This document shows positions 1 through 38,525 of a stretch of DNA of 38,525 nt, piece after piece; the stretch's first letter is position 1, and the number at the start of each line of letters is the position of its first letter. Below the pieces are notes generated by a model. It worked only from the letters and a program-made list of their open reading frames with translations. It did no database searches and was not told where the DNA came from. Both the position numbers and the translations under genes were made by a program. This stretch comes from a virus, in IMG/VR virus record IMGVR_UViG_3300020710_000017, positions 1 through 38,525 of that record; one strand, given 5' to 3'.

Positions 1-127
1 GAGGGATCTGCTGTCTGCGAGAGGCTTAATCCTGGGAGGCGTTGTTGAGTAATTATAGACCCCCTACGGGGGTAGTTGTCCCTGTGTATACTGTACTGTC
101 TGTAACAGTATGAGCAGGCTATATAAA
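1..127. repeat. Terminal direct repeat, left copy (contig closure)
   Basis: These 127 bases are identical to the last 127 bases of the window. An exact repeat of this length at both contig ends is what a de Bruijn assembler leaves on a circular contig (127 is a common k-mer size). The genome is therefore circular or circularly permuted as assembled, with a unit length of about 38,398 bp. A true packaged terminal repeat is possible but cannot be told apart from the sequence alone. Confidence 0.9.
52..82 (-). promoter_or_regulatory. Candidate leftward (late) promoter with a dyad in the spacer
   Basis: On the minus strand a perfect TATAAT (57-52) follows a GGGACA hexamer (82-77) at 19 bp. The spacer contains the perfect inverted repeat CCCCC-N3-GGGGG (60-72). 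Transcription would start near position 45, run across the contig join through the tRNA-like element, and reach the terminase gene. A 19-bp spacer centred on a dyad is typical of MerR-family activated promoters, but no MerR gene was seen. The dyad might bind another factor or simply form a hairpin. Confidence 0.4.
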
Positions 128-134
128 AGCCTGC
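88..134. promoter_or_regulatory. Overlapping inverted repeats (ATACTGT dyad and AGCAGGCT hairpin)
   Basis: ATACTGT at 88-94 is mirrored by ACAGTAT at 105-111. Directly after it, GCAGGCT and AGCCTGC flank the short AT-rich loop ATATAAA (114-134). TACTGT-type half-sites recur across the first 300 bases, which suggests operator sites for a dimeric regulator. No binding protein can be assigned. Confidence 0.4.
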
Positions 135-199
135 GAATAGCAGTTAATAAACTTTCTGCTCTATACTGTATTAATCCGTTCAAACAGTCAGAATGAACA

Positions 200-228
200 C
201 CTTTGCGGAAAGTATTTTTCCGCGAAGG
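200..228. promoter_or_regulatory. Strong hairpin in the control region
   Basis: A 12-bp stem with one G-U pair (200-211 against 217-228) encloses the 5-base loop GTATT. It lies far from any gene end, so it is more likely a regulatory RNA or DNA element, or a replication-origin structure, than a gene terminator. Confidence 0.45.
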
Positions 229-246
229 GTAAATACCTGTACTTTT

Positions 247-272
247 TAGACAGTAGGGCCCAGTACTGTCTA
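247..272. promoter_or_regulatory. Operator-like dyad TAGACAGTA-N8-TACTGTCTA
   Basis: Nine bases (247-255) are perfectly mirrored at 264-272 around the spacer GGGCCCAG. The TACTGT core matches half-sites at 88-110. A spaced perfect dyad of this size is typical of a repressor or activator binding site. The cognate protein is unknown. Confidence 0.45.
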
Positions 273-327
273 GATATCCCTGTATACAGACAGAAGTTTT
301 TAGAGAGAGATACGTTTCAGAAGGTGA

Positions 328-342
328 CTGTCAGTTAATAAC
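328..342 (+). repeat. CTGTCAGTTAATAAC motif
   Basis: One of a small dispersed family: CTGTCAGTTAATAAC here, CTGTCAGTTAAT at 455-466, CAGTTAATAAAC at 141-152, and the diverged CTGTCAAGTAATAAAC at 13,725-13,740 in the convergent intergenic region. The copies occur only in intergenic DNA. They may be promoter elements or protein-binding sites; the spacing is irregular, so classic origin iterons are less likely. Confidence 0.35.
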
Positions 343-389
343 CACCCGGTCAAGTGGTGGGCTGTACTGCCTGGCTGGTATGACTGTGT

Positions 390-443
390 GTCTCTGTTGT
401 CCCACAGTCTGCACCGTGTGCAGCCGTGGGCCACAGCAGAGAC
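390..443 (+). ncRNA. Long imperfect hairpin, possible structured RNA or terminator
   Basis: A 54-base segment folds into a long interrupted stem: GTCTCTG pairs with CAGAGAC, CCCAC with GTGGG, and an apical CTGCA with TGCAG. It is followed by GTATTTTCG, a short T-run, so on the plus strand it could end a short leader RNA. No homology to a named RNA family was recognised. Confidence 0.4.
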
Positions 444-797
444 GTATTTTCGCCCTGTCAGTTAATTGGCAGTTTACCTTGGCTCAGTGGTTAGTTCAAA
501 CGGGCATTCAAGCATGTGACGGTGACCAACCACTGACCTTTGGGTACGGCCAGCCGTGGTTCACCAGGCGCCAGGGCAGAGCCCTGTCCCCTTCGAGTAT
601 CCGTACCGTCGCGCTCGGTCTTGCCCTCGCTCTGGGCTGGCCTGCTCTGCGTACTGTTCTCGGCTAGTCAGTTGGCTCGGCTCTCGGAACGACCCGAGGC
701 TCGGTGTTCGAACTGCCATGGGGCACGGACGCGCATGGGCCCACTTCTCCGTGAGTCCAGCCTTCTCTCCAGTCCAGGCTGAGCTAGCAAAACCTGC

Positions 798-838
798 CCC
801 TGGTGAACGCGCTCGCGTGGGCACATTTTTGTTAGAGC
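798..838 (+). terminator. Candidate intrinsic terminator inside the leader
   Basis: TGCCC (about 799) pairs with GGGCA (about 827), and the inner ACGCG pairs with CGCGT over a 2-base loop, with a 7-base bulge on the left side. The structure is followed by CATTTTTG. This fits an intrinsic terminator or attenuator on the plus strand, about 200 bases before the first gene, and implies that a short non-coding transcript may be made from the GC-rich stretch. Confidence 0.4.
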
Positions 839-918
839 CCTATCTGAGTTATCTGCATGCGCGGAGCAGAGCAGACAGTCTGCCACAAACACCCCACCCC
901 AACAGGGTAAATGTACGC

Positions 919-995
919 CGCGCCAAAAGCGGGCGCGTCGCCCTGTCGGGGCGAGGCCCCGTTCGCGGCAAAGCGACTGCTGCTCGCACCGAGCA
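919..995 (+). promoter_or_regulatory. Run of three GC hairpins in the 5' leader of the first early gene
   Basis: Three perfect hairpins follow one another: CGCGCC/GGCGCG (919-937), CGGGGC-GAG-GCCCCG (947-961) and TGCTCG-CAC-CGAGCA (981-995). The last ends 26 bases before the ATG at 1,022, just upstream of an AGGA ribosome site. They may control translation or stability of the early mRNA; no known riboswitch was recognised. Confidence 0.4.
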
Positions 996-1021
996 ATTGA
1001 TAACTACAGATAGGAACAAAA

Positions 1022-1408
1022 ATGTCCAACCACGCAATCACATTCACTGGCGCAGAACTTGCTTCACTCAGCATCCGGACCTCCAAGAAGGGGACTCTCT
1101 ACGCGAGTGGGCTCATTCACCTCCGTGATGAGAATGGCAAGTTCGAAGCCTCGCTCTCGTTTCGATCCTTCGATGCAGTCGCTGAACTGACGTCGCTCGA
1201 GAAACAGTACTTTGCAGAGCAGGCTGCGCAGCCAGAGACTTCAGGCGGCGACCTTCACTTCGACGGTGAAAGCACGGATACTCGGGAGCTCCAGGTAGCT
1301 AAAGCACCTGGTCGCCCCAAGGTGAACATCACTGGCTGGCTTCGTACCTCCAAAGGTACAGATGGCAAGTGGTCAACCGTGTTCATGGTGAATACCCTGA
1401 GCGTTTGA
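1022..1408 (+). CDS. Small early protein, possibly OB-fold/ssDNA-binding-like
   Basis: First gene of the early block, 128 residues, with an ATG six bases after AGGA. The sequence is a short beta-rich protein with alternating hydrophobic strands (ITFTGAEL near the N-terminus, VNITGWLRTSKG near residue 100) separated by an acidic, flexible centre. The pattern of an SxRTSKKGT turn followed by a strand, repeated near the C-terminus, recalls OB-fold nucleic-acid-binding proteins, but no diagnostic motif is visible. The role is unproven; a single-strand DNA-binding or recombination accessory function is a guess from fold-like features and early position. Confidence 0.8.
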   Translation: MSNHAITFTGAELASLSIRTSKKGTLYASGLIHLRDENGKFEASLSFRSFDAVAELTSLEKQYFAEQAAQPETSGGDLHFDGESTDTRELQVAKAPGRPKVNITGWLRTSKGTDGKWSTVFMVNTLSV

Positions 1409-1562
1409 TTAATCCCACCTGAGCAAGTGGTTAAACTGCTCATCTTTATTGGTTGTGCTAGATGTGTTGGTGAAGCCAGCACGTCTATCAGAGTCAATGA
1501 TGGTTGGCTCAGCGATAGAGTTATCGCCCCAGGATGTTGGGTTCTTGAAAGGAGATAGCAAG

Positions 1563-1787
1563 ATGAAAGCAAAGTGTGGTAAGTGCGATGTGCAGTTCGA
1601 GTCCTCTTGGGATGGGGCATCCTGGCAGGAGCTCTGCGGGGTCTGCACTCCAGCTCCGAGCCCCGATGGCCACTGTTGCAAATGCGGTGGCACTTGGCAA
1701 GCCCAGTGGGAACGCACAGCCAAGAATTGGGTGTGCGCGGGTTGCTACAACGAGTTTGCAATCCAGGAAGGGTGGGAGGCGCAATGA
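1563..1787 (+). CDS. Small multi-cysteine zinc-binding protein
   Basis: A 74-residue protein whose start is fixed by AAAGGAG eight bases upstream; the longer open frame upstream has no ribosome site. It carries CxxC pairs at residues 5/8, 25/28, 38-41 (CCKC) and 58/61, an arrangement that could bind two zinc ions in tandem zinc-ribbon-like units. No enzyme motif is present. Its stop codon overlaps the next start (ATGA), so the two are probably translationally coupled. Family not recognised; DNA, RNA or protein binding is inferred only from the cysteines. Confidence 0.75.
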   Translation: MKAKCGKCDVQFESSWDGASWQELCGVCTPAPSPDGHCCKCGGTWQAQWERTAKNWVCAGCYNEFAIQEGWEAQ

Positions 1788-2038
1788 AAGTGTATAAAAA
1801 AGGTAGCGCGCCTGCCTCAGCCATCTATGTGGGCAGAGGCAGTGCGTGGGGAAATCCCTTTGTGATTGGCACGCATGGGGATAGAGATGAAGTAATTGCC
1901 AAGTTCTATGTGTATGCTCTCCAGCGCCTTGAGCGCGAGCCTGAGTGGTTGGAACCGCTCCGTGAGGCTGATGGTTTGGTTTGCTTCTGCGCACCGCTTA
2001 AGTGTCATGGTGATGTAATCGCTAGCCTGCTCAAGTAA
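1784..2038 (+). CDS. DUF4326-family protein
   Basis: An 84-residue protein that matches the conserved pattern of DUF4326: YVGRGSAWGNPF at residues 15-26 and CFCAPLKCHGD near the C-terminus (C67, C69, C74, H75). The family is common in phages and plasmids; its biochemical role is not established. The start overlaps the preceding gene by four bases (ATGA), indicating coupling with the small zinc protein. The length is normal for the family. Confidence 0.85.
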   Translation: MKVYKKGSAPASAIYVGRGSAWGNPFVIGTHGDRDEVIAKFYVYALQRLEREPEWLEPLREADGLVCFCAPLKCHGDVIASLLK

Positions 2039-2072
2039 TGGATAGATAACGCTGAGTAGTTGATAGTTGAAC

Positions 2073-2098
2073 TGCTAGTTTCTGAGAAGAAACTAGCA
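2073..2098 (+). terminator. Hairpin after the DUF4326 gene
   Basis: TGCTAGTTTC and GAAACTAGCA form a perfect 10-bp stem over the loop TGAGAA, followed by TTTGAATT. It is a plausible intrinsic terminator or attenuator about 35 bases after the stop codon; the T-run is short. Confidence 0.5.
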
Positions 2099-2122
2099 TT
2101 TGAATTATCAAATAGATAGTTC

Positions 2123-2150
2123 AGCCTGCTGATCAAAGTGACAGCAGGCT
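2123..2150 (+). terminator. Second hairpin before the gene at 2,170
   Basis: AGCCTGCTG and CAGCAGGCT form a perfect 9-bp stem with a 10-base loop. There is no T-run; the ribosome site of the next gene follows at once. The arms resemble those of the hairpin at 114-134 (AGCAGGCT). It may be an mRNA-stabilising or translation-control element. Confidence 0.4.
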
Positions 2151-2169
2151 TCACAGAAGGAGAAGGAAC

Positions 2170-2601
2170 ATGTCACAAGCAAACGCATTTCATGCAGGTT
2201 CTGCATCCAATGGTATCAACGAATACACTTGGGAAGAGTACGAAAAAGCTATGCTTCATCTGATTGAATTGGAAGATGAAGAAGAGATTGAGGTTGTCGC
2301 TTATGCCAATGCCATGGCGTATTGGGACAATGAGCATCCAGATGCGGTAGCAGATGGTGCTAATGTAGTGTATATGTGTGAGCGTGTTGAGTCAGGACAT
2401 GACTGGGTGTCCAGTCAGACGCGCAAGAAAGATGGTAGTATCAGGGAAGAGTTTACTGAGCCAGTAGTTCATCTGGAAGATAGGTATATGGCTGACCCTG
2501 AGTTAGAGATTGGTCCGCGTGAAGCAGTATGTAACTGGTGCAACATGGTTTACAATGCTGCTAACAATGCATGTCTAGATTGTGTAGAATCTTCTAAGTA
2601 A
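2170..2601 (+). CDS. Acidic hypothetical protein with C-terminal zinc-ribbon-like cysteines
   Basis: A 143-residue, strongly acidic protein with an ATG preceded by AGAAGGAGAAGGAAC. The N-terminal half is helical and rich in Glu (LIELEDEEEIE near residue 35). The C-terminus has CNWC and CLDC pairs (about residues 122-139) spaced like a small zinc ribbon. It stands alone between hairpins on both sides. No family was recognised. An acidic protein with a zinc knuckle may bind a host protein; this is inference. Confidence 0.75.
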   Translation: MSQANAFHAGSASNGINEYTWEEYEKAMLHLIELEDEEEIEVVAYANAMAYWDNEHPDAVADGANVVYMCERVESGHDWVSSQTRKKDGSIREEFTEPVVHLEDRYMADPELEIGPREAVCNWCNMVYNAANNACLDCVESSK

Positions 2602-2613
2602 TTATGTGTTACA

Positions 2614-2648
2614 GTGACCGCCCCTGTCAATCGCCAGGGGGCGGTCAC
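2614..2648 (+). promoter_or_regulatory. Strong GC hairpin upstream of the SSB-like gene
   Basis: GTGACCG plus CCCCTG pairs with CAGGGG plus CGGTCAC (one bulged G), giving about 13 bp of mostly GC stem. There is no T-run after it, so it is not a typical intrinsic terminator. It covers an alternative GTG codon at 2,614, which argues that translation of the next gene starts at the downstream ATG (2,686). Confidence 0.55.
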
Positions 2649-2685
2649 CAGCATAGACCAAACAACTAAGAGAATGGAAAGTAAG

Positions 2686-2994
2686 ATGAATCAAGTAACA
2701 CTAAGTGGTCGCATTAAGAATGTTAAGATAGTAGGCAAGACAGGTACTGTAGTAACTGGTAACTTGTCGCAGTATATTGTAAATGAGTATGGTCGTGAGA
2801 AGTGTATTGCGACTATGCCTTTGGTGTTCTTTAATAATGGTGAAGCAGCATTGAACTTAGTAGCTGGTACTGAAGTAACAGTTATTGGTGAGATTAATAC
2901 ACGCTTTGATTCCCGTCCAGGAATTGATAATGCAGAACGTTCGAAGCCTTATACTCAGATTAAGGTAAACAAGTTGGAGCTGGTTGGACAGTAA
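2686..2994 (+). CDS. Putative single-stranded DNA-binding protein (OB fold)
   Basis: A 102-residue beta-rich protein. The ATG at 2,686 follows GGAAAG at four bases; the longer GTG-initiated frame begins inside a hairpin and is rejected. The order of strands matches a small OB-fold SSB: an opening VTLSGRIKNVKIVG strand pair, a central IATMPLVFFN strand, then GTEVTVIGEINTRF and a closing IKVNKLELVG strand. It lacks the acidic C-terminal tip of bacterial SSB. Position in the early block fits a role in replication or recombination. Family assignment rests on fold pattern only. Confidence 0.65.
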   Translation: MNQVTLSGRIKNVKIVGKTGTVVTGNLSQYIVNEYGREKCIATMPLVFFNNGEAALNLVAGTEVTVIGEINTRFDSRPGIDNAERSKPYTQIKVNKLELVGQ

Positions 2995-3002
2995 CAACAG
3001 AG

Positions 3003-3040
3003 AAAGGAAAGTCAGGGGTATCCGCTCCTGACTTTCCTTT
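3003..3040 (+). terminator. Strong hairpin after the SSB-like gene
   Basis: AAAGGAAAGTCAGG and CCTGACTTTCCTTT form a perfect 14-bp stem with a 10-base loop, nine bases after the stop codon at 2,994. The descending arm ends in CCTTT, which could act as a weak T-tract. A partial terminator or 3' mRNA protector is likely, since same-strand genes continue downstream. Confidence 0.55.
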
Positions 3041-3091
3041 AGTTGGTTGATCAATTAATGATAGATGTCTCAGCGACGAAGGGAATGCATC

Positions 3092-3235
3092 ATGTATATT
3101 TATATCAGCATTAAAGAAACAAACTTAGGATTTGGAATTGTTCTACGTAACTGGAACAAAGCAGTATGGGAACGTCCGTATAAAGGATTTCTACGTGCAT
3201 GCTTTTCAGTATTTGTATTTATTTATGCAGCTTAA
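3092..3235 (+). CDS. Small hypothetical protein with hydrophobic C-terminus
   Basis: A 47-residue frame preceded by GAAGGGA seven bases upstream. The first 35 residues are mixed; the last 15 (LRACFSVFVFIYAA region) are strongly hydrophobic and could form a short membrane anchor. It lies in a run of very small genes. No family was recognised. The good ribosome site is the main support. Confidence 0.5.
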   Translation: MYIYISIKETNLGFGIVLRNWNKAVWERPYKGFLRACFSVFVFIYAA

Positions 3236-3260
3236 TCAACCAAATGAATAGGAGCAAGAC

Positions 3261-3311
3261 ATGGTAACAATTGAGCACACAGTAAAACTAGCAGATACAC
3301 AGGAGGCATGA
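3261..3311 (+). CDS. Possible 16-residue leader peptide
   Basis: A very short frame (MVTIEHTVKLADTQEA) with AGGAGC upstream of its ATG and a stop that overlaps the next start as ATGA. The next gene also has its own AGGAGG inside this frame. It could be a coupling leader or chance. Confidence 0.3.
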   Translation: MVTIEHTVKLADTQEA

Positions 3312-3445
3312 TGATATACAATGGATTGAACTTGCTCATCGACATGGCATTAATTGCAATCGTATCAGTAACAGGCTATGCTTACGGACAGCGCGACGGC
3401 TACCATGAAGGGTGGAAAGATGCGTCGGATCATTACGTGGGTTAG
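3308..3445 (+). CDS. Small membrane protein
   Basis: A 45-residue protein with AGGAGG just upstream and two in-frame ATGs at the start. The N-terminal half is a single hydrophobic segment (about residues 6-24), followed by a soluble tail with GYAYGQRDGYHEGW. A one-helix protein with this kind of GxxxGxxDGxxxG tail is common among small phage membrane proteins of unknown role. It overlaps the start of the transglycosylase gene by 26 bases, so the two may act together at the membrane. Confidence 0.6.
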   Translation: MMIYNGLNLLIDMALIAIVSVTGYAYGQRDGYHEGWKDASDHYVG

Positions 3446-3845
3446 TGTTTACTTCCTAGTATTCTGGAGTGTGCTCATCCCCAAGCATACTCAAGCAGTA
3501 AAGATTATGTACAAGTGCGAAGAGTTAGACACTAACTACTGGACTCCATCATTAGCACAAGCCTATGCTAAACTAATAAGTTCAAGCTATGGATGGAATC
3601 GTAGTGAGTACAAAGCACTAGTTAAACTATGGAATGCAGAATCAAACTGGAATCCACTAGCATATAACAAAGACCCAGACTTGTGGTCACATAGAAATGC
3701 TGGTGGTATTCCTCAGTTGTTAGGTATGAATCCTTTGACAACGCCAGCCCCGCTGCAGATTGAGCGGGGGCTGGCTTACATAAAAGATAGATACACAAAG
3801 CCAAGTATCGCTTGGCATTGGCACCGAGTCCACGGTTGGTACTAA
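3420..3845 (+). CDS. Secreted lysozyme-like lytic transglycosylase
   Basis: A 141-residue protein starting at MRRIITWV, chosen because it gives a classic signal peptide: RR, a hydrophobic core at residues 5-20, and a cleavage-like HTQA at 23-26. The mature part resembles the SLT/lysozyme-like transglycosylases: WNAESNWNP with E74 as the likely catalytic acid, GGIPQL at 95-100, and a C-terminal block PLQIERGLAYIKDRY...AWHWHRVHGWY typical of actinobacterial and actinophage versions. It would cut glycan strands outside the membrane. Unlike the late amidase, it carries its own export signal and lies in the early block, next to the amidoligase. It could be a second lysin or a tool for local wall remodelling. 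Confidence 0.75.
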   Translation: MRRIITWVSVYFLVFWSVLIPKHTQAVKIMYKCEELDTNYWTPSLAQAYAKLISSSYGWNRSEYKALVKLWNAESNWNPLAYNKDPDLWSHRNAGGIPQLLGMNPLTTPAPLQIERGLAYIKDRYTKPSIAWHWHRVHGWY

Positions 3846-3860
3846 GAGAGAGGATGTACA

Positions 3861-5699
3861 ATGAAGACGTTTGATCTCAAAGATTTCAAAGAAAGATTTA
3901 AAGATTACAAGCTAGAGTTTTCAAGGTCCAATAGAATTACTGCAGCATTAACACTAAACCGTGCTTCAGGTTTAACGCAACTTGTATATGATAACGGTGA
4001 TGAGTTAATACTTAACTTTAATGACATCCATAACTATACATATCAAGACAACGGTATTGTTAGAGATGTTCCGTATATATCGTATCTTCCTCAGCACACA
4101 CTAGATACGTTAGCTAGTATTACAATCACACAAAGCAAGATTATAGCTGTAGGTGTATGTGGTTGGATGACATCATACCAAGGCTGTAACAATGTTCGTG
4201 TTCTTTATGATGCTCACATGCATGATACATATGCAGATAGAGATGTAGATTTACCGGGTGTTTGCAGTGAATGTGCAAACGCAATGCTTATCAACTCAAC
4301 ATATCGTACGCCTCCAACGTATGATCAAGATGGTCTACGTGTAATTAATAAGATTATACCTGACAGTATGTTTGAAGAAGTTGAAGCAGACTTAAGTACA
4401 TGTGCTGCTTGTGATACAGATGTCTTAAGTCAAGCAACATTTGATGCAATGCTAACTTACTATGAGATTACTCCTGATAGTAATGTGTATGTTGCTACAC
4501 ATCGTTGGTTGCGCATGCTTGGTACTACTGGTTACGCTGAAGGTATACACAGCAACTTGCATAACATGTGTGCTGTTGCTTGTTACAATTGTGAGCAGAA
4601 GTATAGCAATAAAACTTCCGAAACAGTTGACGTTATTACTAACAATGGTTGGCAGAAAGTTTGCTGCCGTAATTGCGTAGAAGTATTGTGGGGTAGTCGC
4701 GCTGACGACATCGAAGATTTCTGGTGTGAGCATGGCGATCACTATGCTCAGCAGACACAAGATGAGTTTCGTTGGTCTGACTATTGGGACCGAGACATGT
4801 GTAACTATTGTTATGACATGTATGTAGAATGTAACGAATGTGGTTATGAGTACCATCAAGATACTGGTCACGATTGTGAAGATGAGTATGATGATGATGA
4901 TTCAGGTTTAGTTCATAACTATAGTTACAAGCCTAACCCAATCTTCTTTGGTGATAGTAAGTATTACTTTGGTATTGAGCTTGAGGTTGAGTCACGTGCT
5001 AGCCAAAAGTCTGAAGCTGCCGAAACAGTAGTCAATGCATTGAGTGAGCATGTGTATCTTAAGAGTGATGGTTCATTAGCCAATGGCTTTGAGATCGTTA
5101 CTCATCCGCATTCACTTGATTCATTCCATGAGTTAGAATGGGGTTGGCTTGACACAATCAAGAGTCAAGGTATGCGCTCCTGGAATACCGACTCATGTGG
5201 TTTGCATGTGCATGTAAGTCGTTCTGCCTTTGGTCCGGAAGGTTATCAAACCAACAGTAATGCAATGAAGTATCTGCATGAAGCACACCTTATTCGCTTT
5301 AACAAGTTCATCTATGACAACCAGATTCAAGTAGAAATTTTGGCTGGTCGTAAGAACAATAACTATGCTAGCTTTAGCGACAAGGGTAGAGTCATCCCTA
5401 AAGTTAAGCTTAATAGGCAGAGCAGTGGTCGTTACTCTGCAGTCAATCTCGAGAACCGCACAACTGTAGAGTTGCGCATGTTCAAAGGCTCGCTTCGTAA
5501 GGAGCGAGTACTCAGTGCAGTTGAGTTTACTCATGCAGTTGTAGAGTATACTCGCAATCTAAAAGTCCAAGCAAGCAAGCGTCCATTTGCTTGGAGTCGG
5601 TTCACTACCTATGTAACAAACAATGAAGAGCTATACCCAAACCTATTTACGATCATGTCCGAATCATTTGATCGTAGAGAAAACCGAGAGGATAACTAA
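3861..5699 (+). CDS. Amidoligase-family protein with cysteine-rich N-terminal region
   Basis: A 612-residue protein. The C-terminal part (about 368-560) matches the glutamine-synthetase-like amidoligase family: FGIELEVE (370-377), KSDGSL (401-406), EIVTHPHS (411-418), CGLHVHVS (446-453), and AVNL...TTVELRMFKGS (about 527-544), which supply the metal- and ATP-binding acidic and His residues of that fold. Such enzymes form amide bonds between a carboxylate and an amine. Residues 100-330 contain many CxxC pairs (CSEC 135, CAAC 181, CYNC 241, CNYC 314, CNEC 324), probably several zinc-ribbon modules, unusual beside this domain. The next gene is a glutamine amidotransferase two bases downstream, the expected ammonia source. 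The substrate is unknown; peptides of the host wall or a protein tail are candidates. Confidence 0.8.
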   Translation: MKTFDLKDFKERFKDYKLEFSRSNRITAALTLNRASGLTQLVYDNGDELILNFNDIHNYTYQDNGIVRDVPYISYLPQHTLDTLASITITQSKIIAVGVCGWMTSYQGCNNVRVLYDAHMHDTYADRDVDLPGVCSECANAMLINSTYRTPPTYDQDGLRVINKIIPDSMFEEVEADLSTCAACDTDVLSQATFDAMLTYYEITPDSNVYVATHRWLRMLGTTGYAEGIHSNLHNMCAVACYNCEQKYSNKTSETVDVITNNGWQKVCCRNCVEVLWGSRADDIEDFWCEHGDHYAQQTQDEFRWSDYWDRDMCNYCYDMYVECNECGYEYHQDTGHDCEDEYDDDDSGLVHNYSYKPNPIFFGDSKYYFGIELEVESRASQKSEAAETVVNALSEHVYLKSDGSLANGFEIVTHPHSLDSFHELEWGWLDTIKSQGMRSWNTDSCGLHVHVSRSAFGPEGYQTNSNAMKYLHEAHLIRFNKFIYDNQIQVEILAGRKNNNYASFSDKGRVIPKVKLNRQSSGRYSAVNLENRTTVELRMFKGSLRKERVLSAVEFTHAVVEYTRNLKVQASKRPFAWSRFTTYVTNNEELYPNLFTIMSESFDRRENREDN

Positions 5700-5701
5700 C
5701 T

Positions 5702-6574
5702 ATGTGTATGCTATGTGTAATCCCACCGCATGTTACTCCAGATAGAGACATGCTTATCAACTCAGCACTTAACAATCCTCATGGCTTTGGCTTTGCTATT
5801 GCTGTGCCAGATGAGCAGCGTATCATCAGCGAGCGCAGCATGAATGCTGATGAGTCTATCAACAGATTCCTTGAGGTACGTAGTCAGTATCAAGATGGCT
5901 ATGCCACATGGCATGCCCGCTATGCTACTCATGGTAGCAAGGTGATTGAGAACTGCCATCCGTTTGTAGTAGGCAACGACCTGCGTACCTACCTGTCACA
6001 CAATGGTATCCTAGATGTAGATGTACCTAAGGGTGATGACCGTAGTGATACCCGTATCTTTGCAGAAGAACTTATCCCTGCATTAGGTGGTGTCACCGCC
6101 CTTGATAATCCATGGGTGTTCGACATGCTTGAAGACTATACCTCTGGTTCTAAGGTAGCCATTCTTACTGTAGACCCTAAAGCTAAGCATGAACTGTATC
6201 TACTCAATGAACATCTAGGTTGGGAAGATAGCTCAGGTGTGTGGTGGTCTAACCAGACATGTTATCTAGATGCCTGGGTTACTGACTACCGCAGCAAAGA
6301 CTTTGCTAAGTATGACGATGAAGAGTATGATGTGCAAGCCTGGCTCAAAGCTTCAAAGCAATCCAATATATCCAAGTGGATCAACAAACCTGTTGATGGT
6401 AAGATTCAATGCGGTGCTTGTGATTATGTTAGCACAGAGAAAGAAGTTGCTGACTATGAGAATGCATGCTACAATTGTGGCTACTGCTTTGAGTGTGATG
6501 CTATAGCATCATGGTGTGATTGCTATACCCCATCTCAACACAAGGCGGCAGGTCTATGGGTACCAGAATACTAA
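5702..6574 (+). CDS. Class II glutamine amidotransferase (Ntn hydrolase)
   Basis: A 290-residue protein. Cys2 directly after Met1 is the expected N-terminal nucleophile once Met is removed. Other class II motifs are in order: HARYATHG (71-78), NCHPF (84-88), LSHNGI (98-103) and DTRIF (116-120). It releases ammonia from glutamine. A separate C-terminal zinc-ribbon region carries CGAC (237-240) and CYNCGYCFEC (256-265), echoing the cysteine-rich region of the upstream amidoligase. The two-base gap to that gene implies co-translation and a joint complex in which ammonia is passed to the ligase. No synthase domain is fused here, so the amidoligase is the natural partner. Confidence 0.85.
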   Translation: MCMLCVIPPHVTPDRDMLINSALNNPHGFGFAIAVPDEQRIISERSMNADESINRFLEVRSQYQDGYATWHARYATHGSKVIENCHPFVVGNDLRTYLSHNGILDVDVPKGDDRSDTRIFAEELIPALGGVTALDNPWVFDMLEDYTSGSKVAILTVDPKAKHELYLLNEHLGWEDSSGVWWSNQTCYLDAWVTDYRSKDFAKYDDEEYDVQAWLKASKQSNISKWINKPVDGKIQCGACDYVSTEKEVADYENACYNCGYCFECDAIASWCDCYTPSQHKAAGLWVPEY

Positions 6575-6614
6575 TGGATAGCGAGATGCTTGCAAGTTTG
6601 GAGGAGGATAAACA

Positions 6615-6767
6615 ATGGAGTGGGTACTAATTGTTAACATCAACTCAGATGAGTTTGTTTATGGGCCGTTCGATACAGTCAAAGCAGCAGAAGCCTGGTC
6701 TAAGAACTTCCCTAACAATCCAAGCTGGGCGCTGCAATTGATCAGGCCAACCTACAATGCAGACTAA
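6615..6767 (+). CDS. Small hypothetical protein
   Basis: A 50-residue protein with GGAGGAGG upstream. The sequence (MEWVLIVNINSDEFVYGPF...) shows two strands and a helix, ending ALQLIRPTY, and resembles the small single-domain proteins seen in many actinophages. No function is assigned. Its last codons overlap the next gene by 11 bases. Confidence 0.6.
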   Translation: MEWVLIVNINSDEFVYGPFDTVKAAEAWSKNFPNNPSWALQLIRPTYNAD

Positions 6768-6885
6768 TTGCTGGGCGTGCAACACGCCGATAGAAGTTAA
6801 GTCTGATGACTATGACAGGAGTGGACTTAACTTCTGTTATACTTGTGCGTGGACAAGACTATCATCAGACGTTGACGAACGGTAG
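6757..6885 (+). CDS. Small zinc-ribbon-like protein
   Basis: A 42-residue protein with CWAC (residues 5-8) and CYTC (27-30), the spacing of a single zinc ribbon. The start overlaps the end of the preceding gene, and only a weak ribosome site is visible, so translation probably depends on coupling. Function unknown. Confidence 0.5.
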   Translation: MQTNCWACNTPIEVKSDDYDRSGLNFCYTCAWTRLSSDVDER

Positions 6886-6959
6886 TACTGAAGGACACAG
6901 TACTAGATCGTGTGTCTAACTGCTGTATGTTTGGGCAGCTGGTGTGGTACACTTGATCG

Positions 6960-7001
6960 CTAGGCAGGCAGAGTTTTAGTCATTTTCTCTGCCTGTCCTA
7001 G
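6960..7001 (+). promoter_or_regulatory. Long hairpin before the nuclease gene
   Basis: CTAGG-CAGGCAGAG pairs with CTCTGCCTG-T-CCTAG (14 bp, one bulged T) around a T-rich loop. Just after it, CTCC (7,002-7,005) can pair with GGAG (7,012-7,015) of the ribosome site, which lies only three bases before the ATG. The first structure could be an attenuator; the second could hide the ribosome site. A new mRNA segment encoding replication genes may begin here. Confidence 0.45.
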
Positions 7002-7019
7002 CTCCGACTAAGGAGGCAC

Positions 7020-7793
7020 ATGGAAATCCAAAGAGATAGATACGGCAGACCTCTGGTCATACCGCCAGGCGGTAGCAAGCCTGTAGCCTATACTCGAACT
7101 ACTACTATTGCTGGCTCACTTGATGATGCCAGCGCACTGATTGCCTGGAAGATGCGCATGGCTTGCATTGGATTAAGCCAGCGTCCAGACTTGCTGCTTG
7201 CAGTAGCAGCCACAGATAAGACAGACAACAAGGCTATCAATGCCTTAGTTGAAGAAGCAATGGAGGCATCAGGCGCCAATGCTGCTGCCCGTATTGGGTC
7301 AGCTGTCCATGCCATGACTGAGAAGATGGACAGAGGAGAGACAATTGAAGCTGTACCTGAACCATACATCGGAGACCTACGTGCCTACGCTGCTGCTACA
7401 TCTATCTTTACTAACCGATTCATTGAGCAGTTCACAGTACTAGATGAGTACAAAATTGCAGGAACACCTGACCGTGTGGTAGAATACAACGGAGAGTTAT
7501 ACATCTCAGACTTAAAGACAGGCAGCCTACACCCTAGTAGTGTAGCCATGCAGTTGTCTATTTATTCCCGCGCCCTCCCGTACGACATTGCTACGGGCGA
7601 GCGCGGTACATTCGGTCCTGTTAACCAGGATCGTGGTATTATTGTGCATCTACCAGCTGGTAAAGCCACGTGCGAGTTGCACTGGGTTGACCTCAAAGAA
7701 GGTTGGGAAGGTGTACAGTTAGCAATGAAAGCAAGAAAGTGGAGAGACCAAAAAGGTTTAACCACACCGTTTGAAGAAGGGAACGATGGCTAG
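7020..7793 (+). CDS. Cas4/RecB-like PD-(D/E)XK exonuclease
   Basis: A 257-residue nuclease of the RecB/Cas4 fold. Motifs in order: GSAVHAMTE (93-101, with H97), AGTPDRVV (147-154, with D151), ISDLKTG (162-168, the D-x-K core) and QLSIYSRA (178-185, the conserved Q/Y motif). The four cysteines of the Cas4 Fe-S cluster are absent, so this is the non-cluster phage version. It likely resects or processes DNA ends during replication and recombination. It begins the replication group, and its end overlaps the next gene by eight bases. Confidence 0.8.
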   Translation: MEIQRDRYGRPLVIPPGGSKPVAYTRTTTIAGSLDDASALIAWKMRMACIGLSQRPDLLLAVAATDKTDNKAINALVEEAMEASGANAAARIGSAVHAMTEKMDRGETIEAVPEPYIGDLRAYAAATSIFTNRFIEQFTVLDEYKIAGTPDRVVEYNGELYISDLKTGSLHPSSVAMQLSIYSRALPYDIATGERGTFGPVNQDRGIIVHLPAGKATCELHWVDLKEGWEGVQLAMKARKWRDQKGLTTPFEEGNDG

Positions 7794-8238
7794 TACAGAA
7801 GCACCAATCAGTATTACCGTCAAGACAGGAGCAGGTAGTCTTGTAACTGTTCGAGCCGAGTCAGGCGAAGAACTAGACCAGACAGTTGCACTTAGTCTTG
7901 ACGCTATCAAGTCTGCAGTAACAGAGCTTGAGTCCACAGTTGGTGGTAAAGCCAGCACAGTAACTACTGCTGCTGCCGTCTCCACATTACAGAATGCATT
8001 CCCTGGTTCTACAGTAGTACCAGCAGACAATGCATTTGCTAATACTCCTACACTGCATGTCGGTCGATCATGTCAACATGGTAAGATGACTGCACTCCAA
8101 GGCCCGTCCAAGACAGGTGGAGTTTACAAGGGTTACTTCTGCCCATCAGCACAAGGCGACCCAACTAAGTGTAAGACTATCTATGTCAACAAGACAGACC
8201 CTGAATGGAATACATTCATTCCCGACCGCAGTAAGTAG
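7786..8238 (+). CDS. Hypothetical protein of the replication group, zinc-binding C-terminus
   Basis: A 150-residue protein; the ATG at 7,786 follows GAAGAAGGGA and overlaps the nuclease end by eight bases. The N-terminal half is a small beta/helix domain (ISITVKTGAGSLVTVRAE), the middle is Ala/Thr/Ser-rich, and the C-terminal 50 residues contain CQHG, YFCP and CKTIYV, spaced like a zinc site (C, H, C, C). Its location between the nuclease and the helicase suggests a DNA-binding or loading factor. Function is inferred from context only. Confidence 0.7.
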   Translation: MASTEAPISITVKTGAGSLVTVRAESGEELDQTVALSLDAIKSAVTELESTVGGKASTVTTAAAVSTLQNAFPGSTVVPADNAFANTPTLHVGRSCQHGKMTALQGPSKTGGVYKGYFCPSAQGDPTKCKTIYVNKTDPEWNTFIPDRSK

Positions 8239-8244
8239 CACTAG

Positions 8245-9063
8245 ATGAAAACATTACGGCGTTCAATTAAGAAAGCCGACGTTGGAGGGGAGCCCTTACC
8301 GGCTCCCTTTCAGGCGTTTGCTAGGGCAGGTATAGTCCTGCGCCGAGCTGAGGTGACAGTCATTGCAGGTACACCAGGTGCTGGTAAGTCTACAGTTGCA
8401 CTGCATATTGCAGCCAAGCTACAGATGCCAACGCTTTACTTCTCTGCTGACACCAATGCACACACAATGGCTATGAGATTGATTGCACTCTCAGGCAAGA
8501 TGACACAGGCAGAAGCTGAAGTCTTGATGCTCAACCATCCAGAGACAGCAGAAAGCGTGCTTGCTGAGAACAATCATTTGTACTGGTCATTTGAATCTAG
8601 TCCTACACTCAAAGACTTAGATGAAGAAGTCTCTGCCTTTGAAACTATGTGGGGTAGAAGCCCAACGCTTATCGTAGTCGACAACCTTATGGACATTGCA
8701 ATGGATGGACATGAAGAGTTCGGTGGTATGCGACAGGCCATGAAAGAACTCAAGTTCTTAGCACGTGATACCAATGCATGCGTGCTAGTATTGCACCACA
8801 CGCAAGAGGGAATCACTGGTACTCCATGTCAGCCACGCTCTGCACTGCAGGGTAAGGTAGCACAGGTACCTGCTATGGTTCTTACAGTTGGGCAGAAGAT
8901 GCTGCCCAATCAGATTGATTCATATCTCTGTGTTGCACCAGTAAAGAACAGGTACGGCAAAGCAGATCAAACAGGAAACTCATACGTCGAACTATCCTTT
9001 GATCCTGCTAGCATGTACCTCGAGGATGTAATCAGAGACTATACACAGGAGCAAATGATTTGA
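8245..9063 (+). CDS. RecA/DnaB-type replicative helicase-like ATPase
   Basis: A 272-residue P-loop ATPase consisting of a RecA-like core. Walker A is AGTPGAGKST (41-50), Walker B is LIVVDNL (142-148), and LVLHHTQEG (181-189) gives the sensor/His motif typical of DnaB-type hexamers. There is no N-terminal primase-interaction domain, so it is shorter than cellular DnaB. It likely unwinds DNA or acts as a recombinase-like motor, with the split primase genes nearby. The start lacks a strong ribosome site and lies seven bases after the previous stop. Confidence 0.8.
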   Translation: MKTLRRSIKKADVGGEPLPAPFQAFARAGIVLRRAEVTVIAGTPGAGKSTVALHIAAKLQMPTLYFSADTNAHTMAMRLIALSGKMTQAEAEVLMLNHPETAESVLAENNHLYWSFESSPTLKDLDEEVSAFETMWGRSPTLIVVDNLMDIAMDGHEEFGGMRQAMKELKFLARDTNACVLVLHHTQEGITGTPCQPRSALQGKVAQVPAMVLTVGQKMLPNQIDSYLCVAPVKNRYGKADQTGNSYVELSFDPASMYLEDVIRDYTQEQMI

Positions 9064-9404
9064 GTAGCGCAGCCAAAGCCAAGGGTTCTGGAGCAGAACG
9101 CGATGTAGTAAAGTACCTCAAGGACAATGGCTTTCAGTACGCCGACAGGCGACTGGCTGGTGCCACCCTAGATAAGGGTGACATCAGTGGCATACCTGGT
9201 GTTACCATTGAAATAAAGAATCATGCTAAGATGGATATAGCAGGATGGACAGAAGAGTTGTTAGTCGAGATGGCTAATGACAAAGCATGGACAGGTGTAG
9301 TGTGGCACAAGCGGAAGGGCAAGGGAAGCCCGGCCGATTGGTACTGCACTATGCCAGGACATGTATGGTTAGACCTACTAAAGAAAGCGATGAAGAATGT
9401 TTGA
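9060..9404 (+). CDS. Holliday-junction-resolvase-like endonuclease
   Basis: A 114-residue protein beginning with a TTG that overlaps the helicase stop (TTGA). It has the small PD-(D/E)XK resolvase pattern: E13 in SGAERDVV, D41 in KGDISGIPG, and E51-x-K53 in VTIEIKNH. This is close to the archaeal-type/phage Holliday junction resolvase family and to VRR-NUC-like nucleases. It probably cuts branched DNA before packaging. Tight overlaps on both sides place it in one translational unit with helicase and primase. Confidence 0.75.
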   Translation: MSSAAKAKGSGAERDVVKYLKDNGFQYADRRLAGATLDKGDISGIPGVTIEIKNHAKMDIAGWTEELLVEMANDKAWTGVVWHKRKGKGSPADWYCTMPGHVWLDLLKKAMKNV

Positions 9405-9603
9405 GTTCCGCAAGAAGCTTGACAAGGTAGTAACAGTTGTTGATGCACTAGTTACTGTAGCCAAAGCACAGCATCGACTAGCTCGAGATACGCACAATCA
9501 CCTAATACGTTTAACAGAATACATTGATCAACTAGAATTGCGCATCGAAGTATTGGAAGCAGAGACCTTTGACTATGATGACAACGAAGCATGCGATTGC
9601 TGA
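9397..9603 (+). CDS. Small coiled-coil protein
   Basis: A 68-residue protein whose start overlaps the nuclease end by eight bases. The residues are nearly all helical with heptad-like hydrophobics (LDKVVTVVDALVTVAKAQHRL, then LTEYIDQLELRIEVLE), and the last residues are acidic and end in CDC. It probably forms a dimer or trimer. No family was recognised. Confidence 0.55.
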   Translation: MFEFRKKLDKVVTVVDALVTVAKAQHRLARDTHNHLIRLTEYIDQLELRIEVLEAETFDYDDNEACDC

Positions 9604-9958
9604 TTACCTTACACACATAGGGGCAACAGTCCCACATCGTAGGGGCGGGTGGTGCAAGATGCGCTGCCCGTTCCACGATGATAGAAACGCTAGTGCTGCC
9701 GTGAACTTTGATGCTAACCGCTTCAAGTGTCACGGTTGTGGCGTCTCTGGAGATACATATGATTTGATTCAACACGATAGAGGAGGTACACTAATTGAAG
9801 CTGTCGAATTCGCAAAGACAATTTCTACTACGGGCGACGCAACAATACGCTTCAACAATAGACCAAGCGGAAGAGTACCTAGCAACACGGGGATTATCAG
9901 TCGAAGAAGCTCGTCGGTTTCATCTGGGAGTGGTCGTCGATCCACTCACAGGTCATGA
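9575..9958 (+). CDS. Primase zinc-finger (CHC2-type) protein
   Basis: A 127-residue frame. Its first 85 residues match the CHC2 zinc-binding domain of DnaG-type primases: CKMRCPFHDDRNASA, a strand, then FKCHGCGVSGDTYDLI, supplying C, C/H, C, C ligands. It recognises the template for primer synthesis. After GTLIEAVEFAKTIS the reading becomes low-complexity Ser/Arg sequence, while the TOPRIM gene occupies another frame, so the last 45 residues may be non-functional or replaced through a frameshift. Two adjacent ATGs (9,575 and 9,578) are possible starts; the ribosome site is weak. Confidence 0.75.
   Translation: MMTTKHAIADYLTHIGATVPHRRGGWCKMRCPFHDDRNASAAVNFDANRFKCHGCGVSGDTYDLIQHDRGGTLIEAVEFAKTISTTGDATIRFNNRPSGRVPSNTGIISRRSSSVSSGSGRRSTHRS
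9781..9797 (+). promoter_or_regulatory. Internal ribosome site for the TOPRIM gene
   Basis: A perfect AGGAGG (9,781-9,786) lies eight bases before a TTG codon (9,795) inside the zinc-finger gene. The spacing is ideal for initiation and supports separate translation of the TOPRIM protein. The same site could alternatively promote frameshifting by a ribosome reading the upstream gene. Confidence 0.6.
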
Positions 9959-10427
9959 ACCATTTGCTGGTAGACTAGCTATCCCCTACATCACACCATC
10001 AGGTGTGGTGGATATAAGATTCCGCTCGATGCATGGAGAAGAACCTAAGTACATGGGCATGTCAGGCGTGCAGACTACCATGTTTAATACCAGTGCATGC
10101 TTTGCAGCGAGCAAATATATCTGTGTCACCGAAGGTGAGATGGATGCAGTAATCATGGGTGTTAAGACCGAGCACCCGACAGTAGGAATACCAGGAGCCA
10201 ACAGCTGGCGGTCGCACTATGCCCGTATCTTAGATGACTTTGATATTGTCATTGTGCTAGCTGATGGCGACAAAGCGGGAGCAGACTTTGGTAAGCATGT
10301 TGCCCGCGAAGTACCAAATACTACGGTACTATCTATGCCAGAAGGCGACGACGTTAACAGCGTCTACCTACGACAAGGGAAAGATTGGTTAGATGAGCGA
10401 ATCAGAAATTGTATTGCATCTGGATGA
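9795..10427 (+). CDS. DnaG-like TOPRIM primase protein
   Basis: A 210-residue protein starting at TTG with an ideal AGGAGG. It contains a short N-terminal helical region (AEEYLATRGLSVEEARRF), the RFHLG...AGRLAIPY core strands, and the TOPRIM triad: EGEMDAV (113-119), LADGDKAG (155-162) and EGDDVNSVY (183-191). These acidic residues bind the metal ions for primer synthesis. It begins 164 bases before the zinc-finger gene ends and is one frame ahead (+1). Together they would make one normal phage primase without a helicase domain. Separate subunits or a frameshift fusion are both possible. Confidence 0.8.
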   Translation: MKLSNSQRQFLLRATQQYASTIDQAEEYLATRGLSVEEARRFHLGVVVDPLTGHEPFAGRLAIPYITPSGVVDIRFRSMHGEEPKYMGMSGVQTTMFNTSACFAASKYICVTEGEMDAVIMGVKTEHPTVGIPGANSWRSHYARILDDFDIVIVLADGDKAGADFGKHVAREVPNTTVLSMPEGDDVNSVYLRQGKDWLDERIRNCIASG

Positions 10428-10701
10428 TTCCATTTGGGATCATGTTGAACACATGGAAGGGTCAGTCGGTATCCGGATTACCGAGGACAAAGTGTTAGAT
10501 TTATTGGGAGCATTGTATGACATCTATCACGTTGGTCAAACGGATAAGGAAGCTAGCCAGTCTCTTCTTATTGGGCTTGCTGCTCTACTTGTTGCAGCAC
10601 CAATGGGTCAAGCAGATAAGGTATGGGAAGAACTCCAAGTCCAAGAAGGTATGAAGAACTTTGAGTTGTCAGTAAAGGAAATGCTTGATGAAGGAAAGTG
10701 A
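10393..10701 (+). CDS. Hypothetical helical protein of the replication group
   Basis: A 102-residue, acidic, mostly helical protein (LHLDDSIWDHVEHMEG at the start, LLIGLAALLVAAPMG in the middle, KNFELSVKEMLDEGK at the end). It overlaps the primase end by 35 bases. The central hydrophobic stretch is short and broken by polar residues, so a soluble helical bundle is more likely than a membrane protein. Family unknown. Confidence 0.6.
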   Translation: MSESEIVLHLDDSIWDHVEHMEGSVGIRITEDKVLDLLGALYDIYHVGQTDKEASQSLLIGLAALLVAAPMGQADKVWEELQVQEGMKNFELSVKEMLDEGK

Positions 10702-11098
10702 TGTCGACAATATCCTGGCCGAACTCAAGTCAATCCTACTCAAGAAGCAGCAAGATTACGGTCCGCTTAACATCTCCAACTCACCAGGTGGACCACTCAA
10801 TGGGCTACGAGTACGAATGTTTGACAAGCTGGCCCGATTCAACAACTTGTATGATAACGGAAACGACACGCCGAACTACGAAAGTCTCAACGATACCTTC
10901 ATAGATCTGGCGAACTATGCAATAATTGGGATACTAGTCCAGAACGGACAATGGGAAGGACTGCCTTCCACTACTCCCAATAGGAGCACGAATGTCAAAG
11001 ACAAAGCAGAATCGTATCGTCATAATCCCCGACCTCCAGATTCCGTACCACCATCCAAAGTCGTTAGCGACGTTCATCGAATTCGTAAAGGATTATAA
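10688..11098 (+). CDS. DUF1599/Nmad1-like nucleotide-associated protein
   Basis: A 136-residue protein. Residues 1-95 match the DUF1599 pattern: KKQQDYGPLNIS, RVRMFDKLARFNNLY, a Glu-Ser-Leu-xx-Asp-Thr motif, and DLANYAIIGILVQNG. This all-helical family resembles MazG-type nucleotide-binding bundles and has been linked by genome context to nucleotide modification. The last 40 residues are Pro/Arg/Ser-rich and overlap the next gene by 107 bases in another frame, so they may contribute little. The start is the ATG within the previous gene's end. Confidence 0.65.
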   Translation: MKESDVDNILAELKSILLKKQQDYGPLNISNSPGGPLNGLRVRMFDKLARFNNLYDNGNDTPNYESLNDTFIDLANYAIIGILVQNGQWEGLPSTTPNRSTNVKDKAESYRHNPRPPDSVPPSKVVSDVHRIRKGL

Positions 11099-11750
11099 AC
11101 CCACACAATTGTGGTGTGTCGGTGACGAATTAGATGCACCAGAGCCTAGCCGTTGGAACAAGGGATACGCTGGAGAGTACGCAGGTACACTACAGGATTC
11201 TATAGATGAGACGCATGACATCATGCTTCGATTCCGCAACGCGCTAGGGTGGGACAAACCCTTTATCATTCAACGATCTAATCACACAGATCGTATCGAG
11301 AACTACGTAACAAAGTATGCCCCAGCATTTGAACCACTTAGAGATATCAAGGTGGAGAATCTGCTGGGGTATTCTGATTTAGGTATCACTTACCTACATC
11401 GAATGAAAGAGATTGTACCTGGCTGGGTTATGGCACACGGTGACGAAGGTAGACTTAGCAAGGTGCCAGGCTCAACAGCCTTGTCACTAGCTCACACTAT
11501 TGGCAAGTCAGTAGTGTGTGGACACACACACCGCTTAGGTATTCAGCATGAAACCACAGGGCTATACGGAAACAACAAAACAATCTTTGGCCTTGAGGTT
11601 GGACACATGATGGACATTAAGCAGGCTAGCTACCTTACATCTGGTGTTGCTAACTGGCAACAAGGATTCGGTTTGCTTGTGCAGAACAAACAGAACAAGT
11701 ACGTACCATACACAGTACCTATGATCAATGGAGATATCCAACTACCATGA
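10992..11750 (+). CDS. Calcineurin-like metallophosphoesterase
   Basis: A 252-residue phosphoesterase with the full metal-site series: IPDLQIPYH (D14, H20), VGDELD (44-48), SNHTDR (N97, H98), AHGDEG (H149) and GHTH (177-180). The family hydrolyses phosphomonoesters or diesters, including nucleic-acid ends. Actinophages commonly carry such a gene near replication functions. Its substrate here is not known. The stop overlaps the next start (ATGA), implying coupling with the sigma-like factor. Confidence 0.8.
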   Translation: MSKTKQNRIVIIPDLQIPYHHPKSLATFIEFVKDYKPTQLWCVGDELDAPEPSRWNKGYAGEYAGTLQDSIDETHDIMLRFRNALGWDKPFIIQRSNHTDRIENYVTKYAPAFEPLRDIKVENLLGYSDLGITYLHRMKEIVPGWVMAHGDEGRLSKVPGSTALSLAHTIGKSVVCGHTHRLGIQHETTGLYGNNKTIFGLEVGHMMDIKQASYLTSGVANWQQGFGLLVQNKQNKYVPYTVPMINGDIQLP

Positions 11751-12421
11751 AGTTAAACATAGATATGTTTGTACCTTACGAAGAAATGATGGCACGTATT
11801 GCATCAGAGTACACACGTAAGTACAAAATGGTAGAGCACAAAGACTTGATGCAAGAACAATACTTGTGGTTCGTATCACACCCACGTAAGTTCAAAGAGT
11901 GGACGGCGCTAGGGGAAAAGGATTGTGTCAAGCTACTAGCCAAGTCGCTACGCAATGCTTGCCTTAAGTACTGCGAGAAGGAGAAGGCAAGGGCTGGAGG
12001 ATACGACGTCAGCGACGTCTACTACTATGAACCTGTAGTAGTTGAGGCATACTTGCCTACAATTATTGCTGAGTCTTACGAGATGCCAGCTAAGCTCAAG
12101 AGCTACAGCATGATCCACTCTAAGGGTGAGATCAGCGATGGCATGAACTGGCTAGCCATCCGCTCTGACATTGCTGCTGCATTCTATAAGTTGAATGCAG
12201 ACAAGCAACATATCCTACGTGTTCGCTTTAGCGACGAGAGTCGTGACTGGGAATCAGTAGCAGAAGAATTAGGCACAACCAAAGATGGAGCACGTATGAA
12301 AGTACAACGCGCCGTCATTGCACTTATCCGTAACCTTGGAGGCGAAAGGCCCTTTCATGACAAAGACCAAAAAGAAAAGCAGCATACCAGTACAGACGAA
12401 GCCCCAGATGAACAAGGGTAA
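11747..12421 (+). CDS. Sigma-70-like transcription factor
   Basis: A 224-residue protein with two helical parts. Residues 14-75 (IASEYTRKYKMVEHKDLMQEQYLWF...) resemble sigma region 2, which binds RNA polymerase and the -10 element. Residues about 149-197 (LNADKQHILRVRF...WESVAEELGTTKDGARMKVQRAV) resemble region 4, a helix-turn-helix for the -35 element. The layout is that of a short, ECF-type factor with diverged sequence. It probably redirects host RNA polymerase to phage late promoters. The last 25 residues are charged and overlap the next gene. Confidence 0.65.
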   Translation: MKLNIDMFVPYEEMMARIASEYTRKYKMVEHKDLMQEQYLWFVSHPRKFKEWTALGEKDCVKLLAKSLRNACLKYCEKEKARAGGYDVSDVYYYEPVVVEAYLPTIIAESYEMPAKLKSYSMIHSKGEISDGMNWLAIRSDIAAAFYKLNADKQHILRVRFSDESRDWESVAEELGTTKDGARMKVQRAVIALIRNLGGERPFHDKDQKEKQHTSTDEAPDEQG

Positions 12422-13091
12422 CATTGTATTGTGTTGGTGTGACAATGGAACAACAGACGGCAAGTTCACTCAAGGAGTTGTGTATGCTCTCCTTACATCA
12501 GGTCTCCCTATTCGATCAGCAATGCGAGTGCAAGGAAATCAAATTGGAAGACAGCGACAAAACGCACTAGACCACTGGTATAACAACACAGACTTTGAAT
12601 GGATCTTGTGGGTAGACTCAGACATTGTGCTTACTAACGAAGCACTACAGAAGCTGTGGTCTATTGCAGATGTAAAGACTAAGCCAGTAGTTACTGGCAC
12701 ATACTTCGTATCAAAGGAGAATGAGCAATCGCTAATGACTCCGTACCCCGCCCTGTTTTCATGGACAGACGACGAGTACAAGATCGCTTACGTACATCCA
12801 CTACCAGAGAATGCCGTAACACAAGTCGGTGCTTCTGGCTTTGGTTTCGTACTAATGCACAGAAGTGCAGTTGCAAAGATGAAAGAGGTACACGGTGATA
12901 ACACTCCGTTCTTCAATGAGACTGGTGTTGGTGAGCAATTTGTTTCAGAAGATATTAACTTCTTCCGTCTTATGTACAAGGCGAACGTCCCGCTCTACGC
13001 ACACACAGGAGCGCACGTTCAACACATGAAGCGGTTCTCGTTTGACATTGAGTTCTACGATTTGTACTGGAGCAACCACGTAGATGGATGA
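12357..13091 (+). CDS. GT-A-fold (family 2-like) glycosyltransferase
   Basis: A 244-residue protein starting at MTKTKKKSS, with GAAAGG upstream. The core shows strand-helix-strand order and WILWVDSDIVL (82-92), in which D87-S-D89 is the metal/nucleotide-sugar-binding DxD motif. Later come TGTYFVSK, GFGFVLMHRS and VSEDINFF (E198, D199, likely acceptor-site acids) and a C-terminal His pair (AHTGAHVQH). It would transfer a sugar from a nucleotide-sugar donor. The acceptor may be virion protein, host wall or modified DNA; none can be chosen from sequence. It overlaps the sigma-like gene by 65 bases. Confidence 0.75.
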   Translation: MTKTKKKSSIPVQTKPQMNKGNIVLCWCDNGTTDGKFTQGVVYALLTSGLPIRSAMRVQGNQIGRQRQNALDHWYNNTDFEWILWVDSDIVLTNEALQKLWSIADVKTKPVVTGTYFVSKENEQSLMTPYPALFSWTDDEYKIAYVHPLPENAVTQVGASGFGFVLMHRSAVAKMKEVHGDNTPFFNETGVGEQFVSEDINFFRLMYKANVPLYAHTGAHVQHMKRFSFDIEFYDLYWSNHVDG

Positions 13092-13266
13092 CCTGCGTGG
13101 CATCCCTACTACGGTGTGCATCTGTGGTTCTATGATGTTCAAGCTTAAAGTAATATGGGATCAGGAAACAAAAGAAGTTGGCATGTACATGCTAGACCAG
13201 GAGTGTGTAGAGTGCGGTACAATAACTACCGCACCTACCCCGATTGATGAGGAGCTCAATGCCTAG
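13084..13266 (+). CDS. Small zinc-ribbon protein
   Basis: A 60-residue protein with CIC at residues 12-14 and CVEC at 41-44 flanking a beta hairpin (FKLKVIWDQETKEVGMYML), the plan of a zinc ribbon. Overlaps of eight bases with the glycosyltransferase and with the following gene show tight coupling. Function unknown; similar short proteins occur near this position in actinophage genomes. Confidence 0.65.
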   Translation: MDDLRGIPTTVCICGSMMFKLKVIWDQETKEVGMYMLDQECVECGTITTAPTPIDEELNA

Positions 13267-13426
13267 GTATGAATACAAGTGTAATCTTTGTGGTACACTT
13301 AAAGAGATCGAGCGCAGCTACTCTGACACAACGGAACCCCAATGCTGTAATGCTACCATGCAGCGTGTATGGAATGCTACGCCTACAATTTTTAAGACCG
13401 GTGGATTCTACAAGACGGGCAACTAA
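13259..13426 (+). CDS. FmdB-family zinc-ribbon protein
   Basis: A 55-residue protein starting at MPRYEYKC with GAGGAG upstream. The N-terminus YEYKCNLCG (C8, C11) and the CC at 29-30 are the zinc ligands of the FmdB regulatory family, which begins with a very similar MPxYEYxCxxCG. The following GGFYKTGN tail is also typical. Members are small and of uncertain regulatory role. The stop touches the WhiB start as TAATG. Confidence 0.75.
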   Translation: MPRYEYKCNLCGTLKEIERSYSDTTEPQCCNATMQRVWNATPTIFKTGGFYKTGN

Positions 13427-13695
13427 TGAAAGATGGATATCTCAGCATCGATTTTATGGATCGAGAAAAATGGAAAGACAATGCTAACTGTGCAGGCATA
13501 GACACAGAAGAGTTCTTTCAAGATGGACCTGGCAATCAGTACGACCCTAGGCTACTTACCATCTGCAACAACTGTTACGTCAGACGTGACTGCCTAAACT
13601 ATGCCATTGAGAACAACGAAGAAGGTTATTGGGCTGGTACTACACCAAGAACCAGACAAAGAATCAGATCTGGCAGACAGAAACTACCCTCCTGA
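13426..13695 (+). CDS. whiB: WhiB-family Fe-S transcription regulator
   Basis: An 89-residue protein with the four WhiB cysteines (C22, C47, C50, C56) in the order C-x24-CNNC-x5-C, which hold a 4Fe-4S cluster. The signature turn is GYWAGTT (67-73, GVWGG in cellular members), and a basic tail RTRQRIRSGRQK follows for DNA contact. WhiB proteins bind sigma factor region 4 and alter promoter choice; phage members can repress host whiB genes. It is the last gene of the early block and ends inside a terminator. It is the strongest evidence for an actinobacterial host. Confidence 0.9.
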   Translation: MKDGYLSIDFMDREKWKDNANCAGIDTEEFFQDGPGNQYDPRLLTICNNCYVRRDCLNYAIENNEEGYWAGTTPRTRQRIRSGRQKLPS

Positions 13696-13708
13696 CAGAG
13701 GGTAGTTT
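13681..13708 (+). terminator. Terminator of the early (plus) operon
   Basis: AAACTACCCTC and GAGGGTAGTTT form a perfect 11-bp stem over the loop CTGACA. The whiB stop codon lies in the loop. The right arm ends in TTT. The structure is nearly symmetrical, so it might also slow transcription coming from the right. Confidence 0.7.
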
Positions 13709-13751
13709 ACTGTAGCAGTACAGTCTGTCAAGTAATAAACTTTAGACACGC

Positions 13752-13808
13752 CGAGCAAAAGAAAAGAACCCCCCGTTCCTGGATGTTTATACCAGGTCTG
13801 GGGGGTTC
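13752..13808 (-). terminator. Terminator of the late (minus) operon
   Basis: On the minus strand GAACCCCCC (13,808-13,800) pairs with GGGGGGTTC (13,774-13,766), with an inner CCTGG/CCAGG stem, and is followed by TTTTCTTTTG. This is a textbook intrinsic terminator downstream of the holin gene. Together with the hairpin at 13,681-13,708 it separates the convergent blocks. Confidence 0.85.
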
Positions 13809-13846
13809 GGCCTTCTACGGGCCTGCTAGGGCCCTTTAAAAGGGTG

Positions 13847-14116
13847 TTAAGCGGCTGGTGCTGGCGGTGTAGATGGAGCCGTTGGTGCCTCAACTACCTT
13901 AGCAGCAGCTACAAGAGCTGGTGCAGGGTTAGGGAACTGATCGGCTGGGTTAGCCCAACGCAGGATAGGTGGAATAAGAGAACCTACGCCAGCTGCAATA
14001 AGGTCATGAGGGGTATGCTTGCCAAGGATGTACTCTGTTGCTACAGCACCCACGAATACGTGGGAGTAGGTAGCCAGCACAGTCCATACCTTTGGCGAGA
14101 TGTTGAGGTTACGCAT
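13847..14116 (-). CDS. Putative holin
   Basis: An 89-residue membrane protein at the end of the late block. Two hydrophobic segments are visible (about residues 10-30, WTVLATYSHVFVGAVATEYIL, and 37-55, HDLIAAGVGSLIPPILRW), followed by a Pro/Ala-rich soluble tail. Size, topology and the neighbouring amidase fit a holin that opens the membrane at lysis. A good AGGAG precedes the start. Holins have no catalytic motif, so the call rests on context. Confidence 0.65.
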   Translation of the reverse strand: MRNLNISPKVWTVLATYSHVFVGAVATEYILGKHTPHDLIAAGVGSLIPPILRWANPADQFPNPAPALVAAAKVVEAPTAPSTPPAPAA

Positions 14117-14120
14117 TGTA

Positions 14121-14216
14121 TTACTCCTTAAGGTAGTCTTCGTAACAGTCCGGACATAAGAATGTCCAGCGTCTAATGTTATACGCTCCCATCCTATGGC
14201 AGCGGAAACAACTCAC
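14121..14216 (-). CDS. Possible 31-residue zinc-binding peptide
   Basis: A GTG-started frame between amidase and holin, with CFRC (residues 3-6) and CPDC (24-27) in zinc-ribbon spacing and an acidic end. There is no clear ribosome site. The paired cysteines and exact fit in the gap support a real gene; chance cannot be excluded. Confidence 0.4.
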   Translation of the reverse strand: MSCFRCHRMGAYNIRRWTFLCPDCYEDYLKE

Positions 14217-14229
14217 GTTTTGGAAAAGT

Positions 14230-14769
14230 TTACGAGTGGGATTGAATGAGCCCAAGGTAGGTAGTCCATGGGAAGTTAGAGCCTGGGTCGGTGTGTCCAC
14301 CTGCGATAGCCTTTGCTATCGTGATGTCATGATGTCCACAGAACCCCGACTTGCCTGCTAAGATATCAGCAGGGCTAAGCCTGACAAGGGGAATTCGGTA
14401 ACGCTTAGCAATCTCCGCAGCAAGAGCAGCGGATAGCGCAAGCTCAGCCTTTGAGTATGCATCGTTCCATTGATCCGTTGTCTGAGATGCTGAACCAGCA
14501 TGCTCAATTGAGATAGACTGTTGGTTAAGCGCCCAGTCGTCCACCGCCCAAGCGGTGTCGAATTCGCTGACTGACTGCACAACTTGCTTGTCATCTACCA
14601 TGTAGTGAGCCGATGCCTGTGGTGCTGTCTTGCCGTTGAACCACTGAGCAACCTGCTTAGCACGGCCTTCAGACTCAGGGGTCTCCATAGTATGTACGAC
14701 AATAAGGTGAGGGATGTGGCCGTTGCGTCCCTTGGTATAGTTAGTAGCCTGATAAAATGGGTAGGTCAT
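14230..14769 (-). CDS. Endolysin, N-acetylmuramoyl-L-alanine amidase (Amidase_2)
   Basis: A 179-residue amidase made of the catalytic domain only. LIVVHTMET (H26) gives the first zinc ligand, SAHYMVDD (H55) follows, then SIEHAG (E89, H90), CGHHDI (H146/H147) and GGHTDPGSNFPW (159-168, D161), the typical closing motif. It cuts between N-acetylmuramic acid and the stem peptide. No wall-binding domain or signal peptide is present, so it needs the holin for release. It overlaps the upstream membrane-protein gene by four bases. Confidence 0.9.
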   Translation of the reverse strand: MTYPFYQATNYTKGRNGHIPHLIVVHTMETPESEGRAKQVAQWFNGKTAPQASAHYMVDDKQVVQSVSEFDTAWAVDDWALNQQSISIEHAGSASQTTDQWNDAYSKAELALSAALAAEIAKRYRIPLVRLSPADILAGKSGFCGHHDITIAKAIAGGHTDPGSNFPWTTYLGLIQSHS

Positions 14770-15113
14770 GATGCTTCCTTCTCTTCAATAAGATCTTTAA
14801 GGTGCTCAAGCTCTTGCTTTTCAAGCTTAAGGATGTGGCGGATGATAAGCGCATCGCGCTTGGTCTGACCAATCATGGCGATACCGATAATAAGTTCAAC
14901 CGTTACCGCTAGCCATGAGGCTAAGTTCATCCAATGGATGTAAGCACTGGTATCCTTAAACCATGTAGGCTTAATCCACCAGACTACAGTCATGGCAGTC
15001 CAGCCAATAACAAAAAACCAATTACGGATAATGCTTTGAACCCACCAGGAAATCTGCTCGCTGAAAGTAAGCACGTCACCCGTTGCTGGATGAATAAACT
15101 TACGCTTGATCAT
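14766..15113 (-). CDS. Lysis-cassette membrane protein
   Basis: A 115-residue protein with two hydrophobic segments (about 31-48, NWFFVIGWTAMTVVWWI, and 62-82, LASWLAVTVELIIGIAMIG) and a charged C-terminal helix rich in Glu/Lys (LKLEKQELEHLKDLIEEKE), probably coiled coil. It sits directly upstream of the amidase. A second holin, antiholin or lysis regulator is likely. No named family is certain. Confidence 0.7.
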   Translation of the reverse strand: MIKRKFIHPATGDVLTFSEQISWWVQSIIRNWFFVIGWTAMTVVWWIKPTWFKDTSAYIHWMNLASWLAVTVELIIGIAMIGQTKRDALIIRHILKLEKQELEHLKDLIEEKEAS

Positions 15114-15363
15114 CGTATCTCGCTTTCATTACTTCAACGTCAATCTTAATAGCTTGTTGATTTTCAATTAACTGATCAACTTTGTTGATAAGACCAGTCT
15201 TGCCATCGTTGTAAAGGGCATAGTTAATCTTGGTTAATTGGTCACGTATCTCTTCTGTGTTATGCTTGACAAAGTACTTTGCCCATAAGGCAAACCCGGC
15301 ACCAACAAACCCTACTGAAAATACCCAGTTGTAAAAGATAGTAGACAAGTTAAGGTTGTTCAT
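15100..15363 (-). CDS. Single-span membrane protein, holin/spanin-like
   Basis: An 87-residue protein with one hydrophobic helix near the N-terminus (about residues 11-31, FSVGFVGAGFALWAKYF) and a long helical tail (VDQLIENQQAIKIDVEVMKARY) suited to a coiled coil. This layout recalls the DUF2746-like membrane proteins of actinophage lysis cassettes. It overlaps the next lysis gene by 14 bases and follows the large tail protein. Confidence 0.65.
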   Translation of the reverse strand: MNNLNLSTIFYNWVFSVGFVGAGFALWAKYFVKHNTEEIRDQLTKINYALYNDGKTGLINKVDQLIENQQAIKIDVEVMKARYDDQA

Positions 15364-15364
15364 G

Positions 15365-17314
15365 TTATACCGTTCTAAGTGTTAACATAATCAGACCGCC
15401 GAATCCATTGAGGCGCCGGTCTGGTGGCGTATGGTTAGTAAATGAGATCTCTTCAATAAGAGCCTGAGCAGTCTCACCTGTACGCAAGTCCTGCCAAGTA
15501 ACTACATCTCCAAGGTTTTCCAGGGTCTCAAGTTGTTGCAAGATTTCCCATGCTCTGCCTTCGTATCCAAGAACAACGTTGTACTTGTCCTCTTCAAAGT
15601 CATAGCAGAATAATGGAACACGAATCATACGGCTACGTGGTGTAGCAGGGATAGCTTTAAGCTGGTAGCCTTTAAATACAGGGCCAGTAGTGTTATCCGT
15701 TGAGTCACGGTTCAATACAAAGCGCAAGCCCATTGAATCTTGTGAGCCTGACGGTGTTGCAATTCCTACTTCAGGCGCACCAAGTGCTGGGTTATACTGG
15801 ATAATCTCATAGAGTGTACCGTCTTGAGCCACTGTCTGGATATCCATTGATCCCTTGTTAAAGGAACCGCGTCCAATGACGCGTTTAAAGTTCTTGCCTT
15901 CAAGGGTGTTGTATCTAATCTGTCCAGTCTGGATGTATCCCGTAGGGATAAGTTCTGTTGCTGATGTAAGCCAGAGACCTAGGCTGCCACCAGAGGTGGA
16001 GCCACTAGTGTTGGCAATGAAAGCAACCTGGTTAGTATTGCCCAAAAATGCTACGTCAAATGCACCACCAACAGTAGATTCTGCATAGACATCCTGTGCT
16101 GTGGCATAGCGAAGCGTGTCGATCTCATCTGACAAGTCAATGCGCCATGTGCCTGAGTAGTTTGTTGTGCCGTTGCTAACTGCCGAACCAAACCATACGT
16201 AAGAGTCGCGGGCTGCAAACCCGCGAACAGGTTCAGAGGTGTTGACAAGTAGTGGACCGTAGTTAAGGTAGCCTGTAGCCTGGTCAACCTGTGCTACGCG
16301 TACGCCTTTGTTTGTGCCAATGACAAGGAATGTTCCAAGGTGTGAGTACAACGAGTAGATAACTTCACCCTGCGGTAGCTGTGCTGCTACAATACCTGAC
16401 GTAAGCACGGGCATGGAGCCCGCGCTAGCACCTGTGCTGGTAAGAACAAACATGTAGATAGCAGAGTTAGTACCTGCATAACCTGATGCATAGATAGCTG
16501 GGCCAGCTTCATCAATGTCTGTCCATACCCATGAAGTATTAGGGTGTGTGTAAACAGGGGTAGGTAAAGCTCCACCTGTACCACCAGCAAGTTCGTAAAG
16601 GTTGTTGTTCATGCTGGCAACTAGGCGTTGCTTAACCCAGTGCATAGCAGATGAAGTAACCGATGTGCTTGAGGTGTACAAGGTGGTAGATGAACCACCA
16701 GTCAAAGCCTTCTTGTATACGTTACCGCCGTCAATGTAGTAAACATTGTTACCGTCTGTTGCAAAAGAATAGATAGCAGTTGAATGTGCTACTAATGTTG
16801 AGGATGTGGTTGCATCTACAATCTTGATATCAGAATCAAGCATGGCGATTTTATCTACACCGCTTACTTGAACCGACTCAAGGTGAACTGCTGATGTTGT
16901 AGCAAGGATATTTGAGGTACGGTTAAGAAGAGATACCTGTCCAAAGTTAAATACATTCACACCCATTGAGTTATCAAACCGATAGGAGTTAGATGCCAAC
17001 GTGGTAGAGAATGGGTTAGCAAATGGATCGTAATACTTTACGCCGTAACCAGCATGGAACGAGGACTGGCTACGCATCCACCATGTGGATAGCGATTGCT
17101 CACCTGGGTCACGCTGTGAGTCAAATTGATTTTTGCGGAACTGAACAGTCTGCCGTTCGTATGGATGCTGATCGTTAATACCCATTAAGAAAGGGATACC
17201 GCTGACAGCGCAATCATAATCAATGCCGTTGTTTGTCCAGCTTGCAGAGTTTGTTACGCCGATATCAACGGCAATCGCTTCGCTGGACCGGCCTTCGGTT
17301 ATGTCGTATGCCAT
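15365..17314 (-). CDS. Large tail protein, beta-rich, possible receptor-binding role
   Basis: A 649-residue protein. The N-terminal 110 residues (…IPFLMGINDQHPYERQTVQF…, with an ARG/Trp-rich stretch) look like an attachment domain. The long middle is made of repeated strands with Ser/Thr/Gly turns and Tyr/Val pairs (YSFATDGNNVYYIDGGNVYKK, VPTYTHPN-like units), suggestive of a beta-propeller. The end contains a compact domain (CYDFEEDKYNVVLGYEGRAW...). The location next to the fibre and lysis genes supports a tail tip or adhesion role. The exact structural role is not certain. Confidence 0.7.
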   Translation of the reverse strand: MAYDITEGRSSEAIAVDIGVTNSASWTNNGIDYDCAVSGIPFLMGINDQHPYERQTVQFRKNQFDSQRDPGEQSLSTWWMRSQSSFHAGYGVKYYDPFANPFSTTLASNSYRFDNSMGVNVFNFGQVSLLNRTSNILATTSAVHLESVQVSGVDKIAMLDSDIKIVDATTSSTLVAHSTAIYSFATDGNNVYYIDGGNVYKKALTGGSSTTLYTSSTSVTSSAMHWVKQRLVASMNNNLYELAGGTGGALPTPVYTHPNTSWVWTDIDEAGPAIYASGYAGTNSAIYMFVLTSTGASAGSMPVLTSGIVAAQLPQGEVIYSLYSHLGTFLVIGTNKGVRVAQVDQATGYLNYGPLLVNTSEPVRGFAARDSYVWFGSAVSNGTTNYSGTWRIDLSDEIDTLRYATAQDVYAESTVGGAFDVAFLGNTNQVAFIANTSGSTSGGSLGLWLTSATELIPTGYIQTGQIRYNTLEGKNFKRVIGRGSFNKGSMDIQTVAQDGTLYEIIQYNPALGAPEVGIATPSGSQDSMGLRFVLNRDSTDNTTGPVFKGYQLKAIPATPRSRMIRVPLFCYDFEEDKYNVVLGYEGRAWEILQQLETLENLGDVVTWQDLRTGETAQALIEEISFTNHTPPDRRLNGFGGLIMLTLRTV

Positions 17315-17341
17315 GGTACCCCCTTGTTAATAGTGAATTAT

Positions 17342-17569
17342 TTACTGCTTGATATTAAACAAAGCAGATACTTCGTCGGGCGTTAGCCCAAGAGAAGCAA
17401 GCTTAGAAACTGCTGATGCTTTAGCATTCTCTGCTGCAACAGCAGCATCTTTTGCTGCTTGCTCTGCTGCAAGAATTGCGTTGTAATCGTCAATCTCTTG
17501 TTGAGTGAAAGGGCGGGTCACGCCCTCACCTGTTTCACCGTTAACTTCTAATTTAATCAAATCATCCAT
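17342..17569 (-). CDS. Small tail-fibre partner or chaperone-like protein
   Basis: A 75-residue protein directly after the fibre gene, joined by TAATG. It begins with a short beta stretch (IKLEVNGETGEGVTRPFTQQEIDDYNAI) and continues as an Ala/Lys-rich helix ending with LGLTPDEVSALF. Similar small proteins after fibre genes serve as assembly chaperones or as trimer-binding parts; here that is inferred from position. Confidence 0.55.
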   Translation of the reverse strand: MDDLIKLEVNGETGEGVTRPFTQQEIDDYNAILAAEQAAKDAAVAAENAKASAVSKLASLGLTPDEVSALFNIKQ

Positions 17570-19905
17570 TAGCTATTTCCTAATCCATAGACACGAATTG
17601 TTCCTGTAATTGCAGAGCCAAACGTTACAGTAAAGCCATCAAATGCTGAAGCAACAGCATGGTTTCCAGCTGCAATGCCTACACCGTAAAGAGGAGCTAT
17701 TGTACTACCGTACATGGGCAATGAAGAGTAATATGTATTTGCTGCCAAAGCAGGTGAATATATACACATATGCAATGGGTGAGCACCTTGATCTGTAACC
17801 GGTGAAGGTTTCCAACCCGTTGTCTGGTTAATTTGGTTAGACGTTGAAACGGTTTGACCAGTAGTACCAGTTGTGTAAAGCGTTGTATCGTAATAGCTAG
17901 CACTGCTATCTGTACCAGATGCACGTAACTTCATGGTTACTGTACCAGCAGTTGCTGATATTACAACCATATAGTTATCGTAGGTTGTATTAAATACTGA
18001 GTTAACAGATACAGATGTTACAGATGTAAATGAAGTTGAAGTAACTAACTTCATGCTGCTGTTAACAGAACCATCTGCCATTAAGAATTGAGCAGAAGTA
18101 CCACCAGACTTAACAAGTGATGTAGCGGTTAAGGTACCAGTATGTGTAGTTGTTCCAGTGATACCAATAGTAGCATTGGTGTGGCCAATATTAATTGGTG
18201 TAGCACCAGTACCAACGGTAGCAATGTTAAGAGTGCCAGTTGTTAAACCAGCACCAATTGCCATTGTTCCTGTTGTAGTATTTGGGAACAAAGTAGTAGT
18301 TGTTGCTGTTGCACTTGCTGAGTTAATTACATCAGCAACAGTAGTACCAGCAAGCGTTGTTGTGTTACCAGACTTACCAATAGTTACAGCACCAGTGGTT
18401 GCTCCGATGCTAATTGTTCCAGATGTAGAGCCACCGCCAGCATTGATGGTAACGTTACCACCAGTTCCAGTGCCACCAGTACCTGCAGTTAAGGTCAATG
18501 AACCTCCTGCACCGGATGCAGTTGATCCAGCAGCAAGCGAAGCACTACCGCCAGCAGAAGTAGCACCGCCACCATTAAGTGTAAGTACGCCACCGCCCGC
18601 AGTTCCTCCATTACCACCAGCAGTTAACGTAACTGTTCCACCTACACCAGTACCGCCACCAGTAGCATTACCAGTAGTAATGTTAATAGCGTTAGAGTTT
18701 ACGTTAATAGTGGATGTTGCTGGCGTGCTAAGTGTTGGGTTTGTAATAGTCAAACTATCAACCGTTGAGATTGTCGTACCAGAAGTTACTACTGTGGTAC
18801 CAAGAGTAGGTGCGCTGTATGTAGCAGCAGGTGCAGCCCACGCAGCGGTAGTACCATTGGATGTTAACAACCAACCAGAGGTTGTTGCAATGGAAAGGTT
18901 AGCGGGTGTACTTGCAGAAGATGCTACAAGGATCGAACCTGTAGAAGCATAAGTTGATTTAGCAACGGATGCAGATACAGATGCAGCAGCAGATGCTGCA
19001 GATGTAGCAGCAGCCGTAGCAGATGCAGCAGCTGAAGTAGCTGAAGTAGCAGCTGCAGTAGCAGATGCAGCAGCGCTTGTGGCGCTGGTTGCTGCAGCCG
19101 TAGCAGATGCTGCTGCTGATGTAGCAGAAGTTGTTGCAGCAGTTGCTTGCGTTGTTGCAGTAGCAGCAGAGTTAAACGCAGTAGTTGCGCTAGCAGCAGC
19201 TGATGTAGCAGATGTAGCAGCAGCAGTAGCCTGTGTTGCTGCTGACGTTGCTGATGTAGCAGCAGCAGTTGCTGAAGCAGCAGCCGATGTGGCTGATGTT
19301 GCAGCTGCTGTAGCCGAAGCAGCTGCAGATGTAGCACTTGTTGCTGCCTGTGCAACTTGTGAGGATGAAGCCGTATCTACATAATTCTTAGTAGCAGCAC
19401 CAGTAGAAGTTGTAGGGTCTGCAAGTCCAGTAATCTTAAAGCCACCAGCAGCAAGGTCAGAACCTAGCGTCTTGTTGGAAAGAGTTTGAGTAGCGGTAGT
19501 ACCAACTACGTAACCGTCTGATGATCCAAGGCCATGCAGATTGTGCTGAGCCGTACCATCGTTATATGATGTTGCTGCTTCAATGTGCTTGTTAGATTCA
19601 CGTAGGTCGCGGCCAATAACCATGTGGCGCACAATAGCGCCAGAAAAGTGATCAACAGCATTTGAACCGTCAACACCTCGGTTAGCGGTAACGTTGTTGC
19701 TACCTACAGAGTAAGCAGTAATCTCAATGATTTCTTCTGAGGCTGTGTCTGGGTCAACAACTACAGTAAAGGTATTGCCACCAGATACAGCACCGACAGG
19801 AATCAACGCAGCAGCGTTGAACAGCTGGAATAAATTAGCACCAGCCGTTGTTGTAGCAGTAAGTGTTGTCTGCTGAGAACGTGAAGAATATAAACGAGTT
19901 GTCAT
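17569..19905 (-). CDS. Tail fibre with alanine-rich repeats
   Basis: A 778-residue fibre. Residues 1-165 form an N-terminal attachment domain (TVVVDPDTASEEIIEITA, then GRDLRESNKHIEAATSY). Next comes an Ala/Ser/Thr repeat region built from about 14-residue units (SATSAAASATAAAT), a probable trimeric rod. The middle is Gly/Thr-rich (TLTAGGNGGTAGGG, TLNGGGATSAGG, TLTAGTGGTGTGG), repeated like a beta-solenoid. The C-terminal 140 residues (TSFTSVTSVSVNS to GTIRVYGLGNS) form a globular tip that likely binds the host. It is followed by a small partner gene. Confidence 0.8.
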   Translation of the reverse strand: MTTRLYSSRSQQTTLTATTTAGANLFQLFNAAALIPVGAVSGGNTFTVVVDPDTASEEIIEITAYSVGSNNVTANRGVDGSNAVDHFSGAIVRHMVIGRDLRESNKHIEAATSYNDGTAQHNLHGLGSSDGYVVGTTATQTLSNKTLGSDLAAGGFKITGLADPTTSTGAATKNYVDTASSSQVAQAATSATSAAASATAAATSATSAAASATAAATSATSAATQATAAATSATSAAASATTAFNSAATATTQATAATTSATSAAASATAAATSATSAAASATAAATSATSAAASATAAATSAASAAASVSASVAKSTYASTGSILVASSASTPANLSIATTSGWLLTSNGTTAAWAAPAATYSAPTLGTTVVTSGTTISTVDSLTITNPTLSTPATSTINVNSNAINITTGNATGGGTGVGGTVTLTAGGNGGTAGGGVLTLNGGGATSAGGSASLAAGSTASGAGGSLTLTAGTGGTGTGGNVTINAGGGSTSGTISIGATTGAVTIGKSGNTTTLAGTTVADVINSASATATTTTLFPNTTTGTMAIGAGLTTGTLNIATVGTGATPINIGHTNATIGITGTTTHTGTLTATSLVKSGGTSAQFLMADGSVNSSMKLVTSTSFTSVTSVSVNSVFNTTYDNYMVVISATAGTVTMKLRASGTDSSASYYDTTLYTTGTTGQTVSTSNQINQTTGWKPSPVTDQGAHPLHMCIYSPALAANTYYSSLPMYGSTIAPLYGVGIAAGNHAVASAFDGFTVTFGSAITGTIRVYGLGNS
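18955..19345 (-). repeat. Low-complexity GCA/GCT-rich repeat within the fibre gene
   Basis: DNA coding for the SATSAAASATAAA units is a near-tandem repeat of about 42 bases, mostly GCAGCAG/GCTGCTG-type codons on the coding strand. It is prone to slippage and length change between strains. Codon use is not perfectly repeated, which shows that the array is not recent throughout. Confidence 0.75.
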
Positions 19906-19913
19906 CTATGTAC

Positions 19914-20840
19914 CTATCGGCTGTAGTGGACGCGGGCTGGGAACTGGAGCTTCTGCTTTAGTGATTCCTCTTCAAGACGGTTTTCATAAAGCATCTGCAA
20001 TTGCTTGGTGACATTGTTACCTGTACCATAAGGACGCTTGGTGTCAAGCTCATCAGATGCAGGTGAGGTAATGGACATACGTCCAGGTTCAAAGTAAGAT
20101 GATAGACGCCAGCATGCGCCGTAGATGATTACATCTCGCATAGAAGTGGGCAGTCCAGTTGTACTCTCAAAGTTATCTGACTCATTAACCATAGGAGTAG
20201 GTTGCTTGGTGTACACAATGTGCATGGTACGTCCAGGAAGGATGTTGTCATAGACTGAGACGGTACGTGAGTAGCCTGAGCTGACTCCATCAGGAGTCTG
20301 AACGCCCCACGTAGCAGGGTCAGCTAACGGATCCCAGCGCCATTGGCGCACAGGTAGCCATTCTTTTGTAGGACCAACAGTCTGCCATGCTAGATGCAAA
20401 AGCTGGATTGCTTCTGACGGCACCTGATAGGTGGTACGTGAAGCAAGGAATGTAACGTTGGTTGCTCCAACTGCATAAACCTTTGGGTAGACAGCATTGA
20501 CTGTATCGTTAATTGCACGCATGATAGCAGCACGTGGGTGCGTAGGTGCAATAGTTACCTTGGAGTTAATGTCATGGGCAGCTGGTATAGTAGAATTGTA
20601 GCCACGCCCATAAGGGGCGATGGTTAGCGTATTACCTTGACGGTCGTACGAATCAACCCACATCATCTCATCATCAATTTCAATGATACCCTTACCGATG
20701 TTCTCGGTAGAGGCTACACTAATAACTAAATCGCTGGATGAAATAGGGGAAGACAAATAAGTTGAACGGTCTTGACGGTAAGTAAACCCAGCAAGGTCTA
20801 GCTGTACGTCGTTAACAAGATCTTTGAATGAAGTAGACAT
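19914..20840 (-). CDS. Putative head-tail connector or tail tube protein
   Basis: A 308-residue structural protein. The N-terminus has a helical start (FKDLVNDVQLDLAGF) and then a small beta domain (SDLVISVASTENIGKGIIEIDDEMMWV...TIAPYGRGYNST). A helical middle (RAAIMRAINDTVNAVYPKVY) is followed by a domain with conserved Trp/Arg (WQTVGPTKEWLPVRQWRWD). Position between the capsid-side genes and the fibre suits an adaptor or tail tube of a short tail. It joins the previous gene through TAATG. No firm family match. Confidence 0.6.
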   Translation of the reverse strand: MSTSFKDLVNDVQLDLAGFTYRQDRSTYLSSPISSSDLVISVASTENIGKGIIEIDDEMMWVDSYDRQGNTLTIAPYGRGYNSTIPAAHDINSKVTIAPTHPRAAIMRAINDTVNAVYPKVYAVGATNVTFLASRTTYQVPSEAIQLLHLAWQTVGPTKEWLPVRQWRWDPLADPATWGVQTPDGVSSGYSRTVSVYDNILPGRTMHIVYTKQPTPMVNESDNFESTTGLPTSMRDVIIYGACWRLSSYFEPGRMSITSPASDELDTKRPYGTGNNVTKQLQMLYENRLEEESLKQKLQFPARVHYSR

Positions 20841-21235
20841 TAGGCAGGTATCAATCTAAGAGCAGTGACAGCATCAAGATAATTTCTTGGTTGTAGTTCT
20901 GCGCCGCTTGTATCAACCTCAGAACCTTCACCCATTGTTTCCAAGTAGTAGTTAATAATTGCAACAAACTCTTTGAACTGTGAAGGATCTGTAATGCCGA
21001 CGCTACGATTAAGAGTTCCAATAATGTCGGAACCTGCAGGATATCCTGTCCATTTATTTATTGCAGCAGGAATATCTAAATAGTTATCATAAGTTGGATA
21101 TGATGAACCATTGTTGGCGAGACGGTTAAACTCATCACGAAGGGATGAACCTGGTTGTCCGTACATAGTATAGTTCTCTTGGTATGAACCTGTGTCTGTG
21201 TAAATAGTGCGCACGTATGTGCCGTATGTAGCCAT
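20840..21235 (-). CDS. Structural hypothetical protein
   Basis: A 131-residue protein rich in Tyr, Asn and Gly near the start (YGTYVRTIYTDTGSYQENYTMYGQPG) with a helical second half (FVAIINYYLETMG). It resembles a small virion component, perhaps a connector or tail-assembly factor, but no family was recognised. It is linked on both sides by TAATG. Confidence 0.6.
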   Translation of the reverse strand: MATYGTYVRTIYTDTGSYQENYTMYGQPGSSLRDEFNRLANNGSSYPTYDNYLDIPAAINKWTGYPAGSDIIGTLNRSVGITDPSQFKEFVAIINYYLETMGEGSEVDTSGAELQPRNYLDAVTALRLIPA

Positions 21236-21429
21236 TACTTGCCTTTCTTTACTGGGTTCTTTTTGTGGTAAGCCTGTACTGAATCAACTCCAGCTTCAAT
21301 GGTCTTAGCACCACGAAGTTTTGTTAGGTCATAAGTTTTCTTTGGGTCAGACGGGTGGCTGACAACAATCTTGCCACTAGCAGTCTTTGTTACTTTGTGA
21401 ACTTGTCCTTGAATCTTAATAGTAGCCAT
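21235..21429 (-). CDS. Small basic hypothetical protein
   Basis: A 64-residue protein (MATIKIQGQVHKV...) starting at the second Met, where TAATG overlaps the previous stop. It has a beta-hairpin-like N-terminus and a Lys-rich tail (AYHKKNPVKKGK). It is one of a run of very small basic proteins, possibly DNA- or capsid-binding. Confidence 0.6.
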   Translation of the reverse strand: MATIKIQGQVHKVTKTASGKIVVSHPSDPKKTYDLTKLRGAKTIEAGVDSVQAYHKKNPVKKGK

Positions 21430-21692
21430 TACCACTTCACCTTATCTGCCCAGTATGCTGCGCTCATCTTGCCCTTGGCAATGTTCTTTGCATGACGTGC
21501 CTTGAATGAGGCCTGTCGTGCGGTAGGCTTATGATCTCCAGTCACGCCTTGCTGACCAAAGCGAATGGTCTTAACCTGGTCCCCGTCCTTAGCCACAACA
21601 ATGTGTGATTTGGTTGGGTGACTTGGTGTACGCTTAGGCTTATTAAAACCTGCTACGCCTGCACGCTTAAGGCGTGGATCTGGAGATGTCAT
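21429..21692 (-). CDS. Small basic protein, DUF6321-like
   Basis: An 87-residue, Lys/Arg-rich protein. The block KSHIVVAKDGDQVKTIRFGQ followed by GV, and the end FKARHAKNIAKGKMSAAYWA followed by DKVKW, match a conserved phage family in which HVV..DG..K.IRFGQQGV is followed by SFKARH..N...GK.SAAYWA..VKW. I associate it with DUF6321, with some doubt about the number. The role is unknown; a DNA-related function is likely from charge. Confidence 0.7.
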   Translation of the reverse strand: MTSPDPRLKRAGVAGFNKPKRTPSHPTKSHIVVAKDGDQVKTIRFGQQGVTGDHKPTARQASFKARHAKNIAKGKMSAAYWADKVKW

Positions 21693-21694
21693 AA

Positions 21695-21871
21695 TTACTT
21701 ACCCTTTTTTTGTGGCATTGCCACTTTCTTTAGATTTGGATTCTTAGCCTTAGCGGCTGGTGAAGCTTTGCGTGTAGATGAAGCAAGGATTGCTCCTGCA
21801 TTCTTCATGCTCACGTCTGACTTCTTAGCAATAGATTTCTGTGCTGCTGCAAAGCCCATACCCTTAGCCAT
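21695..21871 (-). CDS. Small lysine-rich protein
   Basis: A 58-residue protein (MAKGMGFAAAQKS...) with about a quarter Lys, ending KKVAMPQKKGK. Its start overlaps the previous stop (TAATG). It is probably real, as it fills the gap exactly between two genes. A histone-like or capsid-internal role is a guess. Confidence 0.6.
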   Translation of the reverse strand: MAKGMGFAAAQKSIAKKSDVSMKNAGAILASSTRKASPAAKAKNPNLKKVAMPQKKGK

Positions 21872-22107
21872 TACTTCTGCTTTCCTTTGGCGTCGTAACG
21901 ACGACCCTGGAGTAGAGCGCCATAGAACTGGCCAGCATTGGCAGAGTTTTCATTCTTGCGCCAATCGCCATATTCTTTGACTACGTTCTTTGCGTAGCCT
22001 GCAATGTGACCGCCTAGACTTTCAACTGGTTTCATTGCTGGCTGAGCTGCTGCAGATTTCCGAACTGTTGGGGTAGCAATACCCGGAGTTGGGATTCTGT
22101 TAGGCAT
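21871..22107 (-). CDS. Small hypothetical protein
   Basis: A 78-residue protein with a Pro/Thr-rich start (MPNRIPTPGIATPTVRKSAAA) and a helical basic C-terminus (NVVKEYGDWRKNENSANAGQFYGALL). It is one of the small proteins between capsid and tail genes. No family was recognised. Confidence 0.6.
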   Translation of the reverse strand: MPNRIPTPGIATPTVRKSAAAQPAMKPVESLGGHIAGYAKNVVKEYGDWRKNENSANAGQFYGALLQGRRYDAKGKQK

Positions 22108-22109
22108 TC

Positions 22110-22316
22110 TTAGAACCCGCCACCCTTAGCGCGACCGCCCTCTGGGTGTGTGTAGATACCTTCAACAACTTCAGAAGGACCCTTACCTGTCTGACCTACG
22201 AAAGGTTGTGCAACAGGAGCTCCTGCTGGTGCAACGCCTCCGAAAAAGTCAGCCTTATTTACTGACGAGACATCGGTAGCTGCGCTACGATGCTTTGGTG
22301 ACATCATGTCTGACAT
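22110..22316 (-). CDS. Small hypothetical protein
   Basis: A 68-residue, Gly/Pro-rich protein (MSDMMSPKHRSAATDVSS..., then GGVAPAGAPVAQPFVG, ending GGRAKGGGF). It is probably unstructured. It joins its upstream neighbour through TAATG. Role unknown. Confidence 0.6.
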   Translation of the reverse strand: MSDMMSPKHRSAATDVSSVNKADFFGGVAPAGAPVAQPFVGQTGKGPSEVVEGIYTHPEGGRAKGGGF

Positions 22317-22462
22317 TATTCTTTTCCTTTTCCATATGGTGGTGGTACGTCAAAGCCCTTGATGACTGAGGCATCCTGACCTGACGCAACTCTAACTGGT
22401 GCCTTGATGGTAACTGGTAGTTCGTTACCGTTGGCATCGGTGCATCCGCATTGTGTACACAT
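22316..22462 (-). CDS. Small cysteine-tipped protein
   Basis: A 48-residue protein beginning MCTQCGCTD (C2, C5, C7) and ending in a flexible PPPYGKGKE. The cysteine cluster at the N-terminus could bind a metal ion. It is joined to the following gene by TAATG. No family was recognised. Confidence 0.6.
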   Translation of the reverse strand: MCTQCGCTDANGNELPVTIKAPVRVASGQDASVIKGFDVPPPYGKGKE

Positions 22463-22463
22463 G

Positions 22464-22637
22464 CTACTTGCCCTTCTTGATCTTTGCTGCTAGTGCCTTG
22501 TCCATCTTCATGTCTGCCTTAGGTGATGGCTTCTTTGCATCCATCTTTGCATCAGCCTTCTTAAAGGCTGTTTTCTGTGCAGGCTTCATGCCCTTCATAG
22601 CCTTGGCATCTTGCTTAGCATCGTTAAACTTTGCCAT
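22464..22637 (-). CDS. Small lysine/methionine-rich protein
   Basis: A 57-residue protein with about a third Lys and many Met and Ala (AKAMKGMKPAQKTAFKKADA), likely a basic helix. TAATG links it to the preceding gene. It resembles the other basic peptide at 21,695-21,871 in composition, and the two may share ancestry. A DNA-condensing or virion-internal role is speculative. Confidence 0.6.
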   Translation of the reverse strand: MAKFNDAKQDAKAMKGMKPAQKTAFKKADAKMDAKKPSPKADMKMDKALAAKIKKGK

Positions 22638-23140
22638 TATACTTTTCCTACTTCCTTAAGTACTTCAACAGTATTAGTATTAATATGTTCTGCCTTAGGC
22701 ATTGAGCCACCGTCATAAGGTTTATTCAAAACCTCTGATGCAGTGAATGCCTTTTCTACAGCAGCACGTGAAGTACCTTCAGGCTGGATGCCTTGCTTTC
22801 TTGCCTGCTTGTAGAAATCTAGTTCCTTGTCCCATTTCTTTTGAGTAGTGCCACTCTCAACAATGGAGTGTTTTGCATCTCCTGCATTTAGTTGTAGTGT
22901 TCTTACCTTGCAACCAAAGCAATAATCTGGACCACCACACTTGGTGTGGTCTACAGGTACATACTCTGGCTCTGGCCAGATTGTAGGACTGGTAGCATCA
23001 CATCGTGTGCATCCGTAAAGTACAACTCTTGACTTTACATCTCCGTCTTCTGGATAGTATTCCATCTTAAGTGTCTTACGTATGTGTCCGTCAATGTCAC
23101 ACTTACTCTGAGAAGATGTAGTCTCCGTATCCTGCTGCAA
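22637..23140 (-). CDS. Hypothetical protein with N-terminal zinc-binding region
   Basis: A 167-residue protein starting at a TTG with AAAGGA upstream. The N-terminal 80 residues carry CDIDGH (C14, H19), GCTRC (C44, C47), C68 and CFGC (C74, C77), enough for two zinc sites. The rest is helical and charged (KKWDKELDFYKQARKQG). It overlaps the preceding gene by 38 bases. In this position after the capsid gene it may be a minor virion protein. Confidence 0.6.
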   Translation of the reverse strand: MQQDTETTSSQSKCDIDGHIRKTLKMEYYPEDGDVKSRVVLYGCTRCDATSPTIWPEPEYVPVDHTKCGGPDYCFGCKVRTLQLNAGDAKHSIVESGTTQKKWDKELDFYKQARKQGIQPEGTSRAAVEKAFTASEVLNKPYDGGSMPKAEHINTNTVEVLKEVGKV

Positions 23141-23369
23141 TTAGTTCCGTCCTTTGCTGATCATTAATGTAGTTTTTATATCCGCCCCTGAATACATAAC
23201 CAGGATCTGCTGCATTGGTCTGGTCTTCAGTTGGATATCTGATTTCAAACCATTGTCCATTCTGTCGATAGACCGTAATACCACGTTCCAACCTAAAGCG
23301 AATGAACAAACGCCCACCACCTGCTGGTCCTTCAGAGGTAGTTGGTGTAGTGAAGTAATACTTAGTCAT
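23103..23369 (-). CDS. Structural hypothetical protein after the capsid gene
   Basis: An 88-residue protein starting at MTKYYFTTPT, with AGGAGG directly upstream; the longer frame would start inside a hairpin and is rejected. It is beta-rich (RLFIRFRLERGITVYRQNGQWFEIRYP) and ends helical. A small capsid-associated or decoration protein is plausible from its place after the capsid gene. Confidence 0.65.
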   Translation of the reverse strand: MTKYYFTTPTTSEGPAGGGRLFIRFRLERGITVYRQNGQWFEIRYPTEDQTNAADPGYVFRGGYKNYINDQQRTELIAAGYGDYIFSE

Positions 23370-23391
23370 GTTTCCTCCTAGTGGACTTACC

Positions 23392-23419
23392 GTAGGGCAG
23401 GTCCGAAGACCTGCCCTAC
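23392..23419 (-). terminator. 12-bp TTCG-tetraloop hairpin after the capsid gene
   Basis: On the minus strand GTAGGGCAGGTC and GACCTGCCCTAC form a perfect 12-bp stem closed by TTCG (UUCG in RNA), one of the most stable tetraloops. It lies 13 bases after the capsid stop and before the AGGAGG of the next gene. There is no T-run, so it is more likely an mRNA 3' protector or partial attenuator than a full terminator. Confidence 0.65.
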
Positions 23420-23432
23420 TGTCAGTCAACTA

Positions 23433-24602
23433 TTAGTAGTCGATTGAAGAAGAAGACTCTACGCGGTAGAGGGCTTCATCACGGTAGATGGACCAGCCGG
23501 CTACGCCGTACCAACCCAATGGGCGGTGACGCATGAGCTTGTCAACAACCGGACCGATAACAACGTGGAACTCTTCAGCCACTGCTTCTGCAAGTGCCTG
23601 TTGTCCAGCGAAGTACGTGTTGAATACACGGGTCTCAGGTGTGATTGTGATTGTTGCACCTGATGTAACACCAGCTGAAAGAACTGGGGTATCGATGGTT
23701 ACGTTCAATCCTGAGATTGCTGTAACCTGTACGCCTGAAGTTGCAAGGCCGGTACCTGAGAGACGATCTCCAACCTGGAACGCTACAGCTGTAAGAGCAA
23801 GTGTTGTAGCACCTGATGCTGCTGCTGCAGTTGTTGTGGTTGTGATTGAGGTCTGATCAGCACCCTTCTTGTCAGAGAACATACGTGGTGACTCTACATA
23901 GAATGCACCTTCGTAGGTTCCGATTTCTCCAGCCCAGATCTCATCATTAGCCTGGTACTCATGTGGCTGACGCCATGAACCCACACCGGTCTCGGCACGA
24001 AGATCGTGCGCGACCTCTGGGTGAATACCTGCCCAATAAAGATTACCCTTACGTGGGATAGCCTTGTTGGTACGGAGCTTAGCAACTGCCTTACGAGCCA
24101 TTGCTGAGTTGAACGTATCAGATGAGGTGACGGTTGTTGAAGATGTACGTCCACCAGCGCGGAGTACGTTAGCGCCTGTGGCGAGAACGTTCTGTGCAAG
24201 TGTATCGACGGAGTCTGCAAGGTTGTATGCAATGATGTTAGCAACGGCTGGATCTACATCAGCAAGGCTGAAGAGCTCGAGAGCACGTGTAACGAGTACT
24301 GCATTACCATACTCTTGGAGAGTAATGGTTGTGTATGTTGGTGTAGCAAGTGCTACTGCATCTGGATCGACAGACTCTGTAAGTGAAGCGGTCTGTTGAG
24401 TCAAGTCAACGTAACGCTGCAATACAACTGAGGAACCAGGAATGCTCTGACGGGCTGGGGTCTTGTCTGCGACTTGGCGAACCAATGGTTGCGCACGAAG
24501 TGCAAACTCAATAAGGCGATCATACGCCTTCTGTACTAGACCGGCACCGCCAACTGTACCACCTAGGGATGAAGACCCTGTGGTTGTATAGGCATTAGCC
24601 AT
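23433..24602 (-). CDS. Major capsid protein, N4-gp56/HK97-fold type
   Basis: A 389-residue protein with the conserved opening of the N4-gp56 capsid family: LVRQVADKTPARQSIPGSSV (40-59), RYVDLTQQ, LATPTYTTITLQEYGNAV (85-102) and RALELFSLADVD, and the closing HVVIGPVVDKLMRH (346-359). Residues about 248-325 are an inserted beta-rich Ala/Thr/Gly domain (TSITTTTTAAAASGATT...), probably exposed on the surface. A very strong AGGAGG precedes the ATG. The scaffold-like gene lies directly upstream. It would form the capsid shell. Confidence 0.85.
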   Translation of the reverse strand: MANAYTTTGSSSLGGTVGGAGLVQKAYDRLIEFALRAQPLVRQVADKTPARQSIPGSSVVLQRYVDLTQQTASLTESVDPDAVALATPTYTTITLQEYGNAVLVTRALELFSLADVDPAVANIIAYNLADSVDTLAQNVLATGANVLRAGGRTSSTTVTSSDTFNSAMARKAVAKLRTNKAIPRKGNLYWAGIHPEVAHDLRAETGVGSWRQPHEYQANDEIWAGEIGTYEGAFYVESPRMFSDKKGADQTSITTTTTAAAASGATTLALTAVAFQVGDRLSGTGLATSGVQVTAISGLNVTIDTPVLSAGVTSGATITITPETRVFNTYFAGQQALAEAVAEEFHVVIGPVVDKLMRHRPLGWYGVAGWSIYRDEALYRVESSSSIDY

Positions 24603-24640
24603 GTTTTAGAACCTCCTAAAAGGTTATGAGTTTCGGTTGG

Positions 24641-25126
24641 TTAAAAGTTTCCGGAAGCAATCATGTTCAACAACTCTTCTTGCGTTGCGTTGTTGATACG
24701 GTTCATTGCATCCATTTCTGAAGTAGGCGATTGCGCCTGCTGTGTTACGATATCTTGCTGTCGCAATGCAGCAAGGTCTGCCTGTTGCTGAGGGTCAGCC
24801 TCTACCTGCTTGGTATATCCAAAAAGATCTCCGTTGTCATCGAGCCAGTGCGAGACTGATTCCTCATTGACATCTTCTAGATCCTTCATGATAAGACGAG
24901 CAGCTTTAGCATTGACGCCCTTAGCTTCAAGGACTTCCTTGACAACTCGTTCCCGCTGTACTTTGTTAAGCGCTTCGAACTTTTCAGCGAGTTCTTTATT
25001 TTCTTTCTCTTTAGCACGCATAGCCTTACGCAACTGCTTAACTAGATCGCTATCATTTGCTGGTGCTGCTGGTGCGTCATCGATGTCGAAATCGTCATCG
25101 TCGTCTGTCCATTGTGATGTTGCCAT
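24641..25126 (-). CDS. Putative scaffolding protein
   Basis: A 161-residue protein with an acidic N-terminus (WTDDDDDFDIDDAP), a long charged helix (LVKQLRKAMRAKEKENKELAEKF), and a Gln-rich C-terminus. Acidic, helical proteins encoded just before the major capsid gene are typically scaffolds that guide shell assembly. No protease motif is present. It might be a target of the HslV-like peptidase. Confidence 0.7.
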   Translation of the reverse strand: MATSQWTDDDDDFDIDDAPAAPANDSDLVKQLRKAMRAKEKENKELAEKFEALNKVQRERVVKEVLEAKGVNAKAARLIMKDLEDVNEESVSHWLDDNGDLFGYTKQVEADPQQQADLAALRQQDIVTQQAQSPTSEMDAMNRINNATQEELLNMIASGNF

Positions 25127-25255
25127 TGCAACCGTTCTCCCATTTCTGTTAGTTGTATCGCAAGCCTCAAGTCCATCTCGGGGAAGACGGGTTGGCTCTT
25201 GCTACCGGTATCTTGTACGCCGTGCGGGGCCGGTGGATCCGCATCGGGAATCTAT

Positions 25256-26431
25256 TTAGAACTTACCTTGAAGTCCTCTATCAAGCGAAGTACCTGTGGC
25301 ACCTGAACGTCCATTGAACTGCGCCTCTTCTAGCTGCTTTAACTGTTCACGCTTACGGGCAGCTGAGGCTGCACCTGAAAGGTTGAACTGTTCCGCTTCA
25401 GCAGCCACTTGGTTAAAGTTGCCTGGGCTCTGTACTCCGTAGATATCCTGGAGCTTATTAGTAACTGGAAGCTCCTGGGCAATCTGTGTGTATCCAGAAC
25501 GTGCCTGGTCGTAACTAATGTTGTTGGCTGCAATCTCACCAGCACGGGCAAGGCTTGTTGTAAGTCCTTGCTGTGCAGCAGCAGCACCGATGTCAGCTGT
25601 CTGTACCTTACGCTGCAATGCAGGTAGTGCTTCTGTTGGAGACAAGAAATAAGAAACAATATCGCCAGTATTAATGTTAGGATAATACTGCTTAAGAGTT
25701 TGCATAACCATAGGGTCAGCCTGCTGAACTTGACTAACGGCCAAGTCAAGACGTGAGTTAAGTTCTGTTGGGGCAATGTCATTGCCAATCAATGTAGCAA
25801 ACTGAGATCGATTAGCAAGATTACTAACACCATACTGTGTCATAAGATTGCTGTATTGATTCTCAAGGGCTACATACTCAGACTCACTAAGTGCGTTCTT
25901 GCCTGATGCTGTACGTCCAATGTTTCCTGCAAAGCGCTGCTTGTAGAAATCCTGCTGACGAAGCAAGACCATTGCTTCATTAGGTCCAACGTTATTGGCC
26001 AGTTGATTCTGAAAAAATGTATATGCCTCTGGAATACCCCATTGACTAAACTGTGCTTCCATCAATGCATATGCATCTTTTGAAGTAGCATCAAGGGTAC
26101 TAGATGTTGGTGTAACCGTGGGGGTAAACTGAGTACCAGTTGCTGCTGTTGTAATCTTAGCAACATCGGTAATGGTTTGCTGTGCTGCAGTCTTATCAGC
26201 AGCAGATTCTGTTGCAATAGTTTTATCTACAGCTTTTTCCGCAGTGAGGTCTGACTTCATACCCATAAGGGTATTAAGATAATCTTGAGCTGGATTAGTA
26301 GAAGCTTTAGGTGCAGCAGGTGCAGCAGGTGCAGCAGGTTTAGGTGCCTTACCTGCATCAACCAATCGGTCAGATGTATTAGTTGGCTTGGCTGATGTAA
26401 CTGTACTTTTGGTTTTCTTTTTAGTAGCCAT
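25256..26431 (-). CDS. Probable internal virion (ejection) protein
   Basis: A 391-residue protein with a Lys/Thr start and a Pro/Ala-rich disordered N-terminus (KAPKPAAPAAPAAPKAST), then a helical, Gln/Ala-rich body (MEAQFSQWGIPEAYTFFQ, MVLLRQQDFYKQRFAGN, QQADPMVMQTLKQYY) and a charged end with KREQLKQLEEAQF. Helical, low-cysteine proteins of this type between portal and capsid genes are typical of internal core proteins of short-tailed phages. Joined upstream by TAATG. The 129 bases after it hold no convincing gene. Confidence 0.6.
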   Translation of the reverse strand: MATKKKTKSTVTSAKPTNTSDRLVDAGKAPKPAAPAAPAAPKASTNPAQDYLNTLMGMKSDLTAEKAVDKTIATESAADKTAAQQTITDVAKITTAATGTQFTPTVTPTSSTLDATSKDAYALMEAQFSQWGIPEAYTFFQNQLANNVGPNEAMVLLRQQDFYKQRFAGNIGRTASGKNALSESEYVALENQYSNLMTQYGVSNLANRSQFATLIGNDIAPTELNSRLDLAVSQVQQADPMVMQTLKQYYPNINTGDIVSYFLSPTEALPALQRKVQTADIGAAAAQQGLTTSLARAGEIAANNISYDQARSGYTQIAQELPVTNKLQDIYGVQSPGNFNQVAAEAEQFNLSGAASAARKREQLKQLEEAQFNGRSGATGTSLDRGLQGKF

Positions 26432-27870
26432 TATGCACTGAATCCCATCATCTTGCCAATCTGATCAATGTACTGTGATGCAGTCTCCCGAGCATTTTGT
26501 GTGTAGCGCCAATTTGGTTGGCTTCTAACTAGCTGTGTAAACTGGTCATCATTCATCTGAGCGCCATTAGCTCCACCAGTTAGTGCCTTCTGGATAAGAG
26601 GATTGTTTACATCCACTGGGTTAGAGGTTTCAAGAATTGAATTAATCTTGTCATTGAATGGCTTAGCCAAGTCTTGCATTGTAAAGCCAGCGCTTAACGA
26701 TGGAGCCAATGCCTTGTACTTTGGCAATGAGATAGCCAAGGAATCTACCTTAGCCAGTTCACCAGAAAGTGTGTTTCCCTGCTGAATAGAGTTAACTGCT
26801 GAAGCAAACACCTTGCCAGTGTCAAAGTAATCTGAGACACCCTGCTGAATAGCACGCTGTTGAATCTGCAAGAAGTTATCGCCAAGCTTTCCACCAAGCT
26901 GAGAGATTGCGTGTGGATCTTTACCTGCAGCCATAAGGCTTTGAGATACAGAACCCACAAGAACGGCAAGCTTATCTTCAGCAGTAGGAGCGCTAGTCTC
27001 AACACGACTACGCTCAATGCCTAGTCCGTCTGTTGTAACAACAGCACGGTAAGCGTGAGCTGGGTCATTCTCAAATGCAGTAAGCGCTTGGTAGTACGTA
27101 TTAAACTCTGCAGTTGTAGCATGACGGCTAAGGTTTTCCATCATGAACTTGTCTAGGTCTACATATGCACTGTCTTTAGTTGTGTGCGTAACTGTGACTG
27201 TGTTACGATCGCCTGCGTAGTTAGGGCGACCATCAATGTAAGCAGCAACTGTTGGAGCAGTCTGACCATCAGAGTAAACAATGGTACGAGAAATATTTCC
27301 AATTGCAGCATCAATGGTTGCTGAAAGAGTTGGATCTTCTGTATTACCAGCAGCAAGAGAAGCCTTTGCTTTGTTGGCTGTACCACCTAGACCACCTGCT
27401 ACTGAAGCAAATGCACTTTTAACTTTAGCAATGCTGCCGTATTTAGCAACAAGACTTTGAAGGAAAGCTTTGTGGTATCCAGCCTGATCTGTGGTAACTT
27501 GAATGTTACCAGTCTGTGCATCCACATAAGCAGCTGCCCAGATTGTAGACCGTGTTGTTGGGTCGTAATATCCAGTGGTCCAAGTAGAGCTAGAGGTAGC
27601 TGGCGGAATCTGGATAAGATCTTTATAAGTAATTGCTTGACCAGCTGCATTAGTAGCAGGAGCAAGAGCACTTACAGGAACTGTGCTGCTATTAATACCA
27701 CCGCTAGTTGAGGTGCTAGTTGCACCAGGCAACCCACCAGCTGGGTTGACAGCTGCAGGCAGCGTTGGAGTTGATGTAGGTTTTGCTGTTGCGGTTGATT
27801 GTGCTACTGATGAGAAGTTAGGATTGTTGGGATCCATTGTAGGCGAAGGAGCAGGCGTTGGAGTTGCCAT
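26431..27870 (-). CDS. Probable internal virion (ejection) protein
   Basis: A 479-residue protein. The first 80 residues are Pro/Thr/Ser-rich and disordered (MATPTPAPSPTMDPNNPN), followed by an ordered region of strands and helices (TWTTGYYDPTTRSTIWAAAY, VDLDKFMMENLSRHATTAEF). The end is helical (NWRYTQNARETASQYIDQIG). It sits between the giant protein and its smaller neighbour, all joined by TAATG, and likely belongs to the same inner-core complex. No enzyme motif was seen. Confidence 0.6.
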   Translation of the reverse strand: MATPTPAPSPTMDPNNPNFSSVAQSTATAKPTSTPTLPAAVNPAGGLPGATSTSTSGGINSSTVPVSALAPATNAAGQAITYKDLIQIPPATSSSTWTTGYYDPTTRSTIWAAAYVDAQTGNIQVTTDQAGYHKAFLQSLVAKYGSIAKVKSAFASVAGGLGGTANKAKASLAAGNTEDPTLSATIDAAIGNISRTIVYSDGQTAPTVAAYIDGRPNYAGDRNTVTVTHTTKDSAYVDLDKFMMENLSRHATTAEFNTYYQALTAFENDPAHAYRAVVTTDGLGIERSRVETSAPTAEDKLAVLVGSVSQSLMAAGKDPHAISQLGGKLGDNFLQIQQRAIQQGVSDYFDTGKVFASAVNSIQQGNTLSGELAKVDSLAISLPKYKALAPSLSAGFTMQDLAKPFNDKINSILETSNPVDVNNPLIQKALTGGANGAQMNDDQFTQLVRSQPNWRYTQNARETASQYIDQIGKMMGFSA

Positions 27871-30800
27871 TACTGAGTTATCCCCGCTTTCAGTGTAGTC
27901 TTAGATAAATTGTTTAACAAAGGAACAATAATTGATTTCAATGCTTCAGCAATCTGTGGATCTGTTGGAGCATCACCAGGCTTAGCAGCACCACCAATGC
28001 GTGCGATCTCATTGATATAAGTTTGTTTTGTCACATTTTTATCATGAGCAGCATTAATAACGCCCAAGCCGTTCTTATCGGTGGTCATGTCATTAATAGC
28101 AAGCTGTGCAAGGTTGTACACTGTTTGCATCTTCTTACGCATAGCGTCAGGAATATCAAAGTCTTTGCGCTGGAGCAAAGCTCCAAGGCCAGCAAAGTTA
28201 TTCTGATATGTTGCCAGCGTATTCTTAGCATCATTAATCTGTAGTGCAGCTACAGGGTTGGCATCAAGTATTGCCTGCTGCTCTGCTTGTGCATCTTTGA
28301 CTGCATTGTTTCTGCTAGGATCATTTGTTGCAAGCAACGCTTCTTCACGTGTCTTTGCATTCCAATATGCCTGAACATCTTGCGCGGTAAGCACCTGCTG
28401 TAAATAATCTTTAAGCGGCTTCTGCTTAATCATTCCAGTAGACTGCATCCATGCATAAGCATTGGCATCATACTTGCCCATGTCTGGGGCAAAGATCATT
28501 GCTGCATTAGCAATGCCAGAGTCTGAATTGTTGACCCACTTGTTGTGGGTAATAATCCAGTTCTCAGTATTCTGAGTATAAGACTGTAGCAACTTAGCTG
28601 CCTTGTCGGACTTACCTACTGCGAAGATTGACATGCCAGGATTGTTGGCAGTAAAGATAGCAAGTGCTGTTTCGTATGGATCAGTCAAGCCTTCGTCATT
28701 ACGCATGACGCCTTGAAGGATGTCATTGAATCCAGCACTAAGGTTAGTGATACCTGCGTTTGTAAATCCGTATGGAACATCTTTTTCTCCAAGGGTTGGA
28801 GCAATAGGCGACAACATTCCAAGCAATGCACGCAATCCAAGGATGTTGTTAACCGTTACATGTAGGTTGTCAATGTAATCCTGTGCCTTAGACTTGTATG
28901 TAGCTGGGTCCATACCTTGAATAGACTGTGGCGTAAGTTCACCAAATCCGTTCTTAGCATTGTAGGCAATAGCCATCATAGCAGCTGATGCATACTGATG
29001 ATCTTGCTCTGACTTAGGAAGCATCTCAAGCAAACGCTGTGCAAAGACAGGTTCTGTCTTGCTGAGTGTAAGGTTGGCACTCTTGGAGCCAAGCATTACG
29101 CTGTCAATACTTGTAGAAGCTTCTTTGCTCCAGGCCCATGGCAGCTTGTTAAGAAGCGCTTTGAGTCCCAAGATTGGGATAGACATCAACGGTCCAGAGA
29201 ATGCAGGCACACCTGCATCAGGACTAAGTGATGGGCTTGACTGCAAAAGGTTCATGTTGAAGTTAGCAAACATTGGTGTAACCACTGTTGCATCTGGACG
29301 ATTCAAGAAGAAGTCCATGGTATTGTTGATAGCATGGAACAATGAAGCATCACCAGGAACCGTAATGTAAGGGTTGCCATTCTGGTCTTTGTGAATAAAG
29401 CCAGCGTTATCTATGCCTAGATGAAGCAACCGCGTACGGTACAATGACCGGGCCTTGTAGTCCCAAAGGCGTACAATACGGCGCATGTACTGCTCTTGAG
29501 CACGGTAGAAACGTCCAGTAGTACGCATTGTAAATGCAAGATTAGACTGCTTTGCTGCAGTGTCAACAAACTTAAGTACTTGGTTGGCAGCATTCTTTTC
29601 AGCAAGCTCAATAAAGTGACGCTCGGCAATATCTAATGCTGTGGTCTTGGAGTAACCTTCCTTAACAAGAGCATCAAACATCTCGCGCTCCATAGGAAGA
29701 TACTTCTCATTAAGAGACATAGTAGCTACATGCAATGCTGGCTGGTTAAAGAGCCAGTTAATCTGAGCATCCATCATCTCAAGGCCGTGGTTCATTGGGC
29801 CCTTTTCGGCCCACTGCTTAATAGCAGCCATAACCTTACCAAGAACATTCCCGCCCTTAGTCCAATCAACTTTGTTGATTTCTTCTAAGTCAGATTTAAA
29901 GACTGTATCCATGTGGTTGTCACGGGTAAGTTCACGGAAAGCATTGTGGTCAACTGAGTCAAGAGCCTTGATGATTGCTGTGTTCTGAGTAACACCGTTC
30001 TGTTCCATCTCAGATGCAGCAGTCTTTCTAATGTATCTGACTAGTGTATTGTTAAACTTCTCAGGATCTGAGCTACCATGGAAAGTTACATATGCATCTG
30101 ACAATGCATGTTGTATACGATTAACTACGCTTTGCACCTCTGACATGCCTTTATTGGCTACGTCACGGTAGGTCTCCATGGAGAAGTTCTTGTACTTGTT
30201 AAACTGTGCTTTGCTTTCAACCTCAAGCGTATCAGGATTGACACCAAAGTGTGTCAAGATTTCCTTAAGTGCATTGCTAAAGTCTTCTGCTGTACGCAAT
30301 GCATTGTGCTTCATAAAGGTTAAACCAAAGTGGAAGTCATCTCCACGTACACGGTTCCAGCTCTTAAAGATAGGAGCCCAGTTGCGGAAGTGTCTATCGG
30401 CAAGGGCATCCTCACCCAAGTCTTTAGCAATCTGTGCTGGGTCTACATTCTTAAACTTACCTGTGGCTTTGTAGCCAACTGCTTTAAGCATGCGCTGAAT
30501 CTGATTGCCAGTAAGCAGCGGATCATCAATTGATCCACCAAGTACACCTGAATGTGCAGCACTTTTAGCAGAGATAGAGTTAACTTCTGCTGCTTTAATA
30601 CGGCTAGGATGCTTAAGAATCTTGTACATGATCTGCTCACGTACTGGATCTCCACCTGCATAGCGGTCAATTCGTTGTGCTAAAGCATGGATAACATCAG
30701 CATGTTCTGCTAGTTGCCAGACTTCTTTTCCGTTAACAAGCGCCTTATCAAGGTGTCCTTGTACAGTCTTAAGACCAGCCTGGTCATATATGCTTTTCTC

Positions 30801-33167
30801 TGGAATCCACTTAGCAGGGTTAATACCAAAGACGGTACGCAAACCACGTGTCATGAAAGGAACCTTTGTATTGTCGCCAGAGGCAGCAATAAGAAGCTTG
30901 TTTACTGCACGACCCTTAGACCAGGTAGTAATGTTCTTTACTGGTGCAGTTAACCAATGGAAGATACCTTGCTCGATGGTACCACGTGTACCCATACGAG
31001 GAAAGATAGAACCAAATGCCCAGCCATCTACAATCTTACGAGTCCATGCATGGCGAATAAGACCGCCTAAAGCGTGCGCAATTGAGTGCGCAGCAGAGCC
31101 TTCTTTGTTAAAGTTAAATCCAAATGGAGCAAGTTCTGGTCCGTTAAAGTCTAGTCCACCGATATGTGGTTTACCCTGGAAGCCATGAATTGGTCCATTG
31201 ATAGAGGAGTAAACTCCTTCATTGCCTTTAGCTGAGTCAACCATAATTGGTTCGACTTGCTTCCACGCCTTAAGATGTTCTGGGTTAATAGCAGCATCTC
31301 TTGTAGTTGCAAAGAGACCTGTATCACCAAACTTTTGGCTAAGAACCGCTAAGCGCTTCTCTTCTGGAACACCCATAAGGTTAAGGATCTGGCTGTATAG
31401 TCCACGTACTGCGGTAACGCGATCTACAGGATTAGCATAAACAAATGCTGATGTTGTAATATCAGCTGCATACTTTGGATAACCAGCAAGGCGTAGGTAA
31501 CGGTTGAATACGTTAGCAGTTTGCTTGACGTTATCATCCATTACGTTGATAACTTCATGTCCTGGATGCATTTGAACCATGCGTGTAAGACGACGACCAA
31601 GTGTTATCTGCTTCTGGAATGAATTAAGTTCTGGGTTGTAAACACTTGTAGGCAATTGAGTTGCCTCATCAAGGGTAGAACCAATATCAAGTAGGCCTTG
31701 AAGGCCCTTCTTTTCAGCAACCTTTTCCATCTCAGGAGTGATCTTGCCATTAAGTGCATCGCTAATAAAGCGATTAGCACCTGATGTAAACTGACGCTCA
31801 CGACGTGCTACAGGAATACCCATGCGTAGACCAGTTGGTCCATCGACTACACCCATGTGCAGTTCTTGCGCACCCTGCATTGTCTTAGCAAATTGCTTGA
31901 TGCCCTCAGAGTTGAACTCATTGCTTGCCTTAAAGGACTTAGTAACAAGCTCTAGAAAGTCAGGGTTGTTAATCTCTGGTGCATTCTTACGGATGTTTTC
32001 CATAGCAGCAGCACGGGCAATAGGGTCTTTGGCAGCATCTGCTTCAGCTAAACGCTGAACTGCAGGGCCGTATAAATTATCCCAGTCATTGGAAATCTTG
32101 GTACCTTTAGCAAAGATCTGTTCTGCTGTTGCATCCCGCAATGCAGGATCAAGAAGCTTATCTGCAAGCCTTGCGCCTTTAACGGTAGCCTCAACGGCAT
32201 CAGAACCACCACCTGTAAGATAGGTTAGTGGGTCATGCATGATCTCATAGAATGCATCTACTGCACCTGTGCTGTACTTCCACTTGCCAGTAGTATAAAA
32301 ATGGCTATCAGTATTTGGTACGTTCATCATGACACGCATAGCATCTCTACCAGGAGATACTTGTGCTCCACGGAACTCATCCATCATAGAGTTAAACTCT
32401 TTAGTATTGCCTAGCATACTGACTAGGCCCTTCATAAGATCACCGTCTACTTTGCCGTAGTTGTCGATAATCTTGCCAGGTGTATCGCCTTTAAGTACGC
32501 CTTCTGCAATAAAGGCGTTAGCCTTGCCATAGGTCTTAGTAAGGTTAGCTAGTGTACCTGTATCAAAAACGCCTGTACCATTCCATGCATTCTTGTATGC
32601 TTGTGAATCCCAGATAGATCCACCTTGTGTAAGCTCACGGCCAAACAAATACGGAGCATTGATGATCTTACCTTCAACGCCAGCAGCTTTATACAGCGCA
32701 ATAAGCGGACTAGCAGCAGCTTCTAGTGCTGTCTTGCCAACGCTTTTAAGCGTTTGCGTAATCCAGTTATCTGTATTAGTCCATGCAGGAGAACCGTACA
32801 TAGCCTTAATCATGCTTTGTGCATCAGAACTAAGTGTTTTATAGTGCTGTTTAGCATCTTGTATAGGCATACCGTTTAGGTTCTTATACATCTGCACAGT
32901 ACCCATGATTTGGTTATACATGTTTGCTTGTGCTGGATTAAGACCAGCAGTAATAGCAGCAGCCGTCATAGACGGTGCAGCTGTAAGTCCATGTCCCATG
33001 TAGTTAAGCACACTTGCTGGGGGTGTAATGCCAGTTGGTGCAGCTCCTGGTGGTACGACACTTCCAACAGGATTCATGTTAAGAACTGGTAGCCCACCGC
33101 TAGGCATAGGGTTAGGAGTTGGCTGAGGTGTAGGGGTTACATTAGGCTGCTGGCTCTGATTTGCCAT
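27870..33167 (-). CDS. Giant internal virion or ejection protein
   Basis: A 1,765-residue protein, about 14% of the genome. The first 55 residues are Pro/Thr/Asn-rich and disordered. The remainder is long, largely helical and almost free of cysteine, with no clear catalytic motif. Its place between the peptidase/portal genes and the capsid, and its size, suit the large inner-core proteins of short-tailed phages (as in gp16 of T7), which leave the virion with the DNA. Other readings include a structural ruler or an RNA polymerase; no polymerase signature was visible. The start has TAATG with the upstream gene. Confidence 0.7.
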   Translation of the reverse strand: MANQSQQPNVTPTPQPTPNPMPSGGLPVLNMNPVGSVVPPGAAPTGITPPASVLNYMGHGLTAAPSMTAAAITAGLNPAQANMYNQIMGTVQMYKNLNGMPIQDAKQHYKTLSSDAQSMIKAMYGSPAWTNTDNWITQTLKSVGKTALEAAASPLIALYKAAGVEGKIINAPYLFGRELTQGGSIWDSQAYKNAWNGTGVFDTGTLANLTKTYGKANAFIAEGVLKGDTPGKIIDNYGKVDGDLMKGLVSMLGNTKEFNSMMDEFRGAQVSPGRDAMRVMMNVPNTDSHFYTTGKWKYSTGAVDAFYEIMHDPLTYLTGGGSDAVEATVKGARLADKLLDPALRDATAEQIFAKGTKISNDWDNLYGPAVQRLAEADAAKDPIARAAAMENIRKNAPEINNPDFLELVTKSFKASNEFNSEGIKQFAKTMQGAQELHMGVVDGPTGLRMGIPVARRERQFTSGANRFISDALNGKITPEMEKVAEKKGLQGLLDIGSTLDEATQLPTSVYNPELNSFQKQITLGRRLTRMVQMHPGHEVINVMDDNVKQTANVFNRYLRLAGYPKYAADITTSAFVYANPVDRVTAVRGLYSQILNLMGVPEEKRLAVLSQKFGDTGLFATTRDAAINPEHLKAWKQVEPIMVDSAKGNEGVYSSINGPIHGFQGKPHIGGLDFNGPELAPFGFNFNKEGSAAHSIAHALGGLIRHAWTRKIVDGWAFGSIFPRMGTRGTIEQGIFHWLTAPVKNITTWSKGRAVNKLLIAASGDNTKVPFMTRGLRTVFGINPAKWIPEKSIYDQAGLKTVQGHLDKALVNGKEVWQLAEHADVIHALAQRIDRYAGGDPVREQIMYKILKHPSRIKAAEVNSISAKSAAHSGVLGGSIDDPLLTGNQIQRMLKAVGYKATGKFKNVDPAQIAKDLGEDALADRHFRNWAPIFKSWNRVRGDDFHFGLTFMKHNALRTAEDFSNALKEILTHFGVNPDTLEVESKAQFNKYKNFSMETYRDVANKGMSEVQSVVNRIQHALSDAYVTFHGSSDPEKFNNTLVRYIRKTAASEMEQNGVTQNTAIIKALDSVDHNAFRELTRDNHMDTVFKSDLEEINKVDWTKGGNVLGKVMAAIKQWAEKGPMNHGLEMMDAQINWLFNQPALHVATMSLNEKYLPMEREMFDALVKEGYSKTTALDIAERHFIELAEKNAANQVLKFVDTAAKQSNLAFTMRTTGRFYRAQEQYMRRIVRLWDYKARSLYRTRLLHLGIDNAGFIHKDQNGNPYITVPGDASLFHAINNTMDFFLNRPDATVVTPMFANFNMNLLQSSPSLSPDAGVPAFSGPLMSIPILGLKALLNKLPWAWSKEASTSIDSVMLGSKSANLTLSKTEPVFAQRLLEMLPKSEQDHQYASAAMMAIAYNAKNGFGELTPQSIQGMDPATYKSKAQDYIDNLHVTVNNILGLRALLGMLSPIAPTLGEKDVPYGFTNAGITNLSAGFNDILQGVMRNDEGLTDPYETALAIFTANNPGMSIFAVGKSDKAAKLLQSYTQNTENWIITHNKWVNNSDSGIANAAMIFAPDMGKYDANAYAWMQSTGMIKQKPLKDYLQQVLTAQDVQAYWNAKTREEALLATNDPSRNNAVKDAQAEQQAILDANPVAALQINDAKNTLATYQNNFAGLGALLQRKDFDIPDAMRKKMQTVYNLAQLAINDMTTDKNGLGVINAAHDKNVTKQTYINEIARIGGAAKPGDAPTDPQIAEALKSIIVPLLNNLSKTTLKAGITQ

Positions 33168-33583
33168 TAGTAACCTCGGCTAATCAGCGCTCTGTACAAA
33201 AGTTCTGCGTCTCCGGTCGGATCATTCTGAGCAAGGGTACGAATAGTGTGCGAAGGGGAAATAGCCACGTTAGGGGACTGCAAAGCCTCAGATCCTGGGC
33301 CTGGACCCTGATCAATGCCAGAGGTAATTGGCTCGTTAGGACGCTGTGTAGGAACAGATAGCGGTACAACAGGGACAGGGGCTGGGCCACCAGCCAAAGG
33401 TGCTGCCTGTTGGTTAGCCATGTTCTCTCCACCCTTACCATAGCCTAAACCAGGCATGTACTTAGGTGCTTGAGTCTGCATTCCTTCTACTGCTCCACCA
33501 TCTGTGCGCTGTGAAAGCGCACCTGGTCCTGAAACAGGTGCAGGATTAGATGGCTGGCGGTATCCACCGTGTTGTTCTGCCAT
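33167..33583 (-). CDS. Pro/Gly-rich structural-region protein
   Basis: A 138-residue protein with AGGAGG before the start. The sequence is Pro/Gly/Gln-rich (QPSNPAPVSGPGALSQ, AGGPAPVPVVPLSVPTQ), ending in a short helix (GDAELLYRALISRGY). A second possible start (MANQQAAPL, 33,421) has GGAGAG upstream and resembles the N-terminus of the next protein (MANQSQQ). Function unknown. Confidence 0.6.
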   Translation of the reverse strand: MAEQHGGYRQPSNPAPVSGPGALSQRTDGGAVEGMQTQAPKYMPGLGYGKGGENMANQQAAPLAGGPAPVPVVPLSVPTQRPNEPITSGIDQGPGPGSEALQSPNVAISPSHTIRTLAQNDPTGDAELLYRALISRGY

Positions 33584-33591
33584 TGGTCCTC

Positions 33592-34128
33592 CTATTTAGC
33601 AAACTGTTCTTTGACCAGGAATGGTCCTGCTGTATATACACTACGTTTTGCTGCTATCTCTAGCGCTTTAAGCAGTTCTGCACCTGCATCTAAAGCACCC
33701 ATAGCAAACTCTGCACCAGAACCTACACCGTAGATTCCATCTGCTGACATTGTTACTGAACAATCGTCTTCAACATCAAAGATTTGTCCATTAACTGCAA
33801 TGAGAAACTTAAATCCAGATTCATCACGCTTCTCTTCAAAGTTATAACCGTTGTCTTTAAGGCATTTTCTTAATGACGGCATTACTTTTGTAATCATAAA
33901 GTGGTAAATATCTTTTTTATCACGTGCAGTTAGCGCTGGTGGGTTCCAAATATGCTGCGCAATGTCGCAAGGTTGCACCTCACCACTGCCTGCAATAAGA
34001 AAAGCACCACGTTCACTGATCTTTGTCATGCGTGGATCAAGATATTTACGCCCATCACCTGCTGTAACTAGGTTATCTGCAGCAATTACGCAATGATCTT
34101 TATATTGAACACCGATAATTGTTGTCAT
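33592..34128 (-). CDS. Proteasome beta/HslV-like Ntn-hydrolase peptidase
   Basis: A 178-residue protein aligning end to end with HslV/20S beta-type peptidases. MTTIIGV exposes Thr2 as the N-terminal nucleophile after Met removal. CVIAADN (13-19) supplies the conserved Asp (D18), MTKIS (34-38) the Lys near the active site (K36), VGSGAEFAMGAL the Ser/Gly loop, and ALEIAAKRSVYT the closing helix. The length equals that of cellular HslV (about 175). No HslU-type ATPase is present. It lies between portal and virion genes, where tailed phages usually encode the prohead protease, and no other protease is present. A maturation protease role is therefore the leading inference. Confidence 0.8.
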   Translation of the reverse strand: MTTIIGVQYKDHCVIAADNLVTAGDGRKYLDPRMTKISERGAFLIAGSGEVQPCDIAQHIWNPPALTARDKKDIYHFMITKVMPSLRKCLKDNGYNFEEKRDESGFKFLIAVNGQIFDVEDDCSVTMSADGIYGVGSGAEFAMGALDAGAELLKALEIAAKRSVYTAGPFLVKEQFAK

Positions 34129-34133
34129 TGTCC

Positions 34134-35939
34134 CTATCCAACTACGCGACGGTTGATTGTCCTTACACTTGCATTACCTTTACCAGCAACATTCATGCTA
34201 GATAGCAAACTTTCTAGCTCTGGGCGTGGTGTTACAATACCAACGCCTTGTTCTGGCCGCATTTGCTGCTGTCCTGGCTGTTCACTAGGGCCTCCTCCTG
34301 GCGCACCGGGAGCCGACGGGACGGTTTGCTGCTCAACCGGTTGTCCTGCACCAGCAGGAGGATTCTGAGGTGCAAACACTTCTTCAATAACTGACTCAAG
34401 GGCCTTGCCCTTTTGACGCAGTTTAATGATCTGAGCTATCTTCTGCACAATTGCAGTAGGGTCTTGACCCTGTGATGCCATTTGTGGGATAGCCTGAGTG
34501 TATGCTTGTACTGCGCCCATCAGTGATGTACGCAAATCTTCCGTCTCAATCTTCTCTTGCTCTAATGTTACGTTAACATCAAATGGAAGCTCGCGCATGG
34601 CGAGATCCTTTGAGATTAACTTGCCACCCAAAGCTTGTAGCATGAAGATAAGTCCCTGTGCTGGGTTAAGTCCAGCCAACATTCCATAACGTACATCTGC
34701 TGAGTAGTCTCCCTTGATGTCCTTGCTAGGCAAGTACTCAAGAGCATACGGTGAACCAGCATCAATACCGCGAATGGTCTTTCTTACGTTGAACAACTTC
34801 TCATCAACTTCAAAGCATAGCGAGATAACGTTACGCAGTGCAGTTGTAAAAATAGTCTGCGCAGATTTGATCTGCGAATCAAAGGAGCCCATAAGGGCTT
34901 CTACTCCAGCACCAGTTACAATAGATGCCTTCATGTTTCCAGAACGTGCTTCAGGATAACGAGCTCCGGTACGGAGTTCATCGTTAAGAAGCTGCTGTTC
35001 TGTAAATGCTCCCTGTGGGAGTGTAAGTTCTACACGTCGTACACCCTGTGGGTTAGCTGTACGAATAACAGCATCTCCGCCAAGTTGCAACTCTTGAACG
35101 TCGTTAGGAAGAACGATCGGTGCTTGAACGGATTTCTCTGCTGCTTCCATAGCAAGGAGAGCAAATCGGTTACGAAGTAACTGAATACCGAGCACATCGT
35201 CGAACTGTCCACGAAGTTCTCCATCAACACTTGGACGACGGGCAACAATAACCATCATCTTACCAAGTGGATTAGGTGCCTGAGATAGCACAAGATTGCT
35301 ACGTGTAGGCAAGTAAAGAACGCTCTGGTCCTTATCGAAGTAACGGATCATCTCAAGCATGCCATTCATGTCTTGCTTGTATCCGTTAGGGCCAAGAATC
35401 TGGCGCTCATAATCTGGGAACTGGGCAACCAGTTCACCTAGCGTCATTGAGTAACGCTTAACAAAGGCTGTGCATTTCCCGTAGCGATCAAACTCTGGGT
35501 AACACCCAATAGGGTTTTCTACGCGGATGCGTGGCAGCTTTGCTTCATCATCCAATTCAATAATGAATGGGAGGAAGCCATAGGTGATGTACATATCTGC
35601 AGCAGAGTACATCAGTACTTCCATCTCAGAATGACGGAAGTAGTTAGAGGCAATACGTGTGCGGGTGTCAGCAAACTGACGAGCACGATCTGATGCCTGA
35701 TTAACAGCTGAACAATTAATGGCAGGTAGCGGTGCTAGCATTTCTGCTAGATCACGTGCAACAATGTCAATAAAGTTTGCTACAACGTTTTGGTCAATAC
35801 CATCTGGGAAAAAGTTAGGGTATACCTGTGAGATCTTTCCCTGACGCACCATCTGGACATCACCATTACGCATGTCACGTGATGTTGCGCGGTAGCGCAA
35901 TGTCTGCACACGTGCAGTGATTTGGTTAATTGTCAGCAT
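34134..35939 (-). CDS. Portal protein
   Basis: A 601-residue protein located after the terminase. It opens with helical segments (NQITARVQTLRYRATS) and a region with NFIDIVARDLAEMLAPLP, then has the portal-like core (YFRHSEMEVLMYSAADMYITYGF, ENPIGCYPEFDRYGK), a long helical stem, and a Pro/Gln-rich C-terminus (NPPAGAGQPVEQQTV). The composition, size and position match portals of short-tailed and N4-gp56-capsid phages. It forms the ring through which DNA enters and exits. Confidence 0.8.
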   Translation of the reverse strand: MLTINQITARVQTLRYRATSRDMRNGDVQMVRQGKISQVYPNFFPDGIDQNVVANFIDIVARDLAEMLAPLPAINCSAVNQASDRARQFADTRTRIASNYFRHSEMEVLMYSAADMYITYGFLPFIIELDDEAKLPRIRVENPIGCYPEFDRYGKCTAFVKRYSMTLGELVAQFPDYERQILGPNGYKQDMNGMLEMIRYFDKDQSVLYLPTRSNLVLSQAPNPLGKMMVIVARRPSVDGELRGQFDDVLGIQLLRNRFALLAMEAAEKSVQAPIVLPNDVQELQLGGDAVIRTANPQGVRRVELTLPQGAFTEQQLLNDELRTGARYPEARSGNMKASIVTGAGVEALMGSFDSQIKSAQTIFTTALRNVISLCFEVDEKLFNVRKTIRGIDAGSPYALEYLPSKDIKGDYSADVRYGMLAGLNPAQGLIFMLQALGGKLISKDLAMRELPFDVNVTLEQEKIETEDLRTSLMGAVQAYTQAIPQMASQGQDPTAIVQKIAQIIKLRQKGKALESVIEEVFAPQNPPAGAGQPVEQQTVPSAPGAPGGGPSEQPGQQQMRPEQGVGIVTPRPELESLLSSMNVAGKGNASVRTINRRVVG

Positions 35940-35964
35940 TGGAATCCTTTAATTGAAAGTTAAA

Positions 35965-36300
35965 TTACTTGGTCTTTTTAAGTGAAGGGAACTTAGTTCC
36001 CGAAGAAGACCGTGGAGCTTGCGGTGTACGAAGAGTAATACCGCCCAAGCCAATGTTTGCGCCAACATCAGAGTTGCCGCCCATATGTGCTCCACCAAGA
36101 ATGCCACCAGAAGAAGAATGATTTTGAATTGAGCTTCTGTTGGTTGTTGGTAGTTCTGGAGTAATGCCAACTACTGGCTGGTTGTGATCAATTCCTTTAC
36201 CTTCATGATTTGGCTGAGAAGGGTGATCGGCACGATAACCAGGTCCATATGTGGATGGAATATACTTGCGTGGTTCTGGTTTTGGTGTATTGTCTGCCAT
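35965..36300 (-). CDS. Small protein between terminase and portal
   Basis: A 111-residue protein starting at MADNTPKPEP with AGGA upstream; the longer frame overlaps the terminase end and is rejected. It is Pro/Gly/Asn/Ser-rich throughout (STYGPGYRADHPSQPNHE, GGILGGAHMGGNSDVG) and probably disordered. No family was recognised. It could be a small head protein. Confidence 0.6.
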   Translation of the reverse strand: MADNTPKPEPRKYIPSTYGPGYRADHPSQPNHEGKGIDHNQPVVGITPELPTTNRSSIQNHSSSGGILGGAHMGGNSDVGANIGLGGITLRTPQAPRSSSGTKFPSLKKTK

Positions 36301-36307
36301 GATTTTC

Positions 36308-38218
36308 CTATCCGTATGTTTCGGACCATTGAGATGCAAAGGCATCGTCTAGGTTGATTTGAGTTCGTCTTTCCATTTGGGACCGTGTAGCCCACCTGTT
36401 GTTTAGGTAAGGAGTTACATGGGTATTTTTTTGAATCATCTCTCGCGCTCTAATGATTGTAAACCAGAGTGCCATTACGCAGTCAGTTGCGCCTTTGGTA
36501 TCTGGTCTCCACGTCAGTAGTTGTTGGACAAGAGCTTTAATTCCTTCGCTGCCTTCTGAGGAAGGCAACTCAATAATGTTGTTCTTCTGGTGCTTGTCGT
36601 TGACAGTAGTACCGAAGAGGCTCGACATAGACGAGACTCCAAGATTGGTATCCCACTTGTTCTTGCCTGTAAAGTGTGAGGTAAGCTTTACGCCATAACC
36701 GGCAAGCCAGTTACGGAAGTCAACGTCAAGCTCGTACGCCTTCTGGAAAGCATTGATCTCCATACGGATCTCTTGTGGCTTGTACTTGTTGGTCAATTCC
36801 TTGACCTGGTTAATAATCTTTTGGTAGTTCGGTTCGGTCATGTTAATGCAATCAAGCACATAGATCTTGCCATCAGCACGGTTGTATGCCGTCACTACGA
36901 ATGCTGCTTTACCTGCTGTAGCTGGGTCTACGCCAATCATGACGTAAGGCTCTACATGGTTAGGGTGTCCTACTGCTCCAGGTCGTAAGGGACCCACACG
37001 CCGTGCTCCGTTGGTACTTCCTGTAACGAGTGGAGGGGGGAAGGTTGAATCTTCTTCAATGTCTTCCTGTTGGTAGACAAGAGCCCACGTGCTAGGAGTA
37101 ACCTCACTGCGACGCTTGAATAGGGTTGCCCCATCCCACTTCGGGTAGTACCCTTCTTCATCCGCCGGAATCTCATCGTCCCCGTCCCACGGGACGTCCG
37201 ACTTTGGCCAGAGCGTGACCCATTCTTTCGGGTCAGCATTAAACTCCAAAACCGCAGGCATACCCATATAAGTAAAAGGGCTACGACCGCTGGACCAATG
37301 TTTTGGATTACGAAGTTCTTTGTAGAGGTCATTGGCTGCAATCCGTGTCCCTACTACTAGAAGTTTACCGTTCTTACCCAGACGGGTGATGACTTCTTTC
37401 TGAAGCCAGTTCATCTGCTTTTCCCACTCATGAGCGTTAGCGGTGGTAATGCAGTCATCAAGGATAATCAGATCGGCGCGTGCGCCGTAGATCTGTCCAC
37501 CCATGCCAAGAGCTTGAATCGTTGGATCCTTCTCCGAAGAATTACGCGCATCGCTTCCGAGGTATACCGTGTCAGTGCGCCAAGTGTCGGCGTCCTCTTT
37601 CCATCCTCCCTCAGGACCAAATGCGTTCTGCATCTTTAGGTACATAGGGTGGGAGAGGCGCTGCTTGATTGCGTACACGAACTCGCGTGCTTTAACCAGG
37701 GTCTTAGAAACTACGATGATTCTAACGTTTGGGTCGAGAGCGATGCGGTAAGTTGAGTAATTGACCGTGATAACGGTCGACTTAGCATGCTCAGGTGGCA
37801 CGTTGACCAGCAAGCGGTTTTTCTCCGCTGGCTCATAGATCATGCTAGGATGCAGGTAGTTAGGCTCTCGTCCCTCTAGCAGGTCTACCCAGTCTTGATG
37901 GTGGGGAAATACAGTTTGATTCAAAAATGCTTTTGAGAACTCAGCGAAGGTGAGCTCGTTCTTTGGCTTGCCCAGGCTCTCCAGGGAGGTAGCTTCGCCC
38001 CTCTCCTTTGCTCCTTCAAGCGCTTCCGCAAAGTCGGGGTCCCGGAGGATCCACTGCCTGATAGTATCAGGTTTACGGCCTACGGCTACCATAGCCTGGT
38101 GCGTTGTCGCACCCTTGGCTACCATATCCACAACTTTGTCTTTGTCTTCTTTTAGAGCCTTAACCTTAAAGTGGTCAGCTCCTGAGCCAAATCCTTGGCC
38201 ACGTCCCTTGGTTGCCAA
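36308..38218 (-). CDS. Terminase large subunit with N-terminal HTH
   Basis: A 636-residue protein starting at TTG with AGGAG five bases upstream. Residues 25-75 hold a helix-turn-helix-like unit (TTHQAMVAVGRKPDTIRQWI) that resembles the DNA-binding domain of small terminases. The ATPase has NVPPEHAKST (139-148, P-loop), LIILDDC (250-256, Walker B) and VVGTRI (288-293, coupling motif). The nuclease domain begins at VMIGVDPATAGKAAF (about 413) with the first metal-binding Asp and continues through EIRMEINAF. It packages DNA. No separate small terminase gene was recognised. Confidence 0.9.
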   Translation of the reverse strand: MATKGRGQGFGSGADHFKVKALKEDKDKVVDMVAKGATTHQAMVAVGRKPDTIRQWILRDPDFAEALEGAKERGEATSLESLGKPKNELTFAEFSKAFLNQTVFPHHQDWVDLLEGREPNYLHPSMIYEPAEKNRLLVNVPPEHAKSTVITVNYSTYRIALDPNVRIIVVSKTLVKAREFVYAIKQRLSHPMYLKMQNAFGPEGGWKEDADTWRTDTVYLGSDARNSSEKDPTIQALGMGGQIYGARADLIILDDCITTANAHEWEKQMNWLQKEVITRLGKNGKLLVVGTRIAANDLYKELRNPKHWSSGRSPFTYMGMPAVLEFNADPKEWVTLWPKSDVPWDGDDEIPADEEGYYPKWDGATLFKRRSEVTPSTWALVYQQEDIEEDSTFPPPLVTGSTNGARRVGPLRPGAVGHPNHVEPYVMIGVDPATAGKAAFVVTAYNRADGKIYVLDCINMTEPNYQKIINQVKELTNKYKPQEIRMEINAFQKAYELDVDFRNWLAGYGVKLTSHFTGKNKWDTNLGVSSMSSLFGTTVNDKHQKNNIIELPSSEGSEGIKALVQQLLTWRPDTKGATDCVMALWFTIIRAREMIQKNTHVTPYLNNRWATRSQMERRTQINLDDAFASQWSETYG

Positions 38219-38274
38219 TGTGACTCCTAGTCATCGCGCAAAATTTAGAACTCAACAGCTACTCGATGCACGTG

Positions 38275-38375
38275 TGCGCATCTCAGGAATCGAACCCTGT
38301 CTTCCGTATTGCAGGTTCATCGGTACGTACTCCGACCCGAACCCTACGGCGTGCTAGCCATTACACCATGACGCA
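38275..38375 (-). tRNA. tRNA-like element with enlarged anticodon arm
   Basis: The minus strand has TGGTGTAATGGCTAGCAC, a typical D-arm, and CAGGGTTCGATTCCTG, a typical T-arm. CCGTA and TACGG form a 5-bp anticodon stem at the expected places, but 36 bases lie between them instead of seven. The extra 29 bases fold as GGTTC/GAACC and TCGG/CCGA around AGTACGTA. Without the insert the loop would read CCTGCAA (a TGC, alanine-type anticodon without T33); the apical loop could instead show ACG. The acceptor ends match only with a bulged base (TGCG-T-CAT against ATGCGCA), and the T-stem lacks one pair. No CCA is encoded. A decayed tRNA or a tRNA mimic is more likely than an ordinary tRNA. Confidence 0.45.
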
Positions 38376-38398
38376 TCTCTTTTGCCCGCTATCCACAA

Positions 38399-38525
38399 GA
38401 GGGATCTGCTGTCTGCGAGAGGCTTAATCCTGGGAGGCGTTGTTGAGTAATTATAGACCCCCTACGGGGGTAGTTGTCCCTGTGTATACTGTACTGTCTG
38501 TAACAGTATGAGCAGGCTATATAAA
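38399..38525. repeat. Terminal direct repeat, right copy (contig closure)
   Basis: Exact copy of the first 127 bases. It joins the upstream side of the terminase gene and the tRNA-like element to the left control region, so the two intergenic stretches form a single region of about 1.2 kb between the divergent gene blocks. Confidence 0.9.

Follow-up and report, generated by a model that had tools for sequence, protein, structure and literature searches.

The window, the whole 38,525-nucleotide stretch of viral DNA analysed here, encodes an amidoligase and a class II glutamine amidotransferase in adjoining genes, which we consider, with a probability of roughly 0.6, to form a mobile-element enzyme of two subunits that amidates a carboxylate in a glutamine-dependent reaction and uses its zinc fingers as docking surfaces. 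The two genes keep an inseparable order, together with their catalytic residues and putative zinc ligands, over phages and actinobacterial elements, and in the phage clade of the window they are accompanied by a further, small zinc-ribbon gene.

The amidoligase and the amidotransferase

The two enzymes and their domains are placed as follows.
3861..5699, plus strand: amidoligase (Amidoligase_2, GS/YbdK-like), 612 aa
4158..4877, plus strand: zinc-finger array of the amidoligase, residues 100–339
4953..5675, plus strand: catalytic domain of the amidoligase, residues 365–605
5702..6574, plus strand: class II glutamine amidotransferase (Ntn, Cys2 nucleophile), 290 aa
6410..6523, plus strand: eight-cysteine zinc tail of the amidotransferase, residues 237–274

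Family, residues and modelled fold agree in assigning the product of 3861–5699 to the GS-like carboxylate–amine ligases, its activity being predicted. The Pfam family Amidoligase_2 (PF12224) matches residues 400–561 with 33.1 bits, above the gathering cut-off of 22 (E = 7e-8). The catalytic domain is modelled with a pLDDT of mostly about 90 and has the GS-superfamily fold, as all 14 PDB matches at E ≤ 0.001 in Foldseek are YbdK, glutathione-synthetase-type ligases, GS-type enzymes or GmaS. The Foldseek matches comprise YbdK (1r8g), GshF, glutamine synthetase, GmaS and PafA; YbdK, glutamine synthetase, GmaS and PafA have this catalytic-domain fold in common with the window protein (E 3.6e-5 to 3e-3) but share only 10–14% identity with it, and the zinc array and the paired amidotransferase are features of the window amidoligase. 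By sequence search, no solved structure was found for the ligase domain, the only matches being weak ones to LIM domains (E ≥ 0.013), which reflect a weak profile similarity of the zinc-finger array (E = 0.013). The motifs GxExE (371–375), DGS (403–405), E411, GxHxH (447–451), N487, R497, N529 and ExR (537–539) are invariant, with an active-site set of E373, E375, D403, E411, H449, H451, N487, R497, N529, E537 and R539. The amidoligase of the original prediction is thus confirmed at the family level, and the catalytic acids, whose loss in an alignment had been named as grounds for rejecting the module, are intact.

The cysteine-rich, multi-zinc region that had been predicted on the amidoligase is also evident. 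Of its 19 cysteines, 18 lie within residues 1–350, where conserved CxxC pairs mark the array and most of the cysteine columns are 90–100% Cys among 54–72 relatives; this conservation of the zinc columns is found in phage and in bacterial relatives. At column 292, a putative zinc ligand, 65 of 68 relatives have Cys and the window protein has Gly.

The amidotransferase matches phrog_25883 (E = 3e-35). Its scores against Pfam GATase_4 and GATase_6, 20.2 and 20.8 bits (E 3e-4 to 4e-4), are under the respective cut-offs of 23 and 27, and the class II assignment, in agreement with the earlier proposal, is therefore carried by residues and fold. Cys2, Arg73, HNG(100–102) and SD(115–116) are invariant or nearly so, with MC2, R73, N101, G102 and D116 each present in 78/78 aligned sequences. 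The fold matches, computed on the relative in locus L044, are the GlmS glutaminase domain (1xff, E = 7.4e-6), EgtC and PurF. The C-terminal cysteines C237, C240, C256, C259, C262, C265, C272 and C274 are each 96–99% conserved, which upholds the zinc ribbon expected on this enzyme; the tail is present in Marvin gp106 and absent in ctgrD200.

Gene order and distribution of the pair

In the window, 2 bases separate the two genes. Searches with the amidotransferase gave 68 phage loci and searches with the amidoligase 74, partly on the same contigs; the two genes are adjacent and closely spaced in every one (68/68 and 74/74), which exceeds chance. On viral contigs, a single-sequence query with the window amidoligase gave no match, whereas the alignment-based search did. 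The expected conservation of the pair in virus contigs is therefore observed, and the genes are never far apart in relatives, an arrangement that had been put forward as refuting the module. In bacteria, the overlap with the amidotransferase start is of equal length in 82 of 104 amidoligase open reading frames; 37 loci contain at least two amidoligase frames, and the pair is often in tandem. Nocardia and its kin have these bacterial copies on elements resembling plasmids or ICEs, and mycobacteria have them on plasmids; a phage of Methylophilales carries the pair as well. Adjacency is kept in the unrelated phages Marvin, MEP401 and ctgrD200 and in the bacterial elements, down to 25–34% identity, and the catalytic residues of both enzymes are invariant across 41–72 relatives as well as in these three very distant phages. 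The two enzymes are a conserved and probably co-translated pair. A mirror-tree correlation of r = 0.80 between ligase and amidotransferase is not discriminating, because other gene pairs of the loci reach 0.82 (ligase–WhiB) and 0.79 (amidotransferase–transglycosylase).

The phage pairs of Iyer et al. 2009, Marvin gp105/gp106 and gp05/06 of the OM43 phages MEP401/402 belong to the same families and have the same order, adjacency and intact catalytic motifs. By comparison with these Marvin-type pairs, the N-terminal multi-zinc array is long in the window and its actinobacterial relatives, with its last zinc ribbon alone being clear in Marvin, and the phage clade of the window has the small zinc-ribbon gene downstream. 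PADLOC models of known anti-phage defence systems gave no match to the five proteins searched.

Flanking genes

Four smaller genes lie on either side of the pair.
3308..3445, plus strand: small single-transmembrane protein, 45 aa (MMIYNGLNLLIDMALIAIVSV...)
3420..3845 (alternative start 3378), plus strand: exported transglycosylase-like protein
6615..6767, plus strand: small protein, 50 aa
6757..6885, plus strand: small zinc-ribbon protein, 42 aa (CWAC...FCYTCA)

The small membrane protein of the original prediction exists but had been misplaced: its open reading frame begins upstream of the span 3420–6574 given for the module and overlaps the transglycosylase start. By a motif-based count, 49 of the 56 phage loci with room for it have such a protein, or a similar one, ahead of the amidoligase. 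The transglycosylase-like gene, which starts at an ATG at 3378 or 3420, matches NCBIfam AggPromo_Cterm (44.2 bits vs 40) and phrog_12661 'transglycosylase' (E = 3e-8), whereas its score against Pfam SLT is under the cut-off (12.8 vs 21.3 bits, E = 0.09). The domain match and the catalytic Glu88, invariant in 45/45 sequences, place it among the SLT-like lytic transglycosylases with a predicted activity, as had been claimed for an exported enzyme. It is probably a passenger beside the pair, because, of 48 phage loci with a homologue, only 9 have it next to the pair; in the remaining loci it lies elsewhere, in most of them on the other strand at a distance of about 6 kb. The window also encodes a separate amidase endolysin (14230–14769) and the pair is found on plasmids too, so that the special link of the pair to the transglycosylase or to lysis, as originally envisaged, is not supported.

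Downstream, the module extends beyond 6574 and includes the small zinc-ribbon gene at 6757–6885, which the original prediction had missed. Homologues lie 175–453 bases downstream of the amidotransferase in 60/69 phage loci; the motif occurs nowhere else in these 69 loci and in 0/301 random windows, and four cysteines are invariant in the alignment of the protein. The motif is absent from the bacterial loci of the pair (0/61), and the protein is thus not essential everywhere. Its C-termini are not conserved, and a LysW-like C-terminal carrier was rejected. For the 50-aa protein at 6615–6767, homologues can be recognised in the corresponding position of at least 7 phage loci.

Proposed reaction and competing explanations

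In the amidating enzyme that we favour, the amidotransferase, with Cys2 as the nucleophile, would free ammonia from glutamine, and the GS/YbdK-type amidoligase would activate a carboxylate using ATP and join to it the ammonia passed between the subunits, or another amine. We infer a physical complex, in which the ligase zinc array, the amidotransferase zinc tail and the small zinc-ribbon protein may bind the subunits to each other and/or to a large substrate. Ammonia transfer is presumed, since plain gamma-glutamyl hydrolases are known among class II Ntn enzymes with this fold and the structural matches include EgtC. Of the shared docking scheme originally ascribed to the zinc regions, the conservation of both regions stands and the docking itself is unsupported: a fold of the two enzymes as one joined chain, read through the in-frame stop of L044, gave a pTM of 0.41 and no confident docking. 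This value counts against an amidating complex, as do a distance co-variation no higher than for other genes of the loci and the lack of the small zinc-ribbon motif in bacterial loci. More tentatively, the ligase and amidotransferase, joined in phages by the small zinc-ribbon subunit, may be a zinc-protein amidation system whose target is a macromolecule of the cytoplasm (host protein, tRNA or DNA) and not the wall, with a takeover or counter-defence function in actinobacterial phages, plasmids and integrative elements; we regard this as possible rather than probable.

Alternatively, the pair may amidate the carboxylates (D-iGlu or mDAP) of lipid II stem peptides so as to exclude superinfection or to tune lysis, and the membrane protein and the transglycosylase would be its partners. 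Wall modification by phage amidoligases is an idea of Iyer et al. 2009 (as cited in PMC10580990), a wall role has been proposed for a phage cassette with amidoligases (PMC5498523), and for phiEco32-type cassettes the proposal is credited to Iyer et al. 2009 and Hardies et al. 2013 in the citing passages of these two papers. The phiEco32/LUZ24/RIO-1 'peptidoglycan modification cassette', which lies in the early region, likewise combines an amidoligase with a class II GATase, but its ATP-grasp enzyme, second amidoligase and gamma-glutamyl cyclotransferase were not found among the scanned window genes. The lipid II amidation enzyme MurT/GatD shows that an ATP-dependent ligase with a glutaminase subunit is capable of such a reaction (PMC3267633), the small transmembrane motif is frequent upstream of the amidoligase, and entry exclusion could serve plasmids too. 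However, MurT/GatD combines a Mur-ligase fold with a class I GATase and lacks zinc arrays of this kind, whereas the window pair combines a GS-like fold with a class II (Ntn) GATase. The transglycosylase seldom adjoins the pair, the endolysin is encoded elsewhere in the window, and the pair sits in the early replication region. Moreover, the bacterial copies lie amid DprA, ParB-like, SSB-like, Prim-Pol and DUF4192 genes and not amid wall genes, the recurrent neighbours on actinobacterial elements being those of DNA metabolism. The wall, lysis and superinfection story is not supported here, and we consider it unlikely.

In the ergothioneine pathway, a GS-class ligase (EgtA) works with a class II Ntn enzyme (EgtC). 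By the same or a YbdK-like logic, the ligase would put gamma-glutamyl on an amine and the Ntn enzyme would remove or transfer it, with no free ammonia passed, an explanation that we find improbable. The window pair resembles EgtA/EgtC in this scheme and in the structural match to EgtC, but differs in its zinc domains and gene context, and no ergothioneine genes were recognised. The best structural matches of the ligase, YbdK and GshF, are gamma-glutamyl-cysteine type ligases, and a gamma-glutamyl cyclotransferase occurs in related phage cassettes (PMC5498523; also in a Rhizobium phage), but not among the scanned window genes. The true amidotransferases GlmS and PurF are comparable or better matches than EgtC, and the near-fixed gene overlap suggests a complex, not sequential enzymes.

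Protein-tag interference in actinobacteria, in which a PafA/Dop-like ligase would amidate Pup or its targets, is very improbable. The structural matches include PafA and Dop (E 2e-3 to 9e-3) and the hosts are actinobacterial (WhiB genes; Nocardia and mycobacteria), but these matches are weaker than those to YbdK and GS, no Pup-like protein was noticed near the pair, and the Methylophilales, in a phage of which the pair also occurs, to our knowledge lack Pup. Finally, that the two genes are unlinked passengers merely side by side in one phage lineage is almost certainly wrong, since their adjacency spans Marvin, MEP401, ctgrD200 and the bacterial elements, although the co-variation of distances with other genes of the lineage is about as high.

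Phage amidoligase/amidotransferase pairs have been known for more than 15 years, and the literature repeats the wall/superinfection guess of 2009. The same pair is widespread on actinobacterial plasmids and integrative-type elements and its zinc arrays are conserved, which argues for looking beyond lysis.

Gene content of the window and its likely host

The window, a virus record of 38,525 bases, is divided into a rightward early half (~1,000–13,700) and a leftward late half carrying terminase, head and tail genes. The amidoligase and the class II glutamine amidotransferase adjoin in the early half; the stretch that holds them and the small genes around them (3308–6885) has an OB-fold (SSB-like) ORF on one side, and a RecB-like exonuclease and a DnaB-like helicase on the other.

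Features of the window
3308–3445, early half: single-TM ORF, 45 aa
3420–3845, early half: exported transglycosylase-like protein
3861–5699, early half: amidoligase
5702–6574, early half: class II glutamine amidotransferase
6615–6767, early half: 50-aa protein
6757–6885, early half: zinc-ribbon protein, 42 aa
13426–13695: WhiB-type gene
14230–14769, leftward late half: amidase endolysin

The host is probably an actinobacterium, judging from this WhiB-type gene and from the WhiB genes that lie next to the pair in relatives. The early region also contains a glycosyltransferase-family gene (12318–13091; phrog_34859, E=1e-90), possibly involved in host-surface or DNA glycosylation. In the late region, an HslV-family peptidase-like gene (33592–34125, minus strand; phrog_1040) is perhaps an unusual prohead protease, and a 1765-aa protein (27870–33167, minus strand) has no PHROG match at E<=0.01.

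Gene order of the pair in phages and bacteria

Pair loci were collected by pattern-based searches, and the counts therefore cover relatives that are close or moderately distant. Scanning with the amidotransferase yielded 73 phage loci; the amidoligase lies directly upstream in all 68 with upstream sequence, and the remaining five end at a contig edge before its position. A scan begun from the amidoligase found the amidotransferase beside it in all 74 loci that extend far enough, some of them on the same contigs. Among bacterial genomes, in which genes were called with a simple GC-bias caller, 64 loci were found, chiefly in Nocardia and Pseudonocardiales, and 63 contain the amidoligase. The same-length overlap onto the amidotransferase start recurs in 82 of 104 bacterial amidoligase ORFs, and 37 loci have at least two such ORFs. 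Tandem amidoligase/amidotransferase copies occur in Nocardia loci (L083, L091, L095 and others), with as many as three amidoligase ORFs of full length.

Recurrent bacterial neighbours comprise DprA, ParB-like (weak), Prim-Pol and DUF4192 proteins by Pfam, and SSB-like and pilus-type proteins recognized by eye; from these genes, we read the context as that of plasmids or integrative elements. The pair is present on two of three mycobacterial plasmids examined, and the third is truncated where its record ends. Some 1.8 kb past the amidotransferase, 51 bacterial pair loci (within L080–L141) encode a ~190-aa protein in which a zinc knuckle of the CxxC/HxxC type (CQVCGxGL...GLHPECAWYS) is conserved; it has no Pfam match.

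The original prediction placed the transglycosylase in the module and suggested, as one possibility, that the module tunes lysis. Its Glu88 is invariant and its N-terminus usually hydrophobic; it adjoins the pair in only 9 of the 48 phage loci having it, lying elsewhere in the other 39, mostly on the opposite strand ~6 kb off. It behaves as a lineage gene rather than a module member, and a functional link of the pair to it or to lysis is disfavoured.

Of 69 phage loci, 60 encode a small zinc-ribbon protein (CxxC...V...D...YCxxCA) 175–453 bases beyond the amidotransferase; as the phages are related, these loci are not fully independent. Its motif occurs in 0 of 301 random windows, at no other site within the 69 loci, and was not found in bacterial pair loci. 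In 49 of 56 loci a small TM protein motif precedes the amidoligase; elsewhere it occurs 11 times. A conserved small helical protein (YYYGVRAELFLHDAEQAL...AGQLP) with no Pfam match is encoded in the interval from amidotransferase to zinc-ribbon gene in ~50 phage loci (e.g., L045:3022–3228). The palindrome GTACGATWATCGTAC occurs 155 times (~0.003 expected) in 22 phage loci (L014, L016, L019, L020, L029, L033, L035, L036, L047, L061 and others) and never in the window. Its copies are spaced ~666 bases apart throughout the early operon; many lie at gene junctions and many immediately upstream of the amidotransferase start. It resembles an operator (stoperator) or an intercistronic hairpin.

Catalytic residues, folds and zinc regions

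The amidoligase scores above the Pfam Amidoligase_2 cut-off, and none of its catalytic residues varies among 54 phage sequences or in the divergent phages Marvin, MEP401 and ctgrD200. Its predicted structure (mean pLDDT 77, with ~90 across most of the catalytic part) matches those of YbdK, glutathione-synthetase-type ligases, glutamine synthetases and gamma-glutamylmethylamide synthetase, and more weakly PafA/Dop. The amidotransferase scores slightly under Pfam cut-offs; its Cys2, Arg73, His100-Asn101-Gly102 and Asp116 are present in 78 of 78 relatives, and its relative in locus L044 matches the GlmS glutaminase domain, EgtC and PurF in fold.

Eighteen of the 19 amidoligase cysteines lie within residues 1–350, most of them 90–100% conserved, in an array that weakly resembles LIM domains and is kept in bacterial relatives. 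Ligand position 292 is Gly rather than Cys in the window, and the Marvin protein has a clear ribbon only beside the catalytic domain. The amidotransferase bears a tail with eight cysteines, which Marvin gp106 retains and ctgrD200 lacks.

The pairing of the two families in phages, and the guess that it modifies the wall against superinfection, date back to work cited in PMC10580990 and PMC5498523 (Iyer et al. 2009; Hardies et al. 2013). A search of an open-access library found no paper on the zinc array, on the zinc-ribbon gene or on the pair's spread over actinobacterial plasmids. The original structural reading of the module holds well; its functional account of the pair is unproven.

The main mechanistic rival is a gamma-glutamyl ligase/hydrolase scheme, since the nearest structural matches of the two enzymes include YbdK/GshF and EgtC. 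Glutamine-dependent carboxylate amidation is the most likely activity of the pair. The amidotransferase would hydrolyse glutamine and release ammonia, which would pass, presumably within a complex of the two proteins, to the ligase; the ligase would use ATP to activate a carboxylate and then make the amide, while the zinc domains may bind one another or a large substrate.

Follow-up and report, generated by a model that had tools for sequence, protein, structure and literature searches.

A proteasome-family peptidase gene and an unrelated small gene exchanged behind the portal gene in a podovirus lineage

Three groups of proteasome homologues, named PPH, AAH and CPH, have been described as phage-borne proteins that occur without AAA+ partners and whose function is not known (Fuchs, Alva and Lupas 2021, PMC8665760). 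PPH proteins comprise about 140 residues and are missing the second helix, H2, and the AAH group has an actinobacterial and alpha-proteobacterial range, with no Actinobacteria-specific phage found to carry a member (PMC8665760). In a further relative, BPH, the extended, acid-rich loop that follows helix 2 was linked by the same authors to unfoldase independence (PMC8665760); the purified protein showed no activity towards standard peptides or casein (PMC5777263). Connectase, also a member of the Ntn family, has protein ligase activity (PMC8665760).

Here, we investigated a gene of this family in a virus genome of 38,525 nucleotides (IMG/VR record IMGVR_UViG_3300020710_000017; hereafter the window). 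The phage-borne family itself is already known (PPH, AAH, CPH; PHROG 1040), and what is new is a clean natural replacement of the peptidase gene in otherwise closely related phages. Descriptions of phage proteasome homologues have so far offered no clue to what they do, a question that the swap makes testable. The family is furthermore extended to podoviruses of a large lineage, most of it from lakes, for which the nearest host-recorded isolates infect Streptomyces.

The gene, its surroundings and its predicted fold

The peptidase open reading frame was found to be real, with exactly the boundaries given in Table 1. As the first-pass annotation had it, the gene stands directly downstream of the portal gene: its ATG lies 5 nt past the portal stop, and its own stop is followed after 8 nt by the start of the next gene. 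The late genes run on the minus strand in the order terminase, a 126-aa ORF, portal, peptidase, 138-aa protein and 1765-aa protein, continuing with a 479-aa protein, a 391-aa protein, the likely scaffold, the capsid protein and then the tail genes. The window is probably a complete phage genome, since it carries a 127-bp direct terminal repeat. The 1765-aa protein has a conserved place but only 22–66% identity among relatives, and showed no significant Pfam or PHROG match. Among the tail genes, a 778-aa protein (17569–19905) contains long Ala/Thr/Ser-rich repeats and is without a Pfam match.

Table 1 Features of the window discussed in the text.
Feature	Position	Strand	Basis or remark
Direct terminal repeat, 127 bp	1–127 (left copy); 38399–38525 (right copy)		
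Major capsid protein	23433–24602	minus	PHROG 1357, Pfam Phage_capsid_3
Likely scaffold, 161 aa	24641–25126	minus	PHROG 7813; scaffolding-family match weak
Giant protein, 1765 aa	27870–33167	minus	Proposed inner-virion protein; no family match; present with either slot gene
138-aa protein, conserved right flank of slot	33167–33583	minus	PHROG 8200, unknown function
Exchange slot, portal stop to next gene	33584–34133	minus	Holds the peptidase in the window
Proteasome-family Ntn-hydrolase, 178 aa	33592–34128	minus	PHROG 1040; profiles, alignment, AlphaFold
Predicted active site of the peptidase	within 33592–34128		Thr2, Asp18, Lys36 catalytic; Gly49 oxyanion hole (analogy with proteasome Gly47)
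Portal protein, conserved left flank of slot	34134–35939	minus	PHROG 104, E 2e-26
Terminase large subunit	36308–38218	minus	PHROG 38

The peptidase passed the curated cut-off of the Pfam Proteasome family PF00227 (25.4 bits against 22.4) and matched PHROG 1040, "peptidase HslV family", with an E value of 1e-27. Thr2, Asp18, Lys36 and Gly49 were invariant in 41 of 41 aligned sequences, down to 28% identity; loss of Thr2, which would have spoken against the original proposal, was not seen in these relatives. In a wider automatic collection, which includes duplicate contigs and partial genes and is thus less clean than the 41-row alignment, the three catalytic residues were present in 94 of 97 rows and the other three rows were gapped. 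The equivalent of proteasome Asp166 is Ser163 in the window peptidase and is variable among relatives. Selection on the gene was found to be purifying, with a median dN/dS of 0.08 (138 pairs, dS 0.2–1.2).

The AlphaFold model (mean pLDDT 93.3) has a proteasome-subunit fold, and therefore an Ntn fold. In VIA-align comparisons with proteasome-type chains it reached Z scores of 16.8–18.4 over 157–168 residues, the best being BPH (5ovt, Z 18.4 over 164 residues), where Thr2 of the model falls on Thr1 of the chain. BPH was likewise nearest by fold in a Foldseek search, and came first in a search of the PDB with the 41-row profile (E 3e-12), followed by HslV and proteasome beta subunits. Solved chains of HslV and of proteasomes shared 16–24% identity with the window protein. 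Behind helix 2, at about residues 93–106, the loop is acid-rich and longer than that of HslV; by analogy with BPH it is suggestive only, as a possible mark of unfoldase independence.

A full-length Ntn-hydrolase of HslV type with Thr2, Asp18 and Lys36 had been proposed for this gene. Profiles, alignment and fold bear out the hydrolase and its proteasome-like architecture, but the HslV label is inaccurate, because the scores against the NCBIfam HslV models (20 and 21 bits) lie far under the equivalog cut-offs (157.75 and 137) and BPH is nearest by both profile and fold; a true HslV was accordingly rejected. A search of the window with the TIGR00390 model, at E values up to 1, did not return the partner ATPase HslU, which had been said to be absent; this holds for the phage genome, and a host HslU is possible. 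Judged by sequence and model, the protein is a proteasome-family subunit with a retained, predicted active site and is not HslV in the strict sense. It had no match to a known defence family in PADLOC, and two scans for near matches in 84,980 genomes returned no close bacterial homologues.

Exchange of the slot gene and distribution of homologues

A portal scan found more than 590 places encoding a relative of the window portal, the best 80 of which were kept, and a capsid-protein scan contributed 80 more loci; slot content was counted at loci showing both flanks, some of which share one contig. On this basis 89 loci could be assigned, with the peptidase at 40 and a small gene at the remaining 49. 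The small gene encodes 72–85 residues (~79) with an acidic tail and is unrelated to the peptidase. The two were found together at none of the loci examined, a lone weak small-gene match in a peptidase locus (L076) being chance-level and out of place. The separation was repeated in 19 near-complete genomes, where all 11 with the peptidase lacked the small gene and all 8 without it carried the small gene (11/0 versus 0/8). Among the 70 gene families common to at least 4 of these 19 genomes, only the slot gene separated the two states completely; weaker associations of other families with the peptidase state followed clade structure.

The replacement is most clearly seen between L078 and L080, whose virion operons align over ~11 kb in three blocks (2057 bp at 93.1%, 7944 bp at 97.5% and 1298 bp at 97.3% identity); the identity breaks exactly from the end of the portal gene to the end of the slot gene, and no second copy was present in the L080 contig (20.4 kb, partial). 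On the portal tree the slot state must change 7 times, and the starred branches force no fewer than 5 of these changes. The three genomes G029, G044 and G048, whose direct terminal repeats measure 99, 38 and 127 bp, had no PHROG 1040 match anywhere. The peptidase was also absent from the Streptomyces podoviruses WRightOn and Abafar, which have a related portal, and in Streptomyces relatives still other small genes occupy the slot. Since near-identical relatives hold an unrelated small gene instead, the peptidase gene can be regarded as accessory and optional, and its product is very probably not a shell-maturation protease.

The small slot-gene family (L080:2074–2313 and 32 other loci) has a basic start in addition to its acidic tail. 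It matched neither PHROG nor PADLOC families, and its AlphaFold model shows three helices at only moderate confidence (pLDDT 73.7). At three peptidase loci a different acidic-tailed ORF of ~84 residues separates the peptidase from the 138-aa gene (L042:8037–8283, L096:4669–4915 and L098:4683–4929), the L042 copy beginning MSAEFREAVEDALRLLVD. Two contigs, G050 (76,622 bp; source of L203) and G051 (79,356 bp; source of L205), each hold two virion-gene sets of the window lineage; assembly has probably fused two phage genomes in each, and they were left out of the complete-genome count.

Another window gene encodes a Cys-rich protein with an amidoligase-like C-terminal part (3861–5699). The adjoining gene (5702–6574) probably specifies a glutamine amidotransferase of class II, an enzyme type that likewise belongs to the Ntn-hydrolases. 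This pair was found in 9 of 11 genomes with the peptidase and 3 of 8 without. A pupylation-like link to the peptidase was considered and rejected, the association being too weak and confounded by kinship.

Homologues of the peptidase were found at many other positions. The nearest (L006, 69% identity) is on a contig without this virion module, and the peptidase of L046, the portal sister of the window, is only 50% identical to that of the window. In the peptidase gene tree the slot copies do not group together, and 6 changes are needed (4–7 over bootstrap trees). Within the group at 54–66% identity, the gene follows a RuvC-like resolvase in the replication module (L013–L024), lies downstream of virion structural genes (L032) or stands upstream of the terminase (L030). 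More distant homologues are located between glycosyltransferase and primase regions (L037–L041), and L222 has it after the capsid gene, away from the portal. In isolates, homologues are encoded in early or nucleotide-metabolism regions, as seen in Microbacterium phage LeeroyJenkins (gp16), D'Alembert, Arthrobacter phage Hum25 (gp81), MTATph1, AAS21 and J2-1, where the gene is next to PhoH. A larger phage with the peptidase in its replication region also encodes a queuine tRNA-ribosyltransferase (L024:18876–20414).

The window portal has Streptomyces phages as its nearest isolates with host records (43%). Because of these portals and of homologues at 25–34% identity in actinobacterial phages (Actinomycetia phage DSL-LC01, Microbacterium phages and Arthrobacter phages), an actinobacterial host is plausible for the window phage on sequence grounds.

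Candidate roles

The reading we prefer, with slightly better than even confidence, is that the gene is an accessory one which moves horizontally and encodes an active threonine peptidase; within the family the protein belongs to group I, is closest to BPH and fits AAH. It draws on computed results, namely the fold, the conserved catalytic residues, the purifying selection, the replacement and the occurrence in unrelated phages and positions. Peptidase activity should not be assumed from the predicted active site, because BPH itself was inert on test substrates. Mechanistically, host methionine aminopeptidase would remove Met1 and thereby expose Thr2, and the subunits may form a closed complex, ring- or barrel-shaped, that encloses the active sites. 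The phage would then need no dedicated unfoldase of its own: the substrates might be small or unfolded, or a host ATPase might feed the enzyme. As the weakest step, it could degrade or trim host proteins for the benefit of the phage, in takeover or counter-defence. Such a host-directed role is favoured on the mobility and dispensability of the gene, not on a target, and we give it about an even chance. The optional nature of the gene, its exchange among phages that differ in virion and gene order, and its location in a late operon here but in replication or early regions elsewhere would all be explained by such a role. Against the preferred reading stand the inertness of purified BPH and the Ser163 position, which replaces proteasome Asp166 and varies among relatives; in the window lineage, besides, the gene usually stands among virion genes, as would be fitting for an assembly role too.

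An alternative starting from that location is that the peptidase optionally trims, at a late stage, a virion or ejected protein that the phage can do without, such as the giant or the 138-aa protein; this trimming would be useful but dispensable. The late virion operon and the tight gene spacing in the window lineage speak for it; however, the giant, scaffold, capsid and 138-aa genes are present in both slot states, and homologues in other phages lie in replication or early regions, and we regard it as unlikely. Slightly less probable still is that the peptidase and the small acidic gene are two unrelated solutions to one task, e.g. neutralizing one host factor. Their strict mutual exclusion at one slot agrees with this, but exclusion is possible without shared function, as one locus holds one gene at a time; moreover, three loci hold the peptidase together with the different ~84-aa gene, and Streptomyces relatives have yet other small genes in the slot. 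A more specific version, which we consider more doubtful again, sees the slot as a dedicated exchange site where the lineage switches between destroying one host factor with the peptidase and blocking it with the small protein.

Two further readings appear very improbable, and to the same degree. In one, the protein is a decoy or poisoning subunit that enters a host HslV or proteasome ring; it has the same fold as these, but its low identity to the solved chains argues against this, and a pure decoy is unlikely because the catalytic residues are invariant under strong purifying selection. In the other, it has an Ntn activity other than proteolysis, for instance as a connectase-type protein ligase, for which there is precedent in the family (PMC8665760) along with the inertness of purified BPH on standard substrates (PMC5777263). 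The window model, on the other hand, has all flanking helices, whereas connectase is missing the first helix pair and has an insertion between strands 3 and 4 (PMC8665760).

Least credible of all is the capsid-maturation (prohead) protease originally suggested, cleaving scaffold or capsid inside the procapsid, for which the place directly after the portal in one virion operon and the lack of an S78-type protease in the window (no S78 model matched, as the first-pass annotation had noted for serine-type prohead proteases) would speak, but which was rejected on comparative grounds. That otherwise near-identical virion operons carry an unrelated gene of ~79 codons one-for-one in its stead argues against virion maturation; the gene is not present wherever the virion module is made, being missing at those 49 of 89 loci among the best relatives listed, from the three terminal-repeat genomes and from WRightOn and Abafar; and capsid N-termini are alike in both slot states. 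Nor does it keep a constant place beside portal or scaffold, as its positions in other phages and in L222 show. A dedicated head-maturation protease coexists with the homologue in LeeroyJenkins, where a capsid maturation protease is annotated, and in the L030 lineage, where the protein after the portal matches head-maturation proteases. The near-identical operons with peptidase or unrelated small gene thus offer a clean natural pair in which the benefit of the peptidase can be tested.

Comparison with described proteasome-like systems

Compared with S78-type head-maturation proteases (PHROG 80), the peptidase shares a gene position beside the portal, and this in the window lineage only, whereas fold and catalytic type differ and the peptidase is dispensable and coexists with such proteases elsewhere. 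With HslV (ClpQ) it has in common the fold, the N-terminal threonine and a similar length, but it scores far below the HslV cut-off and the phage has no HslU.

BPH (PDB 5ovs, 5ovt, 5ovu; PMC5777263) is the best match by profile and fold; it likewise has no unfoldase partner, and the loop behind its helix 2 is similarly extended and acidic. In contrast to the phage gene, that of BPH is chromosomal; the protein forms a double heptamer and is 24–27% identical to the peptidase.

The phage-borne AAH, CPH and PPH proteins share with the window peptidase the family, the catalytic triad, the occurrence in tailed phages and the lack of an AAA+ partner. The definition of PPH does not apply, as the window protein has 178 residues against about 140 and the helix corresponding to H2 (residues 74–92) is present in its AlphaFold model. 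Compared with the published description of AAH, a compact subunit with helices H1–H4, no insertions and no C-terminal S12/H5, the model is compatible with that group. Its cellular relatives, at 30–33% identity, come from Streptomyces, Rhizobium and Sinorhizobium plasmids and match the AAH taxonomic range; one of them, on Sinorhizobium fredii plasmid pSfreNXT3b (L268:3001–3543), lies among the nitrogen-fixation genes rpoN, nifQ and nifS. Membership in AAH, compared by description, is thus likely rather than proven. While no Actinobacteria-specific phage with AAH had been reported, the nearest host-recorded isolates of the window lineage are Streptomyces phages.

Follow-up and report, generated by a model that had tools for sequence, protein, structure and literature searches.

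To our knowledge, tRNA mimicry in the leader of an mRNA occurs in only a few cases. One of them is the thrS gene of Escherichia coli, whose mRNA has a tRNA-like fold in its 5' leader; the synthetase binds this fold, through which its gene is controlled (PMC5723415, in the part of the article available). Other tRNA-shaped RNAs that do not decode, such as the phi80-induced RNA and the TYMV tRNA-like structure, are substrates of RNase P, and it is established that this enzyme acts on RNAs of phages and on structures resembling tRNAs, according to the available sections of a review (PMC11143913). HDV-like theta ribozymes are structured RNAs found beside phage tRNAs; they are thought to process the tRNA and have been proposed to act on its 3' trailer (PMC10879173, available in part). 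Phages also encode tRNAs whose anticodon region is altered so that they evade nucleases, and in the accessible text these are decoding tRNAs with changes in the loop (PMC10264068).

Here we describe a tRNA-like element in the leader of a phage terminase gene. The window, that is, the whole stretch of DNA that was analysed, is 38,525 nucleotides long and comes from IMG/VR record IMGVR_UViG_3300020710_000017. With canonical phage tRNA genes (RF00005) the element shares a D-arm, a T-arm and an anticodon stem at standard positions; it differs from them in a score below the cut-off, a 36-nt anticodon loop, the lack of U33, an irregular T-loop, an acceptor mismatch and its membership of a cassette whose hairpin is fixed. 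It shares with the thrS mimic only its position in a leader; the gene behind the cassette encodes terminase. The hairpin of the cassette is 5' of the tRNA-like body, unlike the proposed site of theta ribozymes, and the nuclease-evading tRNAs differ in having loop changes where the window element has an elongated arm. Like the RNase P substrates, the element is a tRNA-shaped RNA of a virus that does not decode; its own cleavage is putative. A search of the literature, covering open-licence papers, listed no module of this tRNA-like kind in the leader of a phage terminase gene. If our reading of the cassette is true, a tRNA-shaped, non-decoding unit ahead of the packaging gene of a phage would put the tRNA fold to a new use. 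Sequences that look like remnants of tRNAs in phage genomes may likewise belong to structured RNAs, which tRNA finders overlook or label as pseudogenes.

The phage genome and its host

The first 127 bases of the record are identical to the last 127 (positions 1-127 and 38399-38525), and assembly word lengths are commonly 127. Because the ends repeat over exactly this usual word length, the assembly is very likely circular and complete, with 38,398 bases, although the record's class is linear or lacking end repeats. The host is a bacterium and probably an actinobacterium, judging from gene content, because the phage encodes a WhiB transcription factor and an actinophage-like terminase, short stretches of whose gene resemble Streptomyces phages at ~64-74% DNA identity. 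One phage protein also gave a weak match, below the cut-off, to a mycobacteriophage L5 family. Two other regions of the window stood out. Dense imperfect repeats with a spacing of 9, 12 or 21 bases occupy 18899-19389 within a tail-fibre-like open reading frame (17569-19905, minus strand), and at 3861-6574 (plus strand) an amidoligase-like gene (PF12224) is followed by a gene that weakly matches a family of the glutamine amidotransferase type. The coordinates of the features discussed below are given in Table 1.

Table 1. Features of the terminase leader and related loci; positions are those of the window unless another record is named.
Feature	Position	Strand	Remarks
WhiB transcription factor gene	13426-13695	+	53 bits
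Terminase large subunit gene	36308..38218	-	TTG start 38218; PHROG terminase large subunit, E 4.3e-71
Hairpin GATGCGC-ACAC-GTGCATC directly after T-arm	38265..38282	-	7 bp; 59/3000 shuffles as good
tRNA-like domain, whole	38276..38375	-	RF00005 16.1 bits; cloverleaf is minimum-energy fold of 101 nt alone
T-arm CAGG-GTTCGATT-CCTG	38284..38299	-	loop one base off normal 7 nt
Elongated anticodon arm, outer stem CCGTA/TACGG 5/5	38304..38349	-	inner stems GGTTC/GAACC, GTCGG/CCGAT
Tip of this arm, loop AGTACGTA	38319..38336	-	contains TACGTA
D-arm GTGT-AATGGCTA-GCAC, 4/4 pairs	38351..38366	-	same D-arm in real tRNAs
Hairpin, 5' half of cassette	38393..38434	-	loop motif CTCTCGCAGACAG at 38409-38421; motif recurs at 11-23 via end overlap
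Late-leader hairpin GCAGGC-TTTTATATA-GCCTGC	114..134	-	conserved; upstream of cassette across circle join; outside cassette
Conserved block TGTTTGAACGGATTAATAC...	159..186	-	putative late promoter region
Intact tRNA-Arg(ACG) of L097	1411-1482 of L097		directly upstream of terminase; loop TTACGTA, unusual T at position 37

A tRNA-derived element that does not decode

The earlier note on this DNA had placed a tRNA-like element in the leader upstream of terminase, and its position in the sequence agrees, 57 nt before the TTG start. The Rfam tRNA model covers the element end to end (model positions 1-71), and all four arms are paired, with 4/4 pairs in the D-arm, 5/5 in the anticodon stem, 4-5 in the T-arm and 6/7 in the acceptor (TGCGTCA/AGATGCG) if a terminal U-G is counted. 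The deviations that had been noted in the acceptor and T stems are also there: besides the acceptor mismatch, the T-arm can be drawn as CAGGG/TCCTG with a 6-nt loop or as CAGG/CCTG with an 8-nt loop, and neither is the usual 7 nt. Between the CCGTA/TACGG strands lie 36 nt, which equals a standard 7-nt anticodon loop plus a surplus of 29, and they fold into a hairpin. The earlier description of a 29-base insert in the loop was therefore right about the surplus hairpin, but an elongated anticodon arm describes the element better. U33 is absent when counted from either side of this 36-nt loop.

The score of 16.1 bits compares with an Rfam gathering score of 29 bits (E 0.03 over the whole 38.5-kb record), and ARAGORN in its default mode called no tRNA in the window. 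ARAGORN in its relaxed, intron-aware mode was uninformative: it does call the element, yet at this setting the window yields about 110 calls, so the call is no evidence. Because it lacks U33, has a T-loop of the wrong length and a mismatched acceptor and scores below the cut-off, the element is, on its sequence, a non-decoding RNA and no working tRNA.

A tRNA origin of the element is nevertheless close to certain from sequence comparison. A pattern made of its D-arm (GTGTAATGGCTAGCAC) and the T-motif GGTTCGA, 25 to 55 nt apart, was scanned against 257 billion bases of prokaryote sequence and gave 28 matches, of which 27 are tRNAs according to ARAGORN and the last is truncated because its locus ends there. 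It is the agreement of these matches with tRNAs, and the presence of the same D-arm in phage tRNAs, that makes this origin near certain; the tRNAs that have this D-arm include genuine ones of the Gln, Pro, His, Glu and CTA kinds. Exact-pattern scans of IMG/VR with the D-arm or the T-arm, also including the 29-nt surplus, gave no match.

The hairpin formed by the 29-nt surplus could be taken for a splicable intron in a tRNA, a reading that is hardly credible. The surplus falls far below the length of group I introns, no removal of 29 nt leaves a U33, and inspection of the fold revealed no bulge-helix-bulge. The bacterial, probably actinobacterial host, indicated by WhiB and the actinophage-like terminase, speaks against tRNA splicing of the archaeal type as well.

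A two-part cassette in four terminase leaders

Relatives were collected with two terminase profile scans of IMG/VR, which returned at least 80 loci each and overlap. Leader length was taken as the distance between the terminase match and a conserved block upstream of it (TTTGAACGG.TTA), in 93 records including the window; 15 records without the block (contig ends or differing leaders) were dropped, and L161 and L182, which start inside the gene, were left out. Among the matches listed, 88 of the 93 leaders are 108-204 nt long, too short for the cassette. The five longer ones are those of L074 (251 nt), L083 (310 nt), L145 (317 nt), the window (364 nt) and L097 (397 nt). Inspection of the L074 leader revealed neither cassette nor tRNA-like body, and the four longest leaders (310-397 nt) all hold the cassette, which combines a hairpin with a near-invariant CTCTC[AG]CAGA[AC]AG loop, a tRNA-like domain 37-42 nt later and a place in the terminase leader. 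The distances from hairpin to D-stem are 42, 40, 41 and 37 nt. These four are the only leaders with this combination among the 93 (matches listed), so about 95% of the relatives listed are without it, which counts against reading it as a functional module. That four divergent phages share its location and its constant spacing is an observation, as is one clean insertion: L145 and L070 form a filled and an empty site, with an insert of exactly 173 nt between flanks that are identical over 120/120 positions on the left and 22/22 on the right.

The loop motif was found in 8 of 183 loci, which are the four cassette records fetched repeatedly. A covariance model of the hairpin (R1), run over 97 whole records, scored 45-53 bits at the four cassette sites and at most 14.3 bits elsewhere, the repeat in the end overlap of the window aside; as the model was trained on the same four cassettes, these scores show absence elsewhere and are no independent confirmation. 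The nearest relatives of the window, L016-L021, share the late-leader hairpin of Table 1 and have no tRNA-like element in their leaders. In 4 of these 6 the distance from hairpin to terminase start is 60-70 nt, the spacing in L020 and L021 being counted from a start codon upstream of the one used later. A 'tRNA-Ile' called by ARAGORN in L018 falls on this conserved hairpin and was taken as spurious. BLAST of the cassettes against phages gave only short matches, several of them within tRNA genes, and a plasmid search for the cassette gave none.

A short leader peptide or coding remnant would be another way to explain a conserved stretch here, and in L083 an open frame of 75 codons does run through the region. 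This explanation is very improbable, as the frame of the motif has no start codon in the window and L145, and the frames end after 35 (window), 19 (L145) and 25 (L097) codons.

The tRNA-like bodies of the four cassettes

The anticodon stems of the four bodies differ in sequence and all pair (CCGTA/TACGG, CCGA/TCGG, CTGGA/TCCAG and CCCAC/GTGGG), which with only four cassettes is thin covariation. Relatives without conserved pairing in the arms had been named in the earlier note as a reason to abandon the element; the relatives that have it keep the pairing. Since a MAFFT alignment of the full cassettes was poor, pairs were counted without it. In a search for D and anticodon stems anchored only on the T-motif, with stems in their canonical places and loops of up to 40 nt in the window and up to 13 nt in the others, the score was reached by 48 of 2000 shuffles for the window, 122 for L145, 16 for L083 and 7 for L097, and Fisher's method over these four counts gives p ~ 4e-5. 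When loops of up to 40 nt are allowed, L145 becomes unremarkable (425/2000), and for L097 the script returned a layout other than the drawn one, with a choice of stems tied at score 9; both again go against a module. The same is true of the folding of the window element: the 101 nt alone give a full cloverleaf at -33.6 kcal/mol with a z-score of only -1.06, and with added flank a different fold beats it.

RF00005 scores 19.8 bits in the L145 leader and 41.7 bits in that of L097. In L083 it yielded no candidate at E values up to 10; the tRNA-Sec model gave 19.1 bits there against a cut-off of 47, with TTACGTA as the anticodon loop. Of the two bodies in L097, one is degenerate: its loop has 13 nt, no acceptor could be drawn for it, and its fold has a z-score of 0.03. 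The other is the intact tRNA-Arg(ACG), which in BLAST matches tRNA-Arg of Cellulophaga phages. A tRNA search over 114 whole records found no tRNA-like match in the terminase leader of any other record. Two low-scoring places, at 16.0 bits in the L086 record and 13.4 bits in the L098 record, are far from the terminase leader and were taken as chance.

The sequence TACGTA is common to the tip of the arm in the window, the anticodon loop of L083 and that of the L097 tRNA-Arg(ACG), and the elongated arm of the window possibly comes from a tRNA-Arg(ACG) ancestor. This ancestry is suggestive only, because it rests on six bases in three elements. The tip also reads AGUACG, which is presumably sarcin-ricin-like.

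These bodies are where an account by decay has its footing. tRNA genes would be captured repeatedly at a hot spot just upstream of terminase, perhaps with the hairpin, would work for a short time or never, and would then degenerate, the long arm being due to drift or duplication. An intact tRNA beside a degenerate body in L097 is what such a process would leave, the elements of the window, L083 and L145 are all below the tRNA cut-off, and the TACGTA of L083 and the window could be relics of tRNA-Arg(ACG). Decay is a possible but on balance unlikely explanation: 4/4 cassettes have constant spacing and a near-invariant loop in the hairpin, the arms remain paired though their sequences differ, the hairpin motif was found in no other record searched, and the other terminase leaders searched lack a tRNA-like match. 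The proposals of the earlier note (decayed tRNA, mimic, processing signal, decoy) are indistinguishable from sequence. A mutated copy of a normal tRNA, however, is not the simplest account, because the element forms one half, the 3' one, of a cassette with two parts, which three other records have in divergent form and the remaining 88 short leaders and L074 do without.

Possible roles of the cassette

The sequence evidence points to the cassette being a non-coding RNA module rather than a lone broken tRNA. Our preferred explanation, to which we give a probability of about 40%, is that the element is part of a structured, non-decoding leader RNA module that is inserted as a unit and whose tRNA body serves as a handle for recognition or processing. 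We favour it because the four longest leaders share motif, spacing and paired arms and because L145 and L070 show a clean insert. The cassette lies whole between the conserved block upstream and the ribosome-binding site of terminase, and would be transcribed within the terminase leader. A tRNA-like elbow would form between the GG of the D-loop and the TTC of the T-loop, and enzymes that recognise tRNA bodies, most likely RNase P at the 5' side, may act on it. Cleavage would then part the terminase mRNA from the leader RNA that bears the hairpin, and leave a 5' end that is structured and stable. Since nothing decodes with the anticodon arm, it would be free to vary, and in the window it would have grown long. 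Processing by a theta ribozyme was considered and rejected, as the hairpin is on the 5' side and there was no match to an HDV-like or other ribozyme in Rfam.

After processing or recognition we rank decay, then a decoy, then a cis regulator. A decoy or anti-defence RNA would use an altered or longer anticodon arm to absorb or resist anticodon nucleases or other tRNA-targeting defences. The anticodon arm is indeed the most variable part of the cassette (36-nt, 7-nt and 13-nt loops), and phage tRNAs that escape anticodon nucleases by loop changes have been reported (PMC10264068, PMC11555353, each available in part). Such a role is rather doubtful here: the phages in the accessible reports use decoding tRNAs and the window element is non-decoding, a place in the terminase leader would mean late appearance, and any defence partner is hypothetical.

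A cis regulator of terminase, acting as a switch between two folds through a shared strand or by binding a synthetase-like protein as in thrS, would fit the position of the cassette in the leader, immediately upstream of the ribosome-binding site. The 5' arm of the hairpin directly after the T-arm overlaps the 3' strand of the acceptor, so that acceptor and hairpin are mutually exclusive, and a competing hairpin this good arose in 59 of 3000 shuffles for the window and 70 for L097. The pairing is weak in L083 (211/3000) and L145 (566/3000), two of the four cassettes, and we rejected this hairpin as a conserved switch. It also leaves the ribosome-binding site uncovered, and regulation in cis is improbable.

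A more far-reaching reading is that the cassettes define a novel class of phage non-coding RNA, small and insertable, in which a conserved hairpin is joined to a tRNA-shaped body with a diversifying anticodon arm. Such an RNA would pass between phages as a cassette at the terminase leader and act as a decoy against host systems aimed at tRNAs, or as a small RNA released by RNase P. The arms do range from a 13-nt loop through a TACGTA loop to a long arm tipped by TACGTA, but we hold such a class to be unlikely.

Other structures in the late leader

Outside the cassette, most of the 93 leaders have a hairpin just downstream of the conserved block, with stems that change and yet stay complementary (GCAGGCT/AGCCTGC, GCAAGTTCT/GGAACTTGC, AGAACTCT/AGAGTTCT and GTAACCCC/GGGGTTAC). 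The hairpins were picked by a script, which chose another one in some leaders. By its sequence, this hairpin looks like a conserved RNA structure of the late leader. The conserved block is probably the late promoter region, a function suggested by its sequence and position, and a search for a sigma-70 consensus there gave no match. In L068 and L074, which have longer leaders without the cassette, there is a G+C-rich hairpin and a stretch TGTGGATAAC, which we take to be DnaA-box-like; the window cassette has TGTGGATAGC. Finally, TATAATTACTC at 38445-38455 of the window is also present in the leaders of the more distant phages L003-L006 and may be a shared element of the minus-10 type, or chance.
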